A stretch of 64,000 nucleotides of DNA from positions 29,010 to 93,009 of the forward strand of contig JAFVFY010000082.1 in NCBI GenBank assembly GCA_017475265.1. The letters are read 5' to 3'. The position numbers were made by a program, and so were the translations under genes. This document shows positions 1-64,000 of the stretch, piece by piece (position 1 is the first letter of the stretch; each line of letters begins with the position of its first letter). The notes under the pieces are model-generated. The model did no database searches and had not been told where the DNA came from. It saw only the letters and a list, made by a program, of their open reading frames with translations. The stretch is from Prevotella sp. Its GTDB lineage: Bacteria > Bacteroidota > Bacteroidia > Bacteroidales > Bacteroidaceae.

Positions 1-683
1 TAAATGGCCCATTTCGTGGCGCGGCCCTTTGTCTCCCACATCGTGTTGAACTTCTCTTTGGCGGCATCCATGTTGATAGCCTTCTTGAGGTCGGCCTTTA
101 TCTGTGCGATAATCTGGGCCTCGCCGCTCTTGGGTACGTTGAAAGTCAGCTCGTCGGTCTCGAAAGGTTCGGTGATGAGCGGCGCATCGCGCCAGTTGCG
201 CACAATGTAGAAATAGGCCAGGGCGCGGAGCCAGTAGGCCTCGCAGTGGTGGCTGTTCATCTCCTCCTGGCTGTAGGTGTCGTCGGCATCGAGAGCCTTG
301 CCGGCATTCTTCAGCACGAGGTTGGCACTGTTGATAATTTTGTACATCGGAGTCCACTTGCTGAGTGTCTTCTCCGTGGGCTTTATCTCGAAGCGCTGCA
401 GGGTGTTGCTGCCACGGGCGGAGACGCAGCCGGCGCGCAGCTCGCCCCAGGGGATGAGGTGGGTCTCCACGGCATCGCGGAGGTAGTAGTAGCCGGCGAA
501 GAGGGTGGCCTCGACATCCTGCTTAGAACCCCAGTATTCGTCAGTGGGCTGGACGTTCTCGGGGTAGATCTCGAGGTAGTCGGAACACCCACCCCCAACC
601 CCTCCCAAGGTGAGGGGGGCTAAGATAGAACAAACTTGAAGTAGCCGCGCCTGTATCTTTGTTCTTATTGATTTACTATTCAT
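1..683 (-). CDS. SusD/RagB-family nutrient-binding lipoprotein (N-terminal part, runs off the left edge)
   Basis: SusD-type proteins are outer-membrane lipoproteins that sit as a lid on a SusC barrel and bind the ligand. Only about the first 227 residues are inside the window. After the signal peptide the sequence reads SDYLEIYPE, then YYLRDAV and HHCEAYWLRALAYFY, the TPR-like helices typical of the SusD N-terminus. The start is the ATG at 681-683. The signal peptide is odd: codons 22-33 (APLTLGGVGGGC) are made of a G-rich palindromic repeat, so the GGGC lipobox with Cys33 is largely supplied by that repeat. The gene lies 78 nt behind the SusC gene and is the last visible gene of the FAS1-SusC-SusD operon. 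Family assignment is firm; the ligand is unknown. Confidence 0.9.
   Translation of the reverse strand, partial: MNSKSIRTKIQARLLQVCSILAPLTLGGVGGGCSDYLEIYPENVQPTDEYWGSKQDVEATLFAGYYYLRDAVETHLIPWGELRAGCVSARGSNTLQRFEIKPTEKTLSKWTPMYKIINSANLVLKNAGKALDADDTYSQEEMNSHHCEAYWLRALAYFYIVRNWRDAPLITEPFETDELTFNVPKSGEAQIIAQIKADLKKAINMDAAKEKFNTMWETKGRATKWAI
587..621 (-). repeat. G-rich palindromic element inside the SusD signal-peptide codons
   Basis: This is a degenerate copy of the 35-bp element seen at 727-761, 3997-4031 and 4144-4178. The G-rich strand is the coding strand. It is read in frame as LTLGGVGGG and forms the lipobox region. Confidence 0.75.
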
Positions 684-726
684 ATATCTTTTATTTTACT
701 GTATTTCAAATTGCCATTCTAACTTT

Positions 727-761
727 TCTCCCCTCCCCTCGGGAGGGGCCGGGGGTGGGTT
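727..761 (+). repeat. 35-bp G-rich palindromic element directly behind the SusC stop codon
   Basis: The copy contains CCCCTCCC, a 3-nt loop CTC and GGGAGGGG, a perfect 8-bp stem. A G tract (GGGGG, T, GGG) follows. It starts at the base next to the SusC stop codon (762-764). The C-rich strand is the one transcribed into the operon mRNA. Confidence 0.85.
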
Positions 762-3700
762 TTAAAAGTTCACCGTTATTCCCATTGACACTCTTCGCGA
801 GCGCGGGGTCTGCGAGTTGTCGACGGCAAGGTCGGTGATCTTGCTGGGCATGGTGACCTCCGGGTCCTGGCCGGTGTATTTGGAGAAGGTGAAGAGGTCG
901 TAGCCGGTGAGGAACATGCTGAGGCTGTTCACGGATAGCGACTTGCAGACGCCCTTCGGGAAGGAATAGTTCAGCGAAAGGGTCTTCAGGCGGACGAAGG
1001 AGCAGTCCTCCACGAAGCGGTCGCTGCCCATGTAGTTCAGACCGTAGTTGTAGAGGGCGCGGGGAATGTCGGTATCGACGTCGGCCTCGGTGCGCCAGCG
1101 GCGTAGCACGGCTGTGCTTTGGTTGTCGCGGTTGTACATGGCCTCGGCGTTCATGCGGGCCTGGTTGATGATTTTCTGTCCAAGGCGGTAGTGCAGGAAC
1201 ACGGTCATGCTCCACTGCTTGTATTTCAGCGTGAAGCCGCCACCGCCCGAGACCACGGGGTTGTAGTTACCGAGATAGACGATGTCGTTCTTGTCGATGC
1301 GGCCGTCGTGGTTGATGTCCTCATACTTCGCATCGCCGGGATAGCAACGGATATTGCTGTTGTACATGACGAGCGGGTTGCCCTGCAGGTCGGTCATCAC
1401 GTTGCCATCGGCATCTTTGGCGTAGGTATCCTCAAGGTTGTGGAACACACCGAGGTAGCGGAAACCGAAGAACGACCCGACGCTGGTGCCGCTGAGAATC
1501 TTCGTGTTATACACACCGTTGGCCACCTGCGGATCCTCCGCCGACATGTTCTCCGGCAGTTCGATGATGGTGTTGATGTTGCGGTTGATGTTCCAGTTCA
1601 CGCTGAGGTTCCAGTCCTTCGTCTTGATGACGTTGGCATCGATGCGGAACTCCCATCCCTCGTTGCGCATCTTACCGCTGTTCCAGTACTTGATCTGGGG
1701 CGAGGGATAGCCCATGTACTCCGGCACGACGACGTTTTTCTGGAGCAGGTCTTTGGTGTTCTTGCGGTACCAGTCAAAGGTGAGGTTGACGCGCCCGTCG
1801 AACAGGTTGATGTCCGTACCGAGGTTGATTTCCTTCGATGTCTCCCATTTCAGCTTGTTCAGCTGCATGGTGGCCGTGGTGATGGCGGCACCGTCCATAT
1901 AGTAGCCGATGGCGGAGTAGGTGCCCACGTAGGGCGACGTCCCCGAAGGGGCGTTACCGCTGGTACCGTAGCTGGCGCGCAGCTTCAACTCCGTGAGCCA
2001 CTCGTCGCTCCAGTTCATAAACTTCTCGTCGGCCATCTGCCAGCTGACGCCCACGGAGGGGAACAGTCCCCAGCGGTTTTCCTTGCCGAGTGACGACTTA
2101 CCCTCGTAGTTGATGGTTCCGTTGATGGTGTAGCGGTCGAGCAGCGTATAGACGACCGAGCCGATGCCCGAGAGCGTGGCCACCTCGCTGTCGCCAGAGC
2201 CTTGCGAGAGGAGCACGCCACCGCCGGAGGCGGGGTCGGCGATGGAGGCCGACGCCATGTTATAGCGCGTGGAGGAATTGTTCGAGGAGCGGCTCTGCTG
2301 CGTGCGCCACAGTGCCGTGACCACTAATTGGTGCTTCTGGTCCAGCCAGTCCTTTGTCACCATCAGCTTGTTCTCCGTCTGCAGGGAGAAGTTGTTGGAG
2401 TAGGCATCCATGGCCTGGTTGGCATAGCTGTTGTTGGTGGTGACACCCGTGGCCGACTGGGGCAGGAAAGCCTCCGTCTTCTGCGTGTTGTACTTCATGG
2501 AGACGTAGCCCGTGTAGCGCAGCCAGGACGTGGCGTAGTAGTTGGCGCGGACGGTCATCTTCTGCTCCTTGGTCTTCAGGTTGCGGTAGCTGTCCTCCAC
2601 CATGATGATGGGGTGGAAGTTCCTTGAGCCGTTGAAAGCACCTTGGAACTCCTCTGCGTTCTGGCGGGTGAAGTAGATGCCCGTCATCTCGCCCGTGGCG
2701 TCGTCGATGTAGTACGGACTCTTGTTCGGCATCTTGCGCATGGCCTCTGCACGCGAGTTCTCCGTCCAGGGAGCGTCCTTCTTCGTGTCGCTGTAGGTGT
2801 ACTCGGCGTTCACGCGCAACTTCTCGCTGAACTTATAGCCGATGTCGAGGCTGGTGGTCAGACGCTGTAGGCCGGTGCCCCTCGTCGTACCGCCCTCGTT
2901 AAGATAGGAGAGGGAGTAGCGGTAGGTGGCACGCTCGCCGCCGCCCGACATGGAGAACGAGTTGTCGGTGGTGAAGGCGTTCTTCGTGAGGTAGGAGAGC
3001 CAGTCCACGTCCTGGTTGTACTCGTCGAAGTACCGCCAGTCCTGCTGATAGCCTATCTCGTACTTGTCGAAGAGATACTCTAAGTAGCTGTTGCCGTCGA
3101 GTCCCTGTGCATTGGCGGTGTTCCAGATGGCGTCCTGCATATAGGCCACGTACTCGTTGCCGCTGAGCATGGGCATGGACTTCGGCTCGAACTTCATCGA
3201 GTTCTTCGTGGAGAAGGTGAAGTTGGTCTTTCCCATCGCGCCCTTCTTCGTGGTAATGAGGAGCACGCCGTTGGCGCCCGCCGTACCATAGACTGCCGTC
3301 GAGGCGGCATCCTTGAGCACTTCGATGCTCTCGATGTCGTTGGGGTTCAGCGAGAGCATCTGCGCGAAGTCCTCCTGCGAGGCGGTGTTGAAGTCGAAGC
3401 TGTCGTCGATGCTGGTGTTATAGGGCACGCCGTTGATAACGATGAGCGGGTCGGCGCTGGAGTTCAGCGTGGCCGTACCACGGATGCGGATGGTGCTCTT
3501 TGCGCCCGGGTCGCCGGCGGCGAGGATATCGACGCCGCCGAGCTGTCCCTGCAGGGCCTCCTCAATCGAGGTGACGGGCGAGGCGGCCATAATCTCCGTC
3601 ATGTCGATCTTCTGCGTGGCGAACGACTGCTGGCGAGCAGTCACACCCATGTCGTTGCGGCTGCCGCCCTTCTTACCCGATACCTGTACCTCACGGATCT

Positions 3701-4088
3701 GGTGGGCGTTGCTCTCCATGGTGACGTTGAGCGTCTTCTGCCCCGTGTACTTAAAGCTCTGCTGCTTCATGCCGACGTAAGAGAACACGATGGTCAGGTT
3801 CTTCTCCTCGGGCACTTTCAGCGTGTAGTTACCGTTGAAGTCGGTGACGGTACCGCTGACGATACGGTTCTGGCTGTTCTGGAACGTCACATTAGCCCCG
3901 ATGATGGGTTCCTTCGCGCCGCCAAGCAGCTCCGTGACATTACCCGTCACGGTCTGGGCGTCCACGCCAAGGGCGACAAATAGAAAAGGAAGGAGCAACC
4001 CACCCCCAGCCCCTCCCGAAGGGAGGGGAGTCAAAATACTTTTGGCCCTACAGGAGATAGACCTTATTATCTTTATAATAGTATTCAT
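762..4088 (-). CDS. SusC/RagA-family TonB-linked outer-membrane transporter
   Basis: SusC proteins are TonB-dependent barrels that import glycans or peptides captured by a SusD lid. After the signal peptide there is a CarboxypepD_reg-like domain (from VTGNVTELLGG to LNVTME, about residues 45-125). A plug domain follows with RIRGTATLNSSADPLIVINGV and the SusC signature IEVLKDAASTAVYGTAGANGV. The rest is a long barrel ending in an aromatic residue (VSMGITVNF), as expected for BAM insertion. The length of about 1108 aa is normal. I chose the ATG at 4086-4088 (MNTIIKI); an ATG at 4109 adds seven residues. The signal peptide contains an in-frame palindromic repeat (TPLPSGGAGGG). It is co-directional with the SusD gene downstream and the fasciclin lipoprotein upstream. 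Substrate unknown. Confidence 0.93.
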   Translation of the reverse strand: MNTIIKIIRSISCRAKSILTPLPSGGAGGGLLLPFLFVALGVDAQTVTGNVTELLGGAKEPIIGANVTFQNSQNRIVSGTVTDFNGNYTLKVPEEKNLTIVFSYVGMKQQSFKYTGQKTLNVTMESNAHQIREVQVSGKKGGSRNDMGVTARQQSFATQKIDMTEIMAASPVTSIEEALQGQLGGVDILAAGDPGAKSTIRIRGTATLNSSADPLIVINGVPYNTSIDDSFDFNTASQEDFAQMLSLNPNDIESIEVLKDAASTAVYGTAGANGVLLITTKKGAMGKTNFTFSTKNSMKFEPKSMPMLSGNEYVAYMQDAIWNTANAQGLDGNSYLEYLFDKYEIGYQQDWRYFDEYNQDVDWLSYLTKNAFTTDNSFSMSGGGERATYRYSLSYLNEGGTTRGTGLQRLTTSLDIGYKFSEKLRVNAEYTYSDTKKDAPWTENSRAEAMRKMPNKSPYYIDDATGEMTGIYFTRQNAEEFQGAFNGSRNFHPIIMVEDSYRNLKTKEQKMTVRANYYATSWLRYTGYVSMKYNTQKTEAFLPQSATGVTTNNSYANQAMDAYSNNFSLQTENKLMVTKDWLDQKHQLVVTALWRTQQSRSSNNSSTRYNMASASIADPASGGGVLLSQGSGDSEVATLSGIGSVVYTLLDRYTINGTINYEGKSSLGKENRWGLFPSVGVSWQMADEKFMNWSDEWLTELKLRASYGTSGNAPSGTSPYVGTYSAIGYYMDGAAITTATMQLNKLKWETSKEINLGTDINLFDGRVNLTFDWYRKNTKDLLQKNVVVPEYMGYPSPQIKYWNSGKMRNEGWEFRIDANVIKTKDWNLSVNWNINRNINTIIELPENMSAEDPQVANGVYNTKILSGTSVGSFFGFRYLGVFHNLEDTYAKDADGNVMTDLQGNPLVMYNSNIRCYPGDAKYEDINHDGRIDKNDIVYLGNYNPVVSGGGGFTLKYKQWSMTVFLHYRLGQKIINQARMNAEAMYNRDNQSTAVLRRWRTEADVDTDIPRALYNYGLNYMGSDRFVEDCSFVRLKTLSLNYSFPKGVCKSLSVNSLSMFLTGYDLFTFSKYTGQDPEVTMPSKITDLAVDNSQTPRSRRVSMGITVNF
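3997..4031 (-). repeat. 35-bp G-rich palindromic element inside the SusC signal-peptide codons
   Basis: On the coding strand this reads ACTCCCCTCCC, TTC, GGGAGGGG and then CTGGGGGTGGGTT, with a perfect 8-bp stem. It is translated in frame as TPLPSGGAGGG inside the signal peptide. The mRNA carries four G runs (GGG, GGGG, GGGGG, GGG) separated by 1-2 nt. Confidence 0.88.
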
Positions 4089-4143
4089 GATATAATAATT
4101 ATATTGCATTTATATTGCATTTAGTAAGGATATTACATCTTTC

Positions 4144-4178
4144 ACTCCCCTCCCCTCGGGAGGGGCTGGGGGTGGGTT
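4144..4178 (+). repeat. 35-bp G-rich palindromic element between the fasciclin and SusC genes
   Basis: It differs from the 727-761 copy at only two positions. It lies 10 nt behind the stop codon of the fasciclin gene (4189-4191), and a partial TGGGTGGGTT repeat fills the gap. The C-rich strand is transcribed. Confidence 0.87.
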
Positions 4179-4188
4179 CTTGGGTGGG

Positions 4189-6666
4189 TTACAGTGCTTC
4201 GTCCAGGAAATAGACCACGCCGTCGCTGAAGATGAGGGGCAGGAAGTTGTAGGTCGATGACATGCGTATCTGCTGGCTCTTCTGCTGCGTCTGCAGGTCG
4301 GTGGTCTGGACGGAGAGGGCGGAGCCATCGTCATAGACGTTGAGGACGTAGCTCTTCGCCACGACGGGCACGTCGCCGCTGTCGTCCATCACTTGTAGCG
4401 TTTCCAGTCCGCCGAACTCCAGGTTGTCGGTGGTCTCGCCCCAGCCTAAGTAGGGATAGTTGGTGATGACGGCTGTTGAGAGGGGAACGAAGTAGCGCAC
4501 GAGGTACTGCTGCAGGGCCGTCTTGTCCGTGGCCTGAATCTTCGTGAAGAAGTCCTCGTCGGTGGCCTGCGAGCCTTCGCCGGCTACGACGCCGGGAATG
4601 CGACCCTCGGCGATGGCGCGGGCCAGGGCCTGCGTGGTGGGCACGAACTGTAGGCAGCTCTCCGTCATGAACGACACCTTGCCGGCGGAGAGGAAGCCTC
4701 CGGCCTGGAGCAGCGAATACCAGCCGTAAAACTCGGTGGTGTTGTCGCGGTTCTGGTCGCCGATGAGGGGATAGAAGGCTTCATTGTCCTCGTAGCTGCC
4801 ACGGAAGAGCAGGCTGTCATAGGCGTAGGCATGGCCGTTGGTCCAGCCGTTGATGTCGCCACGATAGGCTAACGGCTCGAAAGCAGCCCAGATGTCGTCC
4901 TCCGTAGCTAGGTTGGCCTGGTAGCGCAGGGTCTTCAGATACTGTATGCTGTTGGTGATCTTCCCGTCCTTCACGTACCAATAGACCTTCATCGGCGAGG
5001 TCTGCATGGTGGCATAGACGGCGGGGCGCGAGCCACTGGTCGGTAGCACGGTGTTGCCGTCGGTGGCCATCACGGCGTGGGCGTTGACGTAGCTCGTCAC
5101 CACGGCGCTCGACAGGGCGGTAGGCTCCTCCATGCCCACGGGCTGTGTCATGATGGTGGCCGGCGAGCCTTTCTGCACAGTGATCTGCGCCTCGCTGTTG
5201 GCCAGTTGGTCGTTGCTGGGATAGAGCATGATATACTGGATGGCATCGGCAGAGAACGTCTTGTCTAAGCCGGAGCCGTTGGCGGCGGTAGCGGAGAGCA
5301 TGGTGCCGAAGGTGCTGTACCGCTTGTATTGGTAGGCGGGGCCGGTGACGCTGTTGAACTGCGACGGAGGTGTAAGCACCGAGCAGCCGTAGAGCACGCC
5401 GTTGGAGCAGATGATGCGGTCGGCCTGGGGCACCTCGCCGGTGTTGAACTTGATGACGTTGTTGTCCGTATCGACAATCTTCCCGGCCTCAATCTCGTCG
5501 GGGAAGATCATCGACTGGTCCTTCTGTGCCGACCGCTCCTCGAAGATGCTGTGCAGCAGCAGCGTAGTCATCTGCGACGTAGGCACGTCGTCGATGCTCT
5601 TGTAGCCGCCCAAGGCCCAATAGTCGTCGAAGAAGTTCTGCATGGCCTGGTCAGTGGGGGCGAAGATGCTGTAGGCGCGGTGGCTGTTGGCCGAGAACTG
5701 CTTATAGTCGTCCACGGGCCACTCCGTAGCGATGCGCGGCAGGTCGCCGAAACTGATGGTGTGGAGGCCCACGGCGCGCTGCTCGTCGGTAGTGGCGAAG
5801 TCGTTGGTCAGCTCGGTCGACTTCTCGTAGCTCTTGTACTGGTTGTAGAAGGAGAGGAACTTGGTGAACTTCCCGGCATTGCGCAGCTCAGTGTAGATGG
5901 TCTCCAAAGGCCGCAGCACGCGGTCCACCTTATAGACGTAGCCGTTCTTGGCAATATTCTCGCGGCTGTCCACGTCGATGACGTTGGCGTTGGCCACCTG
6001 GAACGCGCCGTCGCCCGTCCAACCCGTTTCGGGGAAAAAGTAGCTGTAGTTGTCCTTCGCGTCGATGCCCTTCGTGCGGAACATCATGTGGGAGAACACG
6101 GGGAGGAAGCGGTCGGGGTGATAGACGAACACATCCTGGTAGGTGGAATCAACGGTGCCGTCGTCGAGCGTGGTAGTGACGAGGCTCTTCGCCTTCTCCA
6201 CGGCATCCTGCGAACGGGTGCGGAACTTATAGTAGAGCCCGGCCTTCACCAGCTTCTGCTCGTCGGTGGCGCCGTCGCCCTCCGTGGGGCGGAAGTTGAT
6301 GAGCTTCTCCTTGTCGTAGCTATAATATAATATGTGGAAGCCGATGAGCTTCTTCACCTCGTCTGCACTGAGCGAGCCGATGTCCTGCGTCTGATGGTTT
6401 TGCTGCAGGTATGCCGTCATCGCCTCGTCGTCGGGCGCCATGACGGTGAGGATGGCCTTGCCGTTGAGGATGGGCTTGTAGCCCGCCATGTCGGCTCCCT
6501 TGAGGAACTGCATGTATTTGCCGTCGGCCTCGAGCTTCTCGTATATCGAGCCGGCGATGTAGTCGGGCTCCTCGAAGTACTCGTCCATGTCGGAGCACGC
6601 CGATAACATCAACACCGAAAGCAGCAGACTACCTGCAACCCTCGTCGTGATTCTTGGTCTCTTCAT
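4189..6666 (-). CDS. Fasciclin (FAS1)-domain surface lipoprotein, SusC/SusD-linked
   Basis: An 825-aa lipoprotein with a signal peptide ending in LMLSAC, lipidated Cys24. FAS1 domains are adhesion or ligand-binding folds. One begins near residue 40 (SIYEKLEADGKYMQFLKGA, then ILTVMAPDDEAMTAYL). A second is recognisable by YSIFAPTDQAMQNFFDDYW followed by MTTLLLHSIFEE. The C-terminal half has no motif I recognise. It is first in the operon with SusC and SusD, so it is probably an accessory surface binding protein of that transport system, like the extra surface glycan-binding proteins of Sus-like loci. No enzyme gene of a polysaccharide-utilisation locus is visible here. Family assignment is firm; ligand and role are inferred. 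Confidence 0.88.
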   Translation of the reverse strand: MKRPRITTRVAGSLLLSVLMLSACSDMDEYFEEPDYIAGSIYEKLEADGKYMQFLKGADMAGYKPILNGKAILTVMAPDDEAMTAYLQQNHQTQDIGSLSADEVKKLIGFHILYYSYDKEKLINFRPTEGDGATDEQKLVKAGLYYKFRTRSQDAVEKAKSLVTTTLDDGTVDSTYQDVFVYHPDRFLPVFSHMMFRTKGIDAKDNYSYFFPETGWTGDGAFQVANANVIDVDSRENIAKNGYVYKVDRVLRPLETIYTELRNAGKFTKFLSFYNQYKSYEKSTELTNDFATTDEQRAVGLHTISFGDLPRIATEWPVDDYKQFSANSHRAYSIFAPTDQAMQNFFDDYWALGGYKSIDDVPTSQMTTLLLHSIFEERSAQKDQSMIFPDEIEAGKIVDTDNNVIKFNTGEVPQADRIICSNGVLYGCSVLTPPSQFNSVTGPAYQYKRYSTFGTMLSATAANGSGLDKTFSADAIQYIMLYPSNDQLANSEAQITVQKGSPATIMTQPVGMEEPTALSSAVVTSYVNAHAVMATDGNTVLPTSGSRPAVYATMQTSPMKVYWYVKDGKITNSIQYLKTLRYQANLATEDDIWAAFEPLAYRGDINGWTNGHAYAYDSLLFRGSYEDNEAFYPLIGDQNRDNTTEFYGWYSLLQAGGFLSAGKVSFMTESCLQFVPTTQALARAIAEGRIPGVVAGEGSQATDEDFFTKIQATDKTALQQYLVRYFVPLSTAVITNYPYLGWGETTDNLEFGGLETLQVMDDSGDVPVVAKSYVLNVYDDGSALSVQTTDLQTQQKSQQIRMSSTYNFLPLIFSDGVVYFLDEAL

Positions 6667-6789
6667 ATCTGATTTAATGTGTTAGTAGCAACAATTATTT
6701 GCAAAATTACTATTTATTTTTCTTTTCGCCGACAAACGCCCACATTATTTATTATTTATTAACAAGCGATGGTATGGATTACAAATATA

Positions 6790-6843
6790 GGAATAGCTGC
6801 GCATGATAATCACCTTCATGGCTTTCTCATGCGCAGCCATTCC
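6790..6843 (-). terminator. Long stem-loop between the 62-aa peptide gene and the fasciclin operon
   Basis: A 17-bp imperfect stem (GGAATAGCTGCGCATGA against TCATGCGCAGCCATTCC, one mismatch) closes a 20-nt loop. It follows the end of the giant-protein operon. There is no clean T tract, so it may be a processing or stabilising hairpin instead of a classical terminator. The rest of 6667-6882 is AT-rich leader DNA for the fasciclin operon. A TAATTTTG box lies at 6702-6709 (minus), but its nearest TTTG is 23 nt away, so I do not call it a promoter. Confidence 0.6.
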
Positions 6844-6882
6844 TAAATTCCTTATATTCCCCAGATCAAAAACGCTCGGGCT

Positions 6883-7071
6883 CTATTCTTCCCACAGGTC
6901 AAACCTTTGGGAGCGTGCTGGGGAAGAATTTCCACCAGAGGGATCGTCGTCCCACAAACCTCTCGACAGGGCTTCGTCGGTATGACCACTTTCAGAGGCA
7001 GGCAACATGAAGCAGTCCTCCATGACGTCGTTAATCATTTCAATGATGGGTGTAGTGTATTTCCTTTTCAT
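6883..7071 (-). CDS. 62-aa peptide of unknown function, last gene of the giant-protein operon
   Basis: It starts MKRKYTTPIIEMIND and ends SQRFDLWEE. It has no signal peptide of normal length. The N-terminal half (K-Y-x-x-P-x-I-x-x-I) is followed by a Gly/Ser/Asp-rich acidic tail holding two related blocks, GLWDDD and FDLWEE. From memory, short proteins of this plan are frequent in Prevotella genomes, but I know of no assigned function. The ATG is 5 nt behind the stop codon of the 352-aa gene, which argues for translational coupling. An in-frame upstream start at 7119 would overlap that gene and is less likely. The equivalent position behind the 354-aa paralogue holds a 22-bp repeat array instead. 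Confidence 0.6.
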   Translation of the reverse strand: MKRKYTTPIIEMINDVMEDCFMLPASESGHTDEALSRGLWDDDPSGGNSSPARSQRFDLWEE

Positions 7072-7076
7072 AGCTC

Positions 7077-8135
7077 TTATCTGATAATGATGATTTGACC
7101 TTGGGCATTCTTCTTCCACATCTTCTTGAGAGGTGAGGAAACTGCTTCCACATTGAGCCTACGTCCCTGAAGGTCATACCATTTACTATTTGACCATTTA
7201 CTATTTACGATTTCACTTATTGCGGTTGTAGTGGAGTCATCAATGATTATCCTTGCTCCACGTGAGCCATCGGAGAAGTCGGCGATGTAGGCGCGGTTGG
7301 CGGGAATCTCTGTGCCTGTGAAGAGCCAGAAGCCGAGCTCGTCCGTCGTTTTGGAATGGCCCAGGGTGAGCACGCTGTTGGCATCGACGGTCGTGGCTTC
7401 GGTCGTTCCCTTGAAGATTGAGGAGTGAGAAGTAAAGAGCGACGAATTCTGTTCAAGGGTCTCGGCGTCGATGACTGCCGAGAGCCATTCACAGGTGGTC
7501 CCGCCCTCACTCTGCTGCAACACTGGGGTGTCCTTTGGCAGTACACTGGCCTGGACCTCCTTCGTCACCAGCTCTCCGTCCTTGATGCCCGTGGCGTCCA
7601 AGAGGGTGATACCGTCGGGTACACGGGCATCGAAGGGCAGGCAGGTGGTGGCATAGCCCTCTGTAGAGAAAGTGGTGGTGACGGGGGCGGGTAGGTCAAT
7701 GATGTAGAAATTGCCCACTTCGCCTACCTCATCATTGTTCTTGTATTTGAGACCTTGGTCTACCTCAATGATGCGGCCTTCCCCAGATCCACCAAGCATC
7801 TCAGATGGGACATACACCTTGAAGTGCAACGCATCGCCTCTTGTGCTGCTGCTTCCCCACACGTCAATGATGAGTATGCCAGTGTAATCTCCCAAGTCGA
7901 AGGGCGTGTCCTTGCCACGCAGCTCGTCGTCATGGTAGACGGCCACCACCGCTCCGTCGCCAAGTATCTCGCCGTTCATCTTCACTTGAGCGTAGATGGT
8001 CATGTTGTCGGGATACTTGTACTTGTCCACCTCACCAAACGGGTCGGCGGTTTGGGCCATGAGCGATGCTGGCATGAAGCCAGCACCGATGGTCAGGAGG
8101 AGGGCGAGGGTCAGAAATGTTCTTTTATTCTTCAT
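7077..8135 (-). CDS. Secreted 352-aa partner of giant protein B, with Prevotella C-terminal tail
   Basis: It has a signal peptide ending near SLMAQ. The N-terminal module (YPDNMTIYAQVKMNGEILG, then VVAVYHDDELRGK) resembles a module repeated near the C-terminus of the giants (YPANMVLIAQVVADGQPVSG, then GVFA and ECRE). A second half contains TTTFSTEGYATTCLPFDARV. The C-terminus (KWYDLQGRRLN, then GQIIIIR) is the tail found on eight secreted proteins here. Its paralogue at 18516-19580 follows giant A in the same way. The gene starts 58 nt behind giant B, with a hairpin between. I do not know a named family; a surface or matrix structural role alongside the giant is inferred. Short heptanucleotide-type repeats are translated at VNSKWSNSKW and NSSLFTSHSS. 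Confidence 0.85.
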   Translation of the reverse strand: MKNKRTFLTLALLLTIGAGFMPASLMAQTADPFGEVDKYKYPDNMTIYAQVKMNGEILGDGAVVAVYHDDELRGKDTPFDLGDYTGILIIDVWGSSSTRGDALHFKVYVPSEMLGGSGEGRIIEVDQGLKYKNNDEVGEVGNFYIIDLPAPVTTTFSTEGYATTCLPFDARVPDGITLLDATGIKDGELVTKEVQASVLPKDTPVLQQSEGGTTCEWLSAVIDAETLEQNSSLFTSHSSIFKGTTEATTVDANSVLTLGHSKTTDELGFWLFTGTEIPANRAYIADFSDGSRGARIIIDDSTTTAISEIVNSKWSNSKWYDLQGRRLNVEAVSSPLKKMWKKNAQGQIIIIR

Positions 8136-8155
8136 CTTAATTGTTCTTTAGGAGT

Positions 8156-8180
8156 GGTCGCTACGCTACGCGCAGCGACC
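8156..8180 (-). other. Stem-loop between giant B and its 352-aa partner
   Basis: GGTCGCT and AGCGACC form a perfect 7-bp stem around an 11-nt GC-rich loop. It sits in the 58-nt gap between the two genes. No T tract follows, so it is more likely to set message stability or the expression ratio than to end transcription. Confidence 0.45.
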
Positions 8181-8193
8181 ATCTCGTTTCCAG

Positions 8194-17958
<9,765 letters not shown>

Positions 17959-18174
17959 AATTACAATGGTTTAATGATTAGACTTTGGTTTTAATTAAGT
18001 TTGAAATAAGTTTATAATGGCTTGTTGATGTATAAAAAGGTTAAGGTTTGCGGTTTGATGGCTGATAGGTGTGGATAGTTTTGTGTTTGTTTCATTTACT
18101 TTTCTATATGTCTCATTCGAGACCAACGGAGTACGTAAGGATTTAAGGTCGGTCACGTACCCTGTTTTACGATG

Positions 18175-18205
18175 CAAATATACACTTTTTTTCCCATTTC
18201 CGCAA
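18175..18205 (-). promoter_or_regulatory. Promoter of giant B
   Basis: On the minus strand TTG is followed by 20 nt and TATATTTG, the Bacteroidetes primary-sigma pattern. The expected start leaves a leader of about 210 nt. The element and its flanks (ATTGCGG, A-rich spacer, AAGTGTA, TTTGCATCG) match the giant A promoter at 29238-29268. Confidence 0.72.
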
Positions 18206-18259
18206 TATTTCAGATGATTTAACATATTGTTTAGGTTAAATTAACATATTGGCTTTGCT

Positions 18260-18512
18260 GAGCAAAGTGCGTGGGCTGGCTGATGTAAGTGCGTAGGTTA
18301 GATGATGTAAGTGCGTAGGTTAGATAATGCAAGTGCGCGGGTTAGATGAGCTACGTCAGCTGGTTAGATGAACAAACCCAGCACGTTTGTTCAGCAAACG
18401 CACTGGGTTTGTCCAAGCAAAAGAGCTGGTTTTGTTCAGCAAAAGCTATGGTTTTGTTCAACAAAAGCGCTGGGTTTGTTCAGCAAAAGCTATGGTTTTG
18501 TTCAACAAAAGC
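18260..18512 (+). repeat. 22-bp tandem repeat array between the 354-aa gene and giant B
   Basis: About 11.5 units with a strict 22-bp period, drifting in sequence from one end to the other. At the left end units read like GATGTAAGTGCGTAGGTTAG. At the right end they read TCAGCAAAAGCTATGGTTTT, and several contain the near-palindrome TTTTGTTCAACAAAA. It ends three bases from the stop codon of the 354-aa gene (18516-18518). The remaining intergenic DNA, 17959-18259, holds the leader and promoter of giant B. Confidence 0.9.
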
Positions 18513-18515
18513 ACA

Positions 18516-19580
18516 TCATCTGATGATGATGATTTGACCTTGGGCATTCTTCTTCCACATTCTCTTGAGGGGTGAGAGGGGAGAGGAATATGTTTCCGCA
18601 TTGAGCCTACGTCCCTGAAGATCATACCATTTGCTATTTGACCATTTACTATTTACGATTTCACTTATTCCGGTTGTGGTGGAGTCTTCAATGATGATCC
18701 TTGCCCCACGTGAGCCAGCGAGGAAGTCGGCGATGTAGGCGCGGTTGGCGGGAATCTCTGTGCCCGTGAAGAGCCAGAAGCCTATATCGCCCGTCTCTTT
18801 CGAGTGGCCGAGGGTGAGCACGCTGTTGGCCGTTACTCCCGTAGGCTCGGTAGTGCCCTTCAAGATAGAAGACTGCCCATTGTCCTTTGCCCATTGCTCC
18901 TTGGCTACATTCAGGTTTTCGTCATCGATGACGGCGGAGAGCCATTCATAGGTGGTCTCGCCATCCACCTTCAGCAAAACAGGGGTGTCCTTTGGCAGCA
19001 CACTGGCCTTGACCTCCTCCATCACCAGATCTCCGTCCTCGATGCCGGTGGCGTCATAGAGGGTGACACCGTCGGGTACACGGGCGTCGAAGGGCAGGCA
19101 GGTGGTGGCATAGCCCTCTGTGTAGAAGGTGGTGGTGACGGGGGCGGGGAGGTCGATGTAGTAAGGGTCGGTGACCTTGCCCACACGCTGGTTGGTGCTG
19201 AACGTAAGCCCTTGGTCTACCTCGATGACGCGTCCTTCAGTAAACACCTTGAAATGGAGTGGCTGTCCCTTGGTACTGCCGTAAACCGTCATCATCAGCA
19301 GGCTTGTGTAATCCTCATCATAGTCCTTGGGGCTAGACTTGCCGCGTAGCTCGTCGCCACAGAAGACGGCCACGACGGTCTCGTTGCCAAGCACCTCGTT
19401 ACTGACGGGTACCCATTGGCCATTGACCATGGTAACCATACGCACATAGCCCGTGATGTTCATGCTATTGTCGTATTGTCCTTTTTCCACATCGCCAAAG
19501 GGGTCTGCCGTCTGGGCTATGAGGCTGGCACTCCCCAGGAAGAGGAGTGCCAGCATACTATTGATTCTCTTAAACATCAT
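18516..19580 (-). CDS. Secreted 354-aa partner of giant protein A, with Prevotella C-terminal tail
   Basis: A paralogue of the 352-aa protein at 7077-8135, alike along its whole length. It has a signal peptide ending near SLIAQ, followed by TADPFGDVEKGQYDNSMNITG, which resembles the ADPFGEVDKYKYPDNM segment of the paralogue. The module with VVAVFCGDELRGK follows, then TTTFYTEGYATTCLPFDARV and the tail KWYDLQGRRLN to QGQIIIIR. The last part is nearly identical at DNA level in both copies. It starts 32 nt behind giant A, so the two are almost certainly co-transcribed. Two adjacent ATG codons (19580 and 19577) are possible starts. The stop codon lies next to the 22-bp array. Function unknown; a co-secreted partner of giant A is inferred from context and the shared module. 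Confidence 0.85.
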   Translation of the reverse strand: MMFKRINSMLALLFLGSASLIAQTADPFGDVEKGQYDNSMNITGYVRMVTMVNGQWVPVSNEVLGNETVVAVFCGDELRGKSSPKDYDEDYTSLLMMTVYGSTKGQPLHFKVFTEGRVIEVDQGLTFSTNQRVGKVTDPYYIDLPAPVTTTFYTEGYATTCLPFDARVPDGVTLYDATGIEDGDLVMEEVKASVLPKDTPVLLKVDGETTYEWLSAVIDDENLNVAKEQWAKDNGQSSILKGTTEPTGVTANSVLTLGHSKETGDIGFWLFTGTEIPANRAYIADFLAGSRGARIIIEDSTTTGISEIVNSKWSNSKWYDLQGRRLNAETYSSPLSPLKRMWKKNAQGQIIIIR

Positions 19581-19612
19581 ATCAATTTACGTATTACGTG
19601 TTACGAATTGAT

Positions 19613-22600
19613 TTACTTCACCTGCTTCTGTCCGTCCACGATGTAAACACCCTTACGCAATTTACGATTTTCGGATTCACGATTTACAATCTTGCGTCCC
19701 TGCAAATCGTACACCGCATCAGTATCAAATCGTGAATTGTCAATTTGTAAATCGCAAATGGATTTGATGCCGGTGGCGTTGGCAAGGTCGATGATGAACG
19801 GAACCTTCGGGGTACCGATGACGGCGTCGGTCTCGTAGGTGATTTGAGCGTTGAGCGTTGAGATTTGAGAGTTGCCGTCGCTGACGCGGAAGTTAAGTGT
19901 ACAAGTCTCGTCTCCAGGAATGGTGATGTAGATCATTCCACGCTCGTCAGTGACGGCGGCCTCACGGCACTCGTCGCCAGCAAAGACTCCAAGCTCGGCA
20001 CCGCTGACAGGCTGACCGTCAGCCACAACCTGGGCGATGAGCACCATGTTGGCGGGATAGTTGCGATAGTCAACGGGAGTAAACGTTGTGAGTTGAGCGT
20101 TGAGAGTTGAGAGTTGAGAGTTGAGGGTTGGCTGCGCCATGCGGGCTGCGGCACCAGTGGCGGCCTTGTTGGGATAGGTGAGGGTGTGGTCCACCTTAGC
20201 CTGAATCTTATATCCCTGTCCGGGAGTCAATTGCTTCAGGTTGCCCAGCCACTCATACTCATCGTAGTAGGCCACGCCATGCTGACCCTTTATGATTTCG
20301 CCATCCTCAGGCCCCATATTGGCCAGTGCCTCGTTGACGCTCATCACCGACAGACTGTTGTAGGCCACCCACGTCCATTTGCCGTTACCAGCAATGTTGA
20401 TGGATTCCTCGTCGCTCTTGACCTTATGGCCAGTGACGCAGAGTGTCAGATCCTCATTAGCCTGCACCGTATACATCTCAAGGTTGTTCATCTGCTCAAG
20501 GTCACCTATCCATTTCTTTCCAGTATATTCGCTATAGATGCCGTTGTTTTTCACCAGCTCCACCTTGCTGTCAGCCTTCGAGAACACGTTGGTCACGGTG
20601 AAGGGATTGGGTTTCACAGCGAGCGACATCCAGTTCCAGCCGTAGGCCAGGTCGATGTTCTGCTCCACTTCGTCGGTGGCATTGAGGATGATGGGATTCT
20701 TGTATGTACCCCACATCTGGTTTGTCACGAATGTAATACTCTCGCTCGTGGTCACCACAGGATATATCGTACCCGTGGAGGCCTCAAACACCTTGAAGGT
20801 CACAGCTTTCTCATTATCTTCATTATCACCATAGATGGTCATGGTGCAGAAGTAGCTGTCATAGCGGCTGTTGTACTCAGGATGAACCACGCCACGGCAC
20901 TCGTTGTTGATGAAAGCACCCACGATGTCATCCTCGTCACGACAGGGCACGTTGAGAATTTGCAGGTTTCCGACAAGGTTCATCGTCTCCTCATATTTTG
21001 CGGGGGTCACGGCCCAGTCGGGTTCCTCGGCCTTCACTTTCAGGTTGAGGGTCAGCGGCTCGCTGATGTTGTCATTGCCAGTGAGGTAGATGGTTTCCTC
21101 GTACTTGCCAGTGGGAACGCTCTCGGCTACGGTGAAGGTGATGGTCTTCGACAGCTGAGCCTTCAGTGTTCCGCTGGTGGCACTGGCAGTTAGCCATGAG
21201 GGCAGACCTGTGAGTGTCCAGTTCTCCGACGTACCACTCTCATTGGCGAAGGTGGCCTCGAAGGTAGCGGGTTCGCCGACCTGCTTCTCAAGCGTCACGT
21301 CGGTCTCGCCCTTCCACAGCAGACTGTTCTGACGCACGAAGGCCGTCCAGCTTGCAGCATTCGACTCGTTGCCGTTGAGGTCTTGCACGGCCCTCACGGT
21401 GAACTGCAACGTCGTACCCTCTAATCGGGCAGGTGTCTCGTTCAGCGTGATGATGATGCCACGCTCGTTGGCCACGTAGTTGTATTCCACGTTGGTGGCC
21501 TCGGGCTTCACCTTTAGGGCAGGAGCCTCGTCGGTGTAGTTGAGAGTGGAGGGTTGAGAGTTGAGAGTTGTCACCTCTGCGGTCAGACCGCTGCCTGTGA
21601 GATCCTCGTCATTGCTTACCGAGGTGATGAGTCCGTTGTTGGGGTCACGTGTCATCTTCTCGAAGGAGTAGTAGGCTGCCAGTCCGCTCTCGTCACCGAC
21701 AAGGCGCTGTGTGCGCTGGCTACTGAGCAGGTCACCGGTCATCGAAGCGTTCCAGATGCGGATTTCGTCGACCAAACCTTTGAAGAAGGTGCCGGCATCG
21801 CCTCGCTGCGAGCCCACATAGAGCGTTGCGCCCTCAAGAGCGGGCACTGCCGATGCCGAGAAGGTCTTCACGGCCTTGCCGTCGACGTAGGCCGTGGCGT
21901 TGCCGTTGCGCAGCACATTGAGTGCCAGGTGGTGCCAGGCGTTGTCGAGGACGTTGCTGCTGGTCAGCTCGGTGTCTGAGCCATTGGCCTTCATAGTGAG
22001 GCCGCCGTTGGCGTTGAAGCCGATGCCCACAGAATTAGTGTTGGCAGCGAACAGTGTGCTTGCTGCACTCTGGTCGGCCTTTGCACCCTTGAACCACATT
22101 TCCACGGCGTAGTCATCCGTTTGCGAGGGGCTGCAGGCAGAGATGTTCAGTTTCAGGGTCTTCGTGCCGTCGAGGGTGACAGCCTTGTTATCGTTGTTCA
22201 GATACCACGTGCTGGCAGGCATGGTGAGGTGGCGGCTGCGGGCATAGTCGCGAATTTCTGTGCCGTTGCCCTCGTCCATCTTCCAGTAGCCGATGAGGTT
22301 GGGCGTGGAAGGCTTCTTCGTGAAGTACATCTCGGCCTGTGCCTCCTGCATGGTGCGTGCCTTGTCCCAGAGGGTCAGCTCGTGGATGGCACCCTTGAAG
22401 TTCTGTCCCAGCGTGATGCTGCCAGAGCCGGCATAGTCGGCTACAGCCACGTAGGCAAACAGGTCCTTGGTGTCGTTGGCCGTTACGGCGCGTGCGTATA
22501 GGTGGCTGCTACCCTCATCATAGTTGTAGGAGAAGGTCAGGAATGTCCAGGTGTCCTTCTCAATGGCATTGGTAGAGACATAGTCATTGCCGCCAATGGA

Positions 22601-25600
22601 GGCCACAAGCTTGTCGTTAGCGTCAATGCTCAGTTTGAACTTCTCGTTGCCGTTGCCGTGGGTAAGGATGTCACCGGCTGCGGTCACACGTACCCACATA
22701 TCAGCCGAGAAGCTCTTCTTGGCCAAGTTGAAGCCGGCCTGTGTATAGGCGGCGCGATCAGTGCCCTGTGCCGACAGAGCCACGTCGTGCTGCAGCTCGT
22801 AGCCGTTGAGCACACCACTGACGATGATGTTGTTCTTCGTCAGCATCTCCTTCTGGATGTCCTCGTTGAAGGTCACGCTGATCTCGTCACCGCCGTTGAG
22901 CACGCCGTCGCTCGGGCTGGCAGCGCCGAAGAGCTGCGGACGCTTCAGGTCTTTCACCAGCGTCAGCACGTCGCTCTCAGCGGTCACCGTTTTGCCGGAG
23001 TAGATTGTCGAACTCTGTGCGCGGAATTGGTATGTACCGTCAGCCCATTTAGCTTCCCTCATGTCTATCGGCAGTTCTATGGCACCATTTTCGGGAAGCA
23101 GCTCTTGACTGTTGTTTGCGCGGACGCTCTCGCTCGGGATATAGCTCTGTAGCAGGCTCCATGTCTGCTTGCCCGGCTCCATGTACTGTAGGTCGACGCT
23201 CTGCAGACCGGCAAAGTAGCGATTGAAGCCCGTCACGCGGAATGTCACACCATCGTTCACGTTGGCTGTGTTCACCGTCGTCTTGTCCATGGCCATGATG
23301 ACTGGCGTGCTGGCGGGCACGAACTCGGCCGAGATGGTCACCTCGCTCCTGAGGTCGTCCTGACAAGTGCTGGTCAGGGCCAGTGTGATGTCGGCATACT
23401 TCGTAATGGCGGCGTTGCCCTGCTCTAAGGTGAGAATCATCTTCACCGTCTCGCCGGCAGGCACTAACACGGTGCGTCCGTTCTCGATAGGACCGGTGGG
23501 CAGACTCAGCCTGGCGCCGAGCGGGTTGGTGCCGTCAACAGGAATGAGGTTGAAGTAGCAGTCGGTCTTCGTAATCGAGTTGTTCCTCAGCAGCAGCTCA
23601 AACTGAGCCTGGCCGCCAGTGGGAATGCCCGTCAGCATGTTGTTGTCGCAGGCTATTTCCGGCTGCTCTATCTGCATGGTGGCCTCCGACAGTACTTTCG
23701 ATTCACCCTCTTCTTTGTAGTATTTCGTCAGCACCTCACCCTCATACGGACATGAGCTTTGTCCGCCTAAGGTGCGGAATATCGGGCCATGGGTTCCCGC
23801 AGCCGGGAAGATGTCCATCGAGAACGAATCGTCGGCACCGCTGTCGGCCAGCGTGTAGCTGAAGGTTGCCGAATTCTCCGTCTCGTCAGTTACGGTTGAG
23901 CCATTTTCTCTTATCAGGTTGTAAGTGGTCTCGACATCACCACCCATTCCATTCCATGTAAATCCGAGGTCAGTAAAGAAATTGTATGTCCAGTTGGTCG
24001 TCTTTGAGTAGGTTGTGGCAAAACCTGAAGAACGCGTTGTCGACTCATTGATTTCCGAACCGCCGCCAAACGACACATTCTTCTTTCCGTGGCCTTCATT
24101 GTACGTCTTTAACTTAGTTTCCTCATTGAGAGCGATGGCATCCTGCCAAGCCTTAATCTCTGAATTATAGTATTGCACCTTGTCGAGCTGTGTGGTTTCG
24201 TTGCCCACCTTCACAATGAGAACCTTGTAGGTGCCCGGCTCGCCGAATTGTTCATCCACCGGCCCCCATTCCGTGACATACATGGTCGCGCCACTCTGGT
24301 TGACGAATGTCGACGTATCAGCAACCTGGGTGAGCAGGTCGTTGCGCAACGTCTTCAGGTTGGGAATGATAACATTCTCAATCTGGTATTCCGTATAGAT
24401 AAAGTTTGTATTAAACTTTGTGCCAATGGTGATGACATCATCGACGTCCACCTCCAGCGTGCCGTTGGCTTTGGACATCAGTCCCACCGATCGTGCGTTG
24501 CCGAAAAGCAGGTTCTGGCTCTGGCCTATATAGAGGTCGCCGTCGGCACCAATAAATTCGGGGTCGCTGCTCGTGCTGATGGCACGGGTCACCTCAAGTG
24601 TCGTGACGGTTGAGCCGATAGTGTCTTTCTGCTCAGTACGGTCGAAACCATTGGACACATCGGCAATAAAATCATATTCGTTCTGATTGGAACAGTATAA
24701 CGTACCAGTATTCGTCACAACATCAGCTCCCGCATGGAGGTTAACCATGAAATTGTTTGCTTCAGCAAATGTCCTGATGGTGTCTCTGGTGTGGATGGTC
24801 ACTGAACCAGTTTCCCAGGTGGCAAACGACGAGTCGCCATACGGGTCGTGCAGAATCATCTCCACTTTGCTCGGGCCCTCCGTGACGTAGTTAGTACCTG
24901 AGGGCAGGTCGCCGAAGACGATGCCGGTGAGTCCCTGCCAGCTGTAGTCGCCGGCGCCATTGTTGTAGGTCATGTTCAAAGTACGGGTGAAGTCGCCCTG
25001 GATATTGGGCAGACCAGCCTTCCACGAGTACGTTGCTTTGCCAACCGAGTCGAGCAGCAGTTGGTTGCTCTTCAGATCGACCACCTTTCCGGCATTTTCC
25101 GCGGCATCGGCTCTATACACCTCCTGGCTTGAGCTCATCGCATTGCTGATGGTCACCACAACATCCTTCAGCGGCACCTTCGATGTATGGCCATTATCAT
25201 AGTTCGTGTAAGTCTCATAGCCCTCCAGGTCGAAGTTGTAAGTACCCAACTCCGAGAAGATAGGATAGTCGAAGTTGTAGGTCACAGTACCGTTGTTCAC
25301 ACTATAGAGGTTAGCCTTGAGCTTCTTGCCGGTGCTCAGGTCATTGTACTCAGCTTTTGCGTCGCCAAATGCTCCTACGGGTGCATCTTTCTGCGAGACG
25401 TTCAGCACGGGCTGGGTGTGCAGGGTCTGCTGGAATGCAGCCACATAGTCGAAATAGCGGAAGCCGCCGTTCTCCGTCGGGACGCTGTCCTGCAGCACGG
25501 TCGTTGCGTCGCTGGCATCGATGCGTGGCAGTTGCTCAGAGTTGAACACATAGTTGGCTTGTCCTTCGGTGCTCTCCATCACTACCGACAGCACCTTGTA

Positions 25601-28600
25601 GTCCAATGGTGGCAGCATGACACCAAACTCGCCCGTCTCGCCATCGGTGGTGATAACGACCTTCTTGGCATCGTTGTCGTATGCTCCGCCCGTGCGGTAG
25701 GCCACGCCGGGTTTTGTCATGCCCTCAATAGTGGGCACGTCGGTATTGGTGGCTACAGGCCGGAAGCCTGTGCTCACCAGCCCATCCGTTTCCTCCTCGG
25801 CATTCATCATATACCTTGTGTCGGGTATCTCAAGGGTGATGACGGCCTTGCCGATGTTGTTCTCGCTAAGACCGAAGCCTAAAGGCTTGTTACCCTCGAT
25901 GGCACCACCCACCACGCGTCCGGCTACCGGCACCAGCGTGTTGTCGATGAAACGCAGGCCCGACAACGGGTTCTTGAACTCCATCGTGACCTCGTTCAGG
26001 CCCGTCGGGTCTTCGGGGATGCGACCGTTGTTCACAAAGGTGTGGCCGTCCCTGACGGCAGAGATATAGTGCTTTCCGATGGGCACGTCGATGACGAACT
26101 CACCGTCCTGGTTGGTCATCACCGCCTCGTTGTCGCGCGCCACAGCACGACCGTCCACATAGATTTGCACGCTGTCAACCGGGATATTGGTGCCGGCGTA
26201 GATGATGGTGCCACTCACCTCGAAGGAACTGACATCGGTGAAATCGACGCTGTTGTGTACCACCGACGAAGTGCTGATGAAGCGGCTCTGCTTCTGGGGA
26301 GAGAACTCATGGCTGTTGAGCGTCGGAATGATATTGAAGTTCGTACCCTCGCCGCTGAACGGCACTCCCTGGATGATGTAGTTGCCATCGATGTCGGTCT
26401 TGGCCTTTAGCTTCAGTTCATCAGGCGTGAACGTATCGCTCTCGGCGTTGTTGCCCACCTCGCCATGATGCTGGTGATAGACGGTGAGGGTGCGCGAATA
26501 GTCGAAGAACTTACGTTTCAGCCCCTCGTCGAAGGTCCAGTAGGTCTCTAAGCCCGCCTCGTTGCCCACGAGCAGATGGTCGTAGTTCTCCATGACCTCG
26601 TCTTCGGTGAGGCACTTCGTCCACAGACGGAACTCATCGGCATAGCCCTGGTAATAGCCCAGTGATAACTGTTTGGCGCCAGCGAGGCTCAGGGTGCCGT
26701 CCATCGTCAGCGTTTCCATCTTCGTCACCGCCATGCCCGCAGCGTCGAAGGATATCAGGTAGCCTGTCAGCGTGCCAGCCTTGCGCGTCAGCGCGAAGTG
26801 GTTATACTGTCCGGCGGTCAGTCGGAGATTGTTGAAGGTCAGGGTACTCTCACCGTTGACCAGCGTCAGCTTGCCATTGGCGTCCATGCCCACATAGCAG
26901 GTCTCGCCGTTCAGACGCACCATTTTGGTCTCGGTCAGCTCACTGGGATTCAGCCACAGTTGAATGCTGAAGTCGCCGTTGGAGAACTTGTCGGCGGCGT
27001 ATGCATCGTTGGGGTAAGTCCACTTCACCGAGCCGGCAATGTTGGTGAAGTGTATGGAGCGGTACTGGCTTCCGCTCTCGGCCGACGAACCGGTCTTCTG
27101 TGCAATCACCTGTACGCCTTCCACCGAGCTGCCCGACGAGCCGTAGGTGATGCGACCGCTCACGGTGCCCGTGGTCTTGGCAAAGCCAATGTCGGCTATG
27201 TCGTTGGTGATTTCCGTACCGTCTGCACATTTGTCAATCACCGTCACGCGGTAGTCGTAATAGACGCCCGGCAGCGGCGTGTCGTCGTCGTAGGCCAGAT
27301 TTTCGTCCTTGCTCGACATGCGGGTGAGCTGGGTCCATGCCTCGTTTTCAATCTCGGCGGTGCGGCGTTCCACGACGTAGGTCTTGGCATCGGTGGAGCC
27401 TTGCAGGTCGACGCTCCACGCCAGTTTCACCTTGCCCGGATGGTTGCCCTTCGTGGCATTGAGGGAATAGAAGAGTGTGCCGTTGCCGATGGCGCGCTTG
27501 GTGAACACCGCCGTGTCGGCCAATAACTCCGTGTCATTGACGACCCCCTGTATACGGTAGGTGTGGGGGTCGCAGGCGTTCAGCGGCTCCTCAACGTATG
27601 GGACACCATTCTCGTCAATGCCATCCTGGCGGTTGTTGTGCTGATTGGTAGTGCGGTGTATCCACTTGAATACACCCTGCATGTCCTCGGGCGTGATGGT
27701 GTAGATGGGCGTTGTCTCGTTGTCAACGTAGATGCGGAACTGGTGGCCCCAGCCCTCGGGAAGTTGGTCAGAGGTCCAGGTGAACACGATGCTGTCGGAA
27801 TAGCTCCTCGCTTCTGCATTGTCAACGGGCACCTTGCGCGTGGTGTTCACCTTATTAGCATTCTCCGCCCTTGTGGTTGATTTCAGGCTTTTCACCTTCG
27901 TATCTTTGGGCCAGTGCCTCCATACATAATAGATTTCATACTCCAAGTCAGTCTCGTTGGGGAAGTCCTTGTCGATATAGGTGTATGTGCCTGTGTCCGG
28001 GTTGTAATTAAGGTTGGTATATCCTCCCTCAGTTACTCGCTGATACACCGAATCGACTAAGACACCGTTGCGGTAGATCATCCACCGGGTGTCCCAATCG
28101 CCAATGGAATAATTCGTGTTGTCACCCTTCCACGTCAACTTCACCTGGTTGTTCAACTGTATGAACTCCGTATTCTCGATGACGGCTTTAGGGAAGGGGG
28201 AGAACGTTAATGTAGAGGCCATTTTATTATAGTACGACGTTGAATTTTTGTTGTCCCTGTCGTTATCGTGCGTGAACTCATGGTAAGGCGTAATCGTGAA
28301 TTTTGTCCGGAAATCCATGCCAATATCCTTCAAGTTGAAAGTGTATGAACCGTTGGCATATTTGTTTGGGTCCTTGAATCCGATTGCCCTACTCCAGCCA
28401 CCATTAATCTGAGTGCAGATATGTGTCTCGCCGTCGGTATTGCGTGAAGTTCCTTCGAACTTGTAGGGAACGGTTATCGTGCTGTCGGGGGAAATGCTCC
28501 ACTCGGTGTTCCACGAAATAGTGCGGACATTGAAGGTATAGGGCGTTGCAATACTGTAGCCATCCTTTGAGATGAAGTGATTGTCTCTGCCATCTTCCTT

Positions 28601-29143
28601 GCACCAGTTGCCAGACCACTTAAGCTTGATATCACAGTTGCGCCACTGTAGGGGCAGATACCAGCGCACTTTGCGATGGTAGTACGTTCCCACTGTGTAT
28701 TCCGTCGTCGTTGTGGTACTGCCATACAAGTCGCACCCTGTAATCTTATTAGAGGCAGTAGGTACGAAGTTTCTGTTGCACTTGATGTTGATAATCGTCT
28801 GGTAGCTGCTCCCGCCGTTCTTACTGGCAGAGATAGTCAGGCCACTGTTGGCATCCATGAAGCCCTCTAAATAGCCCATGTAATGGAAGCCGAAGCCCAC
28901 ACTGAACTCGATATACGGACTGTTGCCGTCGTTGTTTCGATTGTAGGTGAGGTCGGCCATCATAAATCTGTACAAGAAGCCCGTGCCGTCGACATCTGAT
29001 CCTACCACGGCCCCGGCCCTTTGCGGCACTAAGAGCATCATAGCACACAACAGCATGGCCAAAGCCTGCAGCGGACGGCCATGATGGGAAACCGACAGCG
29101 GCACCCGCCACCATCGCTCCAATTGTTTTGTAGTCTTTTCCAT
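19613..29143 (-). CDS. Giant secreted multidomain protein A (3176 aa), LamG and Ig-like domains
   Basis: This protein parallels giant B domain by domain. It has a long signal region (from MEKTTKQLERWW to QRAGA) and an all-beta N-terminus. LamG domain 1 is at about 704-860 (FSIQLWLNPSEL, ETYWTFDEGLK). The middle region has THGPIFRTLGGQSSCPYEGE. A Big_5-type Ig domain lies near 2078 (PSDGVLNGGDEISVTFNE), and two LamG domains at about 2131-2290 and 2311-2495 (GYWKMDEGNG between them). A BACON-like segment (WTLTGLPSWLTASATSG), two partner-like modules (one with GVFAGDECREAAV) and the tail VYDLQGRKI to YIVDGQKQVK complete it. The last 200 or so coding bases are almost identical to giant B. No enzyme motif is seen. 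It heads the duplicated operon under its own promoter. A very large cell-surface or matrix adhesin is the best inference. Confidence 0.9.
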   Translation of the reverse strand: MEKTTKQLERWWRVPLSVSHHGRPLQALAMLLCAMMLLVPQRAGAVVGSDVDGTGFLYRFMMADLTYNRNNDGNSPYIEFSVGFGFHYMGYLEGFMDANSGLTISASKNGGSSYQTIINIKCNRNFVPTASNKITGCDLYGSTTTTTEYTVGTYYHRKVRWYLPLQWRNCDIKLKWSGNWCKEDGRDNHFISKDGYSIATPYTFNVRTISWNTEWSISPDSTITVPYKFEGTSRNTDGETHICTQINGGWSRAIGFKDPNKYANGSYTFNLKDIGMDFRTKFTITPYHEFTHDNDRDNKNSTSYYNKMASTLTFSPFPKAVIENTEFIQLNNQVKLTWKGDNTNYSIGDWDTRWMIYRNGVLVDSVYQRVTEGGYTNLNYNPDTGTYTYIDKDFPNETDLEYEIYYVWRHWPKDTKVKSLKSTTRAENANKVNTTRKVPVDNAEARSYSDSIVFTWTSDQLPEGWGHQFRIYVDNETTPIYTITPEDMQGVFKWIHRTTNQHNNRQDGIDENGVPYVEEPLNACDPHTYRIQGVVNDTELLADTAVFTKRAIGNGTLFYSLNATKGNHPGKVKLAWSVDLQGSTDAKTYVVERRTAEIENEAWTQLTRMSSKDENLAYDDDTPLPGVYYDYRVTVIDKCADGTEITNDIADIGFAKTTGTVSGRITYGSSGSSVEGVQVIAQKTGSSAESGSQYRSIHFTNIAGSVKWTYPNDAYAADKFSNGDFSIQLWLNPSELTETKMVRLNGETCYVGMDANGKLTLVNGESTLTFNNLRLTAGQYNHFALTRKAGTLTGYLISFDAAGMAVTKMETLTMDGTLSLAGAKQLSLGYYQGYADEFRLWTKCLTEDEVMENYDHLLVGNEAGLETYWTFDEGLKRKFFDYSRTLTVYHQHHGEVGNNAESDTFTPDELKLKAKTDIDGNYIIQGVPFSGEGTNFNIIPTLNSHEFSPQKQSRFISTSSVVHNSVDFTDVSSFEVSGTIIYAGTNIPVDSVQIYVDGRAVARDNEAVMTNQDGEFVIDVPIGKHYISAVRDGHTFVNNGRIPEDPTGLNEVTMEFKNPLSGLRFIDNTLVPVAGRVVGGAIEGNKPLGFGLSENNIGKAVITLEIPDTRYMMNAEEETDGLVSTGFRPVATNTDVPTIEGMTKPGVAYRTGGAYDNDAKKVVITTDGETGEFGVMLPPLDYKVLSVVMESTEGQANYVFNSEQLPRIDASDATTVLQDSVPTENGGFRYFDYVAAFQQTLHTQPVLNVSQKDAPVGAFGDAKAEYNDLSTGKKLKANLYSVNNGTVTYNFDYPIFSELGTYNFDLEGYETYTNYDNGHTSKVPLKDVVVTISNAMSSSQEVYRADAAENAGKVVDLKSNQLLLDSVGKATYSWKAGLPNIQGDFTRTLNMTYNNGAGDYSWQGLTGIVFGDLPSGTNYVTEGPSKVEMILHDPYGDSSFATWETGSVTIHTRDTIRTFAEANNFMVNLHAGADVVTNTGTLYCSNQNEYDFIADVSNGFDRTEQKDTIGSTVTTLEVTRAISTSSDPEFIGADGDLYIGQSQNLLFGNARSVGLMSKANGTLEVDVDDVITIGTKFNTNFIYTEYQIENVIIPNLKTLRNDLLTQVADTSTFVNQSGATMYVTEWGPVDEQFGEPGTYKVLIVKVGNETTQLDKVQYYNSEIKAWQDAIALNEETKLKTYNEGHGKKNVSFGGGSEINESTTRSSGFATTYSKTTNWTYNFFTDLGFTWNGMGGDVETTYNLIRENGSTVTDETENSATFSYTLADSGADDSFSMDIFPAAGTHGPIFRTLGGQSSCPYEGEVLTKYYKEEGESKVLSEATMQIEQPEIACDNNMLTGIPTGGQAQFELLLRNNSITKTDCYFNLIPVDGTNPLGARLSLPTGPIENGRTVLVPAGETVKMILTLEQGNAAITKYADITLALTSTCQDDLRSEVTISAEFVPASTPVIMAMDKTTVNTANVNDGVTFRVTGFNRYFAGLQSVDLQYMEPGKQTWSLLQSYIPSESVRANNSQELLPENGAIELPIDMREAKWADGTYQFRAQSSTIYSGKTVTAESDVLTLVKDLKRPQLFGAASPSDGVLNGGDEISVTFNEDIQKEMLTKNNIIVSGVLNGYELQHDVALSAQGTDRAAYTQAGFNLAKKSFSADMWVRVTAAGDILTHGNGNEKFKLSIDANDKLVASIGGNDYVSTNAIEKDTWTFLTFSYNYDEGSSHLYARAVTANDTKDLFAYVAVADYAGSGSITLGQNFKGAIHELTLWDKARTMQEAQAEMYFTKKPSTPNLIGYWKMDEGNGTEIRDYARSRHLTMPASTWYLNNDNKAVTLDGTKTLKLNISACSPSQTDDYAVEMWFKGAKADQSAASTLFAANTNSVGIGFNANGGLTMKANGSDTELTSSNVLDNAWHHLALNVLRNGNATAYVDGKAVKTFSASAVPALEGATLYVGSQRGDAGTFFKGLVDEIRIWNASMTGDLLSSQRTQRLVGDESGLAAYYSFEKMTRDPNNGLITSVSNDEDLTGSGLTAEVTTLNSQPSTLNYTDEAPALKVKPEATNVEYNYVANERGIIITLNETPARLEGTTLQFTVRAVQDLNGNESNAASWTAFVRQNSLLWKGETDVTLEKQVGEPATFEATFANESGTSENWTLTGLPSWLTASATSGTLKAQLSKTITFTVAESVPTGKYEETIYLTGNDNISEPLTLNLKVKAEEPDWAVTPAKYEETMNLVGNLQILNVPCRDEDDIVGAFINNECRGVVHPEYNSRYDSYFCTMTIYGDNEDNEKAVTFKVFEASTGTIYPVVTTSESITFVTNQMWGTYKNPIILNATDEVEQNIDLAYGWNWMSLAVKPNPFTVTNVFSKADSKVELVKNNGIYSEYTGKKWIGDLEQMNNLEMYTVQANEDLTLCVTGHKVKSDEESINIAGNGKWTWVAYNSLSVMSVNEALANMGPEDGEIIKGQHGVAYYDEYEWLGNLKQLTPGQGYKIQAKVDHTLTYPNKAATGAAARMAQPTLNSQLSTLNAQLTTFTPVDYRNYPANMVLIAQVVADGQPVSGAELGVFAGDECREAAVTDERGMIYITIPGDETCTLNFRVSDGNSQISTLNAQITYETDAVIGTPKVPFIIDLANATGIKSICDLQIDNSRFDTDAVYDLQGRKIVNRESENRKLRKGVYIVDGQKQVK
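20085..20126 (+). repeat. Heptanucleotide array (GTTGAGN) inside giant A
   Basis: Six consecutive 7-bp units (GTTGTGA, GTTGAGC, three GTTGAGA, GTTGAGG). On the coding strand they give SQLSTLNAQLTT before FTPVDYRNYP, exactly where giant B carries its own five-unit array. A second short tract of the same type is at 21538-21566. Confidence 0.8.
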
Positions 29144-29237
29144 AATCTTAAGGGTTAAAATGATTGGACTTAAAGAATAAAATGATTAAAAAATTTATGA
29201 TTGAAAATGTTTTAGCGGTTCTTTAGGTTTAACGATG

Positions 29238-29268
29238 CAAATTTACACTTTTTTTTCTATTCCCGCAA
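29238..29268 (-). promoter_or_regulatory. Promoter of giant A
   Basis: On the minus strand TTG is followed by 20 nt and TAAATTTG. Spacer and flanks are nearly the same as for giant B. The transcript would start about 85 nt before the giant A start codon. Confidence 0.72.
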
Positions 29269-29350
29269 TAATTCGGGCGAATTAACGCGTCAATTAAGAC
29301 GAATTAACGTACAGCTCGCCGTTTCGTCTATGGGAGAAAGCGGTTTTGCC

Positions 29351-29845
29351 TCAGACAAATCTCTTGAAGGCTTCTTCGTAATCAGGGCTGATGCCTAGGC
29401 GACCGTTGACGAGGCAGACGAGTTCTATCTTACCACGGAAACAGAGCACATTGTCGCTGGTGCGGTAGATGTCCTGATGGAATACGTACTTGATGCCCTC
29501 CTTCGTGAGGTTGAGGCAGGAGAGAAACTCATCGTCGGGGCGCAGGGGCGACTTGTATTGCAGCGACATGCGAGCCACGACGGCATCGACACCCTTGCGG
29601 TGCATATCGGCGAAGCTCAAGCCGCACTCCTTCAGGAATAGGTGGCGGGTGTGCTCGCAGTAGTGAATGTACTGGGCATTGTTTACGATGCCCTCGATGT
29701 CGCACTCGTAGTCGCGGACGGCCATTCTCACTGTGAAGATGTAGTTCCGCGAGCCCCCTAAGTTCTTGCTTAGGCAAGCGTCCCATTGGGCCGAGCGAGG
29801 GGGTTGGGGGTCTGAACGACCTACGTTAGTAATATTCTCTTCCAT
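29351..29845 (-). CDS. Acyl-CoA thioesterase, 4HBT/YbgC-like hotdog fold, with in-frame repeat insertion
   Basis: These enzymes hydrolyse acyl-CoA thioesters in the cytoplasm. The core begins FTVRMAVRDYECDIEGIVNNAQYIHYCEHTRHLFL. The D-x-x-G-x-V-x-N-A-x-Y-x-x-Y pattern is the 4HBT active-site signature (typically D-x-x-G-H-V-N-N). It continues through GVDAVVARMSLQYKSPLRPDDEF. The length of 164 aa exceeds the usual 135-140 because codons 10-31 (RSDPQPPRSAQ to KNLGG) are a 66-bp palindromic repeat read in frame. It starts 77 nt behind DUF2851, and a second inverted copy of the repeat fills that gap. The start at 29845 keeps the repeat inside the protein; the next in-frame Met lies inside the hotdog core. 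Substrate not predictable. Confidence 0.85.
   Translation of the reverse strand: MEENITNVGRSDPQPPRSAQWDACLSKNLGGSRNYIFTVRMAVRDYECDIEGIVNNAQYIHYCEHTRHLFLKECGLSFADMHRKGVDAVVARMSLQYKSPLRPDDEFLSCLNLTKEGIKYVFHQDIYRTSDNVLCFRGKIELVCLVNGRLGISPDYEEAFKRFV
29752..29817 (+). repeat. 66-bp element, copy A of an inverted pair, inside the thioesterase gene
   Basis: It runs from AGCCCCCTAAGTTC to GGGGGTCTGAAC and has an internal palindrome (CTTGCTTAGGCAAG). Being 66 bp it adds exactly 22 codons. It matches the reverse complement of 29867-29931 except for one C. Confidence 0.92.
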
Positions 29846-29866
29846 ATAATAAAGTTATTGTTGTCT

Positions 29867-29931
29867 GTTCAGACCCCCAACCCCCTCGCTCGGCCCAATG
29901 GGACGCTTGCCTAAGCAAGAACTTAGGGGCT
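29867..29931 (-). repeat. 65-bp element, copy B of the inverted pair, at the 3' end of the DUF2851 gene
   Basis: It is the inverted partner of copy A, 49 bp away. It supplies the TAA stop codon (29923-29925) of DUF2851. The two copies could fold into one stem of about 65 bp that sequesters the thioesterase start region. Confidence 0.92.
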
Positions 29932-31221
29932 ATGGCGAAGGTATTCATATCCAAAGCGGCAGCGCAGGCAGTCGCGGCGGTCGCAGTATTCGCGTTTGAG
30001 TTGGATGAGGGCCTGGCTGTCGCCAGCGGTCTTTGCCTCCAGGCCGCACTGTTGCCACATGTTGATGATGTGGTTCTTCTCCGCCTTCAGCTGTTCCAGC
30101 AGGTCGAAGGCGCGGTCGCAGAGCTGTTCCTTCTGGCGGTGGCGACCAACGGCGAAGAGCACGGGGATCGCGGTGTTGATGATGATGATGTCGAGCGATT
30201 CCTTCGACAGGTGTTTCTCGCTGTGGGCGCTAGGGGCACCGAAGGTGTAGTGGGTCTCCCAGTAGGGCGTGACGTGGGTGGACAGCAGCTTGTGCAGTTG
30301 CTCCACCGTCTCGCACTCCAGCAGTTCGCTCAGCCCGGAGCGCCGCTCGTGGTAGAGGCGGGCCAGCTGGGAGATGCGTATGTGTGGGAAGTTCTGCGGC
30401 CGTAGTCGCAGGAATCGCCACAGCGCGTAGTCCATGGGCTGCAGTGAGAATTTATGGGCCAGATACTGATATTCATTGTGCAGACGGGTGAAATAGCCCT
30501 CGGCCAGGGCTTCGACGCGGTAGCGTTCGGGCACGCTTTCGGGTGTGAGAAGTCCTGCCTGTCCCAAGAAGATGGCTTCCACCTGAAAGAGGTCGTCGCG
30601 GTGCTTGCCCACGGACTGCAGGGGGATGTTGACGGCCCACTGCTCGAAAGCATCGCCATTGATGCCGAAGCCGAAGGTGCGGGCCAGGCAGAAGAAGTAG
30701 GCCGCCTCCCACGAGCCGTTGAGGCGTCGCGCCCACTCGGTGATGGCAAAGGTCTTCTGTTCCAGCCGTTCCGTCTGCAGGGCGGCCATCCAGGAGTGGA
30801 TGGTCAACTTGCTCAATGTCGGAACAATCTTGTAGCACGGGGGGTAGAGGGCGGTGCGCTGAAGCTCGTCATAGTTCTGCTTCAGTCCCTCGGCTATGGG
30901 CACCACGAGCTGCGGCAGGTAGTGGCCGTCCTCGGTAAGCACGTCGCAGTCGGCCTCGCAGACCACGTGGAGCACCACATTATTATAGGCGTGGTTCTCG
31001 TCGTGTCCGTGGACATACCAGTCACTGCTTTTAAGGTGCAGCTCCACGTTGCCCACCCACAGTGTGTTGCCGATGCGCACCTTCGCATTGAAGAAGTCAG
31101 GTCCTGCATTGCGGTTGTGCAATCCTGGGTCGATGACCTCCACCGTCCGTCCGTCGGTGGTCAGCAGTTCTCCGAGTGGCAGCATTTTGTGTCGCCAAGT
31201 GTAGTGAAGCAGTTCTTCCAC
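29923..31221 (-). CDS. DUF2851 family protein
   Basis: A 432-aa protein matching the DUF2851 family of Bacteroidetes. The N-terminus has MEELLHYTWRHKMLPLGEL, then IDPGLHNRNAGPDFFNAKVRIG, VGNVELHLKSSDWYVHGHDENHAYNNVVLHVV and ALWRFLRLRPQNFPHIRISQLA. The C-terminus carries four Cys in YCDRRDCLRCRFGYEYLR and a nearby cysteine-containing helix. No signal peptide, so it is cytoplasmic. The conserved N-terminal part is reminiscent of nuclease-like folds, but no function is established to my knowledge. It is the first gene of a two-gene unit with the thioesterase and has its own promoter at 31244-31275. Its stop codon lies inside a repeat element, so the last residues (HSP) may have been altered by the insertion. 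Confidence 0.88.
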   Translation of the reverse strand: MEELLHYTWRHKMLPLGELLTTDGRTVEVIDPGLHNRNAGPDFFNAKVRIGNTLWVGNVELHLKSSDWYVHGHDENHAYNNVVLHVVCEADCDVLTEDGHYLPQLVVPIAEGLKQNYDELQRTALYPPCYKIVPTLSKLTIHSWMAALQTERLEQKTFAITEWARRLNGSWEAAYFFCLARTFGFGINGDAFEQWAVNIPLQSVGKHRDDLFQVEAIFLGQAGLLTPESVPERYRVEALAEGYFTRLHNEYQYLAHKFSLQPMDYALWRFLRLRPQNFPHIRISQLARLYHERRSGLSELLECETVEQLHKLLSTHVTPYWETHYTFGAPSAHSEKHLSKESLDIIIINTAIPVLFAVGRHRQKEQLCDRAFDLLEQLKAEKNHIINMWQQCGLEAKTAGDSQALIQLKREYCDRRDCLRCRFGYEYLRHSP

Positions 31222-31243
31222 GGGTTTATCTGTCTTGACGTTG

Positions 31244-31275
31244 CAAAGTTAATGCTTTTTTCTGTTTCCCACAAA
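31244..31275 (-). promoter_or_regulatory. Promoter of the DUF2851 gene
   Basis: On the minus strand TTTG, 20 nt, TAACTTTG. It sits about 25 bases before the DUF2851 start codon, in the gap to the divergent hydrolase operon. Confidence 0.75.
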
Positions 31276-31311
31276 TATCTGTCGGAAAAAACAACAAATA
31301 TGTGGCACTTA

Positions 31312-31344
31312 TTTGTGCAGATGGGGAAAAAGCAGTACCTTTTG
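31312..31344 (+). promoter_or_regulatory. Promoter of the hydrolase operon
   Basis: TTTG, 20 nt, then TACCTTTTG, one T longer than the usual TAnnTTTG. It ends about 20 bases before the hydrolase start codon. Confidence 0.55.
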
Positions 31345-31365
31345 CACGCGTTTTTTAATTGAGAT

Positions 31366-33153
31366 ATGGAAAAAAGAAAATTTCTTTGGATGCTCGCTGC
31401 CCTGTTGCTTTCTTTGGGGCAGTCAGTTTGGGCACAAGACGATGGTGCGTACCAATCGTCCGATACCGAGGAGGTGCTTGAAGCCCGCATTACGGACATT
31501 GGCGTATGCGTGTACGACCTGCAAGTTTATGTCAAGACCGATTCTCTCACTCAGAAGGAGGACACCATCTGCATTGCTTCAAGGCCCGAAATCCTCTGGC
31601 AGTCAGAGAATGTCAACGTCTACGACTCGCTGAGCATCGACCTTGCGATGCAGCCGCGGCGTGCTGTGCGGCGTGCGATTGTCGACAGCGGCATGCGTCA
31701 GTGGGGCAACCTCATGGAAGATTATGTGAACAACTTCTATTACTACGTGTTCCGCTACGAATACCCTTCCGTAGATGCCGACGGCAACCCCATCATGCTC
31801 TCTGCCATAGCTGCTTGTCCCACACGTGAGGCAACCAAGGAGGTGCGCAACATCATCATCGGTACACACCTCACCATCACCGCCGACAGCCAACGGCCAT
31901 CGGCTCAGATTAACAACTTCAAACAAGACGACTGGGGCATGATATTCTCGCTCGCAGCAGACAGCAAGCTTGTCTTACAAACAGGTTATGGGGTAGGCGC
32001 TACGGCTGTGTTTGCCGTGGCCAGCACTATTGCGGTTGCGGCGCTTTTCATTCCAGGGCTAGGAATGCTTCTTGCTGCTCCTTTTGCTGTCGTCGCTATA
32101 CTTTCTGGTACCTATATAGTTGACCAAATGGGTCAGAGTGCCGCCAGCCATGAGTTCAACGATAATCTGGTCATTATGGCCGACTACGAAGGCTATGGCC
32201 TCACCAAGGAGCGCGCGCACCCCTATCTCTACCAAGAACTCACGGCGCGCCAGTGCATCGACGCCACGCGCTATGGCCGCGACCTCTATGAGCACGATGC
32301 CGCGCTTACCTACCTTCGTCACCCCATCCGCGAGCAGTTCCGCACCATGAGCGTTGGCTATTCTCAGGGAGGTTCCGTGGCGCTTGCCTGTCAGCGATTC
32401 ATCGAGCAGAACAACCTCGTTGAGGAGTTCCATTTCGCAGGTTCATACTGCGGCGACGGCCCTTACGACCCCATCGCCACCCTCATGTCATACGTGCAGC
32501 AGTCAGTGGATGGCAAGAACTTGTCCATGCCAGTGGTTCTGCCACTTATCGTCAAGGGTATGCTCGACACCAACCCCTATATGGTCAGCCACAAGGCCGA
32601 GGATTACTTCCGCCCGGAGTTTGTCAATACTGGCATCTTCGACTGGCTTTCCAGCAAAGATTACACTACTGGCGACATCGATGCGAAGTGGCAGGAATTG
32701 TATGATGCCAAGAAGACCGAGAAGAACTACAAGAGCTGCTCGCTGAAAGACATCATGAACGACGAATGTTACAATTACTTCCTCAAGCTCTACAACGACA
32801 ACAAGGACACCTTCACCTCTGCCGAAGGTGTACCCCTGCCGAAGCAACGTGGCGTGATGGAAGACCTGCATTTCGCCCTTGCAAGCAACGACGTGTCCAG
32901 AGGATGGAATCCTGAACATACCATCCAGTTGTTCCATTCCACGGGCGACACCGTGGTGCCCTACTCCAACGCACTCAAGGTCAAAAACACTTTTGGCGAC
33001 AAAGTGGAGCTGGAAGATGCCCGTAACAAGCAAGACCACATGGATTCTGGCACCGATTTCTTCAAAGGCGACAGTAATCTTGATGTGATTTTAGACGTTC
33101 TGAATTTACGTATGTACCATAGAGTATCAGATATCTGCAAACGAAAATGGTAA
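31366..33153 (+). CDS. Secreted lipase-like alpha/beta hydrolase with a hydrophobic insertion
   Basis: A signal peptide (MEKRKFLWMLAALLLSLGQSVWAQ) marks export. The nucleophile elbow is GYSQGG with Ser333. The other triad residues are probably Asp528 (STGDTVVPYSN) and His558 (KQDHMDSG), in the right order and spacing. The layout resembles secretory lipases and large Bacteroidetes serine hydrolases. Unusually, before the strand DNLVIMADYEGYG there is a run of about 45 hydrophobic, Gly/Ala-rich residues (about 205-250, TAVFAVASTIAVAALFIPGLG onward), long enough for two membrane passes or a glycine-zipper hairpin. It is first in a plus-strand operon, and its stop overlaps the next start by 7 nt. 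Substrate unknown; an ester or lipid is likely from the fold. Confidence 0.8.
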   Translation: MEKRKFLWMLAALLLSLGQSVWAQDDGAYQSSDTEEVLEARITDIGVCVYDLQVYVKTDSLTQKEDTICIASRPEILWQSENVNVYDSLSIDLAMQPRRAVRRAIVDSGMRQWGNLMEDYVNNFYYYVFRYEYPSVDADGNPIMLSAIAACPTREATKEVRNIIIGTHLTITADSQRPSAQINNFKQDDWGMIFSLAADSKLVLQTGYGVGATAVFAVASTIAVAALFIPGLGMLLAAPFAVVAILSGTYIVDQMGQSAASHEFNDNLVIMADYEGYGLTKERAHPYLYQELTARQCIDATRYGRDLYEHDAALTYLRHPIREQFRTMSVGYSQGGSVALACQRFIEQNNLVEEFHFAGSYCGDGPYDPIATLMSYVQQSVDGKNLSMPVVLPLIVKGMLDTNPYMVSHKAEDYFRPEFVNTGIFDWLSSKDYTTGDIDAKWQELYDAKKTEKNYKSCSLKDIMNDECYNYFLKLYNDNKDTFTSAEGVPLPKQRGVMEDLHFALASNDVSRGWNPEHTIQLFHSTGDTVVPYSNALKVKNTFGDKVELEDARNKQDHMDSGTDFFKGDSNLDVILDVLNLRMYHRVSDICKRKW

Positions 33154-34787
33154 AGAAAATAATTCTTCTGCTTTCCCTGACAGCTTTCGTTTCAGGGCTT
33201 TCTGCAAAGGTCATCAAGGGTCATGTACTCGTTGATGGCGTAAAAGCTACGGCCGAATACACCGTGCTTGCCGACGGCACGGTAGGTCTTGGTTCGGGTA
33301 GTAATGCGTGTATTTCGCACTATACCAAAGGCCGCGTGACGGTACCCTCGAAGATGGACGGCTACGAAGTCACGCAGGTCATGCCCCTGGCTTTCCGTTT
33401 CTGCAACAGTATAGAGGTGGTCATTGTCCAGGAGGGCATCACGCGCATTGGCGACTTCGCCTTCATCGGTTGTAGCAGCGTCAAGGAGGTGGAACTTCCC
33501 TCGACGTTAAAGACAGTAGGTTCGGGTGCTTTCATCGGCTTGAAGAAGTTGGAGATGATGACCTGCAAGGCCGTCACGCCGCCCACATGGGAGTACAACG
33601 ATGTGTGCTTCGTGCACAAGAAGGGTATTGGCGACGACCAGCTACAGCACTACCGGCAAGGTGTGCTCCTCAATGTGCCTACCGAATCGGGCACCGCCTA
33701 CGCCGCTGCCAAGTACTCCAATTCCAGCATTGGATGGACGACCGCCGAGGGGTGGGGCACCGCCTTTGTCAACTTCAACCGCAGCGCACTGGAGAATTTC
33801 CGGCTCTACGACCTCGCGGATTTTTACGACGTGAGGCGCATTGCCAGCAACCCCGAGCGCTACGGCACGTTAAAGAACCTGTGGTTAGAGGCCGACATTG
33901 ACCTTCCCGACACCATCTTCACCACACCTCTTGGCGAAACGCCCGAGCTTGCCTTCAGCGGTGCCATCCACGGACAGGGGCATACCATCAGCAACCTGCA
34001 AGTTAACGCTGACGGCGTTTCCGGCTTCATCGGCTACTACAGCGGCTCTTCCATCGTTGGCCTTCGCCTGGAGAAATGCCTCTTCGCAGGTACTGACGCG
34101 GTAGGTGCTGTCGCCGCCGTCGTCACAAAGCCGGCACGCATCGACTCCGCCTTCGTCAACGCCTCCTGCCGCGGCAATGGCTCTGTGGGAGGATTGGTGG
34201 GAGAAGCCAAAGCCACGCTCGGCATCGACCGCTGTTGGGTGGAGGGCAATTCACTACCCAACTCCCAGCATCCAGCATCTGACACCGAGCTCCATGTCGG
34301 CCTTGTAGGCAACGCCGCCGATGCCACCATCACCAACTGTGCCGTTATCGTGAATAACTACGGAAACCAGAACATAGCTCCCTTCGTCGCAGCGGGTAAG
34401 GCCACCGTCAGCTGTTCCTATGCCGATGGCGATGAATACAGGAACTACACGCCCAAAGGCAACATCCAGCACTCGGAGAGCGTCATCCTGACGGGTAAGC
34501 CCCTGGAGATTCTCGACTATGGCGGCACCAAGCAGACGTTCGACTATCAGGATGTCTATTTCAAAACCGTCTATCCGGCAGCGACGCTGGGCATCGACGC
34601 ATGGGCATACCACAACGGCTCCTATCCCATTCCCGATTGCTTTGCCGACAGGTGGGACGTGCACGTCAATCAAGCCGTCTACGGCTCTGCGAAGTTGTCT
34701 GCCCGCATGATGAACGTGCTCACTCCCGACGAGACGATTCCCGCCTCTGCATGGCTCGACCTCTCCGACCAAGGTTTTCGTCACTAA
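33147..34787 (+). CDS. BspA-like LRR/GLUG surface protein, N-terminal part before a frameshift
   Basis: It has a signal peptide (MVKKIILLLSLTAFVSGLSA). BspA-type leucine-rich repeats follow (YEVTQVMPLAFRFC, EGITRIGDFAFIGCSSVKEVELPSTLKTVGSGAF), then GLUG-like repeats (GAIHGQGHTISNLQVN, GSVGGLVGEAKAT). Such proteins bind host or bacterial surface ligands. The frame stops at 34785-34787, while the neighbouring frame continues the protein without a gap to 36715 and ends in the secretion-type tail. One extra T in the TTTT run at 34775-34778 would restore a single frame of about 1189 aa. The start overlaps the hydrolase stop. Whether this is a real mutation, a switch or a sequencing error cannot be told from the sequence. 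Confidence 0.8.
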   Translation: MVKKIILLLSLTAFVSGLSAKVIKGHVLVDGVKATAEYTVLADGTVGLGSGSNACISHYTKGRVTVPSKMDGYEVTQVMPLAFRFCNSIEVVIVQEGITRIGDFAFIGCSSVKEVELPSTLKTVGSGAFIGLKKLEMMTCKAVTPPTWEYNDVCFVHKKGIGDDQLQHYRQGVLLNVPTESGTAYAAAKYSNSSIGWTTAEGWGTAFVNFNRSALENFRLYDLADFYDVRRIASNPERYGTLKNLWLEADIDLPDTIFTTPLGETPELAFSGAIHGQGHTISNLQVNADGVSGFIGYYSGSSIVGLRLEKCLFAGTDAVGAVAAVVTKPARIDSAFVNASCRGNGSVGGLVGEAKATLGIDRCWVEGNSLPNSQHPASDTELHVGLVGNAADATITNCAVIVNNYGNQNIAPFVAAGKATVSCSYADGDEYRNYTPKGNIQHSESVILTGKPLEILDYGGTKQTFDYQDVYFKTVYPAATLGIDAWAYHNGSYPIPDCFADRWDVHVNQAVYGSAKLSARMMNVLTPDETIPASAWLDLSDQGFRH

Positions 34788-36715
34788 AGTTCAAGGCTTC
34801 GCGCCTGTGGATTGACAAGAAAGTCGATGTCTTCGCCCATGCCGAGCAGCTGCCACTTGGCCTTTCACGGCAGATTACCGCTGAGAATGGCATACTGCTT
34901 GAAGACACCCTCGCCGCCATCAAAACGGGCAGCAAATCCATCTACCAACCTGTCTATCAGATGGATGAGAACTACAACATCTGTTACGATGACGATGGCA
35001 ATAAGATTGAAATCAGCACGTTGTACGTCGGTGAGGACGTTTCGTGGAAGGAGAAAGCCTATCCCCTCTGTCTGCCCTACGACGTGGCGCTGCCCAAGAA
35101 CTGCACCCTCTACCAACCCACGCACGTCTATGACGTGGCAGGAAAGACGACGGCGCTCTTCGAACGTGTGCGCGAGAACTTCGTCGAGGCCTTCAGGCCT
35201 TACTACCTCGTGGTGCGCTGCGACTCCGTGCCCTTGGGCACCAAGGCACAGGTGGTGTGCCCTGCCATCAGCAGCAAAGCCGTGCGGGTAGGCGGCTACA
35301 CCTACGAAGGCTCCATGAACCGCATCGGCAACATCAGCGCGCGCGACAACAACATATATATGTTCACGGATGACGGCTGGAAGCTCGTCAAGGCCACCAG
35401 TGACCTCACCTATGAAGTGAAGCCCTTCACCGCCTATTTCGCTGCCAATGGTGGTGCAGCCGCCACAGAGATTGCCATAGAGCTGGAGGACAACAACCCC
35501 GTCATTTCCGTAGGCGACTTCAACTTCGCCATCAACACAGAGAACGAGCAGAACATCACCGCCACCCTGGTGGGTTACCACGGACGCGGCGGTAACGCAG
35601 TAGTGCCCGCCTCGGCTCCCTACGTGTCGTTCGGCATCGAGAAGCCGGTTCCCGTCGTGGCACTTGGCAAGGACATCTTCGCCGATTGCACGGCAGAACT
35701 GTGGAGCATCGACCTCAGCAAGTGCAACGCGATAGCACCCGTTAGCATCGACCGCAATGCCCAGGGCAACCCCTTCTACAAGGTGGACGAGCGCACCATC
35801 ATTTACATGCCGGAAGGCAAGGCACAGCCGGGCAAGAACATCGTGGTGGGAACCCACTGTACCGACCTCACCATCACCGACGCATGGGATTTCAAGCCGC
35901 CATACGCCTTCCACGCCGACGTGGCCGAGTATAGCCGCATACTCAGGGCTTCGAAGCAGAAAGACGGCAGTTACAAGAGCTATGCCTCCACCGTGTGCCT
36001 GCCCTTCACCATGACCAGCGACGAGATGGACGAGGCTTTGGGAACACAGGGAGCGGCCGAAATACATTCCATGCAATATGTCAGCAACGCAGCCAATGAA
36101 CACACATTCGCCTTTACCGACCACCTGAACTTCATCAACCGAAGCATCAAGGCCGGTGAGCCTTACCTCGTGCTCATGAAGAAAGGACAGCTGCAAATAC
36201 GTGCGAAGGACACCGAGGTCATCGCCGCACCCAGAGAGGCAGAGGAGGAAGATGTCTTTGAAATTGACGGATATGAGATTGGATGGTGGAAAGGCACCTT
36301 CGCCAAGCTCAGCAACGAGACGTCGGCCGACATCAACGCCTACACGCTCAACAGCGGAAAGTGGTGCCGCATAAGAAGCGACGGCAGCAACTACCGCAAG
36401 GCATGGGTGGGAGCATTCCGCGCATACTTCAAGCCGAAGGCACCAATGGCATACAACACCTACGCCACCTACTACATCGCCGAGCCGCAGGGCGATGAAG
36501 ACACGGAGTATAACCTCTTCCCAGCCGATGAGTATGCCACAGAAGCCGACTTCTCAGGATATGAAGACGACATCGACACGGGGATAACGCTCACCACTCA
36601 ACGCCCATCGCTCAACGCAGAGACATGGTTCACCCTCGACGGACGAAGGCTCAACGAAGTTCCCACGGCTCCCGGCATCTATGTCGTCGGTGGAAAGAAA
36701 GTAATCATCAAGTAA
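34751..36715 (+). CDS. Continuation of the frameshifted BspA-like surface protein (C-terminal part)
   Basis: Coding continuity begins at about 34776 (FSSLKFKASRLWIDKK). The ATG at 34751 is only the nearest in-frame start, and codons before the frameshift are out of frame with the real protein. It contains beta-rich segments (ISTLYVGEDVSWKEKAYPLC, CLPYDVALPKNC, STVCLPFTMTSDEMDEAL) of a kind common in Prevotella secreted proteins. It ends in WFTLDGRRLNEVP, GIYVVGGKKVIIK, the tail shared with seven other proteins here. It has no signal peptide of its own, so it can be exported only if joined to the upstream part. The next gene starts one base behind its stop codon. Confidence 0.75.
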   Translation: MARPLRPRFSSLKFKASRLWIDKKVDVFAHAEQLPLGLSRQITAENGILLEDTLAAIKTGSKSIYQPVYQMDENYNICYDDDGNKIEISTLYVGEDVSWKEKAYPLCLPYDVALPKNCTLYQPTHVYDVAGKTTALFERVRENFVEAFRPYYLVVRCDSVPLGTKAQVVCPAISSKAVRVGGYTYEGSMNRIGNISARDNNIYMFTDDGWKLVKATSDLTYEVKPFTAYFAANGGAAATEIAIELEDNNPVISVGDFNFAINTENEQNITATLVGYHGRGGNAVVPASAPYVSFGIEKPVPVVALGKDIFADCTAELWSIDLSKCNAIAPVSIDRNAQGNPFYKVDERTIIYMPEGKAQPGKNIVVGTHCTDLTITDAWDFKPPYAFHADVAEYSRILRASKQKDGSYKSYASTVCLPFTMTSDEMDEALGTQGAAEIHSMQYVSNAANEHTFAFTDHLNFINRSIKAGEPYLVLMKKGQLQIRAKDTEVIAAPREAEEEDVFEIDGYEIGWWKGTFAKLSNETSADINAYTLNSGKWCRIRSDGSNYRKAWVGAFRAYFKPKAPMAYNTYATYYIAEPQGDEDTEYNLFPADEYATEADFSGYEDDIDTGITLTTQRPSLNAETWFTLDGRRLNEVPTAPGIYVVGGKKVIIK

Positions 36716-36716
36716 T

Positions 36717-38669
36717 ATGAACGCAACAATGAAAGCAAAATATTCAATCCTCATAACCCTCGTGTTCTGCTGCGCGCAGGAAGTCAAAGCTGATGCCAAC
36801 AACCCAACCGAAGGCTTCTCTGATGTCGATGGTACTACCATCACCATTCAGGGCATAGCTGACATGAATAAGTTGGCAGAGTATGTGAACAGCAACAGTG
36901 ATACGCATTACGAAGGTTACACATTCCTGTTGGCTAAAGACCTCGATTACACCACCGCCACCTACAAACCCATAGGTAGCTCCAGTGGTGGTAACATGAA
37001 TTACTTTGCCGGCACGTTCAACGGACAGGGTAAAACCATCCGCGGCATCACTATTGATGAAACCTCAGGAAGACAGGCGCTCTTCAACGTTATAAAGGGT
37101 GGCAAAGTGGAAAACCTCACGCTGGCCAACAGCAGTTTCAGCAGCGTAGATGGTGTCTGTGCGGGCATCGTGGCCTTACTTTCAAACGGTGGTACGGTGA
37201 AGAACTGCCACGTCACTTCCACCGTCACCGTGGGACCTGGCAGTACAAGCAACGGCGGCGTCGTGGGAATTTGTGAATCCGGCACGATGGAGGCATGTAC
37301 GTCAATGGCGACTGTGAAGAGCAATAGCAATAGCTCTTATTCCGTTGGGGGCATTGTGGGAAAGTGCGGTGTGTCGAATCCATCGGGAAATAACGAGTAT
37401 ACCACCAACGTCAAGAATTGCTTCTATTGCGGCAACGCCTACTCGATTGACCCTGAGAGTAATGCTGGATACAGAGGCGCTATTGTCGGCTATTTAGATA
37501 ACAGGTCAAACCGCAGCACCGTCAATCTTCTGAACAATTTCTACACCACTACACAGAGCGGCATCTGCGCCGTGGGGGAGAAACCGAGTAATTCTTCACA
37601 ACTGCCTACCATGACTAACTATGATGAGATTGACGGCGACAACGATGGCGTCACCGACTGTGGTGCTGTCCGTGTACGCAGCGTCACCGCCGCCGCAGAT
37701 ATAACAGACATGGGTACGGTTGTTGAAACCTATTCCTGTGACGGCCTTACTCCCTGCCTCACTACCTACACCTACGGCGTGAAGTACGGCGACATTTACT
37801 ACAGCCACGTCCTCACACTCGACAACGCTACTGACAACACTTCGCTTCTGAATGACTGTAATGGCCATACCTACAACGTGAAGCTGCGCGGCCGAAGACT
37901 CTACAAGGACGGCGCGTGGAACACCCTGTGTCTGCCTTTCGATTTGGACATCGCAAACACTATTCTGAGTTCCACGAATGGCTGTATGATAAAGGAAATG
38001 GATGTTACGCGGTTGTATAGCGTGAAGGATAAGAACGATTTCACATACAAAACGGGATGCGAAGGCGGGAGCCTCTACCTCTTCTTCAAGCGAGTATATA
38101 ATGTGGAAGCAGGAAAGCCATACCTCGTGAAATGGGAGCCAGCAGAAAACTACAACCCCAACGACGTTGCCTATGGCTATTTTGAACCCATCTTCAAAAA
38201 CGTCAAAATCAATAAAGTGCTCACCCCCACCACTTCCGAAGACGGAACGGTCACTTTCACTGGCATATACACCACCTTTGCCTGTGATGTGGAAGACCGT
38301 AGCATGCTCTTCCTCGGTGCCTACAACACCCTCTACTATCCCAATGGTGCGGGTGATGTCACCATCAACGCTAGTTGCGCCTACTTACAGCTCAACGGAG
38401 TGCAGATGGCCGAAGAAACCAGTGGCGGCTCTGATGAAGAGTTCGTACCAGAAGGTGGTGGCGATGCCCGTTCCTTTGTCATCAACATAGAAAACCGTCA
38501 GGGCGATATAGAAGCCATTCAGCTGCCGGAGGCTTCGGGCACTTTCCGTTTCTCGCCCCTCGACTCAGAAGCTTGGTTCACCCTCGACGGTCGCAGAATC
38601 AGCAATCCTTTGAATATGCGCAAAGGCCTTTACATTCACAACGGGCGCAAGATTAATATCGTACAGTAG
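36717..38669 (+). CDS. Secreted GLUG-repeat surface protein with Prevotella C-terminal tail
   Basis: A 650-aa protein with a signal peptide (MKAKYSILITLVFCC to KA). The N-terminal half is a beta-helix-like repeat region with GLUG-type motifs (GTFNGQGKTIRGITID, GGTVKNCHVTSTVTV, NGGVVGICESG, YSVGGIVGKCG), resembling the GLUG region of the preceding gene. A middle segment has NTLCLPFDLDI, the same block as in that protein. It ends WFTLDGRRISN, GLYIHNGRKINIV. Start is the ATG at 36717 or, better matched to a signal peptide, 36729. It is the last gene of the operon and is followed by a terminator. The role is inferred to be surface adhesion; no catalytic residues are recognised. Confidence 0.85.
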   Translation: MNATMKAKYSILITLVFCCAQEVKADANNPTEGFSDVDGTTITIQGIADMNKLAEYVNSNSDTHYEGYTFLLAKDLDYTTATYKPIGSSSGGNMNYFAGTFNGQGKTIRGITIDETSGRQALFNVIKGGKVENLTLANSSFSSVDGVCAGIVALLSNGGTVKNCHVTSTVTVGPGSTSNGGVVGICESGTMEACTSMATVKSNSNSSYSVGGIVGKCGVSNPSGNNEYTTNVKNCFYCGNAYSIDPESNAGYRGAIVGYLDNRSNRSTVNLLNNFYTTTQSGICAVGEKPSNSSQLPTMTNYDEIDGDNDGVTDCGAVRVRSVTAAADITDMGTVVETYSCDGLTPCLTTYTYGVKYGDIYYSHVLTLDNATDNTSLLNDCNGHTYNVKLRGRRLYKDGAWNTLCLPFDLDIANTILSSTNGCMIKEMDVTRLYSVKDKNDFTYKTGCEGGSLYLFFKRVYNVEAGKPYLVKWEPAENYNPNDVAYGYFEPIFKNVKINKVLTPTTSEDGTVTFTGIYTTFACDVEDRSMLFLGAYNTLYYPNGAGDVTINASCAYLQLNGVQMAEETSGGSDEEFVPEGGGDARSFVINIENRQGDIEAIQLPEASGTFRFSPLDSEAWFTLDGRRISNPLNMRKGLYIHNGRKINIVQ

Positions 38670-38712
38670 GCCAACGAGCGTGACGAAACCGTCTGGATAA
38701 CCGTCAAATGAA

Positions 38713-38750
38713 AACATCGGGGAGTATCTGTGTGGACACCCCCCGATGTT
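38713..38750 (+). terminator. Terminator of the hydrolase/surface-protein operon
   Basis: AACATCGGGG and CCCCGATGTT form a perfect 10-bp stem around an 18-nt loop, followed by CTTTC. It lies 44 nt behind the last gene and faces the end of the convergent MBG gene. Confidence 0.75.
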
Positions 38751-38791
38751 CTTTCATCTTTGGAGAGTTATAGGAGTTCTAACGTCATTAA

Positions 38792-38842
38792 CTTTTATAG
38801 CTTCTATAACTTCTATAGTTTCTATAACTTCTATAGCTTCTA
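38792..38842 (+). repeat. 9-bp tandem array abutting the MBG gene stop codon
   Basis: About 5.7 units of CTTCTATAR or close variants. The last unit overlaps the stop codon of the MBG gene (38840-38842). Confidence 0.8.
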
Positions 38843-41449
38843 CTTGATGATTACCTTCTTGCCATTGATGACATAGATGCCAGCAGGCAGCCCTTGGAGC
38901 GTGGTGGTATTGCTGCGCACCTTGTAGCCAGAAACCGTGTAGACGTTGAAGGTGGCAGCGTCGCCAAGGATGTCTTCTATACCATTCTTCTCGGTGACGG
39001 TAAGCTTTCCTGCGACATAGTTGAACGCGTAGTTCGTGGCTTCACCACCAGAAACGGTGATGGGATATTCACCAGGCGTGCTTGCCTCGTCGGCCGTGGT
39101 AGTGGCGACAGGCTTCTTGGTGAGCACGGCCTCCGTTTGGTTGTTCTTCCAACCACTATAGGTGAGCGTGAACTCAGGATTGGCCTCGCCCTCCTGACGC
39201 TTGGCGTCATTGGCCTTCACGGTCAGCACAGCTTTGTTGACGGTGAGCTTGCCCGGCACGTACTTCAGGGTATAGTTGGTAGCTGCTCCTCCAGAAACAG
39301 AGATGACATAGATGGCAACATCGCTGGCTTTCGTAGCACTGGTCGAAGCGGTGGGCTTGGTGGTGAGCGAAGCCTCGGTGTCGCTGTTCTTGAAGCCACT
39401 GTAGCTAACGGTCAGCGCGGGGTTCTCGTCGCCATACTCACGGCTGGCATCGTTGGCCGTGACAGTCAGCTCGGCGGGAGTGATGGTCAGCTTGCCGTTG
39501 ACGTAGGTTACACCTTCGTTCTCCACCGTACCCTTGGCAATGACGATGTCGTAGGTGCCAACGGGCGATGTCTTGGTAGCGGAGCAAGTGATAGACGGTG
39601 TACCACGCAGCGTTGCCGAACCACTTTGCTCAAACTCGAAGGTGGGGTTCTCATCGCCATACACTCGTGTATAGCTCTTGGCGGTGAGTACGAGCGTGCC
39701 AGAGGTAATGGTGAGCGTGCCATTCGTGTAGGTCAGGTTATAGTTCTTTGCAGAACCACCGCTGACGGTGATGGGATAGTTGCCAGGAGCACTCGTCTTA
39801 GTTGCGGTCGTGGTGGCTGTAGGCTTGGTGTCGAGCACGGCCTCCGTCTCGTTGTTCTTGAAGCCCGTATAGGTGAGCGTAAACACGGGGTTGTCGGTAT
39901 TCTCCGAACGGGTCTTGTCATCGGCCTTCACGTTCAGCGTGGCCTTGTTGACGGTAAGCTTCGCAGGAACGTAAGTGAACGCGTAGTTCTTGGCTTCACC
40001 ACCGCTGACCGTAATATCGTATGTTCCGACAGGGCTTGTAGCTGTGGCTGCACAGGCAGCCGTGGGCTTCTTGGTAAGCACGGCGTCTGTCTCGCCGTTC
40101 TTCCATCCGCTATAGGTGAATGTGAAAGTGGGGTTGGCTGCGCCATACTCGCGGCTTGCTACCTGTGCGGTGACAGTAAGCGGAGCTGCGGTAATGGTCA
40201 GCGTACCGGCAACACCGATGACGGTGGCGCCAGTGACAGTACCCTGAGTGACGGTGATGGGATAGGTTCCTACAGGCGATGTAGCCGTGGCCTCACACTT
40301 CAGCTCGGGCACGCCTGTGAAGGTGCCGTCGGCTGTAAATTCGAAGGTGGGGTTGGCATCGCCATAAACACGGGTGTAACTCTTGGCGGTCACGGTGACG
40401 TTAACAGGAGTGGAAGCCTCCTCATATTCCTCCTTCGACACAAGCTTCAACTCGGCAGGAGCACTTCTGTCAACGATAAGGTAGGCACTGTTGGCTGGAA
40501 CGTATTTTATGCCTTTCTCAACACGCAACGAGGAGTCGGGAGCCTTGACGAATCCGAGCGAGCCGTCGCTAGTCTTGCCCAGCAAGCGCATAGTGTTTTC
40601 GTCGTACTCCAGGGCATCAATGTGATTCTTGTTGGTAGGCATAGCATCATTGGGAGTGGAGCAGAAATAAACGCCAGTGAGCCGATTGTTGCTAATAGCT
40701 GCCACCGTACCGGTAAGGATGTTAAGGCGGTTGTCGGAGGGCTTGTTAGTGGCACACTTCACGTAGACAGGCGTGCCCTTGGGCACACTTCCTGTAATCT
40801 CTTCATAAACAGCCATACCCTTGGCTGCATCTACCTTTGTTACATAGAAGGCCTGCATGCCAGAAGATGCAAAACTGTAATTAAACGCCACATTGAGCGA
40901 CCTGTACCAGTCAGAACCCACCTGGATATTGGGCTTAATGCCGAAATAGTTGGTGTCGTCGCCGCTTGAAATGGGTAGCACATTCCATCGGAATGCTTTA
41001 TTAGTGGCAGAGTAATTGCTTACGCCCACGCCACCAAAGGAGCCAAAGTCGGAATCATATTCATAGAGGTATTTCGTGATACCCGACATACTGGCAAATG
41101 TTGAGTAAGTACCATCACTATTTGCCTGAATCTGGAGCACATGACCTGATATGTCGCTTACACTCGTACCCTGCCCATGGAGGTTGTACTTGTTCCCACC
41201 CATAAATTCAGCATAGATTACAGTGCTAGGATTGGAAATCACGTCGTCTTCATTATATGCAAACGTGCGAAGTGCTCCCAAATCAGCGTTTGCTGCTTGA
41301 TAGTTTAATGAACCGTAATCATCAAGAATACAGATATAACGGTTGCTCCTCACACTCTGCACACGATAGTAACCTGATGGAGGAAGGCTCTGTGCAACGA
41401 GAGACAAAGAAGCTACTACCAATGCCCCAAACAAAAACAATCTTTTCAT
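38840..41449 (-). CDS. Secreted protein with six MBG-type repeats and Prevotella C-terminal tail
   Basis: An 869-aa protein with a signal peptide (MKRLFLFGALVVASLSLVAQ). The first 340 residues are a unique region (YYRVQSVRSNRYICI, VPKGTPVYVKC). Six tandem repeats of about 80 aa then match the MBG Ig-like family. Each has a YTRVYGDANPTF or SREYGDENPAL segment, a SPVGTYDITVSGG segment and a closing KLTVN or TLTIT. Repeats 1 and 4 form one subtype (SYTRVYGD). Repeats 2, 3, 5 and 6 form another (SGWKN or TGFKN, EAVLTKKP). The C-terminus (YTVSGYKVRSNT, GIYVINGKKVIIK) is the shared tail. MBG arrays usually act as stalks or adhesive modules on the surface. The gene stands alone behind the terminator of the OmpA unit; no promoter was recognised. 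Confidence 0.87.
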   Translation of the reverse strand: MKRLFLFGALVVASLSLVAQSLPPSGYYRVQSVRSNRYICILDDYGSLNYQAANADLGALRTFAYNEDDVISNPSTVIYAEFMGGNKYNLHGQGTSVSDISGHVLQIQANSDGTYSTFASMSGITKYLYEYDSDFGSFGGVGVSNYSATNKAFRWNVLPISSGDDTNYFGIKPNIQVGSDWYRSLNVAFNYSFASSGMQAFYVTKVDAAKGMAVYEEITGSVPKGTPVYVKCATNKPSDNRLNILTGTVAAISNNRLTGVYFCSTPNDAMPTNKNHIDALEYDENTMRLLGKTSDGSLGFVKAPDSSLRVEKGIKYVPANSAYLIVDRSAPAELKLVSKEEYEEASTPVNVTVTAKSYTRVYGDANPTFEFTADGTFTGVPELKCEATATSPVGTYPITVTQGTVTGATVIGVAGTLTITAAPLTVTAQVASREYGAANPTFTFTYSGWKNGETDAVLTKKPTAACAATATSPVGTYDITVSGGEAKNYAFTYVPAKLTVNKATLNVKADDKTRSENTDNPVFTLTYTGFKNNETEAVLDTKPTATTTATKTSAPGNYPITVSGGSAKNYNLTYTNGTLTITSGTLVLTAKSYTRVYGDENPTFEFEQSGSATLRGTPSITCSATKTSPVGTYDIVIAKGTVENEGVTYVNGKLTITPAELTVTANDASREYGDENPALTVSYSGFKNSDTEASLTTKPTASTSATKASDVAIYVISVSGGAATNYTLKYVPGKLTVNKAVLTVKANDAKRQEGEANPEFTLTYSGWKNNQTEAVLTKKPVATTTADEASTPGEYPITVSGGEATNYAFNYVAGKLTVTEKNGIEDILGDAATFNVYTVSGYKVRSNTTTLQGLPAGIYVINGKKVIIK

Positions 41450-41495
41450 AATAATATTACCAATACAATTCTCTATATTCTAATTTTCAAAAAAA

Positions 41496-41526
41496 TTCCC
41501 CTCCTTTTTTGGAAATAGGAGGGGAA
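41496..41526 (-). terminator. Terminator of the coiled-coil lipoprotein/OmpA operon
   Basis: On the minus strand TTCCCCTCC and GGAGGGGAA form a perfect 9-bp stem, followed by TTTTTTT. It lies 29 nt behind the OmpA-type gene. Confidence 0.85.
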
Positions 41527-41555
41527 CTAGTTCTTTTCAGTTAACCTCGCTTGAA

Positions 41556-42731
41556 TTACTCAGCGATACAGATAGTCACACGGTTCTTGTCATTCTCGCT
41601 GAACGGCTGGACAGTGTCACCCTTTGAATCGTAGGAGATACGGCTCTCGGGGATGTTGTAGGTCTTCACCAGCATGTCCTTCACTGCCTGTGCACGGCCA
41701 GCAGCAAGACGAGCGTTGATAGTAGCGTTACCTGTACCCTTGTCAGCATAACCAGTCATGACAACCTTTGCCTCAGGATTTTCGGTCAGGTAGTTGGCGA
41801 TGTCAGCCACCTTTGCGGTCTCTGTGGGACGAATCTTCGTTGAATTAATCTTGAAGAAGATATCGCGGCGCAGCGGAGCGGTCTTGATGATGGTTTGGGG
41901 CTTGCCAGGAACCTCAACGATCTTCTCCACAATCTTGTCCACATAGCGAATCTCAGGCTCCACGGGCGGGATGATGCGGGTGGTGTAGGTCGGGCCGAGG
42001 TTCATCTTCACACCAGCGAGTGCGTTGAAATACCAGTCGGCGTTGCCTGCCTTCTTTGAGTTGTACTTGTCGCTGAGAACGTTGGCGTTGACTTCGATGC
42101 CAGCACTGAAGCGGTCGTTGATGCGGAAGTCACCCATCAGACCTGCACGACCAGTGATGTTCACCTTCGTGCCAGTCCAGAGATACTCCAGATTCTGGTC
42201 TCCAGGAATGGAAGCCGAGGGATTGCCTCTCTTCAGCCAGGTCACCATACGACTGTTTGCATCGACAGCTTCATCATTGCCCCATGCAATATTTGCACCA
42301 ACACCGATGAAACCAGTCAGGGTGAAGAGACGCTGGGGCTTAAAGCCGAAGAATGCGTTCGAAAGATTAGCGGTCAGCTCCAGTGAGGGAGCCACGTATG
42401 TCCACTTCCACTCGTCCTTGAAGGTGTTAGGGGCGGTTCTGGTGGGGTCAGTGCTCTGGTCAATCTCAATACCAGCCTTGCTGCTCCATGCGTTGACAGA
42501 GAGGCGGGCACCAAGAATCTTGTTGAAGTTGTAACCAGCAGCAGCCTGGATGTTGTAGTGGTTCAGGTCACCGAACTTCAGCTCACCCAGTGTGTGCTGC
42601 AGACCCAGAGGCTGAAGCTGCACATACCAGTGGGGATTGAAGTCATATTCGGTAGTGCCCTGCTGCTGAGCCTGGGCCTGTGCAGAAAGCACGCCCAGGA
42701 ACAGCAGTCCAGACAATATAATCTTTTTCAT
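41556..42731 (-). CDS. OmpA-family outer-membrane protein
   Basis: The N-terminal part is a small beta-barrel after a signal peptide (MKKIILSGLLFLGVLSAQAQA). The linker has IRYVDKIVEKIVEVPG. The C-terminal OmpA domain (DIFFKINSTKIRPTETAKV, then VVMTGYADKGTGNATINARL, AAGRAQAVKDML, NRVTICIAE) binds peptidoglycan in the periplasm and anchors the outer membrane. The length of about 391 aa fits the Bacteroidetes OmpA/OprF type. I chose the Met at 42731; a Met five codons earlier precedes a less typical signal peptide. It follows the coiled-coil lipoprotein by 37 nt, is probably co-transcribed with it, and has its own terminator. Confidence 0.9.
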   Translation of the reverse strand: MKKIILSGLLFLGVLSAQAQAQQQGTTEYDFNPHWYVQLQPLGLQHTLGELKFGDLNHYNIQAAAGYNFNKILGARLSVNAWSSKAGIEIDQSTDPTRTAPNTFKDEWKWTYVAPSLELTANLSNAFFGFKPQRLFTLTGFIGVGANIAWGNDEAVDANSRMVTWLKRGNPSASIPGDQNLEYLWTGTKVNITGRAGLMGDFRINDRFSAGIEVNANVLSDKYNSKKAGNADWYFNALAGVKMNLGPTYTTRIIPPVEPEIRYVDKIVEKIVEVPGKPQTIIKTAPLRRDIFFKINSTKIRPTETAKVADIANYLTENPEAKVVMTGYADKGTGNATINARLAAGRAQAVKDMLVKTYNIPESRISYDSKGDTVQPFSENDKNRVTICIAE

Positions 42732-42768
42732 ATTCTTCTGAAACATTTAATTAATTACTCAATTACAA

Positions 42769-45700
42769 TTAGAACTGAACATAGAATGTCTGACGGGTCT
42801 TCATGCCGTGATAGTCAACAGCAGCGTAGCTAATCTCGTAGATGTAACCAGCCTCACCACTGATGGTCAAAGTAGCGTCGCCAGAAATAACCTGGTTAAA
42901 GTTCTTACCTGCAGCTGCCTGAGCCTTTGCGATAGCCTCACCCTGCGAGAGAGGAGCCTTCGTTGAAGCGTCATAGACATTCGAGATGGCAATATACTTC
43001 TTGTAAGCAGGAGCCAGATACTCAGCGCAGTTCGATGTGGGGATGAGGTTTGCGGTGCCTGAAAGCATAGTAGCGCGCTCTACAGTGGGACCACAGAACT
43101 TAAAGCCCTTACCCGGCTGGAAGACAACCAAGTTGATATCAAGCAGAGAATAGAGAGTGAAGATAGAGTTGGCCTTGTTGTAAGCCCGATCAACATATTT
43201 CTGCATACCAGCAATCATGTCGTCCTTTGCGGTTTCGATAGCAGCTTCCCACTCGTCGTCAAGGTTGTTAATCTTGTTAATGAGCATAGCAAGATTAACC
43301 TTTACTTCACCGTCTTCAGAAGTGTAAATCAACTCCTCAAGCTGTTGGAGTGTTGTTATGTCCTCGGAATCGGTAGTCACAGTAAGCGTTACGGTTTGTA
43401 AGTGACCATTAACATAAGCATTGAAGGACACCGTGACTTCGTTACCCTTAGCTTCAACTTCATTGAAGGTGATAGCCTTGTCGAGGTCGATACTGGGCAC
43501 GTGAATCTTAATCTGGCTGATAATCTTGTCGATAGCCTTGTAAATCAGCTTCTTACCAGGCCATGACTTAAGTCTGTCAATCTTCAGCGTGTTGAACGAC
43601 AGCGGCTTAACGGTTGTGGTACCGATAGCATAGTTAGAATAGACACTGTGTTCCTTACCTTCACTGTCTGTCCAGCTAGCCTTCACGGCGTTAGCCTCAA
43701 TCTGGTTGTCGATAGACTTGTAGAGTTCAGCAAGAAGACTGACGGCACTACTAACCGACTTGTTCTTATAGGCAGCCTTAGCGGAGGCCTTCAAGCCGTC
43801 AATGTCAAGAGAGAGTCTCAGACTTGTCAGGTTTGCATCGTTGATATCCATATAAGCAGCTGCCTCATAGAATCCATTGTCAGCACGTGTGCGGTCGTAA
43901 CCGAAGGTGAGGAGCTTGTCACTCTTAGCAGCAGCGCTAAGGGTCACAATGGATTGTTTACCCTGGCTGTTCTCCAGCGTGAAGGTCTTACCTGAGAAGT
44001 CAATAGTGCTGGGGTTGACGGTCATGAATACTCTACCCATCAAAACCTGCCCACTGGTCATACCCTCCTTGGTGAAGCACTCGCCACCAGCTTGAGTGAA
44101 GTATCCGGGAACTGAGCTGAGACTTCCACCGCCAGTCATGATGGCGATGTCTTCATCGGTGAAGCGCTCGTCGTCAAAGACCCACTGGCCACCAGCTGCG
44201 GGGAAAGCAAATGCATTGTCAGACTTGCCGAAGTAGCACATGAGCATGGTGCTGCGAGCATCGAGAGGCACGTTGATGTAACCCAGGACGGGGTTCTCGG
44301 TACCCTGGATGATGATGTCGGTAATCATGCTCTTGACATCCTTCTTCAGGTTGTCAAAATCCTTCTTGAGGTCGTCGACATCCTTCTTCAGGTCATCAAC
44401 CTTCTTGTCCACATCACCAATCTTTTTGTCAAGATCATCAACTTCTTTGTCCAGATCCTCCACCTTCTTCTTCAGGTCACCGCAAGAGCAACTCTCGGTG
44501 ACAATCTCACTAAGCTTCTTATAAAGGTCAGCGATTGAATCATCCTGTTCTTTGTCCTTGTCCTCAGCAGCCTTGACTTTATCTTCAAGAGTCTTGACTC
44601 TGCCTTCAAGAGCCTCAGCAAGCGCCTTAGCAGCGTCGGCGGCGTTCTTAGCCAGCTCTGCCTTATTTTCTGCGGCCTGCAGACGCTCTTCCAGATCCTT
44701 CGGGCAGTCGCATCCTGCAGCAGAATACTTCTTTATCTCCTCAAGAATCTTCTCGCACTCATCCTGAGCATCCTCAGCTTTTTTCTGAGCGTCCTCAGCC
44801 TTCTTGGCAGCATCCTCGGCACGCTTGATGGCTTCCTCGAGGTCGCTCTGGAGTTTCTTTGCTATTTCGCAAGCTTCCTGAGCCATATAGAATGCGTTCA
44901 GAGCGAGCTGCTCGGCGTTAGAAGCCTTTGCGTTGGCAGCCTCGGCAGCAAGCAGAGCCTCAGTAGCCTTCTTCAGGGCATCTTGAGCAAGCTGCTTAGC
45001 CTCATCAGAAACTGTGATAGCCTGGTTAACGATAATCTCAATCTTGTTGTTCCATAAGTTCTGGAGATCGATAATCTGCTGCTGGATTTCCAGAATCTGG
45101 TCACCTTGGAGGTTAACTACCTGAGACAGAGAGTCGAAGTTCTGCTCCAGTAGGGAAATACGCAGTTCATAGCCTTCCAAAGCACCCATGATGCTGTCGA
45201 TACGGACGTTGATGTTTACAATCTTGTCATCTATTCCAGCGATGGCATCCTGCAGCTTCTGAATAGCTTCCCAGAGTGTAGAGGGATTGAATTGTGGGGG
45301 TATATTACCGACAATTTTCTCCAGCTCTGCAATCTTTTCAGCATTCTCCTTAGACAGGTTCAGAGCTTCATTTGCCTTACCGAGAGCTTCAGAAGCGGCT
45401 TCATTTGCCTTTTGAATCTGAACTGCGAGGGCAGCAAGGTCATCCTTTGTGGCCATGTCCTTCTTGATGTCCTCGATAGCCTTCTCCAAGTCCTTGATGG
45501 CATTGTTGATGATGGTGATCTTGGCATCGTTGTTCGTGATGTACTCATTGTAGACAGCGATGGTGACATAGGTCTTAGCGGCCTCTTCCTTGGTGAGGTA
45601 AGCTTTGAGTTCCTCCTTGGTAGCAGCCTCTTCCTTCAGTTTGTTCAGGGCAGCTTCAAGGTTGTCCACCTGTTTCTTCAGAGTCTCGCGAAGCGAAACC

Positions 45701-45828
45701 TCATTGGAGATTCTGTTCCTAAGGTCTACGTAGGCGTCCTCGTCGTAGTCCTTACAAGAAACGAACGTTCCCATGGATGACGCAATCAGCGCCATCATGA
45801 GAAAAGCATTTACGATTTTCTTTTTCAT
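42769..45828 (-). CDS. Long coiled-coil outer-membrane lipoprotein (1019 aa)
   Basis: The signal peptide ends with a lipobox (MGTFVSC, Cys25). Residues 30-520 are dominated by heptad repeats, for example KKAEDAQKKAEDAQDECEKI and the KKVDDLKKDVDDLKKDFDNL series, predicting a very long coiled coil. Two breaks carry CxC pairs (AAGCDCPKD near 371 and ESCSCGDL near 446), unusual in a coiled coil. The last 500 residues form a globular part (LGYINVPLDARSTMLMCYFG, WVFDDERFTDEDIAIMTGGGS) that I do not recognise. It is co-transcribed with an OmpA-type peptidoglycan-binding protein and has its own promoter at 45999-46030. A tether or spacer between outer membrane and cell wall or outside is inferred. 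Confidence 0.82.
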   Translation of the reverse strand: MKKKIVNAFLMMALIASSMGTFVSCKDYDEDAYVDLRNRISNEVSLRETLKKQVDNLEAALNKLKEEAATKEELKAYLTKEEAAKTYVTIAVYNEYITNNDAKITIINNAIKDLEKAIEDIKKDMATKDDLAALAVQIQKANEAASEALGKANEALNLSKENAEKIAELEKIVGNIPPQFNPSTLWEAIQKLQDAIAGIDDKIVNINVRIDSIMGALEGYELRISLLEQNFDSLSQVVNLQGDQILEIQQQIIDLQNLWNNKIEIIVNQAITVSDEAKQLAQDALKKATEALLAAEAANAKASNAEQLALNAFYMAQEACEIAKKLQSDLEEAIKRAEDAAKKAEDAQKKAEDAQDECEKILEEIKKYSAAGCDCPKDLEERLQAAENKAELAKNAADAAKALAEALEGRVKTLEDKVKAAEDKDKEQDDSIADLYKKLSEIVTESCSCGDLKKKVEDLDKEVDDLDKKIGDVDKKVDDLKKDVDDLKKDFDNLKKDVKSMITDIIIQGTENPVLGYINVPLDARSTMLMCYFGKSDNAFAFPAAGGQWVFDDERFTDEDIAIMTGGGSLSSVPGYFTQAGGECFTKEGMTSGQVLMGRVFMTVNPSTIDFSGKTFTLENSQGKQSIVTLSAAAKSDKLLTFGYDRTRADNGFYEAAAYMDINDANLTSLRLSLDIDGLKASAKAAYKNKSVSSAVSLLAELYKSIDNQIEANAVKASWTDSEGKEHSVYSNYAIGTTTVKPLSFNTLKIDRLKSWPGKKLIYKAIDKIISQIKIHVPSIDLDKAITFNEVEAKGNEVTVSFNAYVNGHLQTVTLTVTTDSEDITTLQQLEELIYTSEDGEVKVNLAMLINKINNLDDEWEAAIETAKDDMIAGMQKYVDRAYNKANSIFTLYSLLDINLVVFQPGKGFKFCGPTVERATMLSGTANLIPTSNCAEYLAPAYKKYIAISNVYDASTKAPLSQGEAIAKAQAAAGKNFNQVISGDATLTISGEAGYIYEISYAAVDYHGMKTRQTFYVQF

Positions 45829-45998
45829 TTGAACTTAAATTATTGATTAAACATTATTAGTATGTATTATTTCTTACATATACATATATAATTATTGTAT
45901 AGACATTACTGCCTTTTTGCCTCTATTTTTCTCCATTTTCTGCATAGACACTTCTATCCTTCTCTATCATTTAACATCGGAATCTAGAAAATCCGCAG

Positions 45999-46030
45999 CA
46001 AAATTAAGACTTTTTTTAGAAACCTCCAAA
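45999..46030 (-). promoter_or_regulatory. Promoter of the coiled-coil lipoprotein operon
   Basis: On the minus strand TTTG, 20 nt, TAATTTTG. It leaves a leader of about 165 nt before the lipoprotein start. The leader (45829-45998) is AT-rich and shows no other signal I can name. Confidence 0.7.
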
Positions 46031-46077
46031 TAAAATGCACTTTTTTTTTCATTTTAGCCTATTTTTTACCTAACTTT

Positions 46078-46109
46078 TTGATTTAACTCGATTTTTTTTA
46101 CTAACTTTG
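46078..46109 (+). promoter_or_regulatory. Promoter of the TonB-receptor/DUF5689 operon
   Basis: TTG at 46078-46080, 21 nt, TAACTTTG at 46102-46109. The leader to the receptor start at 46417 would be about 300 nt. It holds an 18-codon open frame at 46137-46193 (MESEWAKQFERLKSVLQH) and a 21-bp repeat array. Confidence 0.6.
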
Positions 46110-46296
46110 TAGCGAAAAACAGCAATATTGATGAAATGGAGTCAGAATGGGCAAAACAGTTTGAACGTCTTAAATCGGTTCTACAACACTAAGTGTGGGC
46201 ATCTCCATGAATGTATCAACGATCTGAAAGCTGATGAAGGTACGGGAAAAGTATGAGAAACCTCCGTTTTAAGTGTCCGAAAGGTACGGGACAAAG

Positions 46297-46380
46297 TTAA
46301 AATTCCGTCGGTATTCGTTAAAATCCCGACGGTATTCACAAAAATCCCGACGGTATTTATTAAAATTCCGACGGTATTTG
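46297..46380 (+). repeat. 21-bp tandem repeat array in the leader of the TonB-receptor operon
   Basis: Four exact-length 21-bp units, such as TTAAAATCCCGACGGTATTC plus one base. They differ at a few positions, and the core ATYCCGWCGGTATT is present in all. It ends 36 bases before the receptor start codon. Confidence 0.9.
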
Positions 46381-46416
46381 ATAGTTTTTGAAACATTATC
46401 ACTAAACAATAACAAT

Positions 46417-48945
46417 ATGAGAAAAGACTTTAAACTAATCATGGCACTGATGCTGTTCTCTGCGCCGGCCTTTGGCCAGGAGGTGGACTCGCTCGCCCTC
46501 GACAATGAGGCCGAGGAAGCGTTCTCCTTCACCGAAGCACAGCTGGGCAGCTACGAGGATGAGGGTCAGAACGTGACCGTCATCTCCTCCAACCGTAATG
46601 CCTACGCCAGCGAGGTCGGCTATCGATTCTCCCCGGTGCGGTTCAAGTACCGTGCCTACGGGTCGAAGTACAACGACATCTACATCAACGGCAACCCCGT
46701 GAACGATGCCGAGCGTGGCGAGTTCCGCTACAGCTTCGTGGGAGGATTGAACAACCAGACACGCTCGCAGGAATCGGCGCTGCCCTTCGAGGATGCCAAT
46801 TTCATGATGACGGGCTTGGGCGGCTCGAACAACTACAACTTCCGCCCCTCGTCGATGCCTACGGGGCAGCGTGCGTCGCTGGCCAGTGCCAACCGTAATT
46901 ATAACCTGCGCGGTATGTACACTTATAATACGGGCGTGATGAACAACGGTTGGGCATTCTCTGGCAACCTCACTTACCGTTGGGGCCACGGCATGAACTT
47001 CGTCGAAGGAATGACGTACAACGCCCTCAGCTATTTCCTTGGAGCCGAGAAACTGTTTGGCGACAACCACTCACTCTCGTTCGTCACCTGGGGCAACCCC
47101 ACGGAACGTGGCACACAGGCAGCCTCGACCGACGAGATGTACTGGATAGCCAATAACCGACAGTACAACTCCGTATGGGGCTACCAAGATGGAAAGAAGC
47201 GAAACTCGCGCATCGTGAGGGACTTCGCTCCTGCCGCCATGCTCATCTGGGATTGGAAGATGGACGAGAGTTCGAAGCTCACCACCAGCCTTCTGGGTAA
47301 GTATTCCATGTACAGCGCCTCGCGACTGGACTACAACAACAGCACTAATCCTACCCCCGATTACTACAACGGCATGCCCAGCTACTACTTCGACGTGTGG
47401 GCACCTTTTGACGGCGACCGCGACGAGGCCGCCATGCGCAACTGGCAAGCCGCCTACGAATATCTCTCGGCATCGGAGGAGAACCGCCAGGTGCAGTGGG
47501 ACCGCATGTACTACGCCAACCGTATGGCCGAGCAGCAAGGCAGCGACCCGATGTATTACCTGCATCGTACACACGATGACCAGCTGACGCTCTCCCTGTC
47601 AAGCTACCTGCAGAAATCGATGGGTCAGAGCATGCAGTTGCTGGCTGGCGTGCAGCTGTCGACGAACAAGGGCATGCACTACAAGACATTGGACGACCTG
47701 CTCGGCGCAAAGCAGTTCAGAAACATCAACACCTACGTCATCAAGGACTATGGCGAGGGGAGCATAGAGTCACAATACGACCTGAACAACCCCAACCAGA
47801 TAATCCATGAAGGCGACATCTATGGGTACGACTACAACATCTTCGTGAACAAGGCACAGGCTTGGGCAGGAATCTCAGCCGACGTGAGCAGGTTCCATCT
47901 TTTTGCTAACGGTCGCATCAGTGGCACGACGATGCAGCGTGAAGGTCTCATGCGAAACGGTTTGGCTCCTGAGAACTCTTACGGCAAGAGCGGAACGGCT
48001 CGCTTCCTTGATGGAGGCTTGAAGGTGGGCAATCATGTCAATCTGGGTCATGGACACGCATTCATGGTCGGCGTAGGGTATGAACTGAAGACTCCGGCTC
48101 CACGTACCGCCTTCCAGGCAGCACAGGTGAACAACGACTTCGTGCGTGGACTGAAGAACGAGAAGGTTTTTTCAGTCGAGGCTGGCTACCAGCTGTCGAA
48201 CTCGCTGCTGAAGCTGAATATCAATGCCTATTATAGCCACCTTGGTGACGTCACCGAGCAGTCGATGTACTATCTGGACGACCGACGCTCGTTCACCTTC
48301 GTATCCCTCACGGGCATTAAGAAGGAATATTATGGCGTAGAGATGGGCTTGAACCTGAAAGTGACCGACTGGCTCAACATCAAGGGCCTTGCCACAATGA
48401 GCGAAGCCAAGTATGTGAACAACGCCGACGTGGCTTATATGCTGGCTGAGGACGGAAGGACCTTCTACGATCGCGTACACAATGAGGGTATGCGCGAAGG
48501 TGGAACACCGCTGTCGGCCTTCAGCATCGACCTGGCCTATCATGCCAACTACTGGTATATAGACCTCATTGGCAACTACTACGACCGCATCTACCTCTAC
48601 TACACACCCGTCACACGCTATGAGGGTCGACTGAAATACAACAACGAGGGAACTGAAAAGGACTACAGCAGCCTTCCCCCGCAGGCAAAGGGTCACGGCG
48701 GATTCATGCTCGACGCATCCATCGGACGCAGCTTCAACCTGAAGAACGGGCACCGGCTGGGATTCAACGCCACCGTGACCAACCTCCTCAACAACCAGAG
48801 CATCGTCACAGGCGGACGTGAACAGAGCCGTACCGATGTCGACGAGAACGGAGAGTCGATACGCACATACTCTTTCCAGAACAACCCTTACAAGTTCTAT
48901 GTCAACAAAATCAACGGAATGGTCATCATCACTTATTACTTCTAA
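46417..48945 (+). CDS. TonB-dependent-receptor-like outer-membrane protein
   Basis: The start MRKDFKLIMALMLFSAPAFGQ is a clear signal peptide. An in-frame start at 46273 would put the 21-bp array in the protein and bury the signal peptide, so I reject it. The plug region is atypical: FKYRAYGSKYNDIYINGNPVNDAERG and FRYSFVGGLN are recognisable, but there is no CarboxypepD_reg domain and the RIRG-type plug motif is weak. The remaining 650 residues look like an outer-membrane barrel rich in aromatic strands and end in MVIITYYF, a BAM-type terminal strand. The 843-aa length fits. It is first in an operon with a DUF5689 lipoprotein and an OB-repeat lipoprotein, so the three likely form one surface capture and import system. 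Ligand unknown. Confidence 0.82.
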   Translation: MRKDFKLIMALMLFSAPAFGQEVDSLALDNEAEEAFSFTEAQLGSYEDEGQNVTVISSNRNAYASEVGYRFSPVRFKYRAYGSKYNDIYINGNPVNDAERGEFRYSFVGGLNNQTRSQESALPFEDANFMMTGLGGSNNYNFRPSSMPTGQRASLASANRNYNLRGMYTYNTGVMNNGWAFSGNLTYRWGHGMNFVEGMTYNALSYFLGAEKLFGDNHSLSFVTWGNPTERGTQAASTDEMYWIANNRQYNSVWGYQDGKKRNSRIVRDFAPAAMLIWDWKMDESSKLTTSLLGKYSMYSASRLDYNNSTNPTPDYYNGMPSYYFDVWAPFDGDRDEAAMRNWQAAYEYLSASEENRQVQWDRMYYANRMAEQQGSDPMYYLHRTHDDQLTLSLSSYLQKSMGQSMQLLAGVQLSTNKGMHYKTLDDLLGAKQFRNINTYVIKDYGEGSIESQYDLNNPNQIIHEGDIYGYDYNIFVNKAQAWAGISADVSRFHLFANGRISGTTMQREGLMRNGLAPENSYGKSGTARFLDGGLKVGNHVNLGHGHAFMVGVGYELKTPAPRTAFQAAQVNNDFVRGLKNEKVFSVEAGYQLSNSLLKLNINAYYSHLGDVTEQSMYYLDDRRSFTFVSLTGIKKEYYGVEMGLNLKVTDWLNIKGLATMSEAKYVNNADVAYMLAEDGRTFYDRVHNEGMREGGTPLSAFSIDLAYHANYWYIDLIGNYYDRIYLYYTPVTRYEGRLKYNNEGTEKDYSSLPPQAKGHGGFMLDASIGRSFNLKNGHRLGFNATVTNLLNNQSIVTGGREQSRTDVDENGESIRTYSFQNNPYKFYVNKINGMVIITYYF

Positions 48946-49000
48946 TGGTTTGATAATTGAGATAATTGTTTGATAATTGATTTTTAATAGATATATAAAT

Positions 49001-49894
49001 ATGTATACCATAATATATAATAAGGCCCTGAGGGCTCTTTCACTCGCCTTGTTCCTCAGCCTAGCCTTCACATCGTGTCAGAAAGACTGGGACGTGCCCA
49101 GCTTTAGTGAACCGCCGTATGGCAACAGCAGCATCAGCGACGAGGGAATCATCAGCATTGAAGAGTTGAAGACCATGTACCCCAACGTCTTCGCCTCGAC
49201 CGACCAGAACAAGCAGATTACCGAGAACATCAAGATTCGCGGACGTGTCACAGGCAACGACCTAGGCTCGAACCTCTATAAGCAGTTCACCCTGCAAGAC
49301 GAGTCGGGTGCCATTATCGTGGCCGTCAACCAGAACGGTATGCACGGATTCCTGGCCGAGGGACAGGAAATAGTCATTGACCTGAAAGACCTCTTCATCG
49401 GCGGATACCGCAAGCAGCCGGAAATAGGACAGCCCTATAACGGCAGTGGAATAGGCCGAATGAACAAGGAACTCTTCCAGAAACACTTCAAATACGTAGG
49501 CACACTCGACCCCACGGCCATCCAACCTATAGAAATGACGGCTGCTGAGCTGAAGAACTGGGACAAAGACCAGAACTGCGGAAAGCTCATCAAGCTGAAA
49601 GATGTCTCGTTCGTACCCGTCGACGGCCTCGGCACCTTCGCACCCGATTCCACGGAAGACAAGACCGTCTCGCTCATAGGCGGATGCGTGAACCGTGCCA
49701 TCAACGAGATTTCTGAGTCGCAATTCGTTGTGCGAACCAGCACTTACGCCAAGTTCGCTGCCCGAAAGCTGCCCTACGACGACGTGAACAAACGGCCTGC
49801 CAAGTGCAACCTCACCGGCATTGCCACACGATTCAACAACACATGGCAGCTGCTCATACGCAAGGAGAGCGACATTGAGGTGATTGAAAATTGA
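49001..49894 (+). CDS. DUF5689 family lipoprotein
   Basis: The signal peptide ends in LAFTSC (Cys26 from the ATG at 49001). The protein matches DUF5689 of Bacteroidetes: SIEELKTMYPN, IKIRGRVTGNDLGSNLYKQFTLQDESGAIIVAVNQ, LAEGQEIVIDLKDLFIGGY, then PYDDVNKRPAKCNLTGIATRFNNTWQLLIRKESDI. The first part has the look of an OB fold, as in the repeats of the next gene. An upstream TTG (48977) is less likely than the ATG. It lies 55 nt behind the receptor and 41 nt before the OB-repeat gene, both gaps filled with TTGATAAT-type short repeats. From general knowledge, DUF5689 proteins occur beside TonB receptors and sometimes beside secreted nucleases; the function is not established. Confidence 0.85.
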   Translation: MYTIIYNKALRALSLALFLSLAFTSCQKDWDVPSFSEPPYGNSSISDEGIISIEELKTMYPNVFASTDQNKQITENIKIRGRVTGNDLGSNLYKQFTLQDESGAIIVAVNQNGMHGFLAEGQEIVIDLKDLFIGGYRKQPEIGQPYNGSGIGRMNKELFQKHFKYVGTLDPTAIQPIEMTAAELKNWDKDQNCGKLIKLKDVSFVPVDGLGTFAPDSTEDKTVSLIGGCVNRAINEISESQFVVRTSTYAKFAARKLPYDDVNKRPAKCNLTGIATRFNNTWQLLIRKESDIEVIEN

Positions 49895-49935
49895 TAATTG
49901 ACAATTGGAATAGATAATTAAAAACTATAACAGAT

Positions 49936-52104
49936 ATGAAAAAGTTATTCAGCAAATTAATGTTGGTGGCTCTGGCAGCTCTGACATTCGTGGCATGTGA
50001 GGACGTGCCCGCACCCTACGACATTCCTGGCACAGGTACAAACGTTCCGGGCACTTCGACTGAAATTGAAGGTGGAACAGGTACTGGTACCGTCAGCGAC
50101 CCCTTTAATGCCGTAGCGGCCATCAACTTCGGCAAGACGCTCGCATCGGGCGAGGAGTCCGACAGGTTCTATTACATCAAAGGAAAGGTTGTTTCCATCA
50201 AGGAGGAGTTCACCTCACAGTATGGCAACGGCACCTTCTATATCTCTGAGGACGGCTCGGCCAAGAACCAGTTCTATGCCTACCGCGTGCAGTACCTTGG
50301 CAACCAAAGGTTTGCCGACAGCGACGAGCAGATAAAGGTGGGCGACGAGGTCATTGTCTGCGGAATCATCACCAACTACAACGGCACCATTGAGACTGCC
50401 CAGAACAAGGGATTCCTCTACTCACTCAACGGTGTGAATCGAGGCGGCGAGCCTAAAGACCCGACACCGATGGCAGAACCCACAGGCGACGGCACGAAAG
50501 ACAATCCCTACAACGTATCAGGTGTGCTGAAGTTCATCAGCGGATTGGGCAGTGACGTAGAGTCGCAAAACCCAGTATATGTCAAAGGAATAATCTCGCA
50601 AATCAAGGAGGAGTACGGCACTCAGTTCGGTAACGGAACCTTCTACATCAGCGACGATGGCGAGGCTAGCAACGAGTTCTACATTTTCCGCGCACTCTAT
50701 CTAGGCAACAAGAAGTTTGCTAACGGCGACACGCAAATCAAGAAGGGCGATGAAGTAATCATCTGTGGAAACGTGATTAATTTCAAAGGCAATACTCCTG
50801 AGACGGCCCAGAACAAAGCCTTCCTCTACTCGCTTAACGGTGTCACCGCCGGAGGCGATAACCCTACACCTGCCGGAGAGCCTAAGGGTAGCGGAACATT
50901 GGAAGACCCGTACAACATTCCTGGTGTGCTCAACTTCATTGCCACGCTGGGCAGCGACAAGGAAAGCAGTCAGGTTTACGTCAAGGGTAAAATCTCCAAC
51001 ATCAAGGAGCAGTATGGCACACAGTTCGGTAACGGAACCTTCTACATCAGCGATGACGGTGAAGCCAGCAACGAATTCTATATCTACCGTGCACTCTACC
51101 TGGGCAACAAACCGTATGCCAATGGCGACACGCAAATCAAGAAGGGCGACGAGGTCATCATCTGTGGTAGCGTAGTCAATTTCCGCGGCAACACTCCGGA
51201 GACCGTGCAGAATAAGGCCTACCTCTACTCGCTCAACGGCAAGACTGAGGGCGGTGGCATCGACCCGCAACCGCAACCCACGGGCGAGGCCAAGGGCGAC
51301 GGTACCGAGGCCAACCCGTTCAACAGTGTGGCTGCCAACGCCTTTGCCAGCGCACTCGCCTCAGGAGCCGAGAGTGACCGCGACGTCTACATCGCCGGAA
51401 AGGTGGTCGCCATCAAGGAGCAGTACGGCACGCAGTATGGCAATGCAACGTTCTGGATTAGTGATGACGGTACTACTACCGACCAGTTCTACGTATTCCG
51501 CGCCCTCTATCTTGGCAACGAGAAATATACCAGCGGCGACCTGCTGCAGAAGGGTGATGATGTGGTCGTTTGCGGCCGTGTGACCAACTACATGGGTAAC
51601 ACGCCCGAGACCGCGCAAGGCAAGGCTTGGCTCGTTTCGATGAAACACAATGAGGGAGGCGATACACCCGGCGGCGACACACCCGGAGGCGAGGTGAGCG
51701 GCAACAGTATCACCGTCGATTTCTCATCTATGGGCTACGAAAATGCACAGGATGTGTCTACGGTGACACTCTCCGACGGCACCACGCTATCCTTCGGCGC
51801 TGGCACCAACAAGAATGCCCCGAAGTACTATAACAGCGGCACGTCCATCCGCATGTATCCCACGAACACCCTCACTGTAAGGGCAGCCAGCGGAAAGACC
51901 ATCGCCAGCATCGACATCACCTGCTCGGCCAACAACGCCGAGGGACAGGTGACGGCATCGTCCGGAACTGTCAGTGTCAACGACATGACCGTGACCATCA
52001 GCGCCATCAACTCCGCCTCGACCACTATTACCAACACCCACACGGGAACAGGTGCAGCATCGCAGCTGCGTATCAGCAAGATGGTTATCACCTACGCGGA
52101 ATAG
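49936..52104 (+). CDS. Lipoprotein with four OB-fold-like repeats
   Basis: The signal peptide ends in TFVAC (Cys21). Four repeats of about 120 residues follow (roughly 52-170, 182-300, 315-433, 455-572). Each opens DPFNAVAAINF or similar, continues VYVKGKISNIKEQYGTQFGNGTFYISDDG, then LYLGNKKFANGDTQIKKGDEVIICG, and closes ETAQNKAFLYSLNG. The strand pattern suggests OB folds, which bind nucleic acid or sugar. Repeats 2 and 3 are close at DNA level (period near 400 bp), so the array grew by duplication. A Gly/Pro linker leads to a C-terminal beta domain (ITVDFSSMGYENAQDV to LRISKMVITYAE). It ends the operon and is followed by a strong terminator. I infer a multivalent surface binding protein for the receptor; nucleic acid is one possible ligand but unproven. 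Confidence 0.83.
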   Translation: MKKLFSKLMLVALAALTFVACEDVPAPYDIPGTGTNVPGTSTEIEGGTGTGTVSDPFNAVAAINFGKTLASGEESDRFYYIKGKVVSIKEEFTSQYGNGTFYISEDGSAKNQFYAYRVQYLGNQRFADSDEQIKVGDEVIVCGIITNYNGTIETAQNKGFLYSLNGVNRGGEPKDPTPMAEPTGDGTKDNPYNVSGVLKFISGLGSDVESQNPVYVKGIISQIKEEYGTQFGNGTFYISDDGEASNEFYIFRALYLGNKKFANGDTQIKKGDEVIICGNVINFKGNTPETAQNKAFLYSLNGVTAGGDNPTPAGEPKGSGTLEDPYNIPGVLNFIATLGSDKESSQVYVKGKISNIKEQYGTQFGNGTFYISDDGEASNEFYIYRALYLGNKPYANGDTQIKKGDEVIICGSVVNFRGNTPETVQNKAYLYSLNGKTEGGGIDPQPQPTGEAKGDGTEANPFNSVAANAFASALASGAESDRDVYIAGKVVAIKEQYGTQYGNATFWISDDGTTTDQFYVFRALYLGNEKYTSGDLLQKGDDVVVCGRVTNYMGNTPETAQGKAWLVSMKHNEGGDTPGGDTPGGEVSGNSITVDFSSMGYENAQDVSTVTLSDGTTLSFGAGTNKNAPKYYNSGTSIRMYPTNTLTVRAASGKTIASIDITCSANNAEGQVTASSGTVSVNDMTVTISAINSASTTITNTHTGTGAASQLRISKMVITYAE

Positions 52105-52130
52105 GTCACTGCCAACAGACCATTATAACA

Positions 52131-52161
52131 GCCGGGAACAGGTGACACTCCTGTTCCCGGC
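52131..52161 (+). terminator. Terminator of the TonB-receptor/DUF5689 operon
   Basis: GCCGGGAACAGG and CCTGTTCCCGGC form a perfect 12-bp stem with a 7-nt loop, followed by CGTTTCTT. Confidence 0.88.
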
Positions 52162-52298
52162 CGTTTCTTATCCCGGCTATTAAGCAAAATTGACTTAATT
52201 ATAGTTTACGTTTCCTAAAAACTCAGCAATATATTTAAAAAAATATTTAACTTTGCAATGTTGTATCTGCTATATTCCTATAAACTAAATTAAACACA

Positions 52299-52772
52299 AT
52301 GATTATGAAAACAATTTACACCATTCGTCTTTTTATGATTGCCATCATCGCCATGATGGCAACGAGTGCCTTTGCACAAGATTCACTTCCCGTCACCCTC
52401 AACTTCAACAGCAATGGCGGAACCAGGACAATAGACATTGCTGACACACCCGTCAACTGGAAACTGACTTGCGATGCATCGTGGGTACAATTCTCACTCA
52501 CAGAAGGTATTGGTGCAGCCACGGTTGCCTTCACTGTAGCTCCCAACGTCACAGATCAGGATCGCGAGGCTAATATCCTGTTAGACACAGGCTTCGGTCT
52601 CGTCACCAACCTCTTCCTTGTCAAGCAGAAGGGTAAAATAGACGCTAGCATCACTACTCCCAATGCTGACAAGCAAGCCACTGTCATTAGGACACTTTCG
52701 GGTATGAAGGTGAAGGCCAACGGCCAGCGTCGGGGCATCTACATCATCAATGGAAAGAAGGTCATAAAATAA
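52299..52772 (+). CDS. Small secreted BACON-domain protein with Prevotella C-terminal tail
   Basis: A 157-aa protein with a signal peptide (TIRLFMIAIIAMMATSAFAQ). One BACON domain, a Bacteroidetes Ig-like carbohydrate- or mucin-associated fold, is visible: LNFNSNGGTRTIDIADTP, VNWKLTCDASWVQFSLTEG, REANILLDTGF. BACON domains usually sit N-terminal to enzymes. Here it stands alone and joins directly to the tail RTLSGMKVKANGQRRGIYIING. Start is the ATG at 52299 or 52305. A TAACTTTG box at 52248-52255 could be its promoter, but no TTTG lies at the right distance. Confidence 0.82.
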   Translation: MIMKTIYTIRLFMIAIIAMMATSAFAQDSLPVTLNFNSNGGTRTIDIADTPVNWKLTCDASWVQFSLTEGIGAATVAFTVAPNVTDQDREANILLDTGFGLVTNLFLVKQKGKIDASITTPNADKQATVIRTLSGMKVKANGQRRGIYIINGKKVIK

Positions 52773-52811
52773 CAACTAAAAATCCAGATACGTTAATCTT
52801 CCCAAAAAGGC

Positions 52812-52842
52812 TTTGTCATTTCTGCCTTTATTAGTACCTTTG
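52812..52842 (+). promoter_or_regulatory. Promoter of the DUF4827-glmM unit
   Basis: TTTG, 19 nt, TACCTTTG, an excellent match to the Bacteroidetes consensus, 26 bases before the DUF4827 start codon. Confidence 0.85.
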
Positions 52843-52867
52843 CGCCCGAAAAGCTAAAAAGGCAATT

Positions 52868-53512
52868 ATGAGAAAAGCAATATTGGGAGTCTTGTCGTTG
52901 CTATGCATCGTCACGTTTGTGGCGTGCAACGACTATGAGACCTACGGCGAGAAGAAGGATAAGGAGCGCGATGCCATCAACCAGTTCATAGCCGACTCGG
53001 CCATTGTGGTCATTAACCAGGCTCAGTTCGTTAGCCAGGGCAATACCACCAATTTGGAGCGCAATGAGTTTGTCTACCTCGACAACAGCGGTGTATACAT
53101 GCAGATTGTGCGCAAGGGTTGTGGTAATCCTGTCGCCGACGGTGAGACCACGGTGCTGCTCGTGCGTTTCTACGAGCAGTGCATACAGGACACGTTGGCC
53201 ATCTTCAACGATGCATCTCCTTTGGAACCGGACTACATGACTATCTCGCGTAGTGGTTCCACTTACAGTGGCACGTTCACCTCTGGGCGGTGGTATAGTA
53301 CATACGTCAGTTCTTACAGTGGTACGGCCACTGTGCCCAATGGTTTGCTCGTGCCCTTCCCCTATATCAATGTTGGACGGCCGCGTACTGCTGACGATGC
53401 TATCGCTAAGGTGAGGCTTATCGTACCTCACTCGCAGGGACACACCATGGCCTCTAGCTACGTCTATGCATACTATTACGAAATAACATTCGAAAAGCTT
53501 ATAGACTTATGA
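52868..53512 (+). CDS. DUF4827 family lipoprotein
   Basis: The signal peptide ends in TFVAC (Cys20), then NDYETYGEKKDKERDAINQFI. The body has VVINQAQF, NEFVYLDNSGVYMQIVRKGCGN, VLLVRFYEQCIQDTLAIFND and ends ASSYVYAYYYEITFEKLIDL. It matches the DUF4827 family, an FKBP-like fold often found directly before glmM in Bacteroidales. The stop overlaps the glmM start by 4 nt, so the two are translationally coupled. An envelope chaperone or peptidyl-prolyl isomerase-like role is only a guess from the fold. Confidence 0.88.
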   Translation: MRKAILGVLSLLCIVTFVACNDYETYGEKKDKERDAINQFIADSAIVVINQAQFVSQGNTTNLERNEFVYLDNSGVYMQIVRKGCGNPVADGETTVLLVRFYEQCIQDTLAIFNDASPLEPDYMTISRSGSTYSGTFTSGRWYSTYVSSYSGTATVPNGLLVPFPYINVGRPRTADDAIAKVRLIVPHSQGHTMASSYVYAYYYEITFEKLIDL

Positions 53513-54951
53513 CACTCATCAAATCTATTTCCGGTATTCGCGGAACCATAGGCGGTCGTACTGGCGACACGCTCAACCCACTTGATATTGTAAAATTCAC
53601 CACGGCATACGCCACATTTATTAAAAGAGGGCTCTCCAACCCTTCCGAAGGAGGGGCTTCCGAAACTGTAGGTTCTCCCCTCCCTGGGAGTGGGCGGGGG
53701 AGGCTCGTAGTTGGCCGAGATGGCCGTATCAGCGGCCCTATGGTGCGTGACGTTGTCTGCGGCACGCTCGTAGGCATGGGCTATGAGGTGATAGACATTG
53801 GGCTGGCCACGACACCGACCACCGAACTGGCCGTGCGCTGGCATGAGGCCGACGGCGGCATCATCATCACGGCCAGTCACAACCCCACGCAGTGGAACGC
53901 CCTGAAGCTGCTCAACAGCGAAGGTGAGTTCTTGACGGCTGCCGACGGTGCCGAGGTGCTGCGAATAGCCGAGGCTGAGGACTTCGACTATGCTCCTGTG
54001 GAGCAACTGGGCCATGTTGTCCATGACGACACGATGAACCGCCGCCACGTGGAGTCCGTATTGGGACTTCGTCTGGCCGACGTGGAAGCCATACGCAAAC
54101 GGAAGTTCCGCGTATGCGCCGATACCATCAACAGCGTTGGTGGCATCATCCTGCCCGAGCTGTTCGAGGCACTTGGAGTGGACTACGAGATTCTCAATGG
54201 CGATTGCACGGGTCAGTTTGCCCACAACCCCGAGCCTCTGGAGAAGAACCTTCAGGGCATCATGGATAAGATGCGTCAGGGAGGCTTCGACCTGGGCATC
54301 GTTGTAGACCCCGATGTAGACCGTCTGGCCTTCATTTGCGAGGATGGCCGCATGTTCGGTGAGGAGTACACGCTGGTTAGCGTAGCCGATTATGTGCTGG
54401 CTCACACACCGGGCAACACTGTCAGCAACCTTTCCAGCACTCGCGCTCTGCGCGATGTCACCGAGAAGCATGGCGGTACTTACGCCGCTGCTGCCGTTGG
54501 CGAAGTAAACGTCACCACGAAGATGAAGGAGGTGGACGCTATTATTGGCGGTGAGGGCAACGGTGGAGTCATCTACCCTGAGAGCCACTACGGCCGCGAT
54601 GCGCTGGTGGGCATTGCGCTCTTCCTCTCCAGCCTGGCACAGAAGGGCTGCACAGCCAGCGAACTGCGCCGGACGTTCCCCGATTATCAGATCGCCAAGA
54701 ACCGCATAGACCTCACCCCGGAGACCGATGTCGATGCCATCCTCGTGAAGGTCAAGGAGATGTTTGCCCAAGACCCCGACGCCGTGGTCAACGACATCGA
54801 TGGCGTTAAGATAGACTTCCCCACGATGTGGGTACACCTACGCAAGTCGAACACTGAGCCGATTATCCGTGTGTACAGCGAGGCCCAGACCATGGAAGAG
54901 GCCGACCAACTGGGCAAGCGCCTCATGCAGGTGGTCTACGATTTCCAGTAG
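53509..54951 (+). CDS. glmM: Phosphoglucosamine mutase (with repeat-derived insertion)
   Basis: GlmM converts glucosamine-6-phosphate to glucosamine-1-phosphate for UDP-GlcNAc and peptidoglycan synthesis. Key motifs: N-terminal SISGIRGTIGG, the phosphoserine loop TASHNPTQWN with Ser123, the metal loop DPDVDR, the sugar loop GGEGNGGVI and the phosphate site RKSNTEPIIRVY. The Bacteroidetes form (TLIKSISGIRGT) resembles the phosphomannomutase-like GlmM of Bacteroides. The catalytic Ser lies about 20 residues later than usual because codons 42-65 (LSNPSEGG to PLPGSGRGR) are two G-rich palindromic half-elements read in frame, between strand TFIKR and RLVVGRDGR. The insert falls in a surface loop of domain 1, so the enzyme is probably active. 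Phosphomannomutase activity cannot be excluded. Confidence 0.92.
   Translation: MTLIKSISGIRGTIGGRTGDTLNPLDIVKFTTAYATFIKRGLSNPSEGGASETVGSPLPGSGRGRLVVGRDGRISGPMVRDVVCGTLVGMGYEVIDIGLATTPTTELAVRWHEADGGIIITASHNPTQWNALKLLNSEGEFLTAADGAEVLRIAEAEDFDYAPVEQLGHVVHDDTMNRRHVESVLGLRLADVEAIRKRKFRVCADTINSVGGIILPELFEALGVDYEILNGDCTGQFAHNPEPLEKNLQGIMDKMRQGGFDLGIVVDPDVDRLAFICEDGRMFGEEYTLVSVADYVLAHTPGNTVSNLSSTRALRDVTEKHGGTYAAAAVGEVNVTTKMKEVDAIIGGEGNGGVIYPESHYGRDALVGIALFLSSLAQKGCTASELRRTFPDYQIAKNRIDLTPETDVDAILVKVKEMFAQDPDAVVNDIDGVKIDFPTMWVHLRKSNTEPIIRVYSEAQTMEEADQLGKRLMQVVYDFQ
53632..53706 (+). repeat. Paired G-rich palindromic elements inside glmM
   Basis: The first part (53632-53662) carries CCCTTCCGAAGGAGGGG. 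The second (53672-53706) carries CTCCCCTCCCTGGGAG then GGGCGGGGGAGG. Together they add about 24 codons in frame to the glmM loop. Confidence 0.75.
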
Positions 54952-54987
54952 TCCCACTAACCTTCTCCGGAAAACTATTGTCAGAAG

Positions 54988-56262
54988 ATGAACTACAACA
55001 TCTGCTCACTGCCCGGCGGCATGAGGGTAATCCACCTGCCGTCGGACTCGTCTGTGGTCTACTGCGGCATTGCCGTTAGTGCAGGCACTCGCCATGAACA
55101 GTCTGGCGAAGAAGGTCTGGCACATTTCTGTGAGCATCTTACTTTCAAGGGCACTCACCGGCGTAGAGCGGTGCAAATCATCAATGCCCTTGAGGGTGTT
55201 GGCGGCGAGCTGAACGCCTTTACCAACAAGGAAGACACGGTGTTCTACTGTGCCATTCTGCGCGACCATATACGACGGGCTGTCGACGTGCTCACCGATA
55301 TTGTCTTTTACAGTGAATACCCGCAGCAAGAGGTGGAAAAGGAGCGCGAAGTGGTGTGCGACGAGATAGAGAGCTACGAGGACTCGCCCTCAGAGCTGAT
55401 TTTCGACGACATCGAGAACCTGCTCTTCGAAGGACATCCACTAGGCCACAACATCCTGGGCACCAGCGAGCGAGTCCGTGGCTACAACAGCGACGACGCT
55501 CACCGTTTCACCGCCCGTCACTACCGCCCGCAGAACTGTGTGTTCTTCGCCAGTGGTGACGTGGATTTCGGAAAACTAGTAAAATGGCTGGAGAAGTCTC
55601 TCCAAGCCCTCCCTGCAGGAAGGGGAGTAGATACATCTACTATTGAAAATGTCAGAGATGAAAGTATATTTGCCCCTCCCTCACAGGGAGGGGGTGGGGG
55701 AGGGGCTTCTAAGCCAGCAACCATTGTTCGTGAGCGCGGTACACATCAGGCCCACGTCATCGTTGCAGCACCGTCTTTCTCTGCCAGTGACCCTCGGCGC
55801 TGGAGCCTTTACCTGCTGAACAATATCCTTGGCGGACCAAGTCTGAACTCACGCCTGAGTCTCTCGCTCCGCGAGCGTCGCGGGCTGGTCTACACAGTGG
55901 AGAGTTCGATGGTGGCCTACAGTGACACTGGTATCTGGACAACCTATTTCGGCTGTGACCCTTCAGATATCAATCGTTGCCGTTGCCTGGTAAGACGCGA
56001 ACTAGGCCGTCTGATGGACCGAAGGCTCACCGACAGCCAGCTGAGCGTCGCAAAGAAACAGTTACAAGGGCAACTGGCCATCAGTTGCGACAACCGTGAA
56101 CACTTTGCCCTCGACTTTGCACGCAACTACCTGCACACGGGTGTCCTGCGCGACCTCACCGACATCATGAATCACATAGAAAGCCTCACACCTGATGACC
56201 TACGTCTCACGGCGCAGCAACTATTTGCCCCAGAGCATACTACAACACTGATTTACAAATAA
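54988..56262 (+). CDS. M16-family zinc peptidase (with repeat-derived insertion)
   Basis: Insulinase-type peptidase. The inverted zinc motif is H46-F-C-E49-H50 (HFCEHLTFKGT), and the third ligand is Glu126, 76 residues after His50, exactly as in the family. The 424-aa length is that of single-unit bacterial M16B proteins, which often process peptides in the cytoplasm or periplasm. There is no clear signal peptide. The second homologous domain has RERGTHQAHVIVAAPSF and NSRLSLSLRERRGLVYTVESS. The domain linker (about residues 204-242) is expanded by a pair of G-rich elements read as ALPAGRG and APPSQGGGGGGASK. It lies 36 nt behind glmM and ends at a terminator. Substrate unknown. Confidence 0.9.
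   Translation: MNYNICSLPGGMRVIHLPSDSSVVYCGIAVSAGTRHEQSGEEGLAHFCEHLTFKGTHRRRAVQIINALEGVGGELNAFTNKEDTVFYCAILRDHIRRAVDVLTDIVFYSEYPQQEVEKEREVVCDEIESYEDSPSELIFDDIENLLFEGHPLGHNILGTSERVRGYNSDDAHRFTARHYRPQNCVFFASGDVDFGKLVKWLEKSLQALPAGRGVDTSTIENVRDESIFAPPSQGGGGGGASKPATIVRERGTHQAHVIVAAPSFSASDPRRWSLYLLNNILGGPSLNSRLSLSLRERRGLVYTVESSMVAYSDTGIWTTYFGCDPSDINRCRCLVRRELGRLMDRRLTDSQLSVAKKQLQGQLAISCDNREHFALDFARNYLHTGVLRDLTDIMNHIESLTPDDLRLTAQQLFAPEHTTTLIYK
55595..55711 (+). repeat. Paired G-rich palindromic elements inside the M16 peptidase gene
   Basis: Half-elements at about 55595-55628 (CCCTCCCTGCAGGAAGGGG) and 55670-55711 (CCCCTCCCTCACAGGGAGGG plus G tract) flank a 40-bp spacer. All 117 bp are open in frame, in the interdomain linker. 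The plus strand carries four or more G runs. Confidence 0.78.
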
Positions 56263-56288
56263 TGAGCACCTGACGAGTGCTCATTTTT
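56263..56288 (+). terminator. Terminator between the M16 peptidase and folK
   Basis: TGAGCAC and GTGCTCA form a perfect 7-bp stem with a 7-nt loop, followed by TTTTT on the plus strand. The right arm overlaps the folK stop codon. Confidence 0.8.
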
Positions 56289-56736
56289 CTTCGAGTATCT
56301 GCTTCAGCGGCTCCATCACGAAAGGTCGTTCCTGCATCAACGGATGAGGAATCTTAAGCCGAGGAGTATTGATGGTGAGGTCATCGTAAAGCAGAATGTC
56401 AATGTCTATCGGACGGTCGTGGTAGGTGATTGAATTGAGGTTTGAGGTTTGAGATTTGGAATTTGGCCGTTCGGTGGCATGCCTGGCAGTCTTCCCTAGT
56501 TGTTGTTCTATGCGCTGGGTGACATCAAGGAGGCGATGGGGCGTGAGCGTAGTGGAGATGCGCACGACGGCGTTCACGAAACCATGCTCTGACTCAAACC
56601 CCCACGGCTCAGAATAGTAGAGGGCAGACTGGGCCTCAACGATCCCAGCCTGCTCTCCTATCATTTCTATGGCGCGCCGGATGTTCATCTCACGGTCGCC
56701 AAGATTGGAACCCAAGCCCAAATAAACGATATGCAT
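56281..56736 (-). CDS. folK: 2-amino-4-hydroxy-6-hydroxymethyldihydropteridine pyrophosphokinase
   Basis: FolK transfers pyrophosphate from ATP to the pterin in folate synthesis. Motifs: YLGLGSNLGDREMNIRRAI at the N-terminus, SEPWGFESEHGFVNAVV, and the signature DRPIDIDILLYDD, then PRLKIPHPLMQERPFVMEPL. The ATG at 56736 (MHIVYLG) is the natural start; an upstream ATG at 56760 adds eight residues. Between QLGKTARHATE and DRPIDIDIL, where relatives have a short loop, a heptanucleotide-type repeat (56430-56466) is translated as RPNSKSQTSNLNSITYH. It is the last gene of the run from ftsX. Confidence 0.93.
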   Translation of the reverse strand: MHIVYLGLGSNLGDREMNIRRAIEMIGEQAGIVEAQSALYYSEPWGFESEHGFVNAVVRISTTLTPHRLLDVTQRIEQQLGKTARHATERPNSKSQTSNLNSITYHDRPIDIDILLYDDLTINTPRLKIPHPLMQERPFVMEPLKQILEEK

Positions 56737-56783
56737 TACATTAATCGCGGACAAGAACAAGATGATGTCCCTATGGTGACGGG

Positions 56784-57926
56784 TTAGTCGTTGACGACAA
56801 TCATGGCATCGCCGTAGCAGCCGAACTTAAAGCCATTGTCGATGGCCTTCTGATAAGCCTCCATGATGAGGTCATAGCCACCAAAGGCAGCCGTAGACAT
56901 GAGCATGGTAGACTCCGGATGGTAGAAGTTGACGATAAGCGTGTCAGCCAGCCCGAAGTCGTAGGGCGGGAAGATGAACTTATTGGTCCATCCCTCATAT
57001 TCCTTCAGCAGTCCGTTGGTGCCAACGGCGGTCTCTGTAGCGCGCAGCGTGCTCGCTCCTATACAGCACACACGATGCCCCTCCAACTTAGTGCGGTTCA
57101 CCAGCTCGCAGGTCTCATGGTTAATTATCATCTGCTCTGAACTCATCTTGTGCTTCGTGAGGTCCTCCACTTCTATGCTCTCGAAGGCACCAAGTCCGCA
57201 ATGCACAGTAACGAAAGAGAAGTTCAGCCCCCGAATCTCCATCATCTTCATCAGTTCGCGGCTGAAGTGCAGGTTAGTGCCCGGTGCAGTGACGGCTCCC
57301 TCTTTCTTGGCGAAGATGGTCTGGAACTGCTCCATGTCATCGGCCTCGGCCTTCCTGTGCTCCAAGATGTAGCGGGGTAGGGGGGCTTCGCCCAGCGAGA
57401 ACAGCGCCTCCTTGAACTCATCATGGGGACAGTCGTAGAGGAAGCGCAACGTACGGCCACGCGACGTAGTGTTGTCGATGACTTCGGCCACCATCGGGCC
57501 TTCCTCGTTGAAGAACAACTTGTTACCAATACGGATCTTTCTCGCCGGCTCCACAAGCACGTCCCACAGACGCAGTTCTGGGTTCAACTCGCGCAACAGG
57601 AATACCTCGATGCGGGCATCGGTCTTCTCCTTCGTGCCGTAGAGGCGGGCAGGGAACACCTTCGTATCGTTGAAGATGAACGTGTCGCCCTCGTCAAAGT
57701 AGTTCAGAATGTCGCGAAACATGAACGGCTCGTCGGTAGGCTTGCCCTTGGCGTCCTTTTTCGTCAGCTCAATAGTCTGGCTCTTGCGGTGGACAACCAT
57801 CAGACGACACTGGTCACGACTATAGACACGCTCTACGGTACCATCCTCCAGCTCGAAGGCACGGTGGGGAGGATAGAGGGCCACCAGTTCTTCTGGCAAC
57901 TTGAATCGGAATTGTGAAAGCTTCAT
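56784..57926 (-). CDS. queA: S-adenosylmethionine:tRNA ribosyltransferase-isomerase
   Basis: QueA moves the ribosyl part of SAM to 7-aminomethyl-7-deazaguanine in tRNA, giving epoxyqueuosine. Typical segments: MKLSQFRFKLPEELVALYP, FRDILNYFDEGDTFIFNDTKVFPARLYG, AVTAPGTNLHFSRELM, NFSFVTVHCGLGAFESIEVEDL, RVCCIGASTLRATETAV and TLIVNFYHPESTMLMSTAAFGG. The 380-aa length is slightly above the usual 340-360. It is cytoplasmic and lies between truB and folK on the same strand. An AT-rich heptanucleotide tract (ATTTACG type) fills the 26-nt gap to truB. Confidence 0.95.
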   Translation of the reverse strand: MKLSQFRFKLPEELVALYPPHRAFELEDGTVERVYSRDQCRLMVVHRKSQTIELTKKDAKGKPTDEPFMFRDILNYFDEGDTFIFNDTKVFPARLYGTKEKTDARIEVFLLRELNPELRLWDVLVEPARKIRIGNKLFFNEEGPMVAEVIDNTTSRGRTLRFLYDCPHDEFKEALFSLGEAPLPRYILEHRKAEADDMEQFQTIFAKKEGAVTAPGTNLHFSRELMKMMEIRGLNFSFVTVHCGLGAFESIEVEDLTKHKMSSEQMIINHETCELVNRTKLEGHRVCCIGASTLRATETAVGTNGLLKEYEGWTNKFIFPPYDFGLADTLIVNFYHPESTMLMSTAAFGGYDLIMEAYQKAIDNGFKFGCYGDAMIVVND

Positions 57927-57962
57927 TTATTTACGATTTACGAATTTACGATTTACGATTTA
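57926..57962 (+). repeat. ATTTACG-type heptanucleotide tract between queA and truB
   Basis: About five units of ATTTACG or AATTTACG fill the gap between truB and queA and reach into the last codons of truB. A similar tract is at 58679-58757, upstream of truB. Confidence 0.65.
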
Positions 57963-58675
57963 TTACCATTAGGGCGACAAACTATGTTCTGCTTATCGAG
58001 CCAGTCATTGAAGTCATCGAGAGCGATGCACTGGTCAAGAGTCACCTCACCCGCCCTCGTGCGGCAAAGCATCGTAAGGAAAGCACCGCTGCCCAAAGCC
58101 TCGCCGATGTCGCGAGCCAAGGCTCGGATGTAAGTACCCTTGCTGCAAACCACACGGATGCTGAGCTGCATGGTCACAGGGTCAAATGCCGTCATCTCCA
58201 GCTCGTCGATATGTAGCTGTTTAGGCTTCAGCTCCACCTTCTCTCCACGGCGCGCCATCTTGTATGCACGGTGGCCGTCGATGTTGCAGGCCGAATATAC
58301 TGGCGGCACCTGCTCGATGTCGCCCACGAAGCGGGGTAGTGTCTGTGCTATGAGCTCTGGAGTGATATGTCGTGTGGGGTAGGTTATGTTCACCGAGTGC
58401 TCCCGGTCGTAGCTGGCCGTCGTAGCTCCCAATTGCAGGGTGGCGATATACTCCTTCGTCTCGTATTGCAGCTCCTCAATGCGCTTTGTGGCCTTGCCTG
58501 TGCAAAGGATGAGCACGCCCGTGGCCAGCGGGTCTAGTGTGCCGGCATGGCCGGTCTTCAGCTGTTTCACACCCAGACGGCGCGACAGACGAGTGCGCAC
58601 GTAAGCCAAAGCACCAAACGACGTCATGCCGTAGGGTTTGTTGATGTAGAGTATTTCGCCTGCCTGAAAGTCCAC
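57953..58675 (-). CDS. truB: tRNA pseudouridine-55 synthase
   Basis: TruB isomerises U55 in the T-loop of tRNAs. The catalytic motif KTGHAGTLDPLATGVL carries Asp48, the same position as in the Escherichia coli enzyme. The N-terminus has ILYINKPYGMTSFGALAYVR. Later segments are YETKEYIATLQLGATTASYD, RHITPELI, PPVYSACNIDGHRAYKMARRGE and VVCSKGTYIRALARDIGEALG. The 240-aa length fits the short Bacteroidetes form without a long PUA domain. It is downstream of uppP, with 84 nt of AT-rich heptanucleotide repeats (58676-58759) between. Confidence 0.96.
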   Translation of the reverse strand: MDFQAGEILYINKPYGMTSFGALAYVRTRLSRRLGVKQLKTGHAGTLDPLATGVLILCTGKATKRIEELQYETKEYIATLQLGATTASYDREHSVNITYPTRHITPELIAQTLPRFVGDIEQVPPVYSACNIDGHRAYKMARRGEKVELKPKQLHIDELEMTAFDPVTMQLSIRVVCSKGTYIRALARDIGEALGSGAFLTMLCRTRAGEVTLDQCIALDDFNDWLDKQNIVCRPNGNKS

Positions 58676-58678
58676 CCT

Positions 58679-58757
58679 TCTATTTACGATTTACGGATTT
58701 TCTATTTTCGATTTACGATTTGCTGCGCCAGCCAATCTTCAATTTTCAATTTTCAAT
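58679..58757 (+). repeat. Heptanucleotide-type repeats between uppP and truB
   Basis: Imperfect ATTTACG and TTTTCGA units at 58679-58720, then CAATTTT units at 58738-58757. They occupy almost the whole 84-nt intergenic gap. Confidence 0.65.
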
Positions 58758-58759
58758 CC

Positions 58760-59617
58760 TTAGTCTACCATCTGCAGCGACTGTCCGGCCAGCAGCATGG
58801 CAATGATGATGCCGCCCACGATGATACGGTAGACACCGAAAGCCTTGAAGCCGTATTTCGTCAGGAAGGCCACGAACCATTTCATGGCAAGCAGCGCCAC
58901 GATGAACGACACGACACAGCCCAGCAGGAGCATGGTGATGTTATGGGTCGTAGCCCACGACGTGTCCTCTTTCAGCAGGTCGAGCAGGTCGAGGAACGTA
59001 GCTCCGGCCATCGTCGGTACTGCGAGGAAGAACGAGAACTCGGCGGCACGCTTGCGTGTCAGTCCCTGCGCCATGCCGCCCACGATGGTAGCCATGGAGC
59101 GCGACACACCCGGTATGACCGATATGCACTGGAACAGACCGATGAAGAAAGCCCGCTTCTCGTTGAGGACATTCTTTTCAGAGCCGTGGTTGAACAGACG
59201 GTCGCAGAAGAGCATGAAGATACCTCCCACCACCAGCATGATGGCTACCACCTCCACGCTGTCGAGCAGCCAGTCGAGCAGTCCCGACTTCTTGGCCAGC
59301 AGACCGATGACCACGGCAGGCAGCACGCCCACGATGAGCAGCCAGTAAAAGTAGTACTTATGTTTCAGCTGCTGAAATAAGGATGCGCCAGCGGGTGCCG
59401 GAGTGTTATCAAACTGGAAGAATCGCTTCCAATAGAGGCATACCACCGAGAGGATAGCGCCAAATTGGATGATGAATGTGAAAGCATGGACAAAGGCATC
59501 GCCCTGGGGTACACCCAGCAGGTGCTGGGTAATAATCATGTGGCCCGTAGACGAGACAGGCAGGAACTCAGTGAGTCCCTCCACGATGGAGATGATGATG
59601 GTCTCTAGCCAATTCAT
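58760..59617 (-). CDS. uppP: Undecaprenyl-diphosphatase
   Basis: UppP removes a phosphate from undecaprenyl diphosphate, recycling the lipid carrier for peptidoglycan and other surface polymers. It also gives bacitracin tolerance. The two family motifs are present: EGLTEFLPVSSTGHMII at the N-terminus and GVSRSMATIVGGMAQGL (PGxSRS type). There are about seven to eight hydrophobic segments. The start is the Met at 59617 (MNWLETIIISIVEG); the longer frame from 59698 would run back into the DUF3098 gene. It is in the ftsX, DUF3098, uppP, truB order that is conserved in Bacteroidales. Confidence 0.95.
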   Translation of the reverse strand: MNWLETIIISIVEGLTEFLPVSSTGHMIITQHLLGVPQGDAFVHAFTFIIQFGAILSVVCLYWKRFFQFDNTPAPAGASLFQQLKHKYYFYWLLIVGVLPAVVIGLLAKKSGLLDWLLDSVEVVAIMLVVGGIFMLFCDRLFNHGSEKNVLNEKRAFFIGLFQCISVIPGVSRSMATIVGGMAQGLTRKRAAEFSFFLAVPTMAGATFLDLLDLLKEDTSWATTHNITMLLLGCVVSFIVALLAMKWFVAFLTKYGFKAFGVYRIIVGGIIIAMLLAGQSLQMVD

Positions 59618-59640
59618 AGTAAGTTCCGAGTTATGAATTA

Positions 59641-59865
59641 TTAACCCTTGGGCTTGTGAACCACGGCATAAATCATTGACACAAAGCCTAGAAGGCACAC
59701 CACGGGGGCTACCTTTGTACGGCGGGCACCAAAGATGTCAGGATTATAAGCCTCGGTTGTAGAGCTGTCGCCACTCATCAGAATGAAGCCCAGCACCACT
59801 ATCAGCATACCCACTGCCAGCAGAATATAGTTCATGCGGCCAAATGCAAAGTCTCTCTTATCCAT
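59641..59865 (-). CDS. DUF3098 family small membrane protein
   Basis: A 74-aa protein with two predicted membrane helices (YILLAVGMLIVVLGFILMSG and KVAPVVCLLGFVSMIYAVV). The linker YNPDIFGARRTKVAP is characteristic of DUF3098. The family is restricted to Bacteroidetes and regularly sits between ftsX and uppP, as here. The function is unknown; a link to division or envelope synthesis is suggested only by the neighbours. Confidence 0.9.
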   Translation of the reverse strand: MDKRDFAFGRMNYILLAVGMLIVVLGFILMSGDSSTTEAYNPDIFGARRTKVAPVVCLLGFVSMIYAVVHKPKG

Positions 59866-59878
59866 ATCTAAGCTAAAA

Positions 59879-60760
59879 TTAAATCTTATACAGTTCTCCT
59901 GCCCTCATCCTCAGGAACCTGTTCACGGAGAGCAGTGTGCAAATCACCATGATGGAGAAGCTGAACACGAACACGGCCAGCGCCGTTATCGTCAGTTCCC
60001 ACCAGGTGACTATCTGCTCCACACGGGGCATCAGGGGATAGACGGCGTAGACTATCACGCTGAGCAGCACGCACGCCAGTACCGCCGATACCACGGCCAC
60101 GGCGATGGCCTGACGCAGGAATGGCTGACGGATGAACGACCACGACGCGCCCACCAGCTTCATCGTGTGGATGAGGAAACGGCGCGAGTAGACGCTAAGT
60201 TGTACAGAATTGTTAATCAGGGTGTAACAGATGAATATAAGCAGGGCTGCCAGAATAAGCAACGCCATGCTCACCGGTTCAAGCAGGTGATTCATGCCCT
60301 CCACCTCCTCCTTCGTATATGCCACGTCCACCACTCGGTTGTCACTGCGCAGGGTGTCAGCAATAGCCTCCAGTGAGTCGGTATTGGCATAATTGGCCAC
60401 AATCTTCACCGTCAGCTCCGACGAGAACGGGTTACCGCCAGCAAACTCCGAGGGGTCGATGCCCATCTCAGCCTTTGCCATCTGCAGGGCTGCCTCACGA
60501 CTAATATAGCTCACCTCGCGGGCATACGCCTTTCGTTCTATCAACTTTCCCAGAGCATTTCCGTCGTTGACGCTCACCGTGTCGCCCAAAATGACGCTAA
60601 TCTCCACATTCTCCTTAAGGCTGCGCTGAAGGTTGCGGGCGGTGAGCACCGAGAGAACCACAATACCAAGTAAAACCAGCACCATCGTGGTACTGATACA
60701 CAGGGTAACCAACTGAAGACCATGACGTCGTTTACTGTATGGTCGTCTCTTCTTTTTCAT
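59879..60760 (-). CDS. ftsX: Cell division protein FtsX-like permease
   Basis: FtsX is the membrane subunit of the FtsEX ABC-type complex that controls cell-wall hydrolases at the septum. The 293-aa protein has an N-terminal helix (LCISTTMVLVLLGIVVLSVL), an extracytoplasmic domain (VEISVILGDTVS to YTKEEVEGMNHLL) and three C-terminal helices. The cytoplasmic loop has VYSRRFLIHTMKLVGASWSFIRQPFLRQA, the FtsX signature. The partner ftsE is not in this window. It heads the operon toward uppP, truB, queA and folK and has a clear promoter at 60793-60824. Confidence 0.93.
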   Translation of the reverse strand: MKKKRRPYSKRRHGLQLVTLCISTTMVLVLLGIVVLSVLTARNLQRSLKENVEISVILGDTVSVNDGNALGKLIERKAYAREVSYISREAALQMAKAEMGIDPSEFAGGNPFSSELTVKIVANYANTDSLEAIADTLRSDNRVVDVAYTKEEVEGMNHLLEPVSMALLILAALLIFICYTLINNSVQLSVYSRRFLIHTMKLVGASWSFIRQPFLRQAIAVAVVSAVLACVLLSVIVYAVYPLMPRVEQIVTWWELTITALAVFVFSFSIMVICTLLSVNRFLRMRAGELYKI

Positions 60761-60792
60761 TCATTTTTGGGCACAATATACCAAAATCGCTG

Positions 60793-60824
60793 CAAAGGTA
60801 GCACTTTTATGTGAAACGACCAAA
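60793..60824 (-). promoter_or_regulatory. Promoter of the ftsX-folK operon
   Basis: On the minus strand TTTG, 20 nt, TACCTTTG, about 33 bases before the ftsX start codon. Confidence 0.85.
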
Positions 60825-60851
60825 ACTTTTAAGAACTTTTCAGTGTCCTTG

Positions 60852-60883
60852 TTTGGCAGTAATGGGAGAAATGATTATCTTTG
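60852..60883 (+). promoter_or_regulatory. Promoter of the AlbA_2 gene
   Basis: TTTG, 20 nt, TATCTTTG. It lies inside the longer possible reading frame that starts at 60811, which fixes the true start at 60901. Confidence 0.8.
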
Positions 60884-60900
60884 CGGCGTTGAGTACAAAT

Positions 60901-61527
60901 ATGGAAGACAAGCGCTATCTTCTGGGCCTCATTCGTGAGGGCGAGCACCAGCAGCAGGACTTCAAGTACCGTGTGTCGGATGCCTGCAAGCTGGCACGCT
61001 CGGTATCGGCCTTTGCCAATACCGACGGTGGACGGCTGCTCATTGGCGTGCGCGACGACGGCCATCTCTCTGGCGTGCGCTCTGAGGAGGAAATCTACAT
61101 GATGCACCAGGCGGCCTACCGCTATTGTCGTCCCGAGCCGAGCATCAGCTTCGACACCTATCACATTGACGGCCGCACCATTGTCGTATGCACTGTTCCC
61201 CCATCGCAGAAGCGGCCTGTCTGCGCCATCGATGAGGAGGGGAAGGCCATGGCGTACGTACGCATCGCCGACGAGAATATCCTTGCCACGCCCGTGCATA
61301 TCGCCCTTTGGCGCGAAGCCAGGAAGCCTGGTGGCACGATGATGACCTACGATGCAGACGTGCAACAGTTGCTCTCCTCCTTCGAGGAACGGCAGACGCT
61401 GCGCCAGGTGGTGCGCCTCTCCCGTCTTCCGCGGCCCAAGGTTGTCACTCTTTTGGCACGTCTAGTACATTTCGGCGTCGTCAGGTGCGAATATGTAGGT
61501 CAGCAGTTCCTCTTCAGCCTTTGCTAG
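60901..61527 (+). CDS. Schlafen/AlbA_2-domain putative DNA-binding or regulatory protein
   Basis: The AlbA_2 core is EGEHQQQDFKYRVSDACKLARSVSAFANTDGGRLLIGVRDDGHLSG, followed by RTIVVCTVPPSQKRPVCAID and AYVRIADENILA, typical of the Schlafen AlbA_2 family. The C-terminal 70 residues look like a winged helix (LLSSFEERQTLRQVVRLSRLPRPKVVTLLARLVHFGVV). Such proteins are usually annotated as transcriptional regulators or ATP-binding proteins; the function is unproven. The start at 60901 (MEDKRYLL) follows the promoter; the longer frame from 60811 does not. Its 3' end overlaps the convergent ribF gene by 14 bases. Confidence 0.82.
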   Translation: MEDKRYLLGLIREGEHQQQDFKYRVSDACKLARSVSAFANTDGGRLLIGVRDDGHLSGVRSEEEIYMMHQAAYRYCRPEPSISFDTYHIDGRTIVVCTVPPSQKRPVCAIDEEGKAMAYVRIADENILATPVHIALWREARKPGGTMMTYDADVQQLLSSFEERQTLRQVVRLSRLPRPKVVTLLARLVHFGVVRCEYVGQQFLFSLC

Positions 61528-62548
61528 CCAATATCTCCTCTGCCTTCAGCCGGTCTTCCGCCAGCTGCGAAGCCAGCGCCTCAGGGGAAGGGAAAAACAT
61601 CTCGTCACGCAAACGGGCAACAAAGGTAACGGTCAGTGGCTGGTCATAGATGTCTTGTGTAAAATCGAAGATGTGGGTCTCCAGCGTCTGTTGCTCTCCA
61701 TGGAAGGTGGGTCGCGTGCCAATGTTGGTCATCGCGTGGTGGCGCGTGCCGTTAGGGAGCAGGGCTTCCACGGCGTAGGCTCCACGGGCTGGGATAAGTT
61801 TCAGCGGTTCGTTGGAAACGAGGTTGGCAGTGGGGAAACCCAGGCCATGGCCTTTATGCTCGCCATGCACCACGTGTCCGCTGATGGAGTAATAGCGCCC
61901 CAGGCACTCTGCCGCACTCGAAACATCGCCTTCGGCCAGTAACTGGCGCACCACCGACGAACTGAAAGTCCTCATCGTCTCCTCCTCCTGTTTCGTAGGC
62001 AGCCCTATCTGCACAGCAGCTCTTTTCATTCTCAGTGGCGGTGCGCCAACAACTTCCATGTCCAGTTCCTGGCCATAACCCACGTAGTCGGCGAAGGACT
62101 CTCTGCGGTCGTGGCCGAAGCGGTGGTCATAGCCCGTGAGCAATAACCCCACATGAAGACGGTCACGCAACACGTCGGCCATGAATTGCCGCGCCGTGAG
62201 CGATGCCATCATGCTGTCGAAGCAGAGCACTACCACGGCGTCGATGCCCGTCTGAGCAAGCAACGCCACCCTCTCTTCGAGCGTGGTGAGCAGCTGCGGC
62301 TCCCATGGCACCGTAGGGACGCGACGTGTCACGTCCGTCCCACGTGTCGCAATCCCCGTCACTTGGCGCGGGTGGCGGTCGAAGGTGATGACCATGCTCT
62401 TCAGACCACGTGAAGAACATTCCTCGCGCAGCTGTCCCAACAGAAACTGATGACCACGGTGAACGCCATCGAAAAAGCCAATCGTCGCCCCATAACGGCC
62501 ATCGGGGACACACTCAGCGGGATAGTGATATATGTTCATGGGAATCAT
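61514..62548 (-). CDS. ribF: Bifunctional riboflavin kinase/FAD synthetase
   Basis: RibF phosphorylates riboflavin to FMN and adenylates it to FAD. The N-terminal FAD synthetase has the nucleotidyl-transferase motif GFFDGVHRGHQFLL, then TFDRHPRQV and LLTGYDHRFGHDR. The C-terminal kinase has GHGLGFPTANL, RGAYAVEAL, MTNIGTRPTFHG and LETHIFDFTQDIYDQ. The length of about 344 aa is usual. Possible starts are ATG 62548 and ATG 62539 (MNIYHYP); a GTG at 62554 would overlap the stop of the DUF3667 gene. It is downstream of and nearly touching that gene. Confidence 0.94.
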   Translation of the reverse strand: MIPMNIYHYPAECVPDGRYGATIGFFDGVHRGHQFLLGQLREECSSRGLKSMVITFDRHPRQVTGIATRGTDVTRRVPTVPWEPQLLTTLEERVALLAQTGIDAVVVLCFDSMMASLTARQFMADVLRDRLHVGLLLTGYDHRFGHDRRESFADYVGYGQELDMEVVGAPPLRMKRAAVQIGLPTKQEEETMRTFSSSVVRQLLAEGDVSSAAECLGRYYSISGHVVHGEHKGHGLGFPTANLVSNEPLKLIPARGAYAVEALLPNGTRHHAMTNIGTRPTFHGEQQTLETHIFDFTQDIYDQPLTVTFVARLRDEMFFPSPEALASQLAEDRLKAEEILASKG

Positions 62549-62550
62549 CG

Positions 62551-63375
62551 TCACCTAAAGAGGTCTATTGCCAAAACAAAGCACCTGATCGACAAGGCGA
62601 ACGCCAGGAATAGGACAATAATTCGCCAGGACGTGCCCCACCAGCCATAGCCGAACAGCTGCTTATAATCGATAAAGAGCAACAGCAGCACAACAACCAT
62701 CGAAAACCAACGCATCGCATCCTCTTCATCAAGGCCCGGCACTAACAGTAACATCAACATATTGATGAGTGATAACACCACCAGCAGCTGAGTGCTGATA
62801 TACACCTGGATGAAAAAGCCCTGCGGCAGCGTGTGACGGGGCAGCCGCGGCGCCCAGCGGAAGATGAGCCACGTGGGGACGATGAGGAATTGCAGCGCGA
62901 ACAGCACCGACCACTGCGGGTGTGCCGACAGCCAGTTCAGGAAGCTGTTCAGATAGTAGGCCACCCCCGTGGCGGTCGTCGTGTCCTCCAAGACCTCGGC
63001 CTCGAACATATCCGACGAGACGACAAGCGACAGCACATAAAGCAGCACATAGATGGCCACAAGCATCTTCACAGGCGGGAACGACACCTGTCGCCGCCCC
63101 ACGAGATAGTCGTGCATCAGATAGCCAGGACGCCAGAGCAGCTGCCACAGCGTGTAGGGCAGCGAACGAGAGCCCATACCCCACAGGTCCATTATACCTT
63201 CGCGTACACTGCGCCACGTCAGCTCGCCCGTGCCGCTCTTCTGTCCGCAGTAAGGGCAGAAGTTGCCAGTGAACGTCCTCCCACAGCAGTTGCAGTGCTG
63301 CGGCGTGCTCACCTTCAGCGCAAAGTCGGTGGGATGCTCCTGCCACTCACGGAATCTGGCAAAGCGGGCTTTCAT
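62551..63375 (-). CDS. DUF3667 family membrane protein with zinc ribbon
   Basis: A 274-aa protein. The N-terminus holds a zinc-ribbon-like set of cysteines (CNCCGRTFTGNFCPYCGQ), followed by SVREGIMDLWGMGSRSLPYTLWQLLWRPGYLMHDYLVGRR and PPVKMLVAIYVLLYVLSL, which define DUF3667. Four or five hydrophobic segments follow in the C-terminal half. The family is common in Bacteroidetes and of unknown function. It is just upstream of ribF, with adjoining stop and start, so the two are probably co-transcribed. The start is the ATG at 63375. No promoter was recognised in 63376-63450. Confidence 0.88.
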   Translation of the reverse strand: MKARFARFREWQEHPTDFALKVSTPQHCNCCGRTFTGNFCPYCGQKSGTGELTWRSVREGIMDLWGMGSRSLPYTLWQLLWRPGYLMHDYLVGRRQVSFPPVKMLVAIYVLLYVLSLVVSSDMFEAEVLEDTTTATGVAYYLNSFLNWLSAHPQWSVLFALQFLIVPTWLIFRWAPRLPRHTLPQGFFIQVYISTQLLVVLSLINMLMLLLVPGLDEEDAMRWFSMVVVLLLLFIDYKQLFGYGWWGTSWRIIVLFLAFALSIRCFVLAIDLFR

Positions 63376-63450
63376 ATTGCGAAAAAGAATAACCTTCTAT
63401 TCTAAAGTACGTTTATTTTCCTACTTTATTGTTTTTTTTTGTAAAAAAGT

Positions 63451-63481
63451 TTTGTCGTATTGCAAATTATTCATACCTTTG
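63451..63481 (+). promoter_or_regulatory. Promoter of the tRNA gene
   Basis: TTTG, 19 nt, TACCTTTG, ending 14 bases before the first base of the tRNA. Confidence 0.85.
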
Positions 63482-63495
63482 CAACCGCAAAAATC

Positions 63496-63569
63496 GGACT
63501 TGTAGCTCAGTTGGTTAGAGCAACAGACTCATAATCTGGAGGTCCCAGGTTCAAGCCCTGGCTGGTCCA
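63496..63569 (+). tRNA. tRNA with CAU anticodon (Met elongator or Ile2)
   Basis: A 74-nt cloverleaf. The acceptor arm is GGACTTG with CTGGTCC. The D arm has GCTCAGTTGGTTAGAGC. The anticodon loop is CTCATAA in the stem CAGA/TCTG, and the T arm is CCAGGTTCAAGCCCTGG. CAU can be elongator Met, or Ile2 if the wobble C is changed to lysidine; the sequence alone does not let me decide. The encoded 3' end has no CCA. Confidence 0.9.
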
Positions 63570-63580
63570 CACTGAAAATC

Positions 63581-63613
63581 AAGCACTTACAAGTTTCTTG
63601 CAAGTGCTTTTTC
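63581..63613 (+). terminator. Terminator behind the tRNA
   Basis: AAGCACTT and AAGTGCTT form an 8-bp stem around a 13-nt loop, followed by TTTTCTTTT. The region 63614-63784 behind it has no gene I can support. Confidence 0.8.
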
Positions 63614-63784
63614 TTTTGTCGGTGACCTTCAGGTGACCCTTTTAAATCAAAAGTGAGTTGTATCCACATTCTGAAATCAATTGTTATCTCAAGAGTATTC
63701 TTGAAAAGGAAAAGGTTACCAAAAATTGCATATAAATATAGTCGTTTACATCTTTTCAATATTAAATAATGTGTAAAATGCGCC

Positions 63785-64000
63785 CTATAATACCAGTTCC
63801 ATCAGTATATCGCAACGCTCGTAGGCATTTCCTGACAATGGAATTTCCTTGAATCCAAATTTACGGTATAGTGAAATGGAGGCCTCTAAATGGGTGTTGC
63901 CTTCAAGGAAAATACGTTTCACATGATGACGACGGGCATAATCAAGCAATGCCTCGCCAAGTTGGCGGCCAATACCTTTGCTTTGGGCATCAGGTGATAC
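63785..64000 (-). CDS. GNAT-family N-acetyltransferase (C-terminal part, runs off the right edge)
   Basis: Reading the minus strand from 64000 gives 71 residues with no stop until the TAG at 63785-63787. The acetyl-CoA-binding motif A is visible as SKGIGRQLGEALLDYARRH (Q/R-x-x-G-x-G/A type). Strand and helix VKRIFLEGNTHLEASISLYRKFGF follow, then the usual GNAT end (DILMELVL). The N-terminal half lies outside the window, so the substrate cannot be judged. It is absent from the supplied list of complete frames because it is cut by the edge. Confidence 0.85.
   Translation of the reverse strand, partial: VSPDAQSKGIGRQLGEALLDYARRHHVKRIFLEGNTHLEASISLYRKFGFKEIPLSGNAYERCDILMELVL

What the first reader, a model, noticed from the sequence alone, without database searches (positions are those of the whole stretch)
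6883..29143. Tandemly duplicated operon encoding two giant secreted proteins, each with a small co-secreted partner
Giant A (3176 aa) plus a 354-aa protein is followed on the same strand by giant B (3254 aa) plus a 352-aa protein and a 62-aa peptide. Domain order is the same in both giants: beta-rich N-terminus, LamG, long middle region, Big_5-type Ig, two LamG, BACON-like, partner-like modules, tail. Over 22 kb is devoted to it. I know of no named system with this layout; it could be a surface fibre, matrix scaffold or prey/host adhesin pair. The system-level role is inference.
Basis: partly seen in the sequence, partly recalled or inferred. Interest (0 to 1): 0.8.

Follow-up and report, generated by a model that had tools for sequence, protein, structure and literature searches.

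The report
Paired giant T9SS surface proteins, Bacteroidota
A Prevotella-like bacterium carries, side by side, two pairs of a giant and a small secreted protein built around one shared small domain, and similar pairs occur in other branches of its phylum without a family name in the libraries searched.

Summary
In detail: window 6883-29143 (minus strand) encodes giant A (3176 aa), partner a (354), giant B (3254), partner b (352) and a 62-aa peptide. It is not a recent duplication: A and B sit in different clades, each nearer to giants of other species; only their C-terminal ends are homogenised. The genome holds eight such giants, members of an unnamed family spread through Bacteroidota whose core has no match above cut-off in Pfam or NCBIfam and none among PDB sequences. 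Giants are very likely type IX (T9SS) cargo: SprA is present, 21 of 67 tails match the T9SS sorting model, distant members carry it above cut-off. Giant and partner share a beta-sandwich module (N-module), twice near the giant's C-terminus, once in the partner. In ten genomes 74 of 79 N-modules lie in these giants or their neighbours. Best reading: a co-exported two-component surface adhesin in which N-modules join giant to partner and the partner adds its own anchor. Joining and adhesion are inferred; 25 of 58 Prevotellaceae giants lack an adjacent partner.

The parts
19613..29143 (-). Giant A, 3176 aa: signal peptide, variable N-terminal ~480 aa, LamG flanked by CarboxypepD_reg-like segments, conserved core, two LamG, BACON-like, N-module, two WNW segments, second N-module, short YDLQGRK tail
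   Evidence: ORF, translation, Pfam (BACON and CarboxypepD_reg below cut-off), alignment; segment borders by eye
18516..19580 (-). Partner a, 354 aa: signal peptide ending AQ, N-module (aa ~26-147), CLPF module, YDLQGRR tail
   Evidence: AlphaFold2 pLDDT 85.5
8194..17958 (-). Giant B, 3254 aa, same architecture as A
7077..8135 (-). Partner b, 352 aa, same layout as partner a (about 70% identical)
6883..7071 (-). 62-aa peptide directly after partner b; recurs after the partner in L104 and L087
23264..26266 (-). Conserved core of giant A (aa 960-1960) used for family searches and structure prediction
11914..15078 (-). Conserved core of giant B (aa 961-2015)
24575..24826 (-). Long beta-hairpin 1 of giant A (aa ~1440-1523), Ser/Thr-rich, amphipathic tip
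23846..24055 (-). Long beta-hairpin 2 of giant A (aa ~1697-1766)
20675..21031 (-). N-module 1 of giant A
   Evidence: G000:C118:49684-50040, converted by the window offset
19784..20083 (-). N-module 2 of giant A
   Evidence: G000:C118:48793-49092
19146..19511 (-). N-module of partner a
   Evidence: G000:C118:48155-48520
9283..9648 (-). N-module 1 of giant B
   Evidence: G000:C118:38292-38657
8362..8691 (-). N-module 2 of giant B
   Evidence: G000:C118:37371-37700
7689..8051 (-). N-module of partner b
   Evidence: G000:C118:36698-37060

Best explanation
Two units of one two-component, T9SS-exported surface adhesin system. Each giant crosses the inner membrane by Sec and the outer membrane by T9SS, using its C-terminal tail. 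It forms a long chain of Ig-like beads around a conserved core, with LamG domains as probable glycan binders and a variable N-terminal end as the likely specificity tip. The small partner is made with it, exported alongside it, and carries the same beta-sandwich N-module that the giant carries twice near its C-terminus. These modules most likely dock giant and partner to each other on the cell surface, so that the partner's own end (short T9SS-like tail here; lipid, dockerin, full T9SS tail, or type-B tail with PorP/SprF elsewhere) fixes or extends the giant. Shown by sequence: architecture, family, linkage, export signals in relatives. Inferred: that the short tail of A and B works in T9SS, docking, anchoring, and adhesion to plant fibre, host or other cells.
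For: T9SS: SprA in the genome; 21 of 67 giant tails match TIGR04183 at E<=0.01; Por_Secre_tail above cut-off in giants L150, L153, L156 and L202 and in partners L179, L202 and L203. Linkage: an N-module gene within 500 bp downstream of 33 of 58 Prevotellaceae giants, 5 of 8 N-module giants in L150-L160, 12 of 21 in L170-L189, and both plasmid records found, Flammeovirga kamogawensis and Aureibacter tunicatorum. Specificity: 74 of 79 N-modules in ten genomes are in core giants or neighbours. Anchors: CHU_C type-B tail followed by PorP_SprF in L180, L181, L188 and L189, PorP_SprF also after the partner in L184; Dockerin_1 in 4 of the 27 partners aligned. Shared evolution: partner N-module distances track the giant's N-modules (Mantel r 0.74 and 0.77) better than its core (0.47) in 34 Prevotellaceae pairs. 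Print: type-B proteins may anchor by binding their PorP-like proteins (PMC9143113 abstract); [quoted passage not shown]
Against: 25 of 58 Prevotellaceae giants lack an adjacent N-module gene; so do 9 of 21 in L170-L189, among them all eight of G634, G810 and G417, so the partner is not always needed. 19 of 130 giant-less genomes of the genus have N-modules. Partner N-modules are no more identical to their own giant than to others. In 17 pairs of other Bacteroidota the partner tracks the core (0.85) as well as N-module 1 (0.83), so co-divergence there may be plain phylogeny. A and B match no T9SS tail model (one search does not say which of its 67 members match); L203's giant tail is below cut-off. 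SprA is in 190 of 200 genus genomes, so its presence says little. No docking was modelled and no ligand tested. One orphan N-module+dockerin gene (G000:C83) and one N-module lipoprotein in an unrelated locus (L197) exist.
Confidence: 0.5

Rival explanations
1. The giant is a membrane-active or pore-forming surface protein: the two long Ser/Thr-rich amphipathic beta-hairpins of the core insert into a target membrane, LamG domains and the N-terminus pick the target, and the partner is a holder.
For: AlphaFold2 gives two hairpins with strands of 30-34 residues. Ser+Thr is 30% and 29% there against 18% in the whole core and Pro 0.5% and 0.1% against 4%. Hydrophobic/polar alternation exceeds residue shuffles (p<0.05) in 31 of 50 (hairpin 1) and 18 of 50 (hairpin 2) cores, against 6 of 225 control tests. 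Motifs flanking hairpin 1 and following hairpin 2 are invariant in the 12 rows of A5.
Against: Only 2 of the 7 outgroup hairpin-1 segments that could be cut (of 12) reach p<0.05. Tips are low-confidence (pLDDT blocks 32-61). Membrane-attack-complex entries are listed among fold matches (6h04_A and 6h03_A, 8b0f_A) but at TM about 0.09 or rmsd over 20, alongside many alpha-2-macroglobulin and complement chains, so they reflect Ig-like arrays. Paired hairpins could simply form a soluble stalk.
Confidence: 0.12
2. No physical pairing: giant and partner are independent T9SS cargoes sharing a domain used in export or surface attachment, and the gene order reflects co-regulation only.
For: Giants without an adjacent partner are common. 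N-module 2 lies next to the export tail in giants. Identity of partner and own-giant N-modules is not raised.
Against: A general export module should be spread over many T9SS cargoes, yet 74 of 79 N-modules in ten genomes are in core giants or their neighbours and four of the other five are in a second large-protein+small-partner arrangement.
Confidence: 0.25
3. Gliding or motility adhesin of the SprB type rather than a static adhesin.
For: Partner with type-B tail and a PorP/SprF gene next door in several lineages, the layout reported for SprB and adjacent sprF (PMC9143113 passage).
Against: The genome has one PorP/SprF match, on contig C90 and not in the window's contig, and partners a and b show no type-B tail (partner a). 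Prevotella is non-motile (recalled).
Confidence: 0.08

Closest known systems
SprB/SprF of Flavobacterium johnsoniae (type-B T9SS adhesin with PorP-like anchor)
   Same: Very large T9SS-exported surface protein (SprB facts from PMC9143113 abstract and recall); in several relatives the N-module partner has a type-B CHU_C tail and a PorP_SprF gene next to it
   Different: In the giants scanned whose tail is recognisable the type-A model scores best; different core, LamG domains, and a separate partner sharing the giant's N-module. SprB itself was not compared by sequence
'LamG-like jellyroll fold domain-containing protein' of Flammeovirga kamogawensis, WP_144077269.1
   Same: Same family: core, two N-modules, LamG, Por_Secre_tail
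   Different: The annotation names only the LamG domain; core, partner and pairing are unnamed
Ig-like/transthyretin-like sandwich domains (TTR-52, teneurin-3, SpaE pilin)
Dockerin-bearing proteins of cellulosomes
   Same: Some partners end in Dockerin_1 (4 of 27)
   Different: No cohesin above cut-off in the proteins scanned; best 18.2 bits against 24.1 in L200

Membership tests
T9SS cargo | C-terminal sorting domain (TIGR04183 / Por_Secre_tail / CHU_C) | tested here: inconclusive
   No match in A, B or a; 21 of 67 family tails match TIGR04183 at E<=0.01; several distant giants and partners above cut-off
T9SS cargo | T9SS translocon in the genome | tested here: met
   SprA 2541 bits; weak evidence, 190 of 200 genus genomes have it
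T9SS cargo | Export lost in a T9SS mutant | not testable with these tools
   needs bench work
SprB-type gliding adhesin | Type-B tail on the giant with adjacent PorP/SprF | tested here: not met
   No CHU_C in A or B; only PorP/SprF match of the genome is on another contig
SprB-type gliding adhesin | Needed for gliding | not testable with these tools
   needs bench work
Beta-barrel pore-forming proteins | Amphipathic transmembrane beta-hairpins | tested here: inconclusive
   alternation in many Prevotellaceae cores, in 2 of 7 outgroup segments
Beta-barrel pore-forming proteins | Fold match to a known pore-forming family | tested here: inconclusive
   only Ig-array matches incl. complement chains; hairpin region barely covered
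Cellulosome | Dockerin on one part and cohesin on another | tested here: inconclusive
   dockerin in some partners; cohesin below cut-off in L200, not elsewhere searched
Phage tail fibre | Core present in phage genomes | tested here: not met
   no match of core B in 50,697 phage records at E 1e-5
Phage tail fibre | Phage structural genes around the locus | not tested
   no phage library was run on the window's neighbours; a Collar-domain gene precedes the giant in some distant relatives

The most novel reading that the evidence does not exclude
A phylum-wide class of giant T9SS proteins whose conserved core holds two membrane-inserting beta-hairpins: cell-bound, glycan-targeted pore-formers or contact weapons, held by a partner that docks through a dedicated pairing domain.
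Probability: 0.1. Interest if true: 0.9.

Novelty: new variant of a known kind. Interest (0 to 1): 0.62.

Why it matters
One genome spends roughly 80 kb on eight such giants, and 70 of 200 same-genus genomes carry the core. Giving the core and the N-module a family name would turn scattered 'LamG-like' annotations into one testable two-gene system in Bacteroidota. It would also pose a sharp question: does a dedicated pairing domain tie T9SS giants to interchangeable anchors?

Tried and rejected
Rejected: recent tandem duplication of A-a into B-b. No support: phage origin of the core (no phage record). Tried: solved relatives of A or of the core by sequence (none) and by fold (single Ig-like domains or loose Ig arrays, TM about 0.1; membrane-attack-complex, alpha-2-macroglobulin, ciliary, pilin and HAP2 chains among the rows; no list row covers the hairpins clearly). 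Tried: an AraC-type regulator as a fixed part; a strict motif found 2 of 45 giants with one upstream, a looser one 10 of 45. Tried: cohesin for dockerin-bearing partners (below cut-off). Tried: SprA as a phylogenetic profile; 190 of 200 genomes have it, so no information; 3 of the 70 giant-bearing genomes lack it, all 61-68% complete. Tried: gene conversion between giant and partner N-modules (not seen). Partner a in plasmids: no match. Paper searches on LamG, giant, T9SS, Prevotella, PorP/SprF, tail collar and ixotrophy: no listed title or abstract start describes this system; that covers only the open PMC library. Caveats on counts: the 34 rows include one giant followed by a giant (L134), so 33; nine of 67 had under 700 bp left and no N-module in it and were set aside. 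Hairpin 1 could be cut from only 7 of 12 outgroups. Of the 19 giant-less genomes with N-modules I looked at three: G058 (core-less pair), G169 (giants cut by contig ends), G130 (lipoprotein in an unrelated locus); 16 were not looked at.
Full report
What is there. Spacing suggests two units, A-a (32 bp) and B-b-peptide (58 and 5 bp), separated by 557 bp with a terminator-like stem after a. Both partners have ...AQ followed by TADPFG at the end of the signal peptide, which fits the Bacteroidetes Q-rule (PMC10653852, start of abstract in the listing).

Not a recent duplication. A and B align over 3,098 residues at 49.5% amino-acid identity, but the last ~200 residues are 77-86% identical and the partners' last ~60 residues 88-94%; the third genomic copy (C42) shows no comparable rise. 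This is local homogenisation. In a tree of 101 giants A's nearest relative is L063 (path 0.40) and B's is L124 (0.44), with A-B at 2.41 (FastTree, local support only, several long branches). Some other arrays do hold close pairs (L054/L055, L134, L137; paths 0.34-0.40).

A family, not a curiosity. The window's own genome (4.75 Mb, 135 contigs, 99.1% complete) holds eight giants with open frames of 3,080-3,550 aa on C118 (two), C42, C40 (two), C110, C20 and C133. A scan of named genome contigs with the core reported 449 relatives; the best 80 gave 77 loci. By title, 25 of the 77 name a ruminant host or organ and 37 more bear RUG or RUI labels, which I recall as rumen MAGs; three are isolates by title (Prevotella sp. 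885, Prevotella sp. P3-122, Prevotellamassilia timonensis). Of 55 ORFs complete at both ends, 50 are 3,095-3,365 aa. The core is found in 70 of 200 same-genus genomes, 18 of 395 across the phylum with the Prevotella profile, some by weak partial matches, and 30 of 395 in the class with a broader profile. In 12 rows from across the phylum the core keeps motifs around 'LRDPPG', 'GDVFIG..N', 'NISF..G' and 'GTPVF...SSCPWE'. Pfam and NCBIfam give nothing above cut-off in A or B beyond LamG, and nothing above cut-off in the core (Pfam; weak CarboxypepD_reg at its start); no PDB chain matches by sequence.

Export. SprA is in the genome (2541 bits). 21 of 67 giant tails match the T9SS type A model at E<=0.01 (65 locus tails plus A and B). 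Distant giants carry Por_Secre_tail above cut-off (L150, L153, L156; L202), L203 below. That the short YDLQGRK tail of A and B works in T9SS is inference.

The partner. Of 67 Prevotellaceae giants with a complete 3' end, 33 are followed within 500 bp by a same-strand gene with the N-module, often with a 4-bp overlap, 25 are not, and 9 had too little DNA to tell. In the window's genome I count 4 of 8 (A, B, C42, C133) with a partner downstream, one (C40) with an N-module gene upstream instead, and C110 with a short overlapping frame that may be the giant's own end. In other Bacteroidota: 5 of 8 N-module giants in L150-L160, and 0 of 4 giants there in which no N-module was detected; 12 of 21 in L170-L189, where the nine without are all eight of G634, G810 and G417 plus L178. 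The two plasmid records found by core, Flammeovirga kamogawensis and Aureibacter tunicatorum, both have one: annotated 'T9SS type A sorting domain-containing protein', 2 and 47 bp after the giant, with N-modules and Por_Secre_tail above cut-off. The second module of partners a and b (CLPF module) is not specific: partner a matches 42 of 100 relatives, mostly through that part, inside other large proteins.

Is the N-module private to the system? In ten genomes 79 N-modules were found at E<=1e-5; 74 lie in core giants (whole, or judged to be cut by a contig end, G034:C25) or in genes beside them, one of these next but one (G034:C39). The other five are two further pairs, a large core-less protein with a C-terminal N-module plus a small N-module+dockerin protein (G000:C52, G034:C68), and one orphan (G000:C83). 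Two more core-less pairs appeared in L196 and L200; L197 is an N-module lipoprotein in an unrelated locus; L198 and L199 are giants cut by contig ends. Genus-wide, 69 of 70 giant-bearing genomes have N-modules against 19 of 130 without giants (related genomes, so the Fisher p is not a clean probability). The profile was built from this system, so divergent copies elsewhere would be missed.

Partner anchors differ. Full T9SS tails (L179, L202, L203), Dockerin_1 (4 of 27 aligned partners), predicted lipoproteins (L156, L168, L169, and L178, where it lies upstream; by eye, weak N-module scores in L168), or cadherin repeats with a CHU_C type-B tail followed by a PorP_SprF gene (L181, L188, L189; L180 without cadherins; in L184 only the PorP_SprF gene was scanned). 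Type-B proteins are suggested to be held by PorP-like proteins (PMC9143113, abstract and one passage) and commonly have a porP/sprF-like gene directly downstream (PMC12618676, passages). So the constant part is the N-module and the variable part is the anchor. That is why I favour docking, but it is inference.

Co-divergence. In 34 Prevotellaceae pairs the partner's N-module distances correlate with the giant's N-modules (0.74, 0.77) more than with its core (0.47); in 17 other pairs the core correlates equally (0.85 against 0.83 and 0.67). Shared movement of neighbouring DNA could produce the first result.

Verdict. A real, unnamed two-component surface system of Bacteroidota, very likely T9SS-exported; here two old paralogues side by side. 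New variant of a known kind (large T9SS surface proteins); the pairing domain and the core are the new parts.

Noticed in passing
L150:1327-2202, L202:7705-8598, also L151, L152, L153, L156, L170, L178: In distant relatives the giant is preceded by a gene with an 'IQGVLRD'-like N-terminus; Collar (PF07484) is above cut-off in L150 and L202, below in L151, not scanned in the rest. It may be a conserved third operon member outside phages.
   Followed up: partly
window 762-6666 and 3-683: Fasciclin-domain lipoprotein followed by SusC-like and SusD-like genes, same strand, directly downstream.
   Followed up: partly
L191, L193, L196, L200: Second set of large core-less proteins with a C-terminal N-module plus a small N-module+dockerin gene; in L191, L196 and L200 List_Bact repeat proteins follow.
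   Followed up: partly
L066, L072, L076, L080, L083, L084, L091, L136: An AraC-like tail motif marks a ~600-650 aa gene 375-630 bp upstream of the giant in these loci (10 of 45 giants in all).
   Followed up: partly
L065: A contig filed as Acetatifactor carries a giant core 65% identical to A's; probably a misbinned Bacteroidales contig.
   Followed up: no
L202, L203: In Flammeovirga kamogawensis and Aureibacter tunicatorum the system lies on replicons of about 0.6 Mb recorded as plasmids.
   Followed up: no
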